Assembly: GCA_022826005.1 (NCBI GenBank)
Contig: JAJDVT010000026.1
Location: forward strand, 1 to 32,052
Length of the DNA stretch: 32,052 nucleotides
Origin: Gemmatimonadota bacterium
Lineage (GTDB): Bacteria; Gemmatimonadota; Gemmatimonadetes; Longimicrobiales; Gaopeijiaceae
Direction of reading: 5' to 3'
Part shown: positions 1 through 32,052 of the stretch, piece by piece
Layout: each line of letters opens with the position of its first letter
Position numbering within the stretch: position 1 is the stretch's first letter
Position numbers and translations under genes: made by a program
The notes under the pieces: generated by a model
The model's database searches: none
What the model saw: the letters and a program-made list of their open reading frames with translations, nothing else
What the model was told of the DNA's origin: nothing

Positions 1-386
1 CTCTCCCACGTCCAGGGAGATAATCAAACTCCATCAACTGCCACCTGCTCCGGGCTCCGGCCTCACTTCTCGCACCTCCCCCGGTTCAGGCTCATCTCCG
101 TATTGGAAAAGACTCCCCCCGCGCCTTCGAGGGTGCCGGCCCCGGCCCCGAATGCCCCCCCCTTCGATCGGAAGCGGGCTCTACCAGGGGGGAGCTGGAG
201 GGGCACTGGAGGAAGGGTAGGTGGGAGGTTGATTCCGGCCGACTCTCGAGTGCGTCTGCGTTTCTGGACGGTAGGCGAGCGCGCTGAAGGCGCCCCGCCC
301 GTCGGGGGTCAGACCCGAAGGAAGCCGAGTGCTGCCAGGGTTACGGACCGTCGCACCCGTCCTTCCTCCGCGCGGCCACTGAAAGG

Positions 387-431
387 TCCGGCCCGGATCC
401 AAGCCCTTCAAGGCCGTAGAATCGCCTGTAA
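387..431 (+). repeat. Direct repeat, left copy (candidate element end)
   Basis: A 20-bp block at 412-431 (GGCCGTAGAATCGCCTGTAA) recurs at 23640-23659 in the same orientation with one mismatch. A second block upstream (TCCGGCCCGGATC, 387-399) also recurs, at 23625-23637 with one mismatch, but the spacer between blocks is 12 bp here and 2 bp there. Related CCGTAGAA words occur at 23569 and 23965. The pair could be attachment-site remnants of an element of about 23 kb or a dispersed repeat; no integrase footprint can be shown. Confidence 0.5.
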
Positions 432-604
432 CGCAGCGAAACCCCCGAACCCGTACTCCCGTGACATGGCTGAAGGCGCGATCGTCACCGGGCGCCACGG
501 TTCCGCCAGCCGTGGGCGGTCTACGGCCGGCCATGGAAAGCCCGCTACCTCCGCGCGGAGGAGGGTTGTCCGCGTCTGTTGCATCGGCATCGGAACCCCT
601 CCGG

Positions 605-665
605 TGGAACGGGACTCCGTAATGGGACCCGCTGCTCACTGGAACGGGACTCCTGGATGGGACCC
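605..665 (+). repeat. Tandem 26-bp repeat, period 35
   Basis: Two copies of a 26-bp unit (605-630 and 640-665) beginning TGGAACGGGACTCC and ending ATGGGACCC. They differ at three adjacent positions and are spaced 35 bp apart. The arrangement resembles a two-iteron or operator array, but only two copies are present and no adjacent replication gene is seen. Confidence 0.6.
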
Positions 666-723
666 ATGCGCGAAAACGACCCCCCCGTCTTCAATAGTGC
701 GCATGGATGTGCGCGGTGGAGGA

Positions 724-756
724 CCGCCGCCGCAGGAGTCCCGGCGGCGGCATTTT
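724..756 (+). terminator. Candidate intrinsic terminator
   Basis: A perfect 9-bp GC-only stem (CCGCCGCCG at 724-732 pairing with CGGCGGCGG at 742-750) with a 9-nt loop is followed by CATTTTCT. The short T run makes a rho-independent terminator on the + strand plausible. No convincing gene lies directly upstream. Confidence 0.45.
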
Positions 757-893
757 CTCGCCTACCCACCCCTGCCCCCCCACCCAGGCCCGCCCACCGG
801 GCGACCGCGCACCGGGCAGCTGGCGGCGGCCCGCGCCCCGTCCTGACCCTCGACCGACCCGCTTTCGCCCCGGCTGGGCGGCTGTGGTCGCGT

Positions 894-1295
894 CCCAAGC
901 GCCGGATTGAGGCCGGAATCGGGCACGAGAGCGCCCCTGACACGCTGGTGGGCGACGCCACACCGCCGAAACGGGAGGTGGAAGGCACGGAGAGGGGCCG
1001 AAACAGGCTCGGGCGACCGATCCGACCGCCGAATCGGGGTCGCTGGCCGCCTCCATCGCCTCCCGAAGCGGGTCGCTGGCCACCCGATCCACCTCCCAAG
1101 CGCCGGATTGAGGCCAGAATCGGACGCGACAGCGCCCCTGACGCCGCTGGCCGGGGCAGCCACACCGCCAGAAGGGGGGTGGACGGCGCGGAGAGGGGCC
1201 GAAACAGGCTCGGGCGACCGATCCGACCGCCGAATCCGGGTCGCTGGCCGTCGCCATCGCCTCCCGAACGTGTCGCTGGCCACCCAATCCGCCGG
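894..1295. repeat. Two-copy tandem repeat of about 201 bp
   Basis: The stretch starting CCCAAGCGCCGGATTG at 894 restarts at 1095 and remains similar to about 1295. Each copy carries GTCGCTGGCC twice. The repeat can be read in several overlapping frames without any frame being favoured, so I treat it as DNA repetition rather than as a repeat protein. Confidence 0.6.
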
Positions 1296-1504
1296 TTCCG
1301 GCTGCCCTCGGGCACCGAGCGGGGCCGTCAGACCCTCGCCAGCCCCGGCAACCGGCCCGCGAGATGGCCGCGCCGCGCCCCGATGGGGGTGGAAACGACC
1401 GGCATCCGACCCCTTGCGCCCCGATTTCGGCGACCTTCGCCCTTCCCTGAATCCGCATCTCTGGTGCCCTACTGGTGCCATGCCCTTGCGTACTTTTGTC
1501 TAGG

Positions 1505-1536
1505 CTGATAACTTCCGTTATCAGACATTACGTCTG
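1505..1536. promoter_or_regulatory. Adjacent palindromes at the head of the gene array
   Basis: CTGATAAC (1505-1512) is mirrored by GTTATCAG (1517-1524) around a 4-nt centre, and CAGAC (1522-1526) is mirrored by GTCTG (1532-1536). The two palindromes overlap by three bases and sit in a short AT-rich island amid very GC-rich DNA, about 250 bp before the first gene of the small-gene array. An operator, a recombination core or part of the array promoter are all possible. Confidence 0.5.
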
Positions 1537-1700
1537 GTTTGGATGGGATCCGCGCCGCCGGACGGCCCGCGCGAAGCAGCCCACCCGCCGCGAATCGGCC
1601 CGACCGGGCCACAGCGGTATGCCGCATCCGTCCCGCCGAGGTAGACGGTGAGCGTTAGGGCCGAGCAGGAGATCGGCGACGAGCAGCAGTTGGGCTCTTG

Positions 1701-1751
1701 GAGGGTTCGATGCCCTCACGTCGCCTTGCGCGCCCGCAATGGGGCGGGCGC
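1701..1751 (+). promoter_or_regulatory. Two-hairpin leader of gene 1780
   Basis: Stem 1 is GAGGG (1701-1705) with CCCTC (1713-1717), loop TTCGATG. Stem 2 is GCGCCCGC (1730-1737) with GCGGGCGC (1744-1751), a perfect 8 bp. It is followed by GAGGGGGAGAC and the start codon. This is the first of the leader series. Confidence 0.6.
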
Positions 1752-1779
1752 ATCCAATCCCATCATCCGAGGGGGAGAC

Positions 1780-1944
1780 ATGGGAACCGTGGCGTTGAAG
1801 GTCAGGAAGCACGGGGATGGTTGGATCGTGCTGGTGAACGAGATGGTGTGCGCATGGGCCACGCGGCGACGGCAGGCGATGCGCCGCGCCGAGGTGGTGC
1901 GCCGGACGGTGCAGGCTACCGGGGGTGAGGTGGTGGAGTCGTGA
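1780..1944 (+). CDS. 54-aa basic protein, unknown function
   Basis: First gene of the array. The ATG at 1780 is chosen because a strong ribosome-binding site (GGGGGAGAC) lies directly upstream; the open frame extends further 5' but through the leader hairpins. The product (MGTVALKVRKHGDGW...) has a short beta-rich start (KVRKHGDGWIVLV) followed by an Arg-rich helix (RRRQAMRRAEVVRRTV), a layout common in small nucleic-acid-binding proteins, but no family is recognised. Its stop overlaps the next start as GTGA, so the two are probably translationally coupled. Confidence 0.7.
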   Translation: MGTVALKVRKHGDGWIVLVNEMVCAWATRRRQAMRRAEVVRRTVQATGGEVVES

Positions 1945-2201
1945 GGTTGCATCTGTGGGACGGCCGGAGTGGCCGGACGTGGTGCGGGCGGAGTTGGTCG
2001 CCGGGGTTGCATGTGGCGAAGGTCCGCGACGTGGACCGGGGCGTGTTGGTCGAGCATGTAGCCGACGACATGGCCCGTCTGGTGTGCGGATCGTGCCGAC
2101 GCGGACTCGACAAGCGGTTGGGTGGCCCGAGCCGGTGGTGGTGGAAGCGGGTGGTCGGCGGGCGGTGGCTCGCCATGCGGTTGCGCCCGCAGAAGGCGTA
2201 G
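1941..2201 (+). CDS. 86-aa Cys-pair (zinc-ribbon-like) protein
   Basis: Starts at a GTG that overlaps the previous stop (GTGA at 1941-1944). The protein has His-Leu near the N terminus, a single Cys in TWCGR near residue 14, and a CGSC pair near residue 50 followed by a Trp/Arg-rich tail. The same His, Cys and CxxC pattern recurs in the product of 14242, suggesting a small metal-binding fold shared by the two array genes. No enzymatic motif is visible. Function is unknown; nucleic-acid or protein binding would be a guess. Confidence 0.7.
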   Translation: MRLHLWDGRSGRTWCGRSWSPGLHVAKVRDVDRGVLVEHVADDMARLVCGSCRRGLDKRLGGPSRWWWKRVVGGRWLAMRLRPQKA

Positions 2202-2209
2202 GAGGAGGT

Positions 2210-2266
2210 GGCCGGGGGGGGATCGTTACCCTCCCCGGCCCGTTGCCGTCCGTCATGGTGGCGGGC
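2210..2266 (+). promoter_or_regulatory. Two-hairpin leader of gene 2294
   Basis: Stem 1 is GGCCGGGG (2210-2217) with CCCCGGCC (2233-2240), loop containing GATCGTTACC. An imperfect stem 2 spans about 2239-2266. The ribosome-binding site GAGGGGGAGAGAG precedes the ATG at 2294. Confidence 0.6.
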
Positions 2267-2293
2267 GCTTCATCGCAGAGGGGGAGAGAGCCA

Positions 2294-2704
2294 ATGCGAG
2301 AGATCAGGACGCTGTGGGCCGAGCCCGGGCAGATACGGGGCGAGGGACTGCGCGCCGGCAACGTCACGACCACACGGGTCGAGTTGCAGACGTTCACGCT
2401 TCGGCGGTGGGACGGGAGTGATCCCCTGCCCGCCGGGAGTGTGGTGACGGTGATGGAGACGCGCCCCTACGGGTCGCTGATGGTGGCGGAGATGGTGCCC
2501 GAGGCGGCAGAGTCCACCAGACGGGCGATCGAGGCGATCCGTGCCGAGGTCGCGAGGATTCGGGCGTCGTCGATGGCCGGGGAGTTTGCCGTCGAGTGCG
2601 ACCGGCTGACGCGGTTCACCGACCGCTTCCCCGAGCCTGACCCGATGGGCGACGACAGCCCGTACAACGGGAGTGTGACGCCGGGCTCGGACCTGTGGGA
2701 CTAG
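2294..2704 (+). CDS. 136-aa protein, unknown function
   Basis: The ATG at 2294 follows a GAGGGGGAGAGAG ribosome-binding site. The open frame could start earlier, but only through the leader. The N-terminal half looks beta-rich (LQTFTLRRWDG, SVVTVMETRPYG). The middle is a predicted Ala/Arg/Glu helix (about residues 68-95: ESTRRAIEAIRAEVARI), followed by an acidic, Pro/Gly-rich tail ending LWD. No family is recognised. It is a single-gene unit bounded by leaders on both sides. Confidence 0.7.
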   Translation: MREIRTLWAEPGQIRGEGLRAGNVTTTRVELQTFTLRRWDGSDPLPAGSVVTVMETRPYGSLMVAEMVPEAAESTRRAIEAIRAEVARIRASSMAGEFAVECDRLTRFTDRFPEPDPMGDDSPYNGSVTPGSDLWD

Positions 2705-2716
2705 CCACCCCGCAAC

Positions 2717-2769
2717 GGTCGGGGGAGGATCGTACCCTCTCCCGGCCCTTGCGCCCGCGCGCGCGGGTG
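2717..2769 (+). promoter_or_regulatory. Two-hairpin leader of gene 2798
   Basis: Stem 1 pairs 2717-2728 with 2735-2747 (GGGGGAGG with CCCTCTCCC at its core, near-perfect), loop ATCGTA. Stem 2 is CGCCCGCG (2752-2759) with CGCGGGTG (2762-2769). AAGGGGGAGAG precedes the ATG. Confidence 0.65.
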
Positions 2770-2797
2770 CTTCACTCCACATCCACAAGGGGGAGAG

Positions 2798-3145
2798 ATG
2801 GAGACGCAGTATCCCAAGATGGACGGGACGGCCTTTGTCCTGCTGTACGCCATGCACCTTTGCACGGCGGAGTTCGGGGTCGCGCACAGCGAGACGATCA
2901 ACGGGGCGTTGAAAGCCGCCTGTCGCGCATGGGCAGAGACGGGAGGCGTCACCCGATCCGTGAAGTTGGCGGAGGTGACCGAGATCGTCCGCGCGGCATG
3001 GGATCAAGAGTGCCGCGAGTGGTGGCCGGATGTCCCGATGTCCTTCGACGAGTTCGACGAGGCGGCAGACACCGAGCGTCCCTTGGTACTGCGGGTCGCG
3101 TTCAACCGTCACACGGGCATACACGAGACTTTCCGCAACGCCTGA
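2798..3145 (+). CDS. 115-aa protein, unknown function
   Basis: Begins at an ATG placed just after AAGGGGGAGAG. The product is mostly predicted helix with several Trp and Cys (LLYAMHLCTAEFGV, ACRAWAE, AAWDQECREWWPD) and an acidic FDEFDEAAD segment near residue 85. It contains no recognisable catalytic or metal-binding pattern. It is a stand-alone unit between two leaders. The frame is supported by the ribosome-binding site, the position of the stop directly before the next stem 1, and a normal amino-acid mix. Confidence 0.7.
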   Translation: METQYPKMDGTAFVLLYAMHLCTAEFGVAHSETINGALKAACRAWAETGGVTRSVKLAEVTEIVRAAWDQECREWWPDVPMSFDEFDEAADTERPLVLRVAFNRHTGIHETFRNA

Positions 3146-3150
3146 CCCAC

Positions 3151-3206
3151 ACGGTCGGGAGGGTTCGCCTCCTCCTGACCGTCTGCCGCTTCGATTCGCG
3201 AAGCGG
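3151..3206 (+). promoter_or_regulatory. Two-hairpin leader of gene 3229
   Basis: Stem 1 pairs ACGGTCGGGAGG (3151-3162) with CCTCCTGACCGT (3171-3182), one wobble, loop GTTCGCCT. Stem 2 pairs CCGCTTCG (3186-3193) with CGAAGCGG (3199-3206), perfect. AAGGGGGGAGC precedes ATGATG. Confidence 0.7.
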
Positions 3207-3228
3207 GTCACAGTTCCAAGGGGGGAGC

Positions 3229-3762
3229 ATGATGACCGAGCAGGAGGTGAAGGCGCTGGCCGACGAGGCGCAGCGGGAGATGGACACGGAGTTCGAGAAG
3301 GCCAGCGTCGCCATGAAGCGGGCCGTCGAGGCGCTCCAGCGGTTCGAGGTCGCCCTCTTGGAAGCGGGCGTCGAAGACCTGAAGGAGGCCACGCCAGCGG
3401 AGACGGGGATGCGGGCCAAGCATCAGGTGGCCGAGATGATGCACTACGTCCTGCGCAAGATCGCAGTCTGGCCGACCGGGCCAGCGGCTGCGGCTGCGGT
3501 GGCCGTCAAACTCGACGACTGCGAGATCGAACGGGCGGCGTCGGACGGCAAGGCGCATCCGCCGCGCCGCCGGGAGGTCATCAAGGGACTCGGCGCCCTG
3601 ATCGACGGGAAGCAGCAGCAGTTGCACCGCTTCGTCAAGCGGGCCGTCACCGACCTTCACCCGAAGTACAGCCTTGAGACGGACCCCGGCGGGATCGGGG
3701 GGGCGTACCGGAGGGTGCAGCGGGAGCGGGATGTGCTGATTCACGCGCGCGACATCGTGTAG
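3229..3762 (+). CDS. 177-aa helical protein, unknown function
   Basis: Start at 3229 (a second ATG follows at once) after AAGGGGGGAGC. Residues 1-60 are a highly charged, heptad-like helix (EQEVKALADEAQREMDTEFE and following), suggesting coiled-coil oligomerisation. The centre has an Ala-rich helix (AAAAAVAV) and the C-terminal part is basic (RRREVIKGLGALIDGKQQQ). It has no membrane segment and no recognised domain. One of the longer array products. Confidence 0.7.
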   Translation: MMTEQEVKALADEAQREMDTEFEKASVAMKRAVEALQRFEVALLEAGVEDLKEATPAETGMRAKHQVAEMMHYVLRKIAVWPTGPAAAAAVAVKLDDCEIERAASDGKAHPPRRREVIKGLGALIDGKQQQLHRFVKRAVTDLHPKYSLETDPGGIGGAYRRVQRERDVLIHARDIV

Positions 3763-3771
3763 CGCCTCAAC

Positions 3772-3823
3772 GACCGGGTGGGTCTCGAAGCCCATCCGGT
3801 CCATGGGTTGGACCTGCCAACCC
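3772..3823 (+). promoter_or_regulatory. Two-hairpin leader of genes 3850-4200
   Basis: Stem 1 pairs GACCGGGTGGG (3772-3782) with CCCATCCGGTC (3791-3801), loop TCTCGAAG. Stem 2 pairs GGGTTGG (3805-3811) with CCAACCC (3817-3823), perfect. CAAGGGGGAGAGCC precedes the ATG. Confidence 0.7.
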
Positions 3824-3849
3824 TGATACGGCTTTCAAGGGGGAGAGCC

Positions 3850-4203
3850 ATGGTGATACGAAGCGTCGTGAACGGTGTGAACCGTATCTACGACACGGAC
3901 GATGAGCGGTTCCCGTTCTTCGTCGAGACGCCCCGCGGGGACTTCCACGTCAGTGACCTGTTGGGGGCGTGTGTGCTGGCCGAGCATGGCGGGCACATCG
4001 CCGCGATGAAGGTCAAACTGGAGTTGGTCCAGGAAGACGGTTTCATGACCGTCCACCGCTACGGGCCGTGGCGGATCGAACGCCAGTCCAACGGTTCCTA
4101 CCGGATCACCCACACGGAGACGGGCGAGTGGGCAAACGCGGGCTTCGGCCTGACCAACGTCCGCATCTGGTTGGCCGACGAGGAAGCGGAGGTGGCCGCA
4201 TGA
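3850..4203 (+). CDS. 117-aa protein, unknown function
   Basis: The ATG at 3850 follows CAAGGGGGAGAG. The sequence is beta-rich with alternating charged and aromatic residues (FPFFVETPRGDFHV, YGPWRIERQSNGSYRITH) and a weak helical end (NVRIWLADEEAEVAA). It looks like a compact single-domain protein; no family is recognised. The stop shares ATGA with the next start, so 3850 and 4200 form a translationally coupled pair served by one leader. Confidence 0.7.
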   Translation: MVIRSVVNGVNRIYDTDDERFPFFVETPRGDFHVSDLLGACVLAEHGGHIAAMKVKLELVQEDGFMTVHRYGPWRIERQSNGSYRITHTETGEWANAGFGLTNVRIWLADEEAEVAA

Positions 4204-4409
4204 CCGCTTCAAGGGTGCTGGCGAGGTTCTACACCGTGTCCCGCGATGCGGACGGGGACGCGAGCGTTGTGTTCCTTCGGGCGCAGACCGTTGACGATGC
4301 CATCAAGGAGGTGGCCGACAACGTTCATGACCTGCCCGACCAGACCCTTGACGTCTTTCGCTGGCGCACCGGCGAGGAGGTGGCTTCCTCAGTGGATGTC
4401 GAGGCGTAG
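4200..4409 (+). CDS. 69-aa protein, unknown function
   Basis: Its ATG overlaps the preceding stop (ATGA, 4200-4203), so it needs no leader of its own. The product has a beta-beta-alpha-like pattern: a strand (ARFYTVSRD), a second strand (ASVVFLRAQ), a helix (VDDAIKEVADNVHDL) and a final strand (TLDVFRW). This is the size and layout of many phage microproteins. No family is identified. Confidence 0.65.
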   Translation: MTASRVLARFYTVSRDADGDASVVFLRAQTVDDAIKEVADNVHDLPDQTLDVFRWRTGEEVASSVDVEA

Positions 4410-4421
4410 GAACCTTCCCAT

Positions 4422-4474
4422 CCGTGCCCTTCACACGGGCGCGGGTGGCTTGAGTCTGTGGCCGTTCGGGCCGC
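4422..4474 (+). promoter_or_regulatory. Degenerate two-hairpin leader before 4504
   Basis: A weak stem 1 (CCGTG 4422-4426 with CACGG 4434-4438, loop CCCTTCA plus flanks) and a stem 2 (GTGGCC 4458-4463 with GGCCGC 4469-4474) are followed by CCATGGGGAGGACGTCC and an ATG. It is weaker than its neighbours. Confidence 0.4.
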
Positions 4475-4503
4475 GACCGTAACCCACCATGGGGAGGACG
4501 TCC

Positions 4504-4694
4504 ATGAACCGTAGCATGCTCCTGTTGTTGGGTGGCTTGCTCCCGCTTCTGCCGCCGGGCGGGCAGGACTGGCGTCCTGCGCTTCACCGACGGCTGGACC
4601 GGGGCGGGCCGAGATCAGGGCGAGGGCAAAGCGCAAGCGGAAGCGCAAGGCTGCCCGCAAGGCTCGCCGGGTCAACCGCATGGCTCGCCGCTGA
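4504..4694 (+). pseudogene. Small gene, probably frameshifted
   Basis: A good ribosome-binding site (GGGGAGGACG) leads into an ATG at 4504 that encodes a hydrophobic start (MNRSMLLLLGGLLPLLPPGG). In that frame there is no stop before the next leader, and the frame runs into gene 4783. In another frame a strongly basic tail (AKRKRKRKAARKARRVNRM) ends at a TGA at 4692-4694, exactly where a stop is expected before stem 1. A one-base shift near 4600 would join the two halves into a short protein. This could be a mutation, a sequencing error or a genuine run-on fusion. Confidence 0.35.
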
Positions 4695-4703
4695 TGGCTC
4701 GGG

Positions 4704-4756
4704 GCGCGCACTCTCGCACGGTGCGCGCCTCCATGGGGGATCGACCGCCGATCCCC
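4704..4756 (+). promoter_or_regulatory. Two-hairpin leader of gene 4783
   Basis: Stem 1 pairs GCGCGCA (4704-4710) with TGCGCGC (4722-4728). Stem 2 pairs GGGGATCG (4736-4743) with CGATCCCC (4749-4756), perfect. AAGGGGGAGAGT precedes the ATG. Confidence 0.6.
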
Positions 4757-4782
4757 GCGTACCGCCACCGAAGGGGGAGAGT

Positions 4783-5043
4783 ATGGCGGACATCTATTGC
4801 CCCAAGTGCGCCGAGCCTTGGGACATCTACAGCCTGCACGATGTGCCCGGCCTCACGTTCGACGAGGCGCGGGCGAAGTTCACGCGCGAGGGCTGTGAGA
4901 CGTTCGACTCGAAGTGTACGGGCGACGAGGAGTTGACCGAGGCTGACCGGCTGAAGGCCATGGCCGCGTCGGCAGTGATGGACATGTCGCCGCATCCAGA
5001 CGATTGGGCGGCTGACATGGCCGACTTCGACCTGTTCCTGTAG
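4783..5043 (+). CDS. 86-aa zinc-ribbon-like protein
   Basis: The ATG at 4783 follows AAGGGGGAGAG. The N terminus is a CPKC pair (residues 6-9, YCPKCAEPWDIYSLHD), with further Cys near residues 38 and 44 (REGCETFDSKC), so a four-Cys metal site is plausible. The rest is acidic and helical (EELTEADRLKAMAA, DDWAADMADFD). Similar short CPKC...PWD proteins occur in phages and plasmids; their role is not known to me. The same frame is open upstream into 4504. Confidence 0.75.
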   Translation: MADIYCPKCAEPWDIYSLHDVPGLTFDEARAKFTREGCETFDSKCTGDEELTEADRLKAMAASAVMDMSPHPDDWAADMADFDLFL

Positions 5044-5051
5044 GTCGCATC

Positions 5052-5081
5052 CGCCCGAGGGGATTCACAGCCTCTCGGGCG
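5052..5081 (+). promoter_or_regulatory. Leader of gene 5123 (stem 1 only)
   Basis: CGCCCGAGGGG (5052-5062) pairs with CCTCTCGGGCG (5071-5081), loop ATTCACAG. No clear stem 2. The 3' half of this leader (5079-5112, CTTCCGCAGTACCC then TTCACC then GCAAG) is nearly repeated in the leader of 5801. CAAGGGGGAGAGACC precedes the ATG. Confidence 0.65.
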
Positions 5082-5122
5082 CTTCCGCAGTACCCTGTTC
5101 ACCATTGCAAGGGGGAGAGACC

Positions 5123-5704
5123 ATGCAAACCGTGGAGGAAGTGCAGGAGGCGTTGCGTACCGCAATGCCGGTAACGTCGCTGGCCTCATTGGTCCGCGTC
5201 GGAATCGAGGACGGCCGGAAGATGCTGGCCGAGCGGCCAGACGTTCGACCGTACTACGCCATGTGGTTCAGGTCGCCAACGCTCGAAGACGGCAAGTGTA
5301 CCGCGTGTCTCGCCGGTGGCGTCATGCTCGGGACGCTGGACGGACTGAGCCGCCGCCCGCTGGAGGACTACAGCACCGTCAACTCGAATGTGCTTGTGTC
5401 GCTCTACGAGGAAGCGCAGACGGACGCTTTGTGTGCGCTGGACCGGGTGCGGCAGGGCAACATCGACGGTGCCTACCGGGCACTCCGCATGTGGTATCGG
5501 CCGGACGGGAAGCGTTGCGCGGCGCGCGAGGCGTTCCGTGGCGAAGTGGAGCGGCTGTGCAACGCCCGTCGTCGCCGCACTCCCGAGAACCGGCAGGGAC
5601 CGGAGGAGCCCATGTTCGAGACGCGCGGCATGTTCGAGAGGCATCTCGACAGCCTCGCCGAGCTGGCCGACGAGTTGGAGCGGATCGAACTGGCGGCAAC
5701 GTAG
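5123..5704 (+). CDS. 193-aa protein with Cys motif, unknown function
   Basis: The ATG at 5123 follows CAAGGGGGAGAGACC. A central CTACLAGGVMLGTL segment near residue 60 (Cys pair followed by a small-residue helix) and a DALCALDRVRQGNIDGAYRAL helix give it the look of phage hypothetical proteins containing a C-x-x-CLAG motif. The C-terminal third is Arg-rich then acidic helical (ERHLDSLAELADELERI), a possible coiled coil. It is superficially similar in design to the DUF6197-like product of 6108. Function unknown. Confidence 0.7.
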   Translation: MQTVEEVQEALRTAMPVTSLASLVRVGIEDGRKMLAERPDVRPYYAMWFRSPTLEDGKCTACLAGGVMLGTLDGLSRRPLEDYSTVNSNVLVSLYEEAQTDALCALDRVRQGNIDGAYRALRMWYRPDGKRCAAREAFRGEVERLCNARRRRTPENRQGPEEPMFETRGMFERHLDSLAELADELERIELAAT

Positions 5705-5725
5705 GAAGCCCCGTTCACCACACGG

Positions 5726-5755
5726 CCCCACAGGGTTTCGCAGCCCTGTGCGGGG
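5726..5755 (+). promoter_or_regulatory. Leader of gene 5801
   Basis: CCCCACAGGG (5726-5735) pairs with CCCTGTGCGGGG (5744-5755, one bulge), loop TTTCGCAG. The following CACTTCCCGCAGTACCCC (5756 onward) closely repeats the corresponding part of the previous leader. CGCAAGAGGGGAGCACC precedes the ATG. Confidence 0.65.
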
Positions 5756-5800
5756 CACTTCCCGCAGTACCCCATTTCACCTTCGCAAGAGGGGAGCACC

Positions 5801-6019
5801 ATGCAGGACACGACGCAGACCGTGACCATCGAGCCGCACACGCCGACCCTTGACCCGTTCGGCAAGCGGGATGCGGTCTGGTACGTCCTCGCCTTCGGGG
5901 ACGGCACCTATCACCGCAGCGGAGACACGCCGACGGACAGGAAGCACTACGCCACCATGTGGCCGACCAAGGCCAAGGCCCGGAAGGCCGCAGAGACCAA
6001 CGGCTACCGAGTCCGGTAG
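5801..6019 (+). CDS. 72-aa protein, unknown function
   Basis: The ATG at 5801 follows AAGAGGGGAGCACC. The protein starts with a Thr-rich segment, has a strand-like DAVWYVLAFGDGTYH and a basic helix at the C terminus (PTKAKARKAAETNGYRVR), a simple beta-alpha arrangement found in many small phage proteins. No family is recognised. It is a single-gene unit bounded by two clear stem-1 hairpins. Confidence 0.7.
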   Translation: MQDTTQTVTIEPHTPTLDPFGKRDAVWYVLAFGDGTYHRSGDTPTDRKHYATMWPTKAKARKAAETNGYRVR

Positions 6020-6029
6020 CGACCCGCGC

Positions 6030-6081
6030 CCGGCAGGTATCGCAGCCTGCCGGACGCTTGACCCGGCCATGGTGGCTCGGG
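6030..6081 (+). promoter_or_regulatory. Two-hairpin leader of genes 6108-6547
   Basis: Stem 1 pairs CCGGCAGG (6030-6037) with CCTGCCGG (6046-6053), perfect, loop TATCGCAG. Stem 2 pairs CCCGGCC (6062-6068) with GGCTCGGG (6074-6081). GGGGGAGACC precedes the ATG at 6108. Confidence 0.7.
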
Positions 6082-6107
6082 CGAGTACCTGAACCATGGG
6101 GGAGACC

Positions 6108-6554
6108 ATGACGATTCAGGAAGTGGTGTCCACGGTGCTCACGGACACGCTCACGATGGTGGGCAATCCAGAGCGGTGGACGCAACGCGCTTGGGCGCGG
6201 GACGGGAAGGGACGGAGCATAGATCAGTGCGGTCTTCTCACCGACAAGCCGCCGAAGTGCCTGTGCTTGGACGGGGCGCTGCGCCGGGTGGTCTACCGCG
6301 ACCGCAAGGAGTGGCTGATGGAGGCGGTGACGATCATCGCCCCCGAAGCCGACGAGCACGACCGGCGCTCGTTCCCTTCTCAGGTCTATCGGTACGCACA
6401 CGCGGCGCTGTGCGGGGCGTTCCGCACGATTGTGCCCGGCGAGTGCTACGCGGACGATCTGTGGGCCTGGAATGACGAGACGACGCACACGGCTGTGGTC
6501 CACGCTCTCAAGCTCGCCGTCACGCGCGAGAGGGCGGGGCTGGACCATGGCTGA
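6108..6554 (+). CDS. DUF6197-like protein
   Basis: 148 aa from the ATG at 6108 (after GGGGGAGACC; an upstream in-frame ATG at 6096 would lie inside the ribosome-binding region). The order of motifs matches small phage and actinobacterial proteins of the DUF6197 type: RWTQRAWARDGKGR near residue 25, a Cys-containing CLCLDGALRRV segment near residue 50, a helical middle, and AWNDETTHTAVVHALKLAV near the C terminus (the W-N-D...T...V..L block). The function of the family is unknown. It overlaps gene 6547 by 8 bp. Confidence 0.7.
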   Translation: MTIQEVVSTVLTDTLTMVGNPERWTQRAWARDGKGRSIDQCGLLTDKPPKCLCLDGALRRVVYRDRKEWLMEAVTIIAPEADEHDRRSFPSQVYRYAHAALCGAFRTIVPGECYADDLWAWNDETTHTAVVHALKLAVTRERAGLDHG

Positions 6555-6768
6555 CATCGACCGGATGATCGACGACGACCGCGCCGTCCCCCGCATCATG
6601 GAGACCGAGAAGCGGGGCAAGCACCGCGTCACGCTGCGCCGGACCATGACGGGCTACATCGTCCTGTTCGACGGCTATCAGGTCTGCGTCACGGACGACC
6701 CGATGGTTGCCGTCCAGTCGTACACGGTGGCCCGCAAGATCGTGATGGTGCTCACCCCCGTGACCTGA
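6547..6768 (+). CDS. 73-aa protein, unknown function
   Basis: The ATG at 6547 lies within the last codons of 6108 (8-bp overlap) and is probably translated by coupling. The product begins with an acidic helix (ADIDRMIDDDRAV) and continues with alternating strands (HRVTLRRTMTGYIVLFDGYQVCVTDD), ending MVLTPVT. No recognisable family. The stop is followed immediately by a clean stem 1. Confidence 0.65.
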   Translation: MADIDRMIDDDRAVPRIMETEKRGKHRVTLRRTMTGYIVLFDGYQVCVTDDPMVAVQSYTVARKIVMVLTPVT

Positions 6769-6783
6769 CCCCGCTCCCCGCTA

Positions 6784-6839
6784 CGTCCCGAAGGTGCCGC
6801 AGCCTTCGGGACGCTTGGCCCGCCTCACGGTGAGACGGG
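6784..6839 (+). promoter_or_regulatory. Two-hairpin leader followed by a missing gene
   Basis: Stem 1 pairs CGTCCCGAAGG (6784-6794) with CCTTCGGGACG (6803-6813), a perfect 11 bp, loop TGCCGCAG. Stem 2 pairs CCCGCCTCA (6819-6827) with TGAGACGGG (6831-6839). Unlike the others it is not followed by a purine ribosome-binding site and ATG. Confidence 0.65.
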
Positions 6840-6916
6840 CGGTTTCCGGTCCAGATCGAAACTACGACGCGGACCTGCGGGCTTCGCTGATCCGCGCGGC
6901 GGGACTCGAAGCGTAG
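6840..6916 (+). pseudogene. Remnant 3' end of a deleted array gene
   Basis: After a normal two-hairpin leader there is no ribosome-binding site or ATG, only a short open stretch ending in TAG (6914-6916) that encodes ...NYDADLRASLIRAAGLEA and is followed at the usual distance by the next stem 1. The simplest reading is that the 5' part of a gene was deleted, leaving its leader and last 20 or so codons. A 28-codon frame from a GTG at 6830 is formally possible but lacks a ribosome-binding site. Confidence 0.4.
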
Positions 6917-6933
6917 GCACCGGGCGCAACGGT

Positions 6934-6992
6934 GCGCGCCGGGGGTGTCAGAGCCTCCGGCGCGCCTACCGTCTCTCCGCGTTGGAGGACGG
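6934..6992 (+). promoter_or_regulatory. Two-hairpin leader of genes 7024-7304
   Basis: Stem 1 pairs GCGCGCCGG (6934-6942) with CCGGCGCGC (6957-6965), perfect, inner loop TGTCAGAG. Stem 2 pairs CCGTC/CTCC (6969-6978) with GGAGGACGG (6984-6992). AACAGGAGGTAAGG precedes the ATG. Confidence 0.7.
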
Positions 6993-7023
6993 ACTCACCC
7001 CTCTGAACAGGAGGTAAGGGCCA

Positions 7024-7314
7024 ATGTCCGAGAGCAAGGAAGCCTACACCGTGCTCAAGTGGTGGCTCGAAGGGGACACGGACGGGGCCGATCAGATCAT
7101 CGAGGCGCTGGTCCAGCCCAAGCCGACGCCGCGTCTGGTCGCCGCCGACGCCATCGTGACGCTCAACGGGAATGTGATCGCAAAGAGCGAGATGCGGTTC
7201 AGCGAGCACGAGGCCAGAGAGTGCGCGCTGGCCATGGCACGGGCTGCAATCGGCGCGCTCGAACAGGTGCATGGCAAGCAGGGCACCAAGGAGGGTGCGC
7301 ACTATGGGCGTTGA
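7024..7314 (+). CDS. 96-aa protein, unknown function
   Basis: The ATG at 7024 follows AACAGGAGGTAAGGGCCA, the first clear use of the AGGAGG-type start signal in the array. The sequence has an amphipathic N-terminal helix (VLKWWLEGDTDGADQIIEAL), a strand pair (AADAIVTLNGNVIAKSEMRFS) and an Ala-rich helix (ARECALAMARAAIGALEQV). No family is recognised. It overlaps 7304 by 11 bp, so the two are probably coupled. Confidence 0.7.
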   Translation: MSESKEAYTVLKWWLEGDTDGADQIIEALVQPKPTPRLVAADAIVTLNGNVIAKSEMRFSEHEARECALAMARAAIGALEQVHGKQGTKEGAHYGR

Positions 7315-7852
7315 CATCTTCGGAAAGGCGTTCGACGCCGAGTACGAAGCCGACTCGAAGCTGTTCGACGAGATCGGAGCCGAGGCGCACCTGAGCATGC
7401 CGCCCGAGGACCGCCCGTGGCAGCCGGGCAAGCCGGGGCGCTTCTTCCAGACGAGTTGGTGGACGTGGCGTCCGATGGCCGATTTCATCTGCAGGGAGTT
7501 TCCCCGTCTGGCGTCCGGCTGCACCTACTGGCAATCAACCGAAGGGGACGGACTCGGTGCCCGCGCCGCCCGCGAGTTGGGCCGCAAGCTGAAGGCCATG
7601 GTCGAGGACGGCCGGATGGCCGACCTGATCGCGCTCCGCAACGCTGGGCTCGACGCGGTGCCGGATCAGCCCTGCCAGTACTGCCGGGCAACCGGCATGC
7701 GGACGGACATCAAGCCGCATCCGACCGTCTGCAACGCCTGCGGTGGCTCGGGCGCGCTTCGACCGGACGCCACGATCTACAGGTTCAATCTCGACGACAT
7801 GAAGCGGTTCGCCGAGTTCTGCATTCACTCGGGCGGCTTCGAGATTCACTGA
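7304..7852 (+). CDS. 182-aa protein with DnaJ-type Cys pairs
   Basis: The ATG at 7304 sits within the end of 7024. The N-terminal half contains aromatic-rich segments (FFQTSWWTWRPMADFI) and an Ala/Arg helix. Near residues 125-150 are two Cys pairs of the DnaJ zinc-finger style: CQYC...and CNACGGSG, separated by about 18 residues. This suggests one zinc-binding hairpin. A short polar C-terminal domain follows (FNLDDMKRFAEFCIHSGGFEIH). Function unknown; small proteins with a C-x-x-C-G-G-S-G repeat commonly bind protein or nucleic acid. Confidence 0.7.
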   Translation: MGVDIFGKAFDAEYEADSKLFDEIGAEAHLSMPPEDRPWQPGKPGRFFQTSWWTWRPMADFICREFPRLASGCTYWQSTEGDGLGARAARELGRKLKAMVEDGRMADLIALRNAGLDAVPDQPCQYCRATGMRTDIKPHPTVCNACGGSGALRPDATIYRFNLDDMKRFAEFCIHSGGFEIH

Positions 7853-7872
7853 CCGTCACCCCTTCTCCCCCA

Positions 7873-7930
7873 CACCTGTCACGGTTCGCACTGTGGCGGG
7901 TGCTTGGCCCGCTCCCGTTCGGGGATCGGG
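7873..7930 (+). promoter_or_regulatory. Two-hairpin leader of gene 7959
   Basis: Stem 1 pairs CACCTGTCAC (7873-7882) with GTGGCGGGTG (7893-7902, wobbles), loop GGTTCGCACT. Stem 2 pairs CCCG/TCCC (7908-7916) with GGGGATCGGG (7921-7930). ACAGGAGGCAGACG precedes the ATG. Confidence 0.6.
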
Positions 7931-7958
7931 CAGCACTGCCGAATACAGGAGGCAGACG

Positions 7959-8528
7959 ATGGACACAAGCAAGAAGGGGGCGGCAGACACGCTCACCTAC
8001 CGCGACGGGGTGCGCGACGCGCTGAGCGGGATGCACGACTCGCGCGCGAGGGACATGAACGACAGCGACCTGCCGCACGACTATCTGGCGGGCCGCGACA
8101 CGGCCATGGGCGTCCGGCAGATGGCCATTGAGCCGGACGGTCCCGAGAACCTTCGCGAGTACTGGCTCGGATTCGTGACCGCCTTGCGCCGCGAGTACTT
8201 CAACGACATCGACCCGTCCGACTGGTACGACGCCGGTGCGGAGGACGGCATGGTGGCGCTGGAGCGGGTGGAGGCGGGCGGTGTCATCGGCGGCTACACC
8301 GAGAGCGACCGGGGCTATCACTACACGAGCTACCGGGTGGCCGTGTTTTCCGAGGGTGGCCGTCTCTTGCGGACGCTCGGCCGTCACGCCGAGTGGCATG
8401 AAGCGGCGAAGGACCGCGACGCGCTGCGGGCGGTGGGCCGCATCGCCAAGGTCGAAGGCCAGCAGTACGCCTTCCCGCTCGGCGATGGCGGGCCGTCGCG
8501 CAAGTGGGTGGAGATCGAATCACTCTGA
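7959..8528 (+). CDS. 189-aa protein, unknown function
   Basis: The ATG at 7959 follows ACAGGAGGCAGACG. The N-terminal half is helical and charged (YRDGVRDALSGM, NLREYWLGFVTALRREYFNDI). The C-terminal half is predicted beta (YHYTSYRVAVFSEGGRLLRTLGRH). It is acidic and soluble, with no Cys pair and no membrane segment. No family is recognised. Single-gene unit. Confidence 0.7.
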   Translation: MDTSKKGAADTLTYRDGVRDALSGMHDSRARDMNDSDLPHDYLAGRDTAMGVRQMAIEPDGPENLREYWLGFVTALRREYFNDIDPSDWYDAGAEDGMVALERVEAGGVIGGYTESDRGYHYTSYRVAVFSEGGRLLRTLGRHAEWHEAAKDRDALRAVGRIAKVEGQQYAFPLGDGGPSRKWVEIESL

Positions 8529-8532
8529 CCCT

Positions 8533-8590
8533 GACGGGCGGGGCACGGATCGAACCGTCCCCGTCCCATGCGTCTCGCCGGGGTGGCGAG
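8533..8590 (+). promoter_or_regulatory. Two-hairpin leader of gene 8620
   Basis: Stem 1 spans 8533-8565 (GACGGG...GGGGCACGG with CCGTCCCC...), loop ATCGAA. Stem 2 pairs CTCGCC (8574-8579) with GGCGAG (8585-8590). ATCAGGAGGCGAGGAA precedes the ATG. Confidence 0.65.
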
Positions 8591-8619
8591 GCTGTCACTC
8601 CCCATCAGGAGGCGAGGAA

Positions 8620-9294
8620 ATGGCTGACAAGCCACCAAACGATGCGGTCATGATTGCGGACATCCAGAGCCACGGCCGCTACACCATCATGGCGACGCAC
8701 AACGCTCAGGCGGCGTACTTGGAACTGTACGTCAACGACTCGGGCGACGGTCGCGCGGGCGACTTCATGGGGACCATCACCACGAGACCGACGCAAGAGG
8801 ACGCGAAGGATCACGTCGCGACGTGTCTGGAGTTGCTGACGCTTCTCGGCGAGGTGAAGGCCGACCCGAGGCCCGCCGCGCAGTTGGCGGACCTTGGGAT
8901 TCACTGCTTCGGTCGCGCCGGGATCGACCACATCGGGGGCTTTCACTCCCGCTCCCGGCACGGCGAGCCCAACGAGCCGGGCTGGTACTACTTCCAGCCG
9001 GAGCACGGCCAGTGGGCGGGACCGTTCGAGACCGCAGACGCCGCGCACGAGCGGAAGCACGGTCCCGACGGGGACACGGCGCGGCTGGCCGACATTCTCG
9101 AACAGGCCGAGCGCGACCCCGACGCCCGTGTGACCTACGAACTCGAAGAGGACACCGGCCTCAACGAGCGCGAGGACCGGGCCGAGGCGATAGCCGAGGG
9201 CAAGCGCACCGGACGCAGTGTCGTCGCCCATGTCCAGCGGACGACGAGTTATCTCGTCTACGACCACCACAACGATCCCGAGGCCGGGGTATAG
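8620..9294 (+). CDS. 224-aa protein, unknown function
   Basis: The ATG at 8620 follows ATCAGGAGGCGAGGAA; the open frame extends upstream only through the leader and previous gene. The product is polar with several aromatic stretches (GWYYFQPEHGQWAGPFETADAA), a pattern seen in small phage domains that read WYYF...GPF. It continues into a charged helical region (ADILEQAERDPDA...EREDRAEAIAEGK) and a final strand (SYLVYDHH). No family is assigned. Its length makes it one of the larger array proteins. Confidence 0.7.
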   Translation: MADKPPNDAVMIADIQSHGRYTIMATHNAQAAYLELYVNDSGDGRAGDFMGTITTRPTQEDAKDHVATCLELLTLLGEVKADPRPAAQLADLGIHCFGRAGIDHIGGFHSRSRHGEPNEPGWYYFQPEHGQWAGPFETADAAHERKHGPDGDTARLADILEQAERDPDARVTYELEEDTGLNEREDRAEAIAEGKRTGRSVVAHVQRTTSYLVYDHHNDPEAGV

Positions 9295-9305
9295 CCGTCC
9301 CCGAC

Positions 9306-9370
9306 TCTCCCCCCCTTCCCGTTCGGATCACACCGGGCGGGGAGACTGTTCGGCCCCATGGTGGAGGCCG
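9306..9370 (+). promoter_or_regulatory. Two-hairpin leader of gene 9400
   Basis: Stem 1 pairs CTCTCCCC.../CCCG (9306-9321) with CGGG...GGGGAGA (9334-9345), loop containing GGATCACA. Stem 2 pairs CGGCC (9351-9355) with GGCCG (9366-9370). ACGGGAGGCAGAGCCC precedes the ATG. Confidence 0.5.
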
Positions 9371-9399
9371 GAGTCACTGCCAAACGGGAGGCAGAGCCC

Positions 9400-9927
9400 A
9401 TGCAGGAAGGCACCGAAGGGAAGGGCCGCAACGTCACCGCGTATCTTCGCGGCGCGTTCAAGACATTGGAGCGCGAGATCGACGCGAGGGGCAACGAGGT
9501 GGCCGAGCGCGTTCACAGCAAGGCCGGTGAGGCGGCGGTGGACATCATGGAGGACTTGGCCGTCCTGTTCCGCGAGCTGGCCGCCGCCATCGACCGGGGC
9601 GAAGGGCCGGACGCCGTGCTCGCCGTCCGCGACACCATGCGGCAGGTGAGTCCGGTCAAGGCGGCGCAGACGACGAACCTGATACCGCCCTGCACCGACG
9701 CGACCAAGCGGGGACTCGCCCGCCAGATCGGGCGGATGCGGGCAATGCTGGCGCACCAGGACCGCGAAGTCCTCCGGTCGGTCCCGCCCGCGTTTCTCGA
9801 TCAGCACGACCGCGACCTCTGGACGGCGAGAGAGTCCGCCGAGACGCTGACCGACGCCGAAGCCCGAACGCGCCGGTACATCCGCCGCGACCTCAACGCG
9901 CTCGTTCGCGCTTGGGACGCGCTGTAG
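9400..9927 (+). CDS. 175-aa helical protein, unknown function
   Basis: The ATG at 9400 follows CGGGAGGCAGAG. The predicted structure is nearly all helix, strongly charged (TAYLRGAFKTLEREIDARGN, AAVDIMEDLAVLFRELAAAIDRGEG), with a second helical block rich in Arg (TKRGLARQIGRMRAMLAHQDREV). The tail (RRYIRRDLNALVRAWDAL) is amphipathic. A coiled-coil or bundle is likely. No family recognised. Confidence 0.7.
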   Translation: MQEGTEGKGRNVTAYLRGAFKTLEREIDARGNEVAERVHSKAGEAAVDIMEDLAVLFRELAAAIDRGEGPDAVLAVRDTMRQVSPVKAAQTTNLIPPCTDATKRGLARQIGRMRAMLAHQDREVLRSVPPAFLDQHDRDLWTARESAETLTDAEARTRRYIRRDLNALVRAWDAL

Positions 9928-9936
9928 TCCCCCCCA

Positions 9937-9995
9937 ACCGGATCGGGTGGCTGTCACAGGCTCCCGGTCCCATGGGGGACCGAAAGACGGTCCCC
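9937..9995 (+). promoter_or_regulatory. Two-hairpin leader of genes 10022-10360
   Basis: Stem 1 spans 9937-9968 (ACCGG...GGG with CTC...CCGGT, imperfect), loop TGTCACA. Stem 2 pairs GGGGACCG (9975-9982) with CGGTCCCC (9988-9995), perfect. AAAGGGGAGAGACC precedes the ATG. Confidence 0.6.
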
Positions 9996-10021
9996 GGACA
10001 CTGCCGCAAAGGGGAGAGACC

Positions 10022-10363
10022 ATGGCAGACAAGGCGGCGAGGGTGGTCGAGCGCGCAATGCTCGCCCACATCCTCACACACAAGATGTTCGACGGCGACG
10101 AGTTTCGCCGTCAGGTCGCAACGAACCTGACCGCGCACCTTCCGGACATCGAGGACGAGTTGGACCAGATCGGACCCCTGTTGTTCGTGTTGGGGTTCAC
10201 CCACAGCCCGCTCCGCACGACGCTGCACCGGCTGATTCGGGACTTCTGCCGGGACGCGGCACGGGAGATCGTGGACAGGAAGCCCGCCGACGTGCCGGTG
10301 CATGTCCGCCCGGTGCTGCGCTCCATTCAGGACGCCGCGAGCAGGAAGGCGAGGGCATCATGA
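10022..10363 (+). CDS. 113-aa protein, unknown function
   Basis: The ATG at 10022 follows AAAGGGGAGAGACC. It is a helical protein with a hydrophobic centre (IGPLLFVLGFTHSPLRTTLHRLI) that is probably a buried helix rather than a membrane span, given flanking charges and the basic C terminus (SIQDAASRKARAS). No family recognised. Stop and next start overlap as ATGA (10360-10363). Confidence 0.7.
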   Translation: MADKAARVVERAMLAHILTHKMFDGDEFRRQVATNLTAHLPDIEDELDQIGPLLFVLGFTHSPLRTTLHRLIRDFCRDAAREIVDRKPADVPVHVRPVLRSIQDAASRKARAS

Positions 10364-10686
10364 GGGCACTCAAGAGGATTCGGGACTGGATCGCACGGAC
10401 GCTGATCGTGTTCCTCGTGCGCAAGCTGATGATCGACTGGCAACGCCTTCTCAAAGGTCCGAAGGGCGCGGCGCGCGCATGGGTCATCGCAACCGACGAT
10501 GCGCGGTTCGCGAGCATCCTGTCGCTCACGGCTTGGGTGTTCGAGCCGAAGGAGAGCAACCGGGTGTGCATGACGTGCCTTGACCGGCGCATCCGCGAGA
10601 TGCCGAGCAAGCACGAGAAGGGCATCCACGGGCGCTACGTCACCAACGGGCCACCGACGCGCGACCGGGAGCACTGGCGACGCTGA
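10360..10686 (+). CDS. 108-aa basic protein with CxxC
   Basis: Starts at the ATGA overlap with 10022. The N terminus is a basic amphipathic helix with a hydrophobic face (ALKRIRDWIARTLIVFLVRKL), possibly membrane-associating. A single CMTC pair occurs near residue 70 (NRVCMTCLDRRIREM), and the C terminus is again basic (DREHWRR). A partial zinc site or a redox pair could be formed. Function unknown. Confidence 0.65.
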   Translation: MRALKRIRDWIARTLIVFLVRKLMIDWQRLLKGPKGAARAWVIATDDARFASILSLTAWVFEPKESNRVCMTCLDRRIREMPSKHEKGIHGRYVTNGPPTRDREHWRR

Positions 10687-10691
10687 GCGAC

Positions 10692-10745
10692 GGCGGGAGG
10701 GGGATCGCACCCCTTCCCGCCCATGGGAGACCGAGAGCCGGTCTC
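10692..10745 (+). promoter_or_regulatory. Two-hairpin leader of gene 10770
   Basis: Stem 1 pairs GGCGGGAGGGG (10692-10702) with CCCCTTCCCGCC (10710-10721), loop GATCGCA. Stem 2 pairs GAGACCG (10727-10733) with CGGTCTC (10739-10745), perfect. AACAGGGGGAAACCT precedes the ATG. Confidence 0.7.
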
Positions 10746-10769
10746 TGGAACGCCAACAGGGGGAAACCT

Positions 10770-11453
10770 ATGGCGAAATCGACGAAGGAGGTACTGCGAC
10801 TCACCGTGTTCAGGCGTCACATTCTTGTGGCGTTGCTTGCCGTGAGCATGGACCCGGCCCGGCCGTTGCTCAACAGCATCTGCTTCCGGCCGGAGGATCC
10901 CGCCGCAAAGGAGCGCGGCAACCTGCGCACCATCGCGTCCAACGGCCACAAGTTGGTCAGCATGATCGGCGGCACATGGGAGGGCGAGTGGCCGACCGAC
11001 CGCTTCAAGCGCGACGCGGTGATCCCGTCGGACCTGTTCAGCCGGAAGCGAGCAAAGAAGGTGCTCGACACGTCGGTCACGGTCCAATGCTTCGAGGACG
11101 GCAGCGTACATGTGCTCGACAGCGCGGCGGGCCATCAGGCGGTAGGCTGCGACCCGGCCAGCACTGGCGGATGCTTCCGGCGCTATCCGAACGTGGACGA
11201 TGTGCTCAGGCGCTATCGGCACTACGCGGTCGCCAAGACGGCAATCGGGCTGAACGCCACCTATCTCGAAGAGATGGGGCGTGTGGGCAGCATCTTCCAG
11301 AACCACGGGAACAACCGCTTGGCCGTGACGCTGCGGCAACGGAACCTGACGCCGAAGGAGAGGCGGGCAACTTGGGCTCCGGTGCTCGACGCGAGCGCCG
11401 AGGCTGCGGGACGGTCGCTCGACTTGCTGGTGATGGGACTGCGCCCTGCGTAG
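10770..11453 (+). CDS. Two-domain sliding-clamp (DnaN)-like protein
   Basis: 227 aa; the ATG at 10770 follows AACAGGGGGAAACC. Several segments match the bacterial polymerase III beta clamp in the right order: LLNSICFRPED then NLRTIASNGHKL near residues 50-60 (the clamp's LR-VATDGHRL strand and helix), VIPSDLF near residue 88, a GCFRRYPNVDDVL block like the clamp's G-x-FPDY-xxVL, GLNATYLEEM near residue 160 (clamp F-N-xxYLxD), and a C-terminal SLDLLVMGLRP resembling the clamp's YLVMPLRL end. Canonical clamps have three such domains and about 370 residues, so domain I is absent. It may be an element-encoded processivity factor or a decoy for host clamp partners. It is a single-gene unit. Confidence 0.7.
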   Translation: MAKSTKEVLRLTVFRRHILVALLAVSMDPARPLLNSICFRPEDPAAKERGNLRTIASNGHKLVSMIGGTWEGEWPTDRFKRDAVIPSDLFSRKRAKKVLDTSVTVQCFEDGSVHVLDSAAGHQAVGCDPASTGGCFRRYPNVDDVLRRYRHYAVAKTAIGLNATYLEEMGRVGSIFQNHGNNRLAVTLRQRNLTPKERRATWAPVLDASAEAAGRSLDLLVMGLRPA

Positions 11454-11460
11454 GGAAGAT

Positions 11461-11520
11461 CGGCCGGGAGGTCTCAACGCCTCCCGGCCGCCTGTGGGGG
11501 GAACGGATCGGCCGTTCCCC
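11461..11520 (+). promoter_or_regulatory. Two-hairpin leader of genes 11551-12000
   Basis: Stem 1 pairs CGGCCGGGAGG (11461-11471) with CCTCCCGGCCG (11480-11490), a perfect 11 bp, loop TCTCAACG. Stem 2 pairs GGGGAACGG (11498-11506) with CCGTTCCCC (11512-11520), a perfect 9 bp. AAAAGGGGGAGGAATCC precedes the ATG. This is the clearest example of the series. Confidence 0.75.
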
Positions 11521-11550
11521 GTCCCATTTCCTCAAAAGGGGGAGGAATCC

Positions 11551-12000
11551 ATGAGCGACGAGTTGTATGGTCCAGACGACGGGCCGGGCAAATGGGTGTG
11601 CGGCCATTGCGGCAGCGACAAGCTGACCTTCGAGGGCGACGGCACCTGGAACACCGAGACGCAGCAGATGGACTTCGAGGAAGCGTGCGAGAAGCCGTTC
11701 TGCCAACAGTGCGAGGGACGCGAATGGGCAACGTTCGTGCCGCTCCCGCCCAAGCGCGGCGAGCCGCAGCTCTCCCGCGACTACTACGGCGACCTGTTCA
11801 TCGTCATTGACGACGACGGCGAGCCGGTCAGCCCGTACTACCTGCGGTTGAAGCGGGCGCGGGAGTGGCGCGAGGACTACGGCGGCAAGGCCGAGTTGTA
11901 CCGGATCGTGAAGGTCGCGTTCAAGGCGTTGCCGCGCGACGATGGCGAGCCGGACGAGATCGTGGACGACCCGCTGGCATCGCGCCGGGAGGACGACTGA
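11551..12000 (+). CDS. 149-aa zinc-ribbon-like protein
   Basis: The ATG at 11551 follows AAAAGGGGGAGGAATCC. The N-terminal 60 residues contain two Cys pairs: CGHC near residue 17 and CQQC near residue 53, with an extra Cys near 47. This is a plausible treble-clef or ribbon zinc site. The C-terminal domain alternates strands and helices (DYYGDLFIVIDDDGEPVSPYYLRL, AELYRIVKVAFKAL) and ends in an acidic tail. Function unknown. The stop shares one base with the next start (TGATG). Confidence 0.7.
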   Translation: MSDELYGPDDGPGKWVCGHCGSDKLTFEGDGTWNTETQQMDFEEACEKPFCQQCEGREWATFVPLPPKRGEPQLSRDYYGDLFIVIDDDGEPVSPYYLRLKRAREWREDYGGKAELYRIVKVAFKALPRDDGEPDEIVDDPLASRREDD

Positions 12001-12287
12001 TGGCGAAGCGCAAGCCGAAGGCGAAGAAGGAAGCCACGCGCAAGACGGGCGACCGTCTCGACGGCTGGAACCCGAAGACGGGTGGTGTGCTGAAAGGCAC
12101 GAAGTTCGCGAAGCCTCCGTGTCCAATCGGTTCCCACGGCTTCCACCAGTACGTCCGCGACCGTGAGCAAGAGACGCGGCGCTGCATGGTGTGGGTCTGC
12201 CGTCTGTGCGACCGGACTCTCACCGTCAACCGCAAGACCGGCAACGTCCGCGAGAAGACGACCGACGCCGCACCCATCCCGGCGTGA
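12000..12287 (+). CDS. 95-aa basic Cys/His protein
   Basis: The start ATG at 12000 overlaps the previous stop (TGATG). The N terminus is Lys-rich (AKRKPKAKKEATRKTGDR), followed by Cys and His residues in PPCPIGSHGFHQY and a CRLC pair near residue 68, then a strand (TLTVNRKTGNV). A zinc site built from Cys, His, Cys, Cys is possible, together with nucleic-acid binding by the basic tail. No family recognised. Confidence 0.65.
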   Translation: MAKRKPKAKKEATRKTGDRLDGWNPKTGGVLKGTKFAKPPCPIGSHGFHQYVRDREQETRRCMVWVCRLCDRTLTVNRKTGNVREKTTDAAPIPA

Positions 12288-12329
12288 CGACGCCTGGCGG
12301 ACTTCTTGACCAACACCCGCACAGCCCAC

Positions 12330-12361
12330 GGCGGCAGGGGCTCGACCCCCCTGTCGTCGCC
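12330..12361 (+). promoter_or_regulatory. Leader of gene 12400 (stem 1 only)
   Basis: GGCGGCAGGGG (12330-12340) pairs with the CCCCTGTCGTCGCC segment ending at 12361, loop CTCGAC. No clear stem 2. The spacer from the previous stop is longer than usual (about 40 nt). ACAGGAGGACCACC precedes the GTG start. Confidence 0.55.
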
Positions 12362-12399
12362 TCCGCAGTTCCGTTTCCCATCAGGACAGGAGGACCACC

Positions 12400-12792
12400 G
12401 TGGTACACCCACCGATCAGGAACCGACTCGGGCAGATCGTCATCACCAAGAAGGAATGGCAAAGGCTGCTCGACAACGCGAAGGGCCGGAACAAGGACGG
12501 CCACGACCCGAAGCCCGTCGTCAAGATGTTCGGCGGATCCGCCGGCACTTGGCTGTTCAGCGAGGCGAGGGTCTACGGAGACGACATTGAGATGTTCGGG
12601 CTGTGCGACCCCGGCTTGGGCTTCCCTGAGCTTGGCTACGCATCGCTCAACGAGCTGCTGTCGATCCGGTTCAAGCCGTTCGGTCTGCCGATCGAGCGCG
12701 ACAAGTTCTGGAAGGCACAGGGCACGCTTCGCCAGTACGCGGATGCCGCCCACACCGCCCGGCGCATCGTGAGCATCCCTGACGCCGCATAG
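12400..12792 (+). CDS. DUF2958-like protein
   Basis: 130 aa; the GTG at 12400 is chosen because it is placed 7 nt after AGGAGGACC and no in-frame ATG follows before the conserved region. The core VVKMFGGSAGTWLFSEA...MFGLCDPGLGFPELGYASLNEL corresponds to the DUF2958 signature (K-F-x-P...TWY-x-E ... G-L-x-G...ELGY-x-SL-x-EL). DUF2958 proteins are typical of conjugative plasmids and other mobile elements; their biochemical role is not established. This supports a mobile origin for the array. Confidence 0.75.
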   Translation: MVHPPIRNRLGQIVITKKEWQRLLDNAKGRNKDGHDPKPVVKMFGGSAGTWLFSEARVYGDDIEMFGLCDPGLGFPELGYASLNELLSIRFKPFGLPIERDKFWKAQGTLRQYADAAHTARRIVSIPDAA

Positions 12793-12803
12793 GCGTCCTC
12801 CCC

Positions 12804-12866
12804 CCGGATCGGGGCGGGTCAAGCCGCTCCGGTCCCGTTGTTTTCTCCGCCAGGCGGGCGGGAAAC
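12804..12866 (+). promoter_or_regulatory. Two-hairpin leader of gene 12894
   Basis: Stem 1 pairs CCGGATCGGGGCGG (12804-12817) with CCGCTCCGGTCC (12824-12835), small bulge, loop GTCAAG. Stem 2 pairs GTTTTCTCCGCC (12840-12851) with GGCGGGCGGGAAAC (12853-12866). ACAGGAGGCAGGAAC precedes the ATG. Confidence 0.65.
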
Positions 12867-12893
12867 GTCACTTCCCCAACAGGAGGCAGGAAC

Positions 12894-13331
12894 ATGCTTG
12901 AGTACGAAGTGAGCGCCGGCGGACTGAACGGCAAGCTCATGCGCCACGAAACCCCGAGCCGCGAGAACGCGATCGAGGCCGCCAAGGCGTGGAGGGCCGC
13001 TGGCCTCCACAGCGTCCGTGTCATCGGTTGGGACGGTGACTCATGGACGAGCGTGGATTGGTGGAAGGAGGCGAAGGGCGGCAAGCCGATTCCGCCGCCG
13101 AAGAGCGATGAGCGCGTCCGCATCATCGTGTTCTCCGGCGACCACCGACACGACGAAGCCGTGCATATCGAGAACGCCAGAGAGTGGGCCGCGAATCAAC
13201 TCGCCGAGAACGGTGAGATCGAAGTGCCCGCCGACGGCGACCCCGATCCGTCACAGGTGGACGACGCCACCGTGGTCCAGATGCTCGGCGCCAGCATTGG
13301 CTCGAACCTCGACTACGACAAGCTCAGGTGA
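12894..13331 (+). CDS. 145-aa protein, unknown function
   Basis: The ATG at 12894 follows ACAGGAGGCAGGAAC. The N-terminal 55 residues have a beta-alpha-beta feel (YEVSAGGLNGKLMRHETPSR then a helix ENAIEAAKAWRAAG then HSVRVIGWDGDSW), reminiscent of small double-psi or ferredoxin-like modules. The second half starts with another strand (ERVRIIVFSGDHRHDE) and an Ala/Glu helix, ending in an acidic segment. No family recognised. Confidence 0.7.
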   Translation: MLEYEVSAGGLNGKLMRHETPSRENAIEAAKAWRAAGLHSVRVIGWDGDSWTSVDWWKEAKGGKPIPPPKSDERVRIIVFSGDHRHDEAVHIENAREWAANQLAENGEIEVPADGDPDPSQVDDATVVQMLGASIGSNLDYDKLR

Positions 13332-13344
13332 GCCCCCCCTTCTC

Positions 13345-13374
13345 CACCGGAACGCCGTCGAAGGCGTCCCGGTG
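13345..13374 (+). promoter_or_regulatory. Leader of gene 13429
   Basis: Stem 1 pairs CACCGGAACGCC (13345-13356) with GGCGTCCCGGTG (13363-13374), one mismatch, loop GTCGAA. A weak stem 2 (GGTCTC with GAGGCC, about 13383-13400) may follow. ACAGGAGGCTGTAGCC precedes the ATG. Confidence 0.65.
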
Positions 13375-13428
13375 CATTGTCGGTCTCATGCGGAGGCCAA
13401 TCACACTCCATACAGGAGGCTGTAGCCT

Positions 13429-13938
13429 ATGCCGAACTGGGTCACCAACAACGTCGAAATCTTCCACGAAGACCAAGCGGTCATCGACGAGATATTCGAC
13501 ACGCTCACCGTCCTCCCCGAGAACGGCGAGGAGAACGTTGACGACCGCCGCGTCACGTTCAAGAAGCTCGTGCCGGTGCCGGCCGTCCTCGAAAACGCGA
13601 CGAGGAGCGCGGACGGCACCATCGTGATGGTCACTTTCGACAAGGATGCGGCCCCCGGTGGCCGGGTTCACGAGCGGCCGGCGACACCCGAAGAGTTGGC
13701 CGAGATCGAAGCGACCGGCTTCACGAGTGGCCACGACTTCCGAGACGTCAAGTGGGGCGTCAAATGGGACGCCAGCCACAGCCACGCATCGAAGGGCGAC
13801 CGCTCGATCCTGCTCCGCTTCGATACGCCGTGGGGACCGCCGGAGCCCGTCATTGACGCGCTCCGCGAGCGGTGGCCCGAGGCCGAAGTGAGCGGCGGCT
13901 GGATCGAAGAGGGCTACCAGTCCTGCGGATCGTACTGA
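13429..13938 (+). CDS. YubB/Api92-like ferredoxin-fold protein (DUF1281 type)
   Basis: 169 aa; the ATG at 13429 follows ACAGGAGGCTGTAGCC. It begins MPNWVTNNVEIF, the hallmark start of plasmid YubB and phage Api92-like proteins (MPNWC-x-N). A central VKWGVKWDA matches the family's W-G-x-KW-D-A block, and a late FDTPWGPPEPVIDALRERWPEAEV matches its F-x-TAW-x-PP...P block. These proteins have a predicted ferredoxin-like fold and occur on plasmids and phages. Their function is unknown. Normal length for the family. Confidence 0.75.
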   Translation: MPNWVTNNVEIFHEDQAVIDEIFDTLTVLPENGEENVDDRRVTFKKLVPVPAVLENATRSADGTIVMVTFDKDAAPGGRVHERPATPEELAEIEATGFTSGHDFRDVKWGVKWDASHSHASKGDRSILLRFDTPWGPPEPVIDALRERWPEAEVSGGWIEEGYQSCGSY

Positions 13939-13955
13939 TCCCCGTTCCTCCAACC

Positions 13956-14012
13956 GGCGGGGGCACCGTCACAGGTGCTCCCGCCCTTGTTGTCCCCGTC
14001 ACGCGGGCGGGG
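13956..14012 (+). promoter_or_regulatory. Two-hairpin leader of genes 14042-14747
   Basis: Stem 1 pairs GGCGGGGGCACC (13956-13967) with GGTGCTCCCGCC (13974-13985), one mismatch, loop GTCACA. Stem 2 pairs CCCCGTC (13994-14000) with GGCGGGG (14006-14012). ACAGGAGGCAGGAACC precedes the ATG. This leader serves the longest run of overlapping genes. Confidence 0.7.
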
Positions 14013-14041
14013 CGCTCACTCCGCAACAGGAGGCAGGAACC

Positions 14042-14245
14042 ATGGCTGGAGAAAACGCGACCCTGGTGCGCCTTCCCGGCACACGGGGCGGGTTCATCCA
14101 TGTGAACCCCGCCCATGTCGTGCAGGTGAAGGACAGCGCACCGGGCACGGCCCACCTCTTTCTGTCCATCGGCGGGCTGCACGAGTATGTGAAGATGCCC
14201 GCCAAGGACGTGTGCCGTGCCTTGATGAGAGGAGGCACGGGATGA
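14042..14245 (+). CDS. 67-aa FlbD-like small protein
   Basis: The ATG at 14042 follows ACAGGAGGCAGGAACC. The order of residues, LVRLPGTRGGFIHVNPAHVVQVKDSAPGTAHLFLSIGG then a C-terminal helix, is similar to short FlbD-type proteins (strand, N-P-x-x-I/V, strand, V-x-x). In mobile elements such proteins are widespread with no proven role, so only the fold is suggested, not the flagellar function. Stop and next start overlap (ATGA, 14242-14245). Confidence 0.65.
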   Translation: MAGENATLVRLPGTRGGFIHVNPAHVVQVKDSAPGTAHLFLSIGGLHEYVKMPAKDVCRALMRGGTG

Positions 14246-14505
14246 GCAAACCGAAGCATCTGACCCTGACATGGGACGGGCACATCGAGACCACGGCCTG
14301 CGGGCTGGTGAGCTACGAGGGCGGGCACTCGCTCTCGATCGACAACAAGCCTCAACTCGGGACGCGGAAGCTCAGGGACGTGAAGTGCCAGACGTGTAAG
14401 GGCACCACGGCCTACAAGGAGTTGCGCCGGTACGGGCGGCGGCTGTCGATCTGGGAGGCGTCCGCCGCACGGGCCGGGCTTCTGCCGGAGAGGCGGCTGA
14501 CATGA
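14242..14505 (+). CDS. 87-aa Cys-pair (zinc-ribbon-like) protein
   Basis: Starts in the ATGA overlap with 14042. HLTLTWDGHIETTACGL near residues 6-22 provides a His and a Cys, and DVKCQTCKGTTAYKEL near residues 49-60 provides a C-x-x-C, the same arrangement as in the product of 1941. A basic C-terminal tail follows (RRYGRRLSIWEASAARAG). Likely a small metal-binding protein. The two genes lie at opposite ends of the array and may be distant paralogues. Overlaps 14502 (ATGA). Confidence 0.7.
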   Translation: MSKPKHLTLTWDGHIETTACGLVSYEGGHSLSIDNKPQLGTRKLRDVKCQTCKGTTAYKELRRYGRRLSIWEASAARAGLLPERRLT

Positions 14506-14750
14506 GGCGCTCAGTCAAGCAGAGCAGAGCCACCCGCTTCTACCGCTGGAAACTCGGCCAGATGTCCGGCAGCCTCTACCCGTTCCACCCTGACTGCGCG
14601 TTCCAAGTCAGCCGGAAAGAGGTCGAACGTTGGCTGAAGCGTCTGCCAGCGAACGCCGTGGTCCTCATCGACCGGCGGTGGCACATGCGGGCGGGCATCC
14701 GCGCCCGCTACGCCATTCTGACATGGCATCGAAAGGAGAAGGGCGCATGA
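14502..14750 (+). CDS. 82-aa basic protein, unknown function
   Basis: Begins in the ATGA overlap with 14242. The protein is strongly basic and aromatic (RATRFYRWKLGQ, VERWLKRLPANAVVLIDRRWHMRAG, RYAILTWHRKEKGA), consistent with nucleic-acid binding, but no family is recognised. It is the third gene of an overlapping series behind one leader. Its stop overlaps a further ATG at 14747. Confidence 0.65.
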   Translation: MRRSVKQSRATRFYRWKLGQMSGSLYPFHPDCAFQVSRKEVERWLKRLPANAVVLIDRRWHMRAGIRARYAILTWHRKEKGA

Positions 14751-14809
14751 GGCACCCGATCCGAACATCGCGTGTCGGGCTGCGATGGAGCGCCAGATGG
14801 TCGAGTAGG
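14747..14809 (+). pseudogene. Possible short or broken fourth gene of the series
   Basis: An ATGA overlap at 14747-14750 suggests another coupled start (MRHPIRTSRVGLRWSARWSS...), but that frame has no stop before the next leader and runs through it. In a second frame the stretch encodes ...PNIACRAAMERQMVE and stops at a TAG (14806-14808), the position expected before a leader. A one-base change early in the gene could explain this. The evidence is thin. Confidence 0.25.
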
Positions 14810-14868
14810 ACACCGAGGAAACCTGAGTCTCGTACCGCCTGTCCCCTTCGCCGGGGGCGGGCGGCTTG

Positions 14869-14891
14869 CCGTCTTCCATGGTGGGAGGCGG
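14869..14891 (+). promoter_or_regulatory. Leader of genes 14919-15296 (stem 2 clear)
   Basis: CCGTCTTCC (14869-14877) pairs with GGGAGGCGG (14883-14891), with wobbles. Stem 1 is unclear; CCGCCTG (14835 region) could pair with CGGGCGG. AACAGGAGGGCAGGAA precedes the ATG. Confidence 0.5.
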
Positions 14892-14918
14892 GGACACTCC
14901 AGAACAGGAGGGCAGGAA

Positions 14919-15299
14919 ATGGGACTGACACGCAGAGAGGGCGACGTAGAGGTCGCGAGGCATCTGTACAGCGCCGGTGAGAGTCTGGCGGCTGCGGTTC
15001 AGGCCGCAATGGCGGGGGGCTACCAGAAGGTCGAGATCGCCGCCATCAGCTTCTCGTGCACGAGGGCCAACCGCACGATTCAGAAGCTGATCGACCAAGA
15101 GTTGGGCGGCGAGGACTTTCTCGCGCTGTGGCCGCCGTCGGAGGAACCGGGCGCATTCAACGCGCTGTGGGACGCGCTATCCGAAATCGTCGAGTCCGGC
15201 GCCCTCAAGGCGGTTCACGCGGCCAACACGACCCGCCTGCACGACAAGGCGCTCGACGCATTGATGCGGGCCGCTGCCGAAAGGGAGGAAGCGGTATGA
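14919..15299 (+). CDS. 126-aa protein, unknown function
   Basis: The ATG at 14919 follows AACAGGAGGGCAGGAA. The protein is a mix of Ala-rich helices (ARHLYSAGESLAAAVQAAMAGG, LKAVHAANTTRLHDKALDALMRAAAEREEAV) with one Cys and a Trp-rich middle (FLALWPPSEEPGAFNALWDAL). No metal or catalytic motif. No family recognised. The stop overlaps the next start (ATGA, 15296-15299). Confidence 0.7.
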   Translation: MGLTRREGDVEVARHLYSAGESLAAAVQAAMAGGYQKVEIAAISFSCTRANRTIQKLIDQELGGEDFLALWPPSEEPGAFNALWDALSEIVESGALKAVHAANTTRLHDKALDALMRAAAEREEAV

Positions 15300-15655
15300 C
15301 CATGTCCCGAAAGGAAGCCAGGATCGCCTACGGGCTGTCGTGCGACTGCCGACATGCCCGACACGGCCAGCCGTGCGCCTGTCGCCGTTGCCGCGAGGCT
15401 GCGGCGGCCACCCGCATCCATCACCCCGATCCGAAGGTCCGTCAGGACAGAGAGGAGGAGACACCCGTCCAGCCGCTTGCTCAACCCTTCTCCGGTCCCC
15501 ACGATGGGGACCATCCAACGTTCCCGCAGCCACAAGGAGGACAGCGCATGACGCGAAAGAGAGGCATGGACCTGGGCGACAAGCTGGTGTGGGCCTTCAT
15601 CGTAGCCGTCATCATCACCAAGATCATCGTCGTCGTGAATCACTTCTACTTCTGA
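15296..15655 (+). CDS. 119-aa Cys-rich protein fused in frame to a membrane segment
   Basis: Starts in the ATGA overlap with 14919. Residues 15-35 are Cys/His-rich (LSCDCRHARHGQPCACRRC, five Cys), a likely zinc site. The frame then stays open through what looks like the next leader (stem 2 at 15494-15512) and its AAGGAGG site, and joins gene 15549 in frame, ending in a transmembrane segment. It could be one 119-aa protein or, more likely, an upstream gene that has lost its stop codon. Confidence 0.45.
   Translation: MTMSRKEARIAYGLSCDCRHARHGQPCACRRCREAAAATRIHHPDPKVRQDREEETPVQPLAQPFSGPHDGDHPTFPQPQGGQRMTRKRGMDLGDKLVWAFIVAVIITKIIVVVNHFYF
15494..15512 (+). promoter_or_regulatory. Leader of gene 15549 (stem 2), inside an open frame
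   Basis: GGTCCCC (15494-15500) pairs with GGGGACC (15506-15512), perfect, loop ACGAT. It is followed by CACAAGGAGGACAGCGC and an ATG. No stem 1 with the usual loop is seen. Confidence 0.5.
15549..15655 (+). CDS. 35-aa single-pass membrane microprotein
   Basis: The ATG at 15549 has its own AAGGAGGACAGCGC ribosome-binding site, which favours independent translation over the in-frame fusion with 15296. After a basic start (TRKRGMDLGDK) the protein is one hydrophobic span (LVWAFIVAVIITKIIVVV) and a short aromatic end (NHFYF). N-in topology is expected from the positive charges. The role is unknown. Confidence 0.6.
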
Positions 15656-15656
15656 T

Positions 15657-15709
15657 CCGAGGACGCTCGCCACGTCTTCGGTTCCCTGCGTTCCCGCCAT
15701 GCGGGCGGG
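15657..15709 (+). promoter_or_regulatory. Two-hairpin leader of gene 15741
   Basis: Stem 1 pairs CCGAGGAC (15657-15664) with GTCTTCGG (15674-15681, one wobble), loop GCTCGCCAC. Stem 2 pairs CCCGCC (15693-15698) with GGCGGG (15704-15709). AACAGGGAGGCAGGAAG precedes the ATG. Confidence 0.65.
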
Positions 15710-15740
15710 GGCAGCTTACTCCGAACAGGGAGGCAGGAAG

Positions 15741-15992
15741 ATGGCTAACGAGAATCTGTTGAAGGGCGTGGAGTGCCCGCGCTGCGGCAACGACGAGCGG
15801 TTCACCATCGCCGGGACGGTCTGGCTCGACCTGACCGACGACGGCACGGTGCCGAGCGAGGAACCCGGCAGGGGCGACCACGAGTGGGACCACGACTCGG
15901 TGATGGAGTGCCCGAAGTGCAACTACATCGCCCGGTACGGTGCGTTCCTGGTGAACAGCCCCCACGGGCATGTCCGGTCGCCGGCGACCTGA
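15741..15992 (+). CDS. 83-aa zinc-ribbon protein
   Basis: The ATG at 15741 follows AACAGGGAGGCAGGAAG. Two well-spaced Cys pairs, CPRC near residue 12 (VECPRCGNDERFTIAGTVWLD) and CPKC near residue 57 (MECPKCNYIARYG), with strands in between, make a convincing zinc ribbon of the type found in small transcription-factor-like or phage proteins. Last small gene of the array before the integrase. Confidence 0.75.
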   Translation: MANENLLKGVECPRCGNDERFTIAGTVWLDLTDDGTVPSEEPGRGDHEWDHDSVMECPKCNYIARYGAFLVNSPHGHVRSPAT

Positions 15993-16075
15993 GACGGTCC
16001 CTGCAGCCGGATCCGGGGGTGCGCGGACCTGACCCGCGATGACGGCTGCCGTCCAGTCAGGAAACCCCAACGGGG

Positions 16076-16097
16076 TGCCGGGGGTCATTCCCCGGCA
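16076..16097 (+). promoter_or_regulatory. Hairpin between array and integrase
   Basis: TGCCGGGG (16076-16083) pairs with CCCCGGCA (16090-16097), a perfect 8 bp, loop GTCATT, which resembles the stem-1 loops of the array. It lies 165 bp before the integrase start and, unlike in the array, no purine start signal follows closely. Confidence 0.5.
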
Positions 16098-16261
16098 TCT
16101 CCCTGCCGACCGCGACACGGCGCTCCACAAGGACACTTCCCCCTCGAGGAGCACGTGCCGGTCGCCCGCCGATTCATCGCCAATGCTGGCCCGGCGGGAG
16201 CCCAAGGGCCGCGACACCCATGGAAGCCACCAGACCCGCGAGAGAGGAGCGCGATCAACTC

Positions 16262-17287
16262 ATGTCCAAGACACCAAACAGACCGACCGACCATTCGGTC
16301 ACGCCCATCCAGCCCGACTCGGCCGACTCCCAGTTGAAGGAATCGCACGCCGAAGCCATCGTCTCGGCCGCCGTCGAGTCCCACTCCAACGCGACACGCC
16401 GCGCCTACGAAGCGGCGTGGCGGCACTTCGCCGAATGGTGCGCGGAGGAAGGCTACGAAGACTTCCCGGCCACCCCACAGACTGTCGCCGCCTACCTCAC
16501 CAAGCGCGCGGACGACGGCCGCACGTTCGCCACACTCAAGGTCGACCGTGCCGGGATCCGCTACTACCACCAGCTCCGCGGCGTCGAGAGCCCTACGCAG
16601 TCGGCTGGCGTTGGCCGCGTCCTGCGCGGGCTGAGCCGCAGGGCCGCCGCCTCGAAGACTCCACAGGGGCGAGGGCAGGCGACCGGGCTCACCGCCCAGC
16701 ACCTCAGCGCGATCCGCGCGACCGCTCTCCGGCGCCGCGTCTACCGCAGCGGGGCGCGCGAGTCCGAGAAGACCGCCGAGCGCCGGGGCAAGGTGGACAT
16801 CGCGCTCATCTCCGTCATGCGCGACGCGCTGCTCCGCAGGTCCGAAGCCGTCGCGCTGACCTGGGCCGACATCGAGTTCCGCGACGACGGCAACGCACTC
16901 GTCACCATTCGGCGCTCGAAGACCGACCAAGACGGCACGGGTGCGGTCCAGTTCATCGGATCCGACGCCGCCGCCGCGCTCATGGACATTCGGCCCGACG
17001 ACGAAGACGACGCCTCGATCGCCGCGCAGCACGTCTTCGGGCTCAAGACCGGAGAAACCGTCTTGCGCCGCATCCGGGCCGCCGCCAAGGCCGCCGGCCT
17101 GAAGGGCGACTTCAAGGGCCACTCGCCGCGAGTCGGAATGGCTCAGGATCTGACCGAGGCCGGAGCCTCCACAACCGACCTGATGGTCGTCGGCAGGTGG
17201 AAGGCAGCAAGGATGCCCGCCCACTACTCGCGGGGGCAGTCAGCCGCAAACGGTCCAGTGGCCCGATATTACCGGCGGTCCGATTGA
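16262..17287 (+). CDS. Tyrosine recombinase (site-specific integrase)
   Basis: 341 aa from the ATG at 16262, placed after GAGAGAGGAGCG; an in-frame ATG at 16220 lacks a ribosome-binding site. The N-terminal SAM-like, DNA-binding domain (about residues 30-120) contains TRRAYEAAWRHFAEWC and TVAAYL. The catalytic domain has all the expected residues: Arg in LLRRSE near 192, Lys in RRSK at 220, His287 and Arg290 in GHSPR, Trp313 in GRW and the nucleophile Tyr322 in AHYSR. It appears intact and would integrate or excise the element. It follows the small-gene array in the same direction. A decayed homologue lies at 19.7-20.4 kb on the other strand. Confidence 0.9.
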   Translation: MSKTPNRPTDHSVTPIQPDSADSQLKESHAEAIVSAAVESHSNATRRAYEAAWRHFAEWCAEEGYEDFPATPQTVAAYLTKRADDGRTFATLKVDRAGIRYYHQLRGVESPTQSAGVGRVLRGLSRRAAASKTPQGRGQATGLTAQHLSAIRATALRRRVYRSGARESEKTAERRGKVDIALISVMRDALLRRSEAVALTWADIEFRDDGNALVTIRRSKTDQDGTGAVQFIGSDAAAALMDIRPDDEDDASIAAQHVFGLKTGETVLRRIRAAAKAAGLKGDFKGHSPRVGMAQDLTEAGASTTDLMVVGRWKAARMPAHYSRGQSAANGPVARYYRRSD

Positions 17288-17736
17288 TAGCGGCGGCGAA
17301 GGCATTCGCCCCGGCCATTCGTCGGGCACCACAGAGGTGCAATCGCCGCCCGAACGGCACGAGAACAGCACAGCCGGAAAAGGGTGGAGTCCCGAGGCGC
17401 GCCCGGGAAGCTGCTTACATCTGTACTCCTGACGCGCGGGTTCGGCCGGGCCCCGATGCACCGATGCTAACCGAGTGGACGACCGGATTGGTCCATGTCG
17501 CCCTCCTGAACAGCACGGCTCGGCCACATGGCCATAGGCTGGTTGCAGCGCTTCCACCGGCTTCCTCGCTCTGACGGGTCGCCGACGATCTTGAGAGCAC
17601 GGCCACCTTGCCCCGCGGTCGTAGCCGGATCGGACGCATTACGCCCACGCGTGTTTCCACCAGGGCGGCCGGTGCATCGGTGTCTCTACCATGGCTTACC
17701 TCGCGCGCGTGCCTGCGGGCGCGATAATCGGCTAAC

Positions 17737-17822
17737 GATGGGGCGAAACCCCACCGGCGAGACAGTGGAGCGCCGGGTGAGTACACTCGAAGAACCCCGA
17801 CCGTCACACCATTCGTGCCACC
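17737..17822 (+). repeat. Diverged direct repeat, copy 1
   Basis: This stretch is similar to 19287-19372 in the same orientation, sharing GGGGCGAAACCC and CCGACCGTCAC. In one frame both copies encode G-A-K-P-x3-D-x3-P-G-x-Y-T-x3-P-T-V-T-P-F, so the similarity behaves like conserved protein sequence. No start codon or ribosome-binding site is visible in that frame here. Probably a remnant of a duplicated gene end. Confidence 0.5.
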
Positions 17823-17973
17823 ACGAAGGCTCCAAACCTCGTTTTCGGACAGTGTGCACACTGGGACGCGCATGACTACGCACGCGCGAGTCCTTGGGCG
17901 GGGCAAGAGGGGGTCTCAAGGGCAAATCGCCCCCCGGCTTGGTCGTAACTTTCCTTTCGCCAGCGAGGGGGTG

Positions 17974-18066
17974 TGTCATCACCTGTCATCACCTCGCCCT
18001 TTAACCTTGTGTTTCGCGGCCGCGCGGGAGAGCAAAGTTAACGTGAGGTGACTCCAGGCGATGACA
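17974..18066. promoter_or_regulatory. Operator-like cluster TGTCATCACC
   Basis: TGTCATCACC occurs twice in perfect tandem (17974-17983, 17984-17993), and a near-inverted copy, GGCGATGACA, lies at 18057-18066. Between them, TTAAC and GTTAA (18001-18041 region) form an interrupted inverted repeat. The cluster lies directly before the ATG of 18081 and looks like a repressor or replication-initiator binding region. Confidence 0.45.
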
Positions 18067-18080
18067 GCCGGAGTTGAAGA

Positions 18081-18470
18081 ATGGCGGAAGTCTTTATCCA
18101 GCATGCACTTCTGGAGATCCGGCGAGAAATCGTGATCTGCCGCCGGTGCGTCGATGTGGCGGTCAGCCAACTCGTTTCGGCCTCGACCCGCAGGAGTTTG
18201 GGCTGGAGGTTGATTGGTCGAGAGCTACCTCTGCCGCCGCGCGGAGGCTGGCCCAAACCCAGGGACGATTCGGCCCTCCTCTGGTTCTTCGGACTTGCCA
18301 TCGGGCTTTGGAGCGGCGAAGTCGTAGGATGTGGAGGCGCTCTTGCTCGCGCATCTCTTCGTCGGGAACCATCGCCGGACGGTGACCCACAGACATTCGT
18401 CCCGGCCCGAGACGCGGCAAACGCGGGAGCTGGTTCACAAACCTCCCTTCCCTTCCCCAGGGTGCTGTAG
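18081..18470 (+). CDS. Possible 129-aa hypothetical protein
   Basis: The ATG at 18081 lies downstream of an operator-like cluster, with GGAG placed about 10 bases upstream. The first 40 residues look protein-like (EVFIQHALLEIRREIVICRRCVDVAVSQLVSA, with one CRRC), and a hydrophobic stretch (LLWFFGLAIGLW) follows. The C-terminal third is low in structure, and other frames compete in the region, so the call is weak. Confidence 0.3.
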   Translation: MAEVFIQHALLEIRREIVICRRCVDVAVSQLVSASTRRSLGWRLIGRELPLPPRGGWPKPRDDSALLWFFGLAIGLWSGEVVGCGGALARASLRREPSPDGDPQTFVPARDAANAGAGSQTSLPFPRVL

Positions 18471-18905
18471 ATGGCACGGGGCTGCAGGGATCGCGCCTGG
18501 AAGGTTGCTGGTCAGGTGGTGGATCGGGGAACCGACCGGGAGCGGACCGAGCGCCCGGGCCGTTGCCGGGACTGGACGTGGCACGAGTGCGGGGAGCCGG
18601 ATCCGAAGGTGCTCCGGGTGTTCTGAAAGCACTACGCGCGGACCCGGGGGACTCCGACAAGGTGAACGCGGCCCGGATGCGGGAGCGGGCGCACGCGGGG
18701 TGTCTGGAAGCGTTCGCGGGGCAGGTCGGCGCGCTTGAGCGCATGGCCGAAGACGAGACGGTGCCCGTTCGGTGGCGGCTGCGGGCGCTCGCCATGGCTG
18801 GCCAAGTACGGGGTCGGCATGGGTTCGGAGCGCGGAGGCATCCGGTCCGGAGAAGGCGCGACGCTGGTCAAGGCGTCGGCCGACGCCACGGAACCGTTCG
18901 TCGAC
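18471..18905 (+). pseudogene. Frameshifted gene, perhaps small-terminase-like
   Basis: Three partial frames read as one protein if two single-base shifts are allowed (near 18630 and 18797): an N-terminal part with CRDWTWHECGEPDPKVLRV, a middle ALRADPGDSDKVNAARMRERAHAG...ERMAEDETVPVRWRLRALAM, and an end LAKYGVGMGSERGG. The middle and end (helical, VRWRLRALAM then LAKYGVG) resemble the C-terminal helices of small phage packaging or DNA-binding proteins, but the family is not certain. Either the gene is dead or the assembly has indels here. Confidence 0.35.
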
Positions 18906-19208
18906 GACGCCCGCCTTGCCCGGCTCGGCAAGGCATGGACGGCCGTCATTCGGCGAGCTGTTCCCGGATTCTCGGCCCGCATCGGGGACCGGCCCCGGCT
19001 GCACCCCCCCGCCCCCCGGCGCAGGTGGACAGACCCCGGGCCGGGATGGACCCGCGCGCGGTCTTCCCGACTACCCCCCCTCCGGTCCCCCCCGGATCGG
19101 TCCGGAGCGGCCCCAGGGCGGCGGGGGGCTGGACGGAGCGGGGTTGACGGCCTTACGTTGGCGCTTCAGCGTTCGGCGGGAGGGTGCCCCCCGGTGTATG
19201 GAGGGTCT

Positions 19209-19252
19209 CCGGTAACTACAGACTACCGGCCACCTTCCAACTTACCGGTAAG
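19209..19252. promoter_or_regulatory. ACCGGTA palindrome cluster
   Basis: CCGGTA (19209-19214) is inverted as TACCGG (19224-19229), and a perfect 12-bp palindrome, CTTACCGGTAAG, follows at 19241-19252. Three related sites within 44 bp suggest a protein-binding region. The regulated gene is not evident. Confidence 0.35.
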
Positions 19253-19286
19253 GGGCGCGCGCCCGCCCGCGCGAGGCTGCCACCAT

Positions 19287-19372
19287 CATGGGGCGAAACC
19301 CGAGCAGCAGGACAATGAGACGCCGGGCAAGTACACCCCAAAGTGCCCGACCGTCACGCCCTTTCAAGCCAC
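19287..19372 (+). repeat. Diverged direct repeat, copy 2
   Basis: Matches 17737-17822. Here the conserved frame (GAKPEQQDNETPGKY then TPKCPTVTPF) stays open to a TAG at 19398. The copies lie 1.55 kb apart, around the decayed region. An AT-rich island follows (about 19380-19440), unusual for this DNA and possibly promoter or junction sequence. Confidence 0.5.
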
Positions 19373-19680
19373 CACCATGACCCTATACCCTATATCCTAG
19401 TCAACAAGTACAGTAAGAACACCATAGATGCACTTTACGACCGTTTGGGCGGAGGAAGGGGGGGGTCGGCCCGTTTTCGGCCCCGGCCGCCCGCTTCGGG
19501 GACCGTAAGGTTTTCCGGCGTACTTGGTGTACTTGGGCGGCACTTCCCGGAGCGGATCCGGGGACCGGGCGGGGCAGGCCCGGCGCGGATTCCGGCCGTG
19601 AAGCGGCCAGCGGCGGCCCAGGGCGAACGAACGCGCCAGCAGCCGGATGCCCGCCCACTACGCCCGCTCAGCTCGCGCAA
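19373..19680. other. Rearranged stretch next to the broken integrase
   Basis: Holds the AT-rich island (about 19380-19440) and then GC-rich DNA. At about 19648-19675 the + strand encodes RMPAHYARSARA, the active-site Tyr motif of this integrase family, although the integrase body beside it is on the minus strand. An inversion or recombination breakpoint is likely. No intact gene seen. Confidence 0.5.
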
Positions 19681-20371
19681 CCGGCCGAGATCGGCGGCGG
19701 CCACCTTGCCGACGTAGAGGACCGCGCCCTCGCCCCCGGTGTCGGTCTTGGAGCAGCGCACGGTGATCCGGGCGGTCCGGTCGCCGCGCAACTCGATGTC
19801 GGCCCAAGTGAGCGCGGCGGCTTCCGAGCGTCTGAGCATGGCGTCCCGCATGACGGCGCAGAGCGCGACGTCCACGATGCCGCGCCTGAACGCCGTCGAG
19901 CGGCTTTCGGTCCTCCCGGTCTTCCCGGCCCTCCTGCGCTGCGCGGTGGCCCGGATCGCGGCCAGCCCTTCGGCCGTGAGCGCGGCGGCCTGTCTCGGGG
20001 CGGCCCTTCCCTCCCGGGCGGCCCTGCGGCCGAGCCCGCGCATGACCCGGCGCACCCCCTCGTGGGTGGCCGGGTTCGGGTGGCCCGCCTCGGCGTGGTG
20101 GTGGCGGATCGCCGCGCGGTCGATCCGAAGCGACGAGAGCGACAGCCCGGCCCCGGCGCGGGCGGCCAGATACGCGGCCACCGTCTCCGGAGCGGCGGGA
20201 AGCGACGAGTAGTTGCGGCGGGTCGATGCGCTGTGGGACTCGGCGGCCGCCTCGACGATCCGCCCGACGTGCTCCGCCCCGAGATCGGGCGGCGAGTCCC
20301 GCCAGAGGGCCAACGGGGGCGCTGGCGGCGGGGGGGGAAGGTGCGGCGGTGCTTCGGTTCTCTCGTTCCAT
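19681..20371 (-). pseudogene. Decayed tyrosine recombinase
   Basis: The minus strand encodes a homologue of the 16262 integrase: ESHSASTRRNY, TVAAYLAAR, RRVMRGLGRR and LLRRSE-type Arg motif (MLRRSEAAALTWADIEL), then CSKTDTGGEG (the Lys motif). It is broken in three ways. The ATG at 20371, which has an excellent AGGAGGAGGACC site, is one base out of frame with the body, the likely culprit being a run of eight C (20330-20337). About 15 residues are missing after TRRNY. The HxxR, Trp and Tyr end is absent, similarity ceasing near 19681. It is therefore not functional as read. Confidence 0.75.
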
Positions 20372-20452
20372 GGTCCTCCTCCTCGGGCTGGGTCCGCGTG
20401 GTCCGGCGGGGATTCGTCCCCCAACGATGGGCCGAACGCGCCACCGGACGTA

Positions 20453-20520
20453 CCGCTAATGGCAGTTAGCGGCACGGGTGGGGGTGGGCAAGAGTTCGCC
20501 AGAGTCCCCAGAGTTCGCCA
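20453..20520. promoter_or_regulatory. Operators between integrase remnant and RHH gene
   Basis: A perfect inverted repeat, CCGCTAA (20453-20459) with TTAGCGG (20466-20472), is followed by two copies of AGAGTTCGCCA (20491-20501, 20510-20520) spaced 19 bp, about two helical turns. They lie between two divergent genes, a normal place for autoregulation by a ribbon-helix-helix protein. Confidence 0.45.
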
Positions 20521-20564
20521 CGGTACTCCGGCCTTCCCGCTAGCGTTCACGGGGGGAGAACCGC

Positions 20565-20577
20565 GCGCGGGCGCATA
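20565..20577 (+). promoter_or_regulatory. Palindrome over a possible -10 box
   Basis: GCGCATAATGCGC is a 13-bp palindrome containing CATAAT, a plausible -10 hexamer about 55 bp before the ATG of 20628. No good -35 element at the right distance can be seen. Confidence 0.3.
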
Positions 20578-20627
20578 ATGCGCGAGCCACCGGCGCGGGC
20601 CACCATCGGGAGAAGGGAAGACCGACC

Positions 20628-20867
20628 ATGAAGGGACGCGAACAGGGCGGGAACGTCCGGACCCGGAAGGGCCGTCCAGGCGGACGCGGCCGCGCCGTGC
20701 GGCTGCCGGACAAGATCGCCGTCAACTGTCCGGCGGGGACGCGTTAAGCCGTCGAGATCGCCGCCAGCGGCGACGGCATGGCAACGCCCGACTGGCTGCG
20801 CCAGCTGGTCCGCAACGGGATCGACGCGGCAAGGAAGCGGCGGGCCCGGGCGAAGCGGGCGCGGTAG
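20628..20867 (+). pseudogene. Ribbon-helix-helix-like regulator with in-frame stop
   Basis: The frame from the ATG at 20628 (after GGGAGAAGGGAAG) to TAG at 20865-20867 has 79 sense codons interrupted by a single TAA at codon 40 (20745-20747). The parts read KGRPGGRGRAVRLPDKIAVNCPAGTR, stop, AVEIAASGDGMATPDWLRQLVRNGIDAARKRR. A strand, then helix and helix with PDWLRQLVRNGID, fits a small RHH repressor. A single G-to-T change (GAA to TAA) would explain the stop. It is probably a recently inactivated element repressor. Confidence 0.6.
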
Positions 20868-21305
20868 CCCGGCAACCGGGGGACGCCGGGGGGCTCGGGG
20901 ATCCGGGCCAAGGGGAATCGAGGGGAGTTTCGGCCAGGTCCGGAATCGCACCGGGCCAAGGGGGGTTTGCGCCGGAACCGGGCGGGGCCGTACGTTGCCC
21001 GGCGTCAAGAACCTTTCGGGAAGGGCGCTTTCCGGCGACTCGCCGGGCCGCCCGCCGAATAGAAGAGCTGGTATCAGTGGGCCGGGCGGCTAGCTACCGC
21101 CCGCGCTCCACCGGCGAACAAGCGGGAGCGCAGTAGGGTTTTCGCTCTTTCCGGTGGTTCTTGACAGACGGCCCGGCCCTGCCGTGCGGGCCGTCGACGA
21201 GACAGGGGGCCGACCCTGCCGGAATGGTCAGTACGCCGGTGACGGTGTACTTTCCCGGAAAGGCGGTCCCCACACGTTTCCCGCTACATGGAAAGGCGGA
21301 ATCCC
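20868..21305. other. Non-coding stretch with direct repeats and hairpins
   Basis: CCGGGCCAAGGGG occurs at 20903-20915 and again at 20951-20963. A perfect 9-bp hairpin, GACGGCCCG with CGGGCCGTC, lies at about 21167-21195, directly after TTGACA, in the leader of the 21306 cassette. No gene is supported. Confidence 0.45.
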
Positions 21306-21776
21306 ATGAAGAACCGGACCAACTCAATCGCCCTGGCCCTCACGGCCGCAACCCTCACCCTCACCGCCGCCTGCACCGAAGACGGCCCGGCCAACATCAC
21401 CGAGGCCGAACCGGAGACCACGGAAGCCTTCGACCCCGAGCACTCGCCGGAGACCTTTTACAAGCCGGTCATGGCGCTGCCCGAGTTGGGGCAGTATGGG
21501 GCGACGCCGGCGTACCGTTTGCCCCGGTACTACCGTTTCGAGAGTGAGTCGGCCAAGCGCCGCTTCATGGCCGAAGTGATCGGTCCGCCGTCGCCCGGCT
21601 GGATCATCGGGTTCAAGGCGGTGGATCACAAGCATTCCGGTGTGGCGTTCCTTGATGTGCGGCTGGACGGCAGCAAGGTCCGGACCGAACTGGTGAATCC
21701 GACGAACAATCCCCGGATCGACTGGAGGCCCCGAAATGCAAGGCGGGAACCGGGAGGCACGATATGGACGCACTGA
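21306..21776 (+). CDS. Putative lipoprotein, unknown function
   Basis: 156 aa; the ATG at 21306 follows GGAAAGGCGG. A basic start and hydrophobic stretch (MKNRTNSIALALTAATLTLTAAC) end in a lipobox-like TAAC, so signal peptidase II processing at Cys23 is plausible. An acidic, Pro/Glu/Thr-rich linker follows (residues 25-50), then a globular part with a PPSPGWIIGFKAVDHKHSGVAFLDVRLDGS segment. No family recognised. It overlaps 21764 by 13 bp and belongs to a three-gene secreted cassette. Confidence 0.65.
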   Translation: MKNRTNSIALALTAATLTLTAACTEDGPANITEAEPETTEAFDPEHSPETFYKPVMALPELGQYGATPAYRLPRYYRFESESAKRRFMAEVIGPPSPGWIIGFKAVDHKHSGVAFLDVRLDGSKVRTELVNPTNNPRIDWRPRNARREPGGTIWTH

Positions 21777-22624
21777 CACGACGGTGGGGGCGTGCGCGCC
21801 TCGTGCTGGCGTGCGCTGCTGCGATCCTCTTGACGGTCGGGTTCATCGTTCCACAACTGAGCGGCCTGAGGCCTTGGGGCGACCGGGCCAAAAAGTGGCG
21901 TATCGCCGGTTTTCCGCCCGGCCAAGACACGGCGCAATGGACAGCGTTCCGGGCCGCCTCGTCGTCCGACATTGCAGTGTGGACTGCCAAGGCGAACGAC
22001 AACAGCAAGTGGGACCCTAGGTGCGATGCAGTGGGTGCGGCGATCCTGAACGATCCGACGTTCAGCGTCCAAGGCAACACGCTGGACGCGTTGAGCAACA
22101 CCGACATCTGGTGGGCCACGGACATCTACGGCATTGCTTGGGGCGAAGCGCTCACGCCGAAGAAAATCGTGATCGACTCCACCATTGCAGTTGACGAGGC
22201 TTTCGGAACGCTCATTCATGAGGCCCAGCATCACGCACAAAGGGCTGTATCCGACGCGGAGATAGTCGCGATCAACGACTCGCTAGATGCTCTAACCGGG
22301 GGAACGCTCTGGCTGGAGCATTGCCACGACGAGGCCAAGGAAGAGGAAGAGGAAGAAGACGAGCCGAACGGGGGGGAGACCCCGACGGAGCCGACGACGC
22401 CGACGTGCACGGATCAACAGGTGTGGGTGACGTGGACGGAGTGGGAGCGGGTGGAGGAGACCACGGGGGAATGGGAGGCCGTGCCCGGCAACCCGTTCGA
22501 CGTGAACGCGAACGATCCGGACAACCCGTCGGATTCCGGGGTGCATTACGTGCCGGTGGTCCGCGTCTACTACCGCCCGGTGGAGAGGGGCGAGTGGCAG
22601 ACCCAACAGGTTTGCAGCAGCTAG
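21764..22624 (+). CDS. Membrane-anchored HExxH protein (putative metallopeptidase)
   Basis: 286 aa; the ATG at 21764 lies inside the end of 21306 (13-bp overlap), so coupling is likely. An N-terminal anchor (about residues 12-32, LVLACAAAILLTVGFIV) puts the rest outside the cytoplasm. Residues 148-158 read FGTLIHEAQHHAQ, with H152, E153 and H156 forming the HExxH zinc motif. A Glu-rich linker (about 193-201) separates it from a C-terminal module with Cys at both ends (CTDQQVWVTWTEWERV ... QQVCSS). The family is not identified and the third zinc ligand is unknown, so peptidase activity is a reasonable but unproven guess. Confidence 0.7.
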   Translation: MDALTRRWGRARLVLACAAAILLTVGFIVPQLSGLRPWGDRAKKWRIAGFPPGQDTAQWTAFRAASSSDIAVWTAKANDNSKWDPRCDAVGAAILNDPTFSVQGNTLDALSNTDIWWATDIYGIAWGEALTPKKIVIDSTIAVDEAFGTLIHEAQHHAQRAVSDAEIVAINDSLDALTGGTLWLEHCHDEAKEEEEEEDEPNGGETPTEPTTPTCTDQQVWVTWTEWERVEETTGEWEAVPGNPFDVNANDPDNPSDSGVHYVPVVRVYYRPVERGEWQTQQVCSS

Positions 22625-22643
22625 CGACAAGGAGCGGAGAACA

Positions 22644-23153
22644 ATGAGGACGAAGACGACGTTTGCCGCCTTGGCGCTGGCGGTGCTGGCGCTTCCGGCG
22701 GCCGCGCAGGAGACGCCCCCCGACACAACCACCTACCGGGGCGCGGCAATGCCGGTGTGGGTCGCGATCGAGGATGTGGAGCACGAGGCCGGGGCGCACC
22801 GGGTGCGCGCGGCCGTGGTGTGGGACGACTACCGTTCGACGCTGCGCTTTGCGACCGAGATTCTGCCGGGCGAGCTGGTGGTGATGATCCCGCAGAACGA
22901 GGGTCTGGTGAGCCTTGAGACGTGCGCCTACGCAAGCGCGCTGATGGCGCACGGATCGGAAGGCTACCAACCCTTCGAGCGGGCGGACACGGACTGTCTC
23001 GCGCCCCCGGTCGAGCATCTGGCCCGGATCGAGGCCGAGCACCTTGGCGCGCCGCTGGCCTGCGTCCGGGCTCTTCGGAACGACGGGAAGGAAGACCCGC
23101 CGACGCAGCGTCTTTACGGCTGCTACTGGGCGCAACCCCCGGACGAAGGTTAG
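22644..23153 (+). CDS. Secreted protein, unknown function
   Basis: 169 aa; the ATG at 22644 follows AAGGAGCGGAG. A clear signal peptide (MRTKTTFAALALAVLALPAAAQ, cleavage after AAA or AAQ) is followed by a polar globular domain (VWVAIEDVEHEAGAHRVRAAVVWDDYRSTL...) with four Cys in the second half, which may form disulfides. No family recognised. Third gene of the cassette with 21306 and 21764, 19 bp downstream, so probably co-transcribed; the products may act together at the cell surface. Confidence 0.7.
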   Translation: MRTKTTFAALALAVLALPAAAQETPPDTTTYRGAAMPVWVAIEDVEHEAGAHRVRAAVVWDDYRSTLRFATEILPGELVVMIPQNEGLVSLETCAYASALMAHGSEGYQPFERADTDCLAPPVEHLARIEAEHLGAPLACVRALRNDGKEDPPTQRLYGCYWAQPPDEG

Positions 23154-23178
23154 AACTACCCGCCCGCCCAAGGGAAAC

Positions 23179-23251
23179 CGCCCCCGGCGCGCCGCTTGTC
23201 CCCTGCTGTTCTTCATGGGATGAAACCAAGGGACGGCGAGCGCCGGGGGCG
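23179..23251. repeat. 12-bp inverted repeat around a start codon
   Basis: CGCCCCCGGCGC (23179-23190) is perfectly complementary to GCGCCGGGGGCG (23240-23251), with further pairing inside (CCG/CGG). The 49-nt loop holds the ATG of 23220. It may be a transcript-stabilising or terminating structure after 22644, or sequester that start. It has no T run. Confidence 0.5.
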
Positions 23252-23330
23252 TTCTTGCGTCCGGCCGCCGGGGTGGGACGAGGCCGAAGCGCGCGAGTGG
23301 GTGGAGCGCAAGGCGAAGCCCGGGCGGTGA
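23220..23330 (+). CDS. 36-aa microprotein, uncertain
   Basis: From the ATG at 23220 the frame gives a basic peptide (MKPRDGERRGRSCVRPPGWD... EWVERKAKPGR) that ends in TGA overlapping the GTG start of 23327. There is no good ribosome-binding site, and the ATG is in the loop of a long inverted repeat. The overlap with a more convincing downstream gene is the main support. Confidence 0.35.
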   Translation: MKPRDGERRGRSCVRPPGWDEAEAREWVERKAKPGR

Positions 23331-23566
23331 GGAGGACCCGGCGGACCCCCTGCATGTTCTGCGGGCGGACGGCCGAGTTGTGCCGGTGCGGCCGGAAGGG
23401 GGCGGCGGAGATCCCGGCGGCGTCATACGCAAGTCGGCCGGAGTGGCGCGGCGGGTGGGGGACGGTCCCCCGCGATTCGCCCCGTGACGCCCCCCCGCGC
23501 TGGCGCTGGCTGCGCATCCCGGCCGGGGCCGTCCCCTTGGCCGTCCGGGAGGTGATCGTTCCTTAG
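23327..23566 (+). CDS. 79-aa Cys-motif protein
   Basis: The GTG at 23327 overlaps the previous stop (GTGA). The N terminus holds CMFCGRTAELCRCG, four Cys in 14 residues, the look of a compact zinc knuckle, followed by a Trp/Arg/Pro-rich tail (PEWRGGWGTVPRDSPRDAPPRWRWLRI) and a short hydrophobic end. Codon composition is like the surrounding genes. Function unknown. Confidence 0.5.
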   Translation: MRRTRRTPCMFCGRTAELCRCGRKGAAEIPAASYASRPEWRGGWGTVPRDSPRDAPPRWRWLRIPAGAVPLAVREVIVP

Positions 23567-24360
23567 AGGGCCGTAGAACGCTTCGAGGGACGCGGAACCG
23601 GCCCGGACCGCCGGAAACGGACGTTCCGGCCGGGATCGAGGCCGCAGAATCGCCTGTAAGCGCCGAACGCGACCCCCCGAGGGGCAGGAGTACCCCCGGT
23701 TTTCGCGGGTTCCGGCCCGACTGGCGGCACCGTCCCCGCTTTTGGATCCGGTCGGGATGGGTCCTCAGTTTCTCGGGCATCCCCACTCCAGAGACGTGGC
23801 AGCGGTAAACGGAGCGGGGCTGGCCCTACCGGCCCGACCCCCGACCACATTCATGGCATGACAAGCACTCTGTCAGGGGGCGAGCGTTACCGGGGCGAAG
23901 TGCTTGCCGGGCGGCGGCGAGTACGTCCGGGACGACCCGGCGGCGGCATGAGCGGCCGGCAGCCCGTAGAATAACCGGACGGTTGACGGCGGCGGTCCGG
24001 CCGCACCAGAAAAGAGTCGCCGGCACCGCCAGAACCTCCTTGACGCAGCCCCGGACGGACGAAATATCCGGCCGCCAGCCCGTTTTGAGCGGACGCGAAC
24101 TACCGACCCTGTCCCACCCCGAAGCTTCGGGCACGGGCTCCAGAGACACGTCCGATTCCGCATCGACGCCCGGCGGCGCAACTGCGGCGTTCCAGACGGG
24201 GCTGGTGGGCCGAGCGATCATCGCACGGGGCGAACGGCGAAGCACCGCCCCCGCGCTTCCCGCATCGCGATCTGGTCGAGCTAATGCCGTGAAGCCATGG
24301 CCTTCTGCGAATGGCGGACTACATGGAAGACCTCGAGGGTAAAGAAATCGGTCGAATTGT
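23567..24360. other. Intergenic stretch with direct repeat, right copy
   Basis: About 800 bp without a supported gene; a long minus-strand frame here has no ribosome-binding site or recognisable content. It contains the right copy of the 20-bp repeat (23640-23659) and two further CCGTAGAA words (23569, 23965). It separates the secreted cassette from the AlpA/primase module and may contain an element boundary. Confidence 0.5.
23625..23659 (+). repeat. Direct repeat, right copy (candidate element end)
   Basis: GGCCGCAGAATCGCCTGTAA at 23640-23659 matches 412-431 at 19 of 20 positions, and TCCGGCCGGGATC (23625-23637) matches 387-399 at 12 of 13. See the left copy. The two are about 23.2 kb apart and enclose the small-gene array, the integrase and the secreted cassette. 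Confidence 0.5.
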
Positions 24361-24376
24361 TCACCATGACAGACGA

Positions 24377-24408
24377 CCGTAATGAGTGGTACGGTTGGGT
24401 CCGTAATG
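24377..24408 (+). promoter_or_regulatory. CCGTAATG direct repeat upstream of alpA-like gene
   Basis: CCGTAATG occurs at 24377-24384 and 24401-24408, 24 bp apart, 35-65 bp before the start of the AlpA-like gene. This is a likely operator, perhaps bound by AlpA itself or by the element repressor. Confidence 0.4.
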
Positions 24409-24441
24409 CGAGATCGCAATGGACAACCGAAGGAGTCCTGC

Positions 24442-24621
24442 ATGGAATCAAGAGTGCTACGCGTCAAGGAGGTCACGCGGCAAACGGGGATATGCAAGGC
24501 GACCCTCTACCGATGGATCCACGACGGCAACTTTCCCCGACCCATACGACTGGGTCCACGGGCTGTCGGGTGGCGGGAAGATGTGGTGGATGCCTGGATT
24601 CGTGATCGGAAATCGGCCTAG
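24442..24621 (+). CDS. AlpA-family phage regulatory protein
   Basis: 59 aa; the ATG at 24442 follows AAGGAGTCCTGC. Nearly the whole protein is a MerR/excisionase-type winged helix: VLRVKEVTRQTGICKATLYRWIHDG (helix-turn-helix, with T-G-x-x-KxTLYRWI) then NFPRPIRLGPRAVGWREDVVDAWI, the standard AlpA ending in which the wing carries P-x-x-x-LG-x-RAVGW. AlpA proteins activate integrase or excision genes of P4-like satellites and genomic islands. It sits before a P4-type primase, the classical satellite arrangement. Confidence 0.85.
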   Translation: MESRVLRVKEVTRQTGICKATLYRWIHDGNFPRPIRLGPRAVGWREDVVDAWIRDRKSA

Positions 24622-24633
24622 AGGCGGCTGACC

Positions 24634-24684
24634 ATGACCACGGAAGCGGCGGCCAATTGGCACGATCCGCTCCCACTCCCCTAG
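24634..24684 (+). other. 16-codon mini-ORF
   Basis: Downstream of the AlpA-like gene, GAGGCGGCTGACC precedes an ATG encoding MTTEAAANWHDPLPLP and a TAG. The W-x-DPxPLP end resembles the N terminus of some Toprim/DUF3987-type primases, so it may be the remnant of an earlier primase start or a leader peptide. Little weight should be put on it. Confidence 0.25.
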
Positions 24685-24842
24685 TCGCATGAACGCGATG
24701 TGTTATTCCGCCGAAGTGCCGCGACAGCCCGTCGGCAGACTGGCCCGCCGATCCACGATGAGGGACGAGTGCGCGGGCCTTGTTACCGTCCGACCCCGGT
24801 GCTTTCCACCAAGGACGCAATTCGTCAGACGGGGTCCGTAAG

Positions 24843-27455
24843 ATGAATGACCCGACCCCAGAACTCCTCCAGGCAATGGCCGAGGTCGGGCTGCGGCCAG
24901 AGACAATCCAATGGGACGGCCGCTTCCACCGCTTCCCAGGCATCGGCCAAGAGAAGGGCGACAACGGCTGGTACAAGGCGTTCGTCGACCAGCGCGGCGC
25001 CATCTTCGGCGATTGGCGCACCAAGGAGCAGTGGACTTGGCCGCGGGACAGCGAGCAGTGGAAGGAGGCGGTCAAGCACCTCAAGCCGCTGTCGGCCGCC
25101 GAGGTGGAGAAGCGGAGGAAGGAAGCCGACGCTGCACGTGCGAAGGCGGAGAAACGGGACACGAAGAACATCCTCGACTTGTGGGAGCGGGCCAAGGACT
25201 GCAAGAACCACCCGTATCTCGAGGCCAAGGGGATCAGGAACGTCAGCTTCCTCAAGTCGATCATCGACCCGGAAACCGAAAAGGAAATGCTTCTGATCCC
25301 GATGCGGAACGCGGACCGCAAGATCCGGAACATTCAGCGGATCTGGCCGGACGGGCGGCGCCGGCAGATGCCGCAGGCGGGCGGCAGCGTGGGGCTCTAC
25401 AACACGATCGGCGCGCACCGCTACAAGGACACGAAGCTGCTCTACATCTGCGAGGGGTGGGCGACCGGCTGGACGATCCACATGGCAACCAGCCTGGCCG
25501 TGATCGTCGCGTTCTTCGACGGCGGACTCAAGACGGTCGGCAAGATCATCCGAGAGAAGTACCCCGAAGCCCGCCTGATCTTCGCCGCGGACAACGACCG
25601 CTGGAAGCTGGTGAAGCGGGGCGGCGAGATGGTCAACCCCGGCGTCTACGCAGCCAGGCAGGCGGCCGAGGCGCTGAATGCCGAATACTGCATCCCCGAT
25701 TTCCCGGCCTTGGAGACGAAGCCGACCGACTACGACGACCTGCGCCAGCTCGAGGACCTCGACGCGGTGCGGAAGTGGCTGAAGCCGTCCATGGCGCAGC
25801 ACGCGGAGACGAGGCCGCCCGGAGACGCGAAAGAGAAACCGGAACGGGAAGAGGCGGAAATCGAACCGGAACCGAATGAGAATGCAGAACCGCAATCGAA
25901 TGTGTATGGAAAGGAGGGAGGAGAGGAAGACGATGACGCCGAAGCCTATGTGCCCCGGCGCGAACTGGGAGACCTGCAGCAGCGCTACATGTCAGATCCC
26001 ACCGCGCTTGCGCACCGTCTGCTCGATCGAATGGCTAGCAAAATCCTGATTGTCGATCAAAACGATGGGGATACCGGGGCGCTGATGATGCTCCCGTCCG
26101 GTCGGTGGACGACTTCATTCGAGCCTTGGCGCCGCAAGGTGCTCAGCGAACTCCTGGAAATGATTACCGAGGTCGCCGAGGATTTCGCGACGCCAGATAA
26201 GATCGTGCTTGCCAACGCCCGTCGGCGCACCAACCGAATCCAGGTCGCACTCCGGCATATCGACCGTACGGCGGCCGCCGTGCGCAAAGCCGTCGCCACC
26301 GCGTGGCGCCTGCACATGAAACCGCACCGGCACAACGCAACGTTCGATTGCCCACGGAGTGTCTCTGAAAACATCCTGGACGCCGATCTCAACGTGCTCG
26401 GCTTCAAGAACGGCGTGGTCGATCTCCGCACCGGCAAACTACTCGATCCAGTGTCCGGTGCCGACCGTTTCATCACCTGCACCACCGGCATCAGATTCGA
26501 ACCCTCGAAGGCGCCTCAGGCCGACATTCTCTTCGAGCATCTCGACGAAGACCTGCGCACCTACTTTATCGAATCGCTCGCATGGATACTGCGCGGAAAG
26601 CCATCGCGCCGCATAAACCTGGTGGTCGGCGAGCGCAACTCGGGCAAGACCACCGTCGCCTCCGCCTTGGCAGGCGCTCTCGGCCCGGATTACGCCCAAG
26701 GGATCCTACCGGACGCGCTCCAAAAAAAGCATCGTGGCGACGCCGCCCACCGCGGGATCGCAGCGTTCGGCCGTCCCTGCCGTCTCGTGACAGTCGAGGA
26801 ACCGGCCACCGGCAGGCTTGATACGTCGCTGCTCAAGGTTCTCAGCGGAGGCGGCAACGTCACGACGAGAAAGCTCTACAAGGACCCCATCACGATCGCG
26901 GCGACAGCCTCGCTGGTCATCTTCTCCAACCCCGGCACGAGCGTGCCCCGCCTCGGACTGGCAGACAAGGCTCTCGCCGATCGCGTCCGTGAACTCCCCT
27001 ACCCACAAGTGCCCCGCGAGAAGCGCGACCCCCGCTTCCTCACCGATACCGTGCAATCCGAAGACTTCCGCGAGGCGCTAGCCGCCCGCCTCGTTCTCGC
27101 CGGGACAAAACTCACTGGTCCGCCTTCAGCCCCGGACGCCGTGCAGAATGCCACCCAGCGCCGCCTTGAACTCGACCTTTCACCTCTCGAAGAGTTCGTC
27201 CGCCGCATCGTCCCCGGTAACTCCGATGACTTCCTCGCCAGCCGCAGCTTGTGGGGTGAATGGTGCCGCATCCACCGCGGCAAGGTGCTCAGCGACCCCA
27301 AGGAAAAGGTCGGCGGATTCTCCCGCCTGACTTTCAGCATGGCTATCAGCAAGCAAGTACCCGACATCGGCAAGCGAAAGTACAAGCGGATCGACGGTAA
27401 CAGGGAGTCCGGTTGGTCCGGCTGGAGACTCTCGATTGAACCCGCGTCCGGATGA
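24843..27455 (+). CDS. Toprim plus P4-type primase-helicase
   Basis: 870 aa; the ATG at 24843 is the first Met before conserved sequence (GRFHRFPG...NGWYKAFVDQRGAIFGDWR, residues 20-60, typical of plasmid and phage Toprim primases), although its ribosome-binding site is weak. A Toprim domain follows (about 195-290: YICEGWATGWT with the catalytic Glu, and FAADND for the acidic pair). A charged linker (about 322-374) leads to a D5/P4-like part with NGVVDLRTGKLL and a superfamily-3 helicase: Walker A G-x4-GKT at 596-603, VEEP as Walker B, and LVIFSNPG as sensor 1. It should prime and unwind DNA for element replication. The linker region marks a change in codon use, suggesting a fusion of two modules. 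Confidence 0.9.
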   Translation: MNDPTPELLQAMAEVGLRPETIQWDGRFHRFPGIGQEKGDNGWYKAFVDQRGAIFGDWRTKEQWTWPRDSEQWKEAVKHLKPLSAAEVEKRRKEADAARAKAEKRDTKNILDLWERAKDCKNHPYLEAKGIRNVSFLKSIIDPETEKEMLLIPMRNADRKIRNIQRIWPDGRRRQMPQAGGSVGLYNTIGAHRYKDTKLLYICEGWATGWTIHMATSLAVIVAFFDGGLKTVGKIIREKYPEARLIFAADNDRWKLVKRGGEMVNPGVYAARQAAEALNAEYCIPDFPALETKPTDYDDLRQLEDLDAVRKWLKPSMAQHAETRPPGDAKEKPEREEAEIEPEPNENAEPQSNVYGKEGGEEDDDAEAYVPRRELGDLQQRYMSDPTALAHRLLDRMASKILIVDQNDGDTGALMMLPSGRWTTSFEPWRRKVLSELLEMITEVAEDFATPDKIVLANARRRTNRIQVALRHIDRTAAAVRKAVATAWRLHMKPHRHNATFDCPRSVSENILDADLNVLGFKNGVVDLRTGKLLDPVSGADRFITCTTGIRFEPSKAPQADILFEHLDEDLRTYFIESLAWILRGKPSRRINLVVGERNSGKTTVASALAGALGPDYAQGILPDALQKKHRGDAAHRGIAAFGRPCRLVTVEEPATGRLDTSLLKVLSGGGNVTTRKLYKDPITIAATASLVIFSNPGTSVPRLGLADKALADRVRELPYPQVPREKRDPRFLTDTVQSEDFREALAARLVLAGTKLTGPPSAPDAVQNATQRRLELDLSPLEEFVRRIVPGNSDDFLASRSLWGEWCRIHRGKVLSDPKEKVGGFSRLTFSMAISKQVPDIGKRKYKRIDGNRESGWSGWRLSIEPASG

Positions 27456-27673
27456 GCGAGCGCCCCCCGGCAAACGCGCCAGAGTCAATGGCAGTCTGCG
27501 GCCCGGCCCCGATACGCCAAGCAGCCTCGTTTCGACCCCGATTCGCGCTGGGCGGAGCTGCATCGGCCTGTCGGGCGTAGAAGGAGAAGCGGTTCTACCT
27601 ACCCGCCCACAGTGACGCCCGAGGTAATGGAATCGTGCTGCTACTCTACAGCGGCCGGTGTGGTGGACCAGTC

Positions 27674-28408
27674 CTATCGGTTGAATCGTCGCCAGATGCC
27701 GCGCACCGTTTCATACGAGCATTTCAGCCGGTTGGCCACCAGATGGCAGGCCGACCCGTCAAGGTTACTTGATGTCGCCGGTCGCAGGCCCACCTCGCGG
27801 ATTTGGAAGACGCAGAAAGTGATCGCGCAGTTGCGGACGATGTTCTCGTGCGGATCGCGTCCTCGCTTTGTGGGCTCTGACCGGATGCCTTGAGCCGCGT
27901 CAAGTATCCAATCGTGTAGCGGCGATTCATTCAGATCCTCCAGGCGTTCGCTCTCGCGCAACATTCCCACAAGGGCTTGACAGATCCTCCATGCCATCGG
28001 ATTGACCCTGGAGTTGGCGACAAATCTCTCTCCTTCTTCGGACAGGTCTCGTAGCAAAAGCGTGGCCATCCTTCTCGCCATGATGTCAGGATCGTAGCGG
28101 TAGTTGACGATGGTCCACTCCATGACGTCAAGCATCCACTCTTCCTCTTCGAACGGGCTCTTGACCTCTCGCTTGAGCAGCTCGTCCAACCGAGCAACAT
28201 CCACGCTTCGCCCGTCGGCTCCCCAAGACTCCACGGCCTTCCGGCGCTCGTCCAGTACTTCCACCCGCCAGCAGGCGCGTTCGGCCTGATCCTTGATCAC
28301 TGTCAGCACTCCGGCAATCTCCGCACTCCGGTTCCTCTGCTTCCTCGAAAGAGCCCCTGCGGCGGGTATTTCGATCTGAATGGAGTCGTGCGCCCATCTG
28401 AGACGCAA
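27674..28408 (-). CDS. Hypothetical protein, possible HTH at C terminus
   Basis: Up to 244 aa, convergent with the primase. The first possible start, TTG at 28408, overlaps the -10 box of a good promoter, so a downstream GTG (28309, with GGAG nine bases upstream) may be the true start, giving about 211 aa. Mostly charged helices (VARLDELLKREVKSPFEEEEWML) with Cys near 47 and 181. The end (ACHLVANRLKCSYETVRGIWRRF) looks like a helix-turn-helix. No family recognised. Placement between primase and integrase remnant suggests an element gene, perhaps regulatory. Confidence 0.6.
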   Translation of the reverse strand: MRLRWAHDSIQIEIPAAGALSRKQRNRSAEIAGVLTVIKDQAERACWRVEVLDERRKAVESWGADGRSVDVARLDELLKREVKSPFEEEEWMLDVMEWTIVNYRYDPDIMARRMATLLLRDLSEEGERFVANSRVNPMAWRICQALVGMLRESERLEDLNESPLHDWILDAAQGIRSEPTKRGRDPHENIVRNCAITFCVFQIREVGLRPATSSNLDGSACHLVANRLKCSYETVRGIWRRFNR

Positions 28409-28436
28409 TTATACCTTCCGAGACCGAGTTGGACAA
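28408..28436 (-). promoter_or_regulatory. Sigma-70-like promoter
   Basis: On the minus strand TTGTCC (28436-28431) and TATAAT (28413-28408) are separated by exactly 17 bp, a near-ideal sigma-70 promoter for the 27674-28408 gene. It is notable for the AT content in otherwise GC-rich DNA. Confidence 0.6.
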
Positions 28437-28902
28437 CCGCTGTGGTGCTGACGCGACCGAGAAAAATGGGTGCTCTGGACTCTGGCACCCAGGAGCGGGA
28501 CGACCTCACTCCCTCGCGGTTCCAAGTTCCCGGCCGCCGGATCCGTCGAAAATCACACTCGGCCGGATCGCCGGTCACGGACGGGCAGTATGCTCAACCG
28601 CAGGCACTGACAGGGTTCGGGAAGGTGGCACACCCATCCGTTGGCGATCCAGACGGCCACAGAGTTTCCTTTTGGGGCGCCTGCGCGACCTTTCATGATT
28701 CTGGATCGTACGATGAGCGTTCGCGGTCAGAGCCCGTCACAGCACTGGAGAGCACAAATGGCCCTCGCCGACGGACGGGGCGTCGGTGGGGCGGTGTAGT
28801 CGCCGCACTGCCGCACTCGCTTCCGCATCCCGACGGGCGGTGCTGTGCTGTCGCCCCCCCTCGGCTGTGGCCTCGATATATTCCAGACCGTCACCGTCGC
28901 TC
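28437..28902. other. Gene-free stretch beside integrase remnant
   Basis: No frame is supported. A short inverted repeat, GGGTGC with GCACCC around 11 nt, lies at about 28468-28490. I looked for a tRNA as an attachment site and found none that folds by eye. Confidence 0.4.
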
Positions 28903-29190
28903 TCACAGGCGGAGGATCAGGAGCGGGTCGGGGCGGCGCTTGGTCCGGCAGTACGTTTCACTGTCGCAGGTAAGTCGGCCCACGCCAGCATGGACATCCC
29001 GGCGCCGGGCGAACAGGTCGCTCCAGAGATACGCCCCCTCGACACCGCCAACCGGGTGCGCCAAAGCCGCCTCCGCTACCACGCGGCCCACGCCTGTCTC
29101 CGCGGCCCAATCACGGAAGGCACTCCTGAATCCGTGGACGGTGCTCTTGATGCCCAGCTCACGGACCAACTTCGAGAGCGGTGCGCTCTA
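28903..29190 (-). pseudogene. C-terminal remnant of P4-type integrase
   Basis: The minus strand encodes ...APLSKLVRELGIKSTVHGFRSAFRDW, then ALAHPVGGVEGAYLWSDLFARRRD, the end of a P4/CP4-57-type tyrosine recombinase: H-G-F-R is the HxxR motif, LAH the second His and G-A-Y the catalytic Tyr. A stop codon lies directly upstream and the N-terminal 300 or so residues are missing, so it is a truncated remnant. It points to a lost integrase for the AlpA/primase module and marks that module's right edge. Confidence 0.8.
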
Positions 29191-29216
29191 AAGCGAGAGC
29201 CCCCTCACGCTTGGAG

Positions 29217-29277
29217 AGATCAGTCCCGACGAGTCAGTGATCTCCCCGGACTTGCGCTACACGGCGACCGCACGGTT
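29217..29277. repeat. Imperfect direct repeat, copy A
   Basis: Similar to 31099-31160 in the same orientation: both contain AGATC, AGTCC, GTGATCTCCCC and GGCGACCG-x-ACGGTT in order. The copies flank the beta-propeller and twin-CX10C genes. This one lies at the break point of the integrase remnant and also holds an inverted repeat, GAGATCA with TGATCTC. Confidence 0.5.
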
Positions 29278-29300
29278 CTCCACGGCGGATCGTTTTCGTT

Positions 29301-30437
29301 TTACTTTGGCAGTTCGACGCGCAGCACGCGGACGGAGTGAACGCCCAGCGGGCCAGTGTGGACGCCGGCGACGCGTTCACTGTCTCCGGCCATGAGAGTG
29401 AGATCCTCGGGCACCTCGACGGTGCCGATGTACGCGTAGTCGCCGTCGAAGAGGTCGTAGAGCCGAAATGTCCAGTCGTTGATGTCGTCCGAGGCCGGGG
29501 GTGCGAGAGCATCCCCGACGCCCACTCCGCGACGAACCCAGACGGTTCGTCCGGGCGGTCCAGCAAACACTCCGCTGAGGATTGGGAACGTTTCCGCAAA
29601 GGTCATTTGGTCGATCAACTCCCTCATGGCCGGGTCGCTCTCCATACCGCTCATCTGCTCGCGCATGTTGTCCTGGAACTCGTCCGACGGCCCTCTGGCC
29701 GATACCGCCCGGGAGATGCGCCCCAGCGTCGTGCCGTCAGAGGCGTCGAGCACGTCCATGTCGTATCGGTCGCTCACGCCCACTGCGATCCGGCCATCGC
29801 CGATCCCGGCCAACTGGACGTGCGGGGACCAGAACCGCAGCAGGCCGGCCGGCTGAAGCGGCCGTGACGACCACAGCACCTGACGATCGCGCAGGCGCAT
29901 GACGTGTGCAGCGGTGGCTTCTCCAGACGAGGACAGCAACAGCGCCAGCGATGGCGCCTCCACCCTCGCAACGACATCACCCTCGCGGCTGAAGGCAAGC
30001 GTGGTGGCCGTCAGCGTGTCGAGCAGATGGGACCCGATCAGTTCGCCGTCGAGCGTGAACACGTCGACACGCCGGAAGCTCCGTACTGCCACCCGTGACT
30101 CGTGGGATACGGCCACGTCGTTGGGCTCGGTCGCGAACTCTCCTGGCCCATGGCCCTCGCCGCCCCACGTTGCGACCTCACTCCCCCCCTCGTCGAAGAC
30201 CATCACGGCAAAGGCGTCCCGGTCCGTCACCACGAGTTGGCCGTTCGGCGCAACCGCCATCGAGGTGACCCGCGTGAACTGGCGCTCCGAGCGCTCGTCG
30301 CCCACATGGAACTCCTCGGCGAATTCGACCGCGAGCCGGCGGGGGCCGTCCAGCTCCCCTGGCGGCTCGTCGGCGCAAGCTGCGCCCGCGAGTGCCAGCC
30401 AGACACCGGCGGTCGCCATGTTCCTGGTCCGCACCAT
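29301..30437 (-). CDS. 6-bladed beta-propeller lipoprotein
   Basis: 378 aa; the start ATG at 30437 shares its A with the stop of the upstream gene (TGATG) and has GGGAGACC in front; a frame extension upstream is not needed. The signal sequence (ATAGVWLALAGAAC) ends in a lipobox-like GAAC at Cys21. The body shows repeated strand-turn units, including VTSMAVAPNGQLVVTDRD and WGGEGHGPGEF (91-101), the usual NHL/6-bladed-propeller signature. Such proteins are abundant in Gemmatimonadota and Bacteroidota and serve as secreted binding scaffolds; the ligand is unknown. Confidence 0.8.
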   Translation of the reverse strand: MVRTRNMATAGVWLALAGAACADEPPGELDGPRRLAVEFAEEFHVGDERSERQFTRVTSMAVAPNGQLVVTDRDAFAVMVFDEGGSEVATWGGEGHGPGEFATEPNDVAVSHESRVAVRSFRRVDVFTLDGELIGSHLLDTLTATTLAFSREGDVVARVEAPSLALLLSSSGEATAAHVMRLRDRQVLWSSRPLQPAGLLRFWSPHVQLAGIGDGRIAVGVSDRYDMDVLDASDGTTLGRISRAVSARGPSDEFQDNMREQMSGMESDPAMRELIDQMTFAETFPILSGVFAGPPGRTVWVRRGVGVGDALAPPASDDINDWTFRLYDLFDGDYAYIGTVEVPEDLTLMAGDSERVAGVHTGPLGVHSVRVLRVELPK

Positions 30438-30727
30438 CAGTTCGGGTCTCCCTTCTCCGCCTCGCCGGTCTCGATGCACTCCACCCGGTAGTCGTTCAGG
30501 AAGTGGATGCAGCGCCTAGCAAGCCTGAGTACTTCTTCCACGTCATCGGGGCCTGCCGCCTCGGCTGCTTCGCTGGCGTCTCTGCATGCCTTGCTCGCCG
30601 TCTTGTTCAGCAGTTCGCAGAAGGTCGGCTCGTCATCCTCGTCGTCCTGTGCGAAGGCTGGCGGCGAGCCGCTGCCGAAGACGAGGATGCAGGTAAGGGC
30701 AATAGCCATCGCGATCAGCTTCTTCAT
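30437..30727 (-). CDS. Secreted twin-CX10C small protein
   Basis: 96 aa from the ATG at 30727, which has GGGAAG in front; an ATG 14 codons upstream would spoil the signal peptide. The signal peptide (MKKLIAMAIALTCILVFG ... AFAQ) is followed by an acidic stretch and two helices with paired Cys: C37 and C48, C73 and C84, both spaced CX10C, a layout that favours a disulfide-linked helical hairpin. The stop overlaps the beta-propeller start, so the two are co-translated and may work together. No family recognised. Confidence 0.75.
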   Translation of the reverse strand: MKKLIAMAIALTCILVFGSGSPPAFAQDDEDDEPTFCELLNKTASKACRDASEAAEAAGPDDVEEVLRLARRCIHFLNDYRVECIETGEAEKGDPN

Positions 30728-31098
30728 GGTGAATCTTCCCTTGGTTCGGGGTTCAGTCATCGTTCCCACCGTGAGACGAATCTCGACTGTCGTTCCAATA
30801 TCCGAAACCCGGCAACGGAGTCGCGACAGGGAAAATCCTGGACTCTCCGAGGGTAACTCCCTCGACCTCCCGAGGGGAGAATCCCCTCAATAAGGTTGAT
30901 TCGTCAGCGGCTTCAGCAGGGCTGCCCGGCATACTTGGCTGCCCCCGAGACGCCTGAACGCACGATCCGCAACCCCTAACTTCCGAGGAACGTCCTCAAC
31001 GGCATCGCCTCGCTCGATCAACTCCATGTGGCTATCGGGATTTCAGGCCCAACTCGCTCGACTAATCGGAGCCATGCGGTCGGCTGGGCTCCAAGCGC

Positions 31099-31160
31099 AG
31101 ATCCAGTCCGGACGTGCGAGTGATCTCCCCGACCCGACGCACCAAGGCGACCGAACGGTT
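31099..31160. repeat. Imperfect direct repeat, copy B
   Basis: Matches 29217-29277 with small gaps (shared GTGATCTCCCC and GGCGACCG-x-ACGGTT). It is followed by a run of TTTTCTT. See copy A. Confidence 0.5.
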
Positions 31161-31179
31161 ATCTTTTCTTAATGAAAGC

Positions 31180-31248
31180 GAGCCGCGAGGGGGACCGGCA
31201 TCCCCCCCGACGGCTCTGGAGTAACCTACCTTCAGCGGAAAGGTAAGG
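31180..31248 (+). promoter_or_regulatory. Structured leader of gene 31253
   Basis: GAGCCG (31180-31185) pairs with CGGCTC (31211-31216) around an inner G5/C5 stem. A second hairpin, TACCTT (31227-31232) with AAGGTA (31240-31245), covers the ribosome-binding site AAGGTAAGG of the ATG at 31253. Its opening could control translation. Confidence 0.4.
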
Positions 31249-31252
31249 CACC

Positions 31253-31504
31253 ATGTCTGAAGGTAACTGGAGAGTGTCCGCCGTGAGAACATTCGGCTTC
31301 GTGGCCTGCACGGCCATCATCTCGACCTCCATTCTGGTTGGTAGGCACGACGATCCGGCCGGACTGGCAACCGTCATCGCCGCCATCTTCAACGGCTTGG
31401 ACGGCATCGTGCCAGTCGTTGCCGGTGGAGCGGGTCTAGCCGCCGGATCCGTGGGCACCATGCTGGCGCAACGCGCTCGGCGCGATCCTGCCGGTTCGCC
31501 CTGA
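31253..31504 (+). CDS. 83-aa membrane protein
   Basis: The ATG at 31253 follows AAAGGTAAGGCACC. Two hydrophobic segments are visible, about residues 13-30 (FGFVACTAIISTSILVG) and 38-70 (ATVIAAIFNGLDGIVPVVAGGAGLAAG), and a basic C terminus (AQRARRDPAG). The layout is holin-like, but no holin family can be identified, so it is simply a small two-span membrane protein. Confidence 0.6.
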   Translation: MSEGNWRVSAVRTFGFVACTAIISTSILVGRHDDPAGLATVIAAIFNGLDGIVPVVAGGAGLAAGSVGTMLAQRARRDPAGSP

Positions 31505-31626
31505 GAACCTAAAGGTGTTGGCTTCGGTCTGCCGACGCTCACGACCTGATCGGACCTTTGCGCCAGCGCGGTCTCGCGACTGGGAGCCGTTCGCGGGTGC
31601 CGACCACATCAATCCGAAAGGGAGAT

Positions 31627-31783
31627 ATGGACATGAGCGACTGGACGTACCTCTTGCGTGAACACGGCGGGTACGCTTCTCACGGTAATCATCCTTCTGC
31701 TGTTGGTGCGCCGGTTCGGCAAGCTCCTTGCCGAGACCCACGACGTAGCCAGTACGCAAGGCTCATCAGGAGTCGACCAATAG
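31627..31783 (+). pseudogene. Small membrane protein with apparent frameshift
   Basis: AAAGGGAGAT precedes ATG at 31627 (MDMSDWTYLL). One base later in frame, from about 31658, the sequence reads VNTAGTLLTVIILLLLVRRFGKLLAETHDV...VDQ and stops at a TAG (31781-31783), a natural one-span protein. Joining the two requires removal of one base near 31657. Without it the ATG frame continues through 31783 into the propeller gene. Either a real frameshift or a sequencing error. Confidence 0.4.
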
Positions 31784-31796
31784 GCGGGGTCAGCGG

Positions 31797-32052
31797 ATGG
31801 GGCGCTACTCGACTGGCAGCGCTTACGTCCGCCGTCCTAGCCATGTTTGCCTGCGCCAGCGCCCACAGTCAGGATAACGCTGGCGGCGAGGCCATCTTCA
31901 CGCTCGAGGTGATCGCCACCGCCACCGTGCCGCTGAGCGAGTCCGACCAAGTCGCGCTTCTTGCGGACGAGCGCATCGCGTGCGTAGTCGATTCCTACGA
32001 GATTCAGATCCGTTGCGTGGACCCGGATGGCGTCGTCGTCGGAGCCTTCGGG
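31797..32052 (+). CDS. N-terminal part of a second 6-bladed beta-propeller protein
   Basis: Cut by the window end. The frame has a signal peptide (RLAALTSAVLAMFACASAHSQ) followed by AIFTLEVIATATVPLSE, then VALLADERIACVVDSYEIQIRCVDPDGVVVGAFG, the first propeller strands leading into the F-G-x-x-G-x-GPGEF region expected next. The start is uncertain: an ATG at 31797 is in another frame by one base, and the only in-frame ATG (31843) lies inside the signal peptide. Probably the same kind of protein as 29301, on the opposite strand. Confidence 0.6.

Follow-up and report, generated by a model that had tools for sequence, protein, structure and literature searches.

What reads the short hairpins that recur in front of genes in a mobile stretch of a Gemmatimonadota genome? 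The question arises for the window, i.e. the whole stretch of 32,052 nucleotides of contig JAJDVT010000026.1 analysed here, in which a preliminary description had pointed to five hairpins with similar loops.

The array and its leaders

The array covers 15 kb (1.5-17.3 kb of the window) and has kin in at least seven genomes of the same genus. It is a mobile stretch in sponge-associated bacteria, in which a leader precedes nearly every gene; operon-internal genes without a leader occur as well, e.g. near 4200, 10360 and 12001. Each gene unit starts with hairpin 1, a Y-U-G linker, hairpin 2, a Shine-Dalgarno sequence and the start codon, in this order. The five hairpins noticed at the outset are indeed present (5052-5081, 5725-5754, 6027-6056, 6784-6813 and 6935-6964), and the pattern extends beyond 5052-6965, from about 1.7 to 16.1 kb. 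However, what had been drawn as 8-nt loops are 6-nt loops closed by a U-G (or A-G) pair; redrawn, they read TTCACA, TTCGCA, ATCGCA, GCCGCA and GTCAGA, with GCCGCA at 6784 as the sole departure.

All leaders lie on the plus strand, and bit scores refer to the leader model R1, which has 85 positions. The series comprises leader 2 (2210-2296; hairpin 1 at 2210-2240, loop ATCGTTA, 42.7 bits), leader 3 (2717-2800; 2717-2747, ATCGTAC, 49.6 bits), leader 4 (3152-3234; 3152-3181, TTCGCC, 55.9 bits), leader 5 (3772-3852; 3772-3801, CTCGAA, 39.6 bits), leader 6 (4418-4506; 4418-4448, TTCACAC, 50.0 bits) and leader 7 (4701-4785; 4701-4731, CTCGCAC), which is absent from the R1 matches. The leaders of the five initial hairpins follow. 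Leader 8 (5052-5125, 39.0 bits) has a poor hairpin 2, in leader 9 (5725-5803, 22.9 bits) a bulge offsets the outer stem, and leaders 10 (6027-6110) and 11 (6935-7026) reach 52.8 and 52.9 bits. Between the latter two, the leader at 6784-6840 (32.3 bits, model positions 1-56) is probably decayed, because its match ends at position 56 of 85 and a start codon is absent downstream. Further on, we found leaders 12 (7873-7961, TTCGCA, 66.6 bits), 13 (8537-8622, ATCGAA, 52.0 bits), 14 (9315-9402, ATCACA, 59.0 bits), 15 (9940-10024, TGTCACA, 47.4 bits), 16 (10692-10772, ATCGCA, 45.7 bits) and 17 (11461-11553, CTCAAC, 56.8 bits), then leader 18 (12329-12402, CTCGACC), which precedes a GTG start and is absent from the R1 matches. 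Leaders 19 (12806-12896, GTCAAG, 70.0 bits), 20 (13345-13431, GTCGAA, 58.7 bits), 21 (13956-14044, GTCACA, at 72.9 bits the top-scoring in the window), 22 (14835-14921, TTCGCC, 69.7 bits) and 24 (15654-15743, CTCGCCA, 50.9 bits) continue the series up to the leader of the integrase, whose hairpin 1, read from the sequence, lies at 16072-16101 (loop GTCATT; GTCGCA in L007 and L009).

This integrase (16220-17287, plus strand; PF00589, 4.5e-13) is a tyrosine recombinase that closes the array on its 3' side, and it has relatives in about 20 genomes of the same genus. Its family also occurs in other bacteria, i.e. SAR202, Caldilineaceae, Actinomycetes and Rhodothermales, by name largely sponge or marine MAGs, the flanks of which were free of leaders save one weak match (L115, 24.5 bits) with an unfitting loop. 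In a search of 298 genomes drawn evenly across the phylum, eight were positive, all of the same genus. The rest of the host genome gave no similar leaders, apart from two or three weaker matches on contig C35.

At the head of the array, a likely promoter with a candidate operator lies at 1486-1524 on the plus strand, where the arrangement TTGCGT-17-TAACTT overlaps the palindrome CTGATAAC-TTCC-GTTATCAG. We infer this promoter from reading the sequence, because a consensus scan of positions 1400-16300 gave no sigma-70 promoter. The heads of L042 and L043 share the arrangement of TTGCGT-17-TAACTT and palindrome, and L048 has the related palindrome GCTAAC-TTCC-GTTAGC.

Hairpin 1 as a probable acceptor/T-arm mimic

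Hairpin 1 consists of a 12-bp stem and a 6-nt loop, NUCRNN. Among 88 distinct hairpins from nine arrays, T (98%), C (98%) and R (99%) are nearly invariant, whereas the last position is C in 49% and A in only 38%; thus, of the loop pattern N-T-C-R-N-A proposed earlier, the T-C-R core stands and the final A does not. When fully paired 10-bp hairpins with 6-nt loops were picked blind to the loop sequence, 54 of the 55 sense-strand hairpins of arrays carried an NTCRNN loop, whereas outside arrays, in 447 kb of DNA from the same genus, only one of 29 did (Fisher p = 5e-20); chance does not explain the pattern. The stems vary, with covariation at every one of the 12 pairs and 97.8% of cells paired; the covariation score for the whole structure is 0.815 versus 0.22 after shuffling. 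Furthermore, 127 G-T wobbles stand against 17 A-C, which means that it is the sense strand that folds. Full covariation, wobble bias and loop specificity together bear out the initial impression of a constant loop on variable stems that acts as RNA. The helix also has a sharp end: in hairpins selected on their inner eight pairs only, pair 12 is paired in 94% and pair 13 in 17%.

Stable stems form easily in a genome of high GC content, and the leaders might be ordinary stabilising hairpins or weak terminators. We regard this as very improbable, since the loop contrast, the 12-bp limit and the near absence of such leaders from the rest of the host genome (the weaker C35 matches aside) speak against it. 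Nor are T-tailed intrinsic terminators in excess in the array (six found, 7.1 expected from shuffles), and the terminator reading was rejected, in line with the earlier argument against it. As the sole explanation, ordinary hairpins are refuted by the loop and length statistics.

Twelve base pairs are the length of the tRNA acceptor plus T-stem (7 + 5), and the UCR of the loop corresponds to T-loop positions 55-57. The standard hairpin 1 retains U55-C56-R57, but in a loop of 6 instead of 7 nt that lacks A58 and has a variable closure, with no conservation of the G53-C61 pair. Overt tRNA-like forms exist in addition. The head of the window's array carries one at 1675-1725 on the plus strand, with an acceptor GGCGACG/CGTCGCC, a D-arm-like AGCAGCAGTTGGGCT and a T-arm GAGGG-TTCGATG-CCCTC; TTG comes next. 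In L042 and L043, the heads show GGCGGCG/CGCCGCC and CGGGG-TTCGATG-CCCCG, i.e. compensatory changes in both stems. In the divergent array L048, the form comprises a 7-bp acceptor, a 5-bp T-stem, a TTCGACT loop and a D-arm-like insert without anticodon arm, and is followed by hairpin 2 and the Shine-Dalgarno sequence. The forms at the array heads lack an anticodon arm as well. A D-arm on the 5' side splits acceptor from T-stem in L048 (12283 and 17434) and at the heads of the window's array, L042 and L043, and T-arm-like heads were also found in L045 and L046. The 7-nt T-loop TTCRANY with G53-C61 closure is represented by TTCGACT in L048, and TTCGATG at the heads is one position off. Structurally, the identity of hairpin 1 as a mimic of a tRNA acceptor/T-arm is well supported. 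True tRNA or tmRNA genes were rejected, as ARAGORN found neither tRNA nor tmRNA in the arrays and Rfam gave no match above gathering thresholds in the window, L044, L046 or L035. ARAGORN made a single call, a tRNA-SeC at 29813, which is not part of the array.

The recogniser is likely the host machinery that processes or binds tRNA, because of the 12-bp helix, the overt tRNA-like versions and a linker that resembles host tRNA trailers (see below). These features leave two earlier suggestions unsupported, namely that the Cys-pair proteins of the array recognise hairpin 1 and that it resembles phage coat, boxB or antitermination hairpins. More generally, an RNA-binding protein of the element or the host could read the UCR loop and co-regulate the array genes by translational repression or antitermination. 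The constant loop on a variable stem before most gene units would suit such a regulator, as would the likewise conserved loop of hairpin 2 (RNYCG), but it predicts neither the exact 12-bp limit, nor full tRNA-like forms, nor the match to host trailers, and we consider it improbable.

Proposed processing by host tRNA enzymes

None of the 43 host tRNA genes encodes CCA. Such CCA-less tRNAs are substrates of RNase Z, which is stimulated about 200-fold when a U lies no more than 2 nt from the discriminator (PMC10100781). In the host, 41 of the 43 trailers have a U within 2 nt, and 24 of the 43 match C?YTG, against a background of about 3%. The leaders show these traits too: no CCA, a U within 2 nt past the discriminator position and a C-Y-T-G linker, in which Y (85%), T (95%) and G (82%) follow the first base. 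The C at the discriminator position, present in 90% of leaders, is rare in host tRNAs (1/43). It should be mentioned that the leaders may share ancestry, so that their conserved YTG cannot be taken as wholly independent evidence. The host genome encodes RNase Z (328.6 bits). RNase Z, like RNase P, measures the stack of T-stem-loop and acceptor, other stack-bearing RNAs are RNase P substrates (PMC4919913), and RNase P cleaves model acceptor/T hairpins (PMC11143913). However, G1-C72 and R73 (C)CA, which are preferences rather than absolute requirements of RNase P, are not the rule here, where position 73 is mostly C and CCA is missing. The outer pair of hairpin 1 is mostly C-G while host tRNAs mostly have G1-C72, which weakens the RNase P half of the reading.

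On this basis our judgement leans, by a little, towards hairpin 1 being a minimised tRNA processing signal between gene units, which would be cut by host RNase Z and perhaps by RNase P. We infer a long transcript, probably from a single promoter, in which hairpin 1 stands between the gene units and, together with its Y-U-G trailer, would imitate the 3' end of a CCA-less host pre-tRNA. RNase Z would recognise the minihelix and cut just 3' of hairpin 1, and RNase P possibly acts on its 5' side. The upstream mRNA would be left with a stable 12-bp hairpin at its 3' end, with a presumed effect on its stability, and the downstream mRNA would start with 2-3 unpaired bases, followed by hairpin 2, the Shine-Dalgarno sequence and the gene. 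The lack of promoter-like sites and of a terminator excess inside the array counts for this processing. The 6-nt loop, the missing A58, the unconserved G53-C61 pair and the C at the discriminator position count against it, as does the 5' overhang before hairpin 2, which is at most 4 nt in 94% of cases and thus barely above random GC-rich sequence (82%).

A further point against processing is the nearly fixed distance between hairpin 1 and start codon, which is mostly 46-59 nt with a mode of 53 nt and fits a role in translation, too. The main rival builds on it: as a cis-acting translation enhancer, the uncut tRNA-like hairpin upstream of the Shine-Dalgarno sequence would aid ribosome engagement gene by gene. 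With such elements in this position, translation rose 2- to 6.3-fold, and a tRNA-like fold underlies the action of the yjdF leader (PMC9142559). Nevertheless, an enhancer explains neither the match between YTG linker and host pre-tRNA trailers nor hairpin 2, its L-shaped fold would need the D-arm that most leaders have lost, and the operon-internal genes manage without a hairpin. We therefore rate it as unlikely.

Integrases often use tRNA genes, and the leaders could accordingly be recombination sites of the array recombinase, either att sites derived from tRNA 3' ends or attC-like folded ssDNA, through which cassettes are gained and lost. The recombinase at the array end and one leader per unit are consistent with this, as are near-identical segments of hairpins 1 and 2 in front of unrelated genes and the different unit content of the arrays. 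Yet the arms vary freely and stay complementary, unlike duplex att arms; junctions differ in place, lying between hairpins 1 and 2 in L041 and between hairpin 2 and the Shine-Dalgarno sequence in L044, and do not share a single crossover site; with the XerC/XerD and XerA/integron-integrase models, the integrase remains far short of the curated cut-offs; and the constant spacing to Shine-Dalgarno sequence and start codon is left unexplained. We give this possibility little credit.

Returning to processing, the wider claim that the mobile element punctuates its transcript with about 20 tRNA mimics, from which RNase Z would release mRNAs of one or few genes, perhaps CCA-tailed, has in our view slightly less than an even chance. 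If true, a bacterial mobile element would use tRNA punctuation systematically via non-tRNA mimics, and host enzymes alone would suffice to express a long array with one promoter as distinct mRNAs, each protected on its own. Moreover, the leaders would form a naturally occurring set of minimal substrates for RNase Z, and the signature of 12-bp helix, UCR loop and host-like trailer would permit similar arrays to be found elsewhere.

Comparison with known systems

Punctuation by tRNAs is best known from mitochondria, where intergenic tRNAs or tRNA-like structures mark the cuts of tRNA enzymes in a long transcript. Here, the proposed cuts would be marked by minihelices that are not tRNAs, one per unit, in a bacterial mobile element. 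Integron attC arrays also combine small genes, a structured repeat per unit and an adjoining tyrosine recombinase. In contrast to them, attC-type core sites were not seen in the array, the fold is on the coding strand, and the recombinase is co-directional and at the 3' end. Variable junctions and integrase scores speak against the integron/attC reading, and an IntI-type integrase was rejected (26.7 bits versus a cut-off of 220 in the XerA/integron integrase model).

The SAS/ESAS elements of cluster K mycobacteriophages are likewise inverted repeats that recur just upstream of many small-gene starts in one mobile genome; however, ESAS arms are conserved in sequence, RNA pairing is unsupported and their authors favoured DNA binding (PMC3203893). 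An identity with SAS/ESAS was rejected, as the array arms vary freely and all 12 pairs covary. The yjdF riboswitch and related cis-tRNA leaders share a tRNA-like element upstream of the Shine-Dalgarno sequence in a bacterial mRNA leader, but yjdF is a lone ligand sensor with a four-way junction (PMC9142559), whereas each array has about 20 minihelices with host-like YTG trailers and no apparent ligand pocket. Other RNAs with a stack of T-stem-loop and acceptor resemble hairpin 1 in carrying what the tRNA enzymes measure. To our knowledge, they are isolated cases, and none is repeated before each gene. Compared to them, the array hairpins have features that suit RNase Z more than RNase P.

Architecture of the array and its leaders

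The window is the entire contig C9 of a 4.85-Mb draft genome and carries approximately 30 small genes on one strand, from ~1.5 to 17.3 kb, mostly without known families. The array is terminated by a tyrosine recombinase (16220-17287, PF00589) with relatives in about 20 same-genus genomes, and those at 58-93% identity are located at the end of similar arrays. The named relatives retrieved via this integrase are Gemmatimonadota metagenome-assembled genomes, which we take to be sponge-associated from isolate names and general knowledge. The integrase family (30-57%) also occurs in Chloroflexota, Actinomycetes, Rhodothermales and Vicinamibacteraceae genomes (L091-L125), by name largely from sponge or marine samples and without these leaders. 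A second, partial integrase relative in the window (19435-20550, minus strand; 55% identity over query residues 28-244) is apparently a decayed copy, and its whole frame gave no Pfam match. At locus L047 (G022:C87, ~167.9-182.1 kb), the element of ~14 kb comprises nothing but integrase and array; past the upstream end of the array lie an HTH regulator and a BCCT transporter.

In each leader, a short linker joins hairpin 1 to hairpin 2, after which come a Shine-Dalgarno stretch (best form CACTCC..AACAGGAGGCAGGA) and the start codon, which lies mostly 46-59 nt (mode 53) from hairpin 1. The five hairpins of the preliminary description are all present, and their pattern extends over nearly the whole array. 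In hairpin 1, a stem of 12 bp encloses a 6-nt loop; the 8-nt loops reported earlier result from a U-G as the last pair. The loop consensus of 88 distinct hairpins is N-T-C-R-N-N (T and C 98%, R 99%). Circularity was avoided by picking hairpins on the stem only (10 bp, fully paired, 6-nt loop), ignoring the loop sequence: NTCRNN was found in 54/55 sense-strand hairpins of six arrays, compared to 2/15 on their antisense strand and 1/29 across 447 kb of DNA outside arrays from the same genus. Hence, the loop composition differs from that of non-array hairpins of the host genus, which decides the first refuting condition of the preliminary description in its favour. The loop of hairpin 2 is mostly 5 nt long, with the pattern RNYCG.

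When 56 leaders taken from six arrays are aligned, both sides vary in all 12 pairs of hairpin 1 and 97.8% of cells are paired, a fraction that is inflated because hairpin 1 served in the sequence selection. Hairpin 2, which was not part of the selection, pairs in 78-85% of cells. The covariation score of the whole structure is 0.815, compared to 0.22 for shuffled and 0.14-0.23 for slid controls. Moreover, with strand-symmetric selection (at least 9 Watson-Crick pairs), hairpin 1 contains 127 G-T versus 17 A-C combinations, an excess expected if the sense strand folds. The sequence evidence thus identifies the hairpins as RNA-type structures of the coding strand.

Distribution and exchange of leaders

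The covariance model of the leader gave 18 matches on C9 (E < 0.001) and two on contig C35 of the same genome. Among 148 relatives, seven further array-bearing genomes of the genus had 14 to 25 strong matches each, whereas other genera showed isolated weak matches only; a sample of 298 genomes from across the phylum gave matches in eight, each belonging to this genus. Since the arrays themselves supplied the model, matches in them are expected and the absence elsewhere is the informative part. The leader type belongs to these arrays. Similar 12-bp hairpins precede genes on C35 (L172, 6743-6830 and 7020-7127) and at L173 (3042-3130), with loops GTCGAG, GTCACA and GTCGAA followed by TCTCTC or TTTCTC, not YTG; they perhaps represent a second leader class. 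Two 12-bp/6-nt hairpins are also present in a viral contig of 38 kb (L035/L178, IMGVR_UViG_3300029309_000110; 55% GC in the part considered), at L178 14807-14836 and 17895-17924. Their loops are GTCGGA and TTCGCA, and ATGG and GTTTG come next; a virus may thus possess the same device.

Between related genes of different arrays (roughly 38-93% identity), the differences in hairpin 1 are compensatory. Near-identical 58-62-nt segments of hairpins 1 and 2 precede unrelated genes in the arrays L044, L045 and L046, and judged from such sequences the arrays exchange units. Comparison of L041 with the window places the junction between the two hairpins, and that of L044 with L045 places it between hairpin 2 and the Shine-Dalgarno stretch; these differing places indicate that units recombine at the leaders, but not at one fixed crossover point. 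L041 (2685-2790) corresponds to window 10692-11553 as a 90-94% identical array minus one gene and one hairpin 1.

Predicted processing and comparison with tRNA

Three lines, namely the 12-bp length, overt forms and the trailer, point to a resemblance of hairpin 1 to tRNA. Pairing is 91-95% through pair 12 and 17% at pair 13, with only the inner 8 pairs required, and in tRNA the 7 pairs of the acceptor stem and the 5 of the T-stem likewise make 12 (PMC4919913). Overt forms occur in two leaders of the divergent array L048, AGCCGGG-[D-arm-like 18 nt]-GCGGG-TTCGACT-CCCGC-CCCGGCT and GCGACGG-[17 nt]-GCGGG-TTCGACT-CCCGC-CCGTCGC, both followed by hairpin 2, Shine-Dalgarno stretch and start codon. The array heads of the window (1675-1725, GGCGACG...GAGGG-TTCGATG-CCCTC-a-CGTCGCC-TTG) and of L042 and L043 (GGCGGCG...CGGGG-TTCGATG-CCCCG-g-CGCCGCC-TTG) are distinguished by compensatory substitutions, and the heads of L045 and L046 carry T-arms with TTCGAGT and TTCGATT. 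Neither ARAGORN nor Rfam called the overt forms. The linker after hairpin 1 is C-[T/C]-T-G (C 90%, Y 85%, T 95%, G 82%). None of the 43 host tRNA genes encodes CCA, and directly after the discriminator their trailers show Y in 43/43, T in 32 and G in 25; C?YTG occurs in 24/43 compared to ~3% of window positions, and in 14/37 trailers of a second same-genus genome, also without CCA. The linker therefore agrees with the consensus of the 3' trailers on the host's pre-tRNAs.

RNase Z, which clamps the elbow and measures the acceptor/T stack (PMC4919913), is the enzyme that matures CCA-less tRNAs, and in B. subtilis a U no more than 2 nt from the discriminator stimulates it ~200-fold (PMC10100781). 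A gene for RNase Z is present in the host (328.6 bits). We infer a single array transcript that would be cut after each hairpin 1, chiefly by RNase Z, and give processing by this enzyme an even chance. The upstream product would terminate in hairpin 1, whose 3' end may then gain CCA as a specific prediction, and the downstream product would begin 2-3 nt 5' of hairpin 2. RNase P likewise measures the acceptor/T stack and cleaves hairpins of acceptor, T-stem and T-loop (PMC11143913). Hairpin 1 suits its preferences less well, although the host RNase P RNA, compared by eye with the E. coli molecule, seems to lack the GGU reading CCA. The earlier idea of a protein-recognised RNA hairpin holds in general terms, but recognition is more probably by the host tRNA machinery.

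Inside the array, the search gave no promoter-like site and no enrichment of terminators, consistent with the earlier view that the hairpins are not simple intrinsic terminators. The probable single promoter/operator is an AT-richer palindromic region at 1486-1524, kept in L042 and L043 and altered in L048. From there to the head tRNA-like element, a GC-rich conserved stretch (1525-1674) is common to L042/L043 (~60-75% by tblastx) and, via TCCCGCCGAGGTAGAC, to L048; it is possibly a structured 5' leader, e.g. a processive antiterminator.

The main rival explanation is that the tRNA-like element would boost translation of each gene, since such elements upstream of Shine-Dalgarno sequences increased translation 2- to 6.3-fold (PMC9142559). 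The fixed spacing of hairpin 1 to the start codon would suit this function, whereas the YTG trailer favours processing; the two are compatible. No bacterial mRNAs punctuated by tRNA-like structures were found in the literature searched, which lacked most subscription papers and is weak evidence for novelty.

Compared to a true T-arm, the loop of the ordinary hairpin 1 is one base shorter and has no A58, and G53-C61 is not retained; at the outer pair, C-G predominates instead of the G-C of host tRNAs, and the base corresponding to the discriminator is C. The overt forms differ from a true tRNA by lacking the anticodon arm. Hairpin 1 very probably represents a mimic of the acceptor/T-arm.
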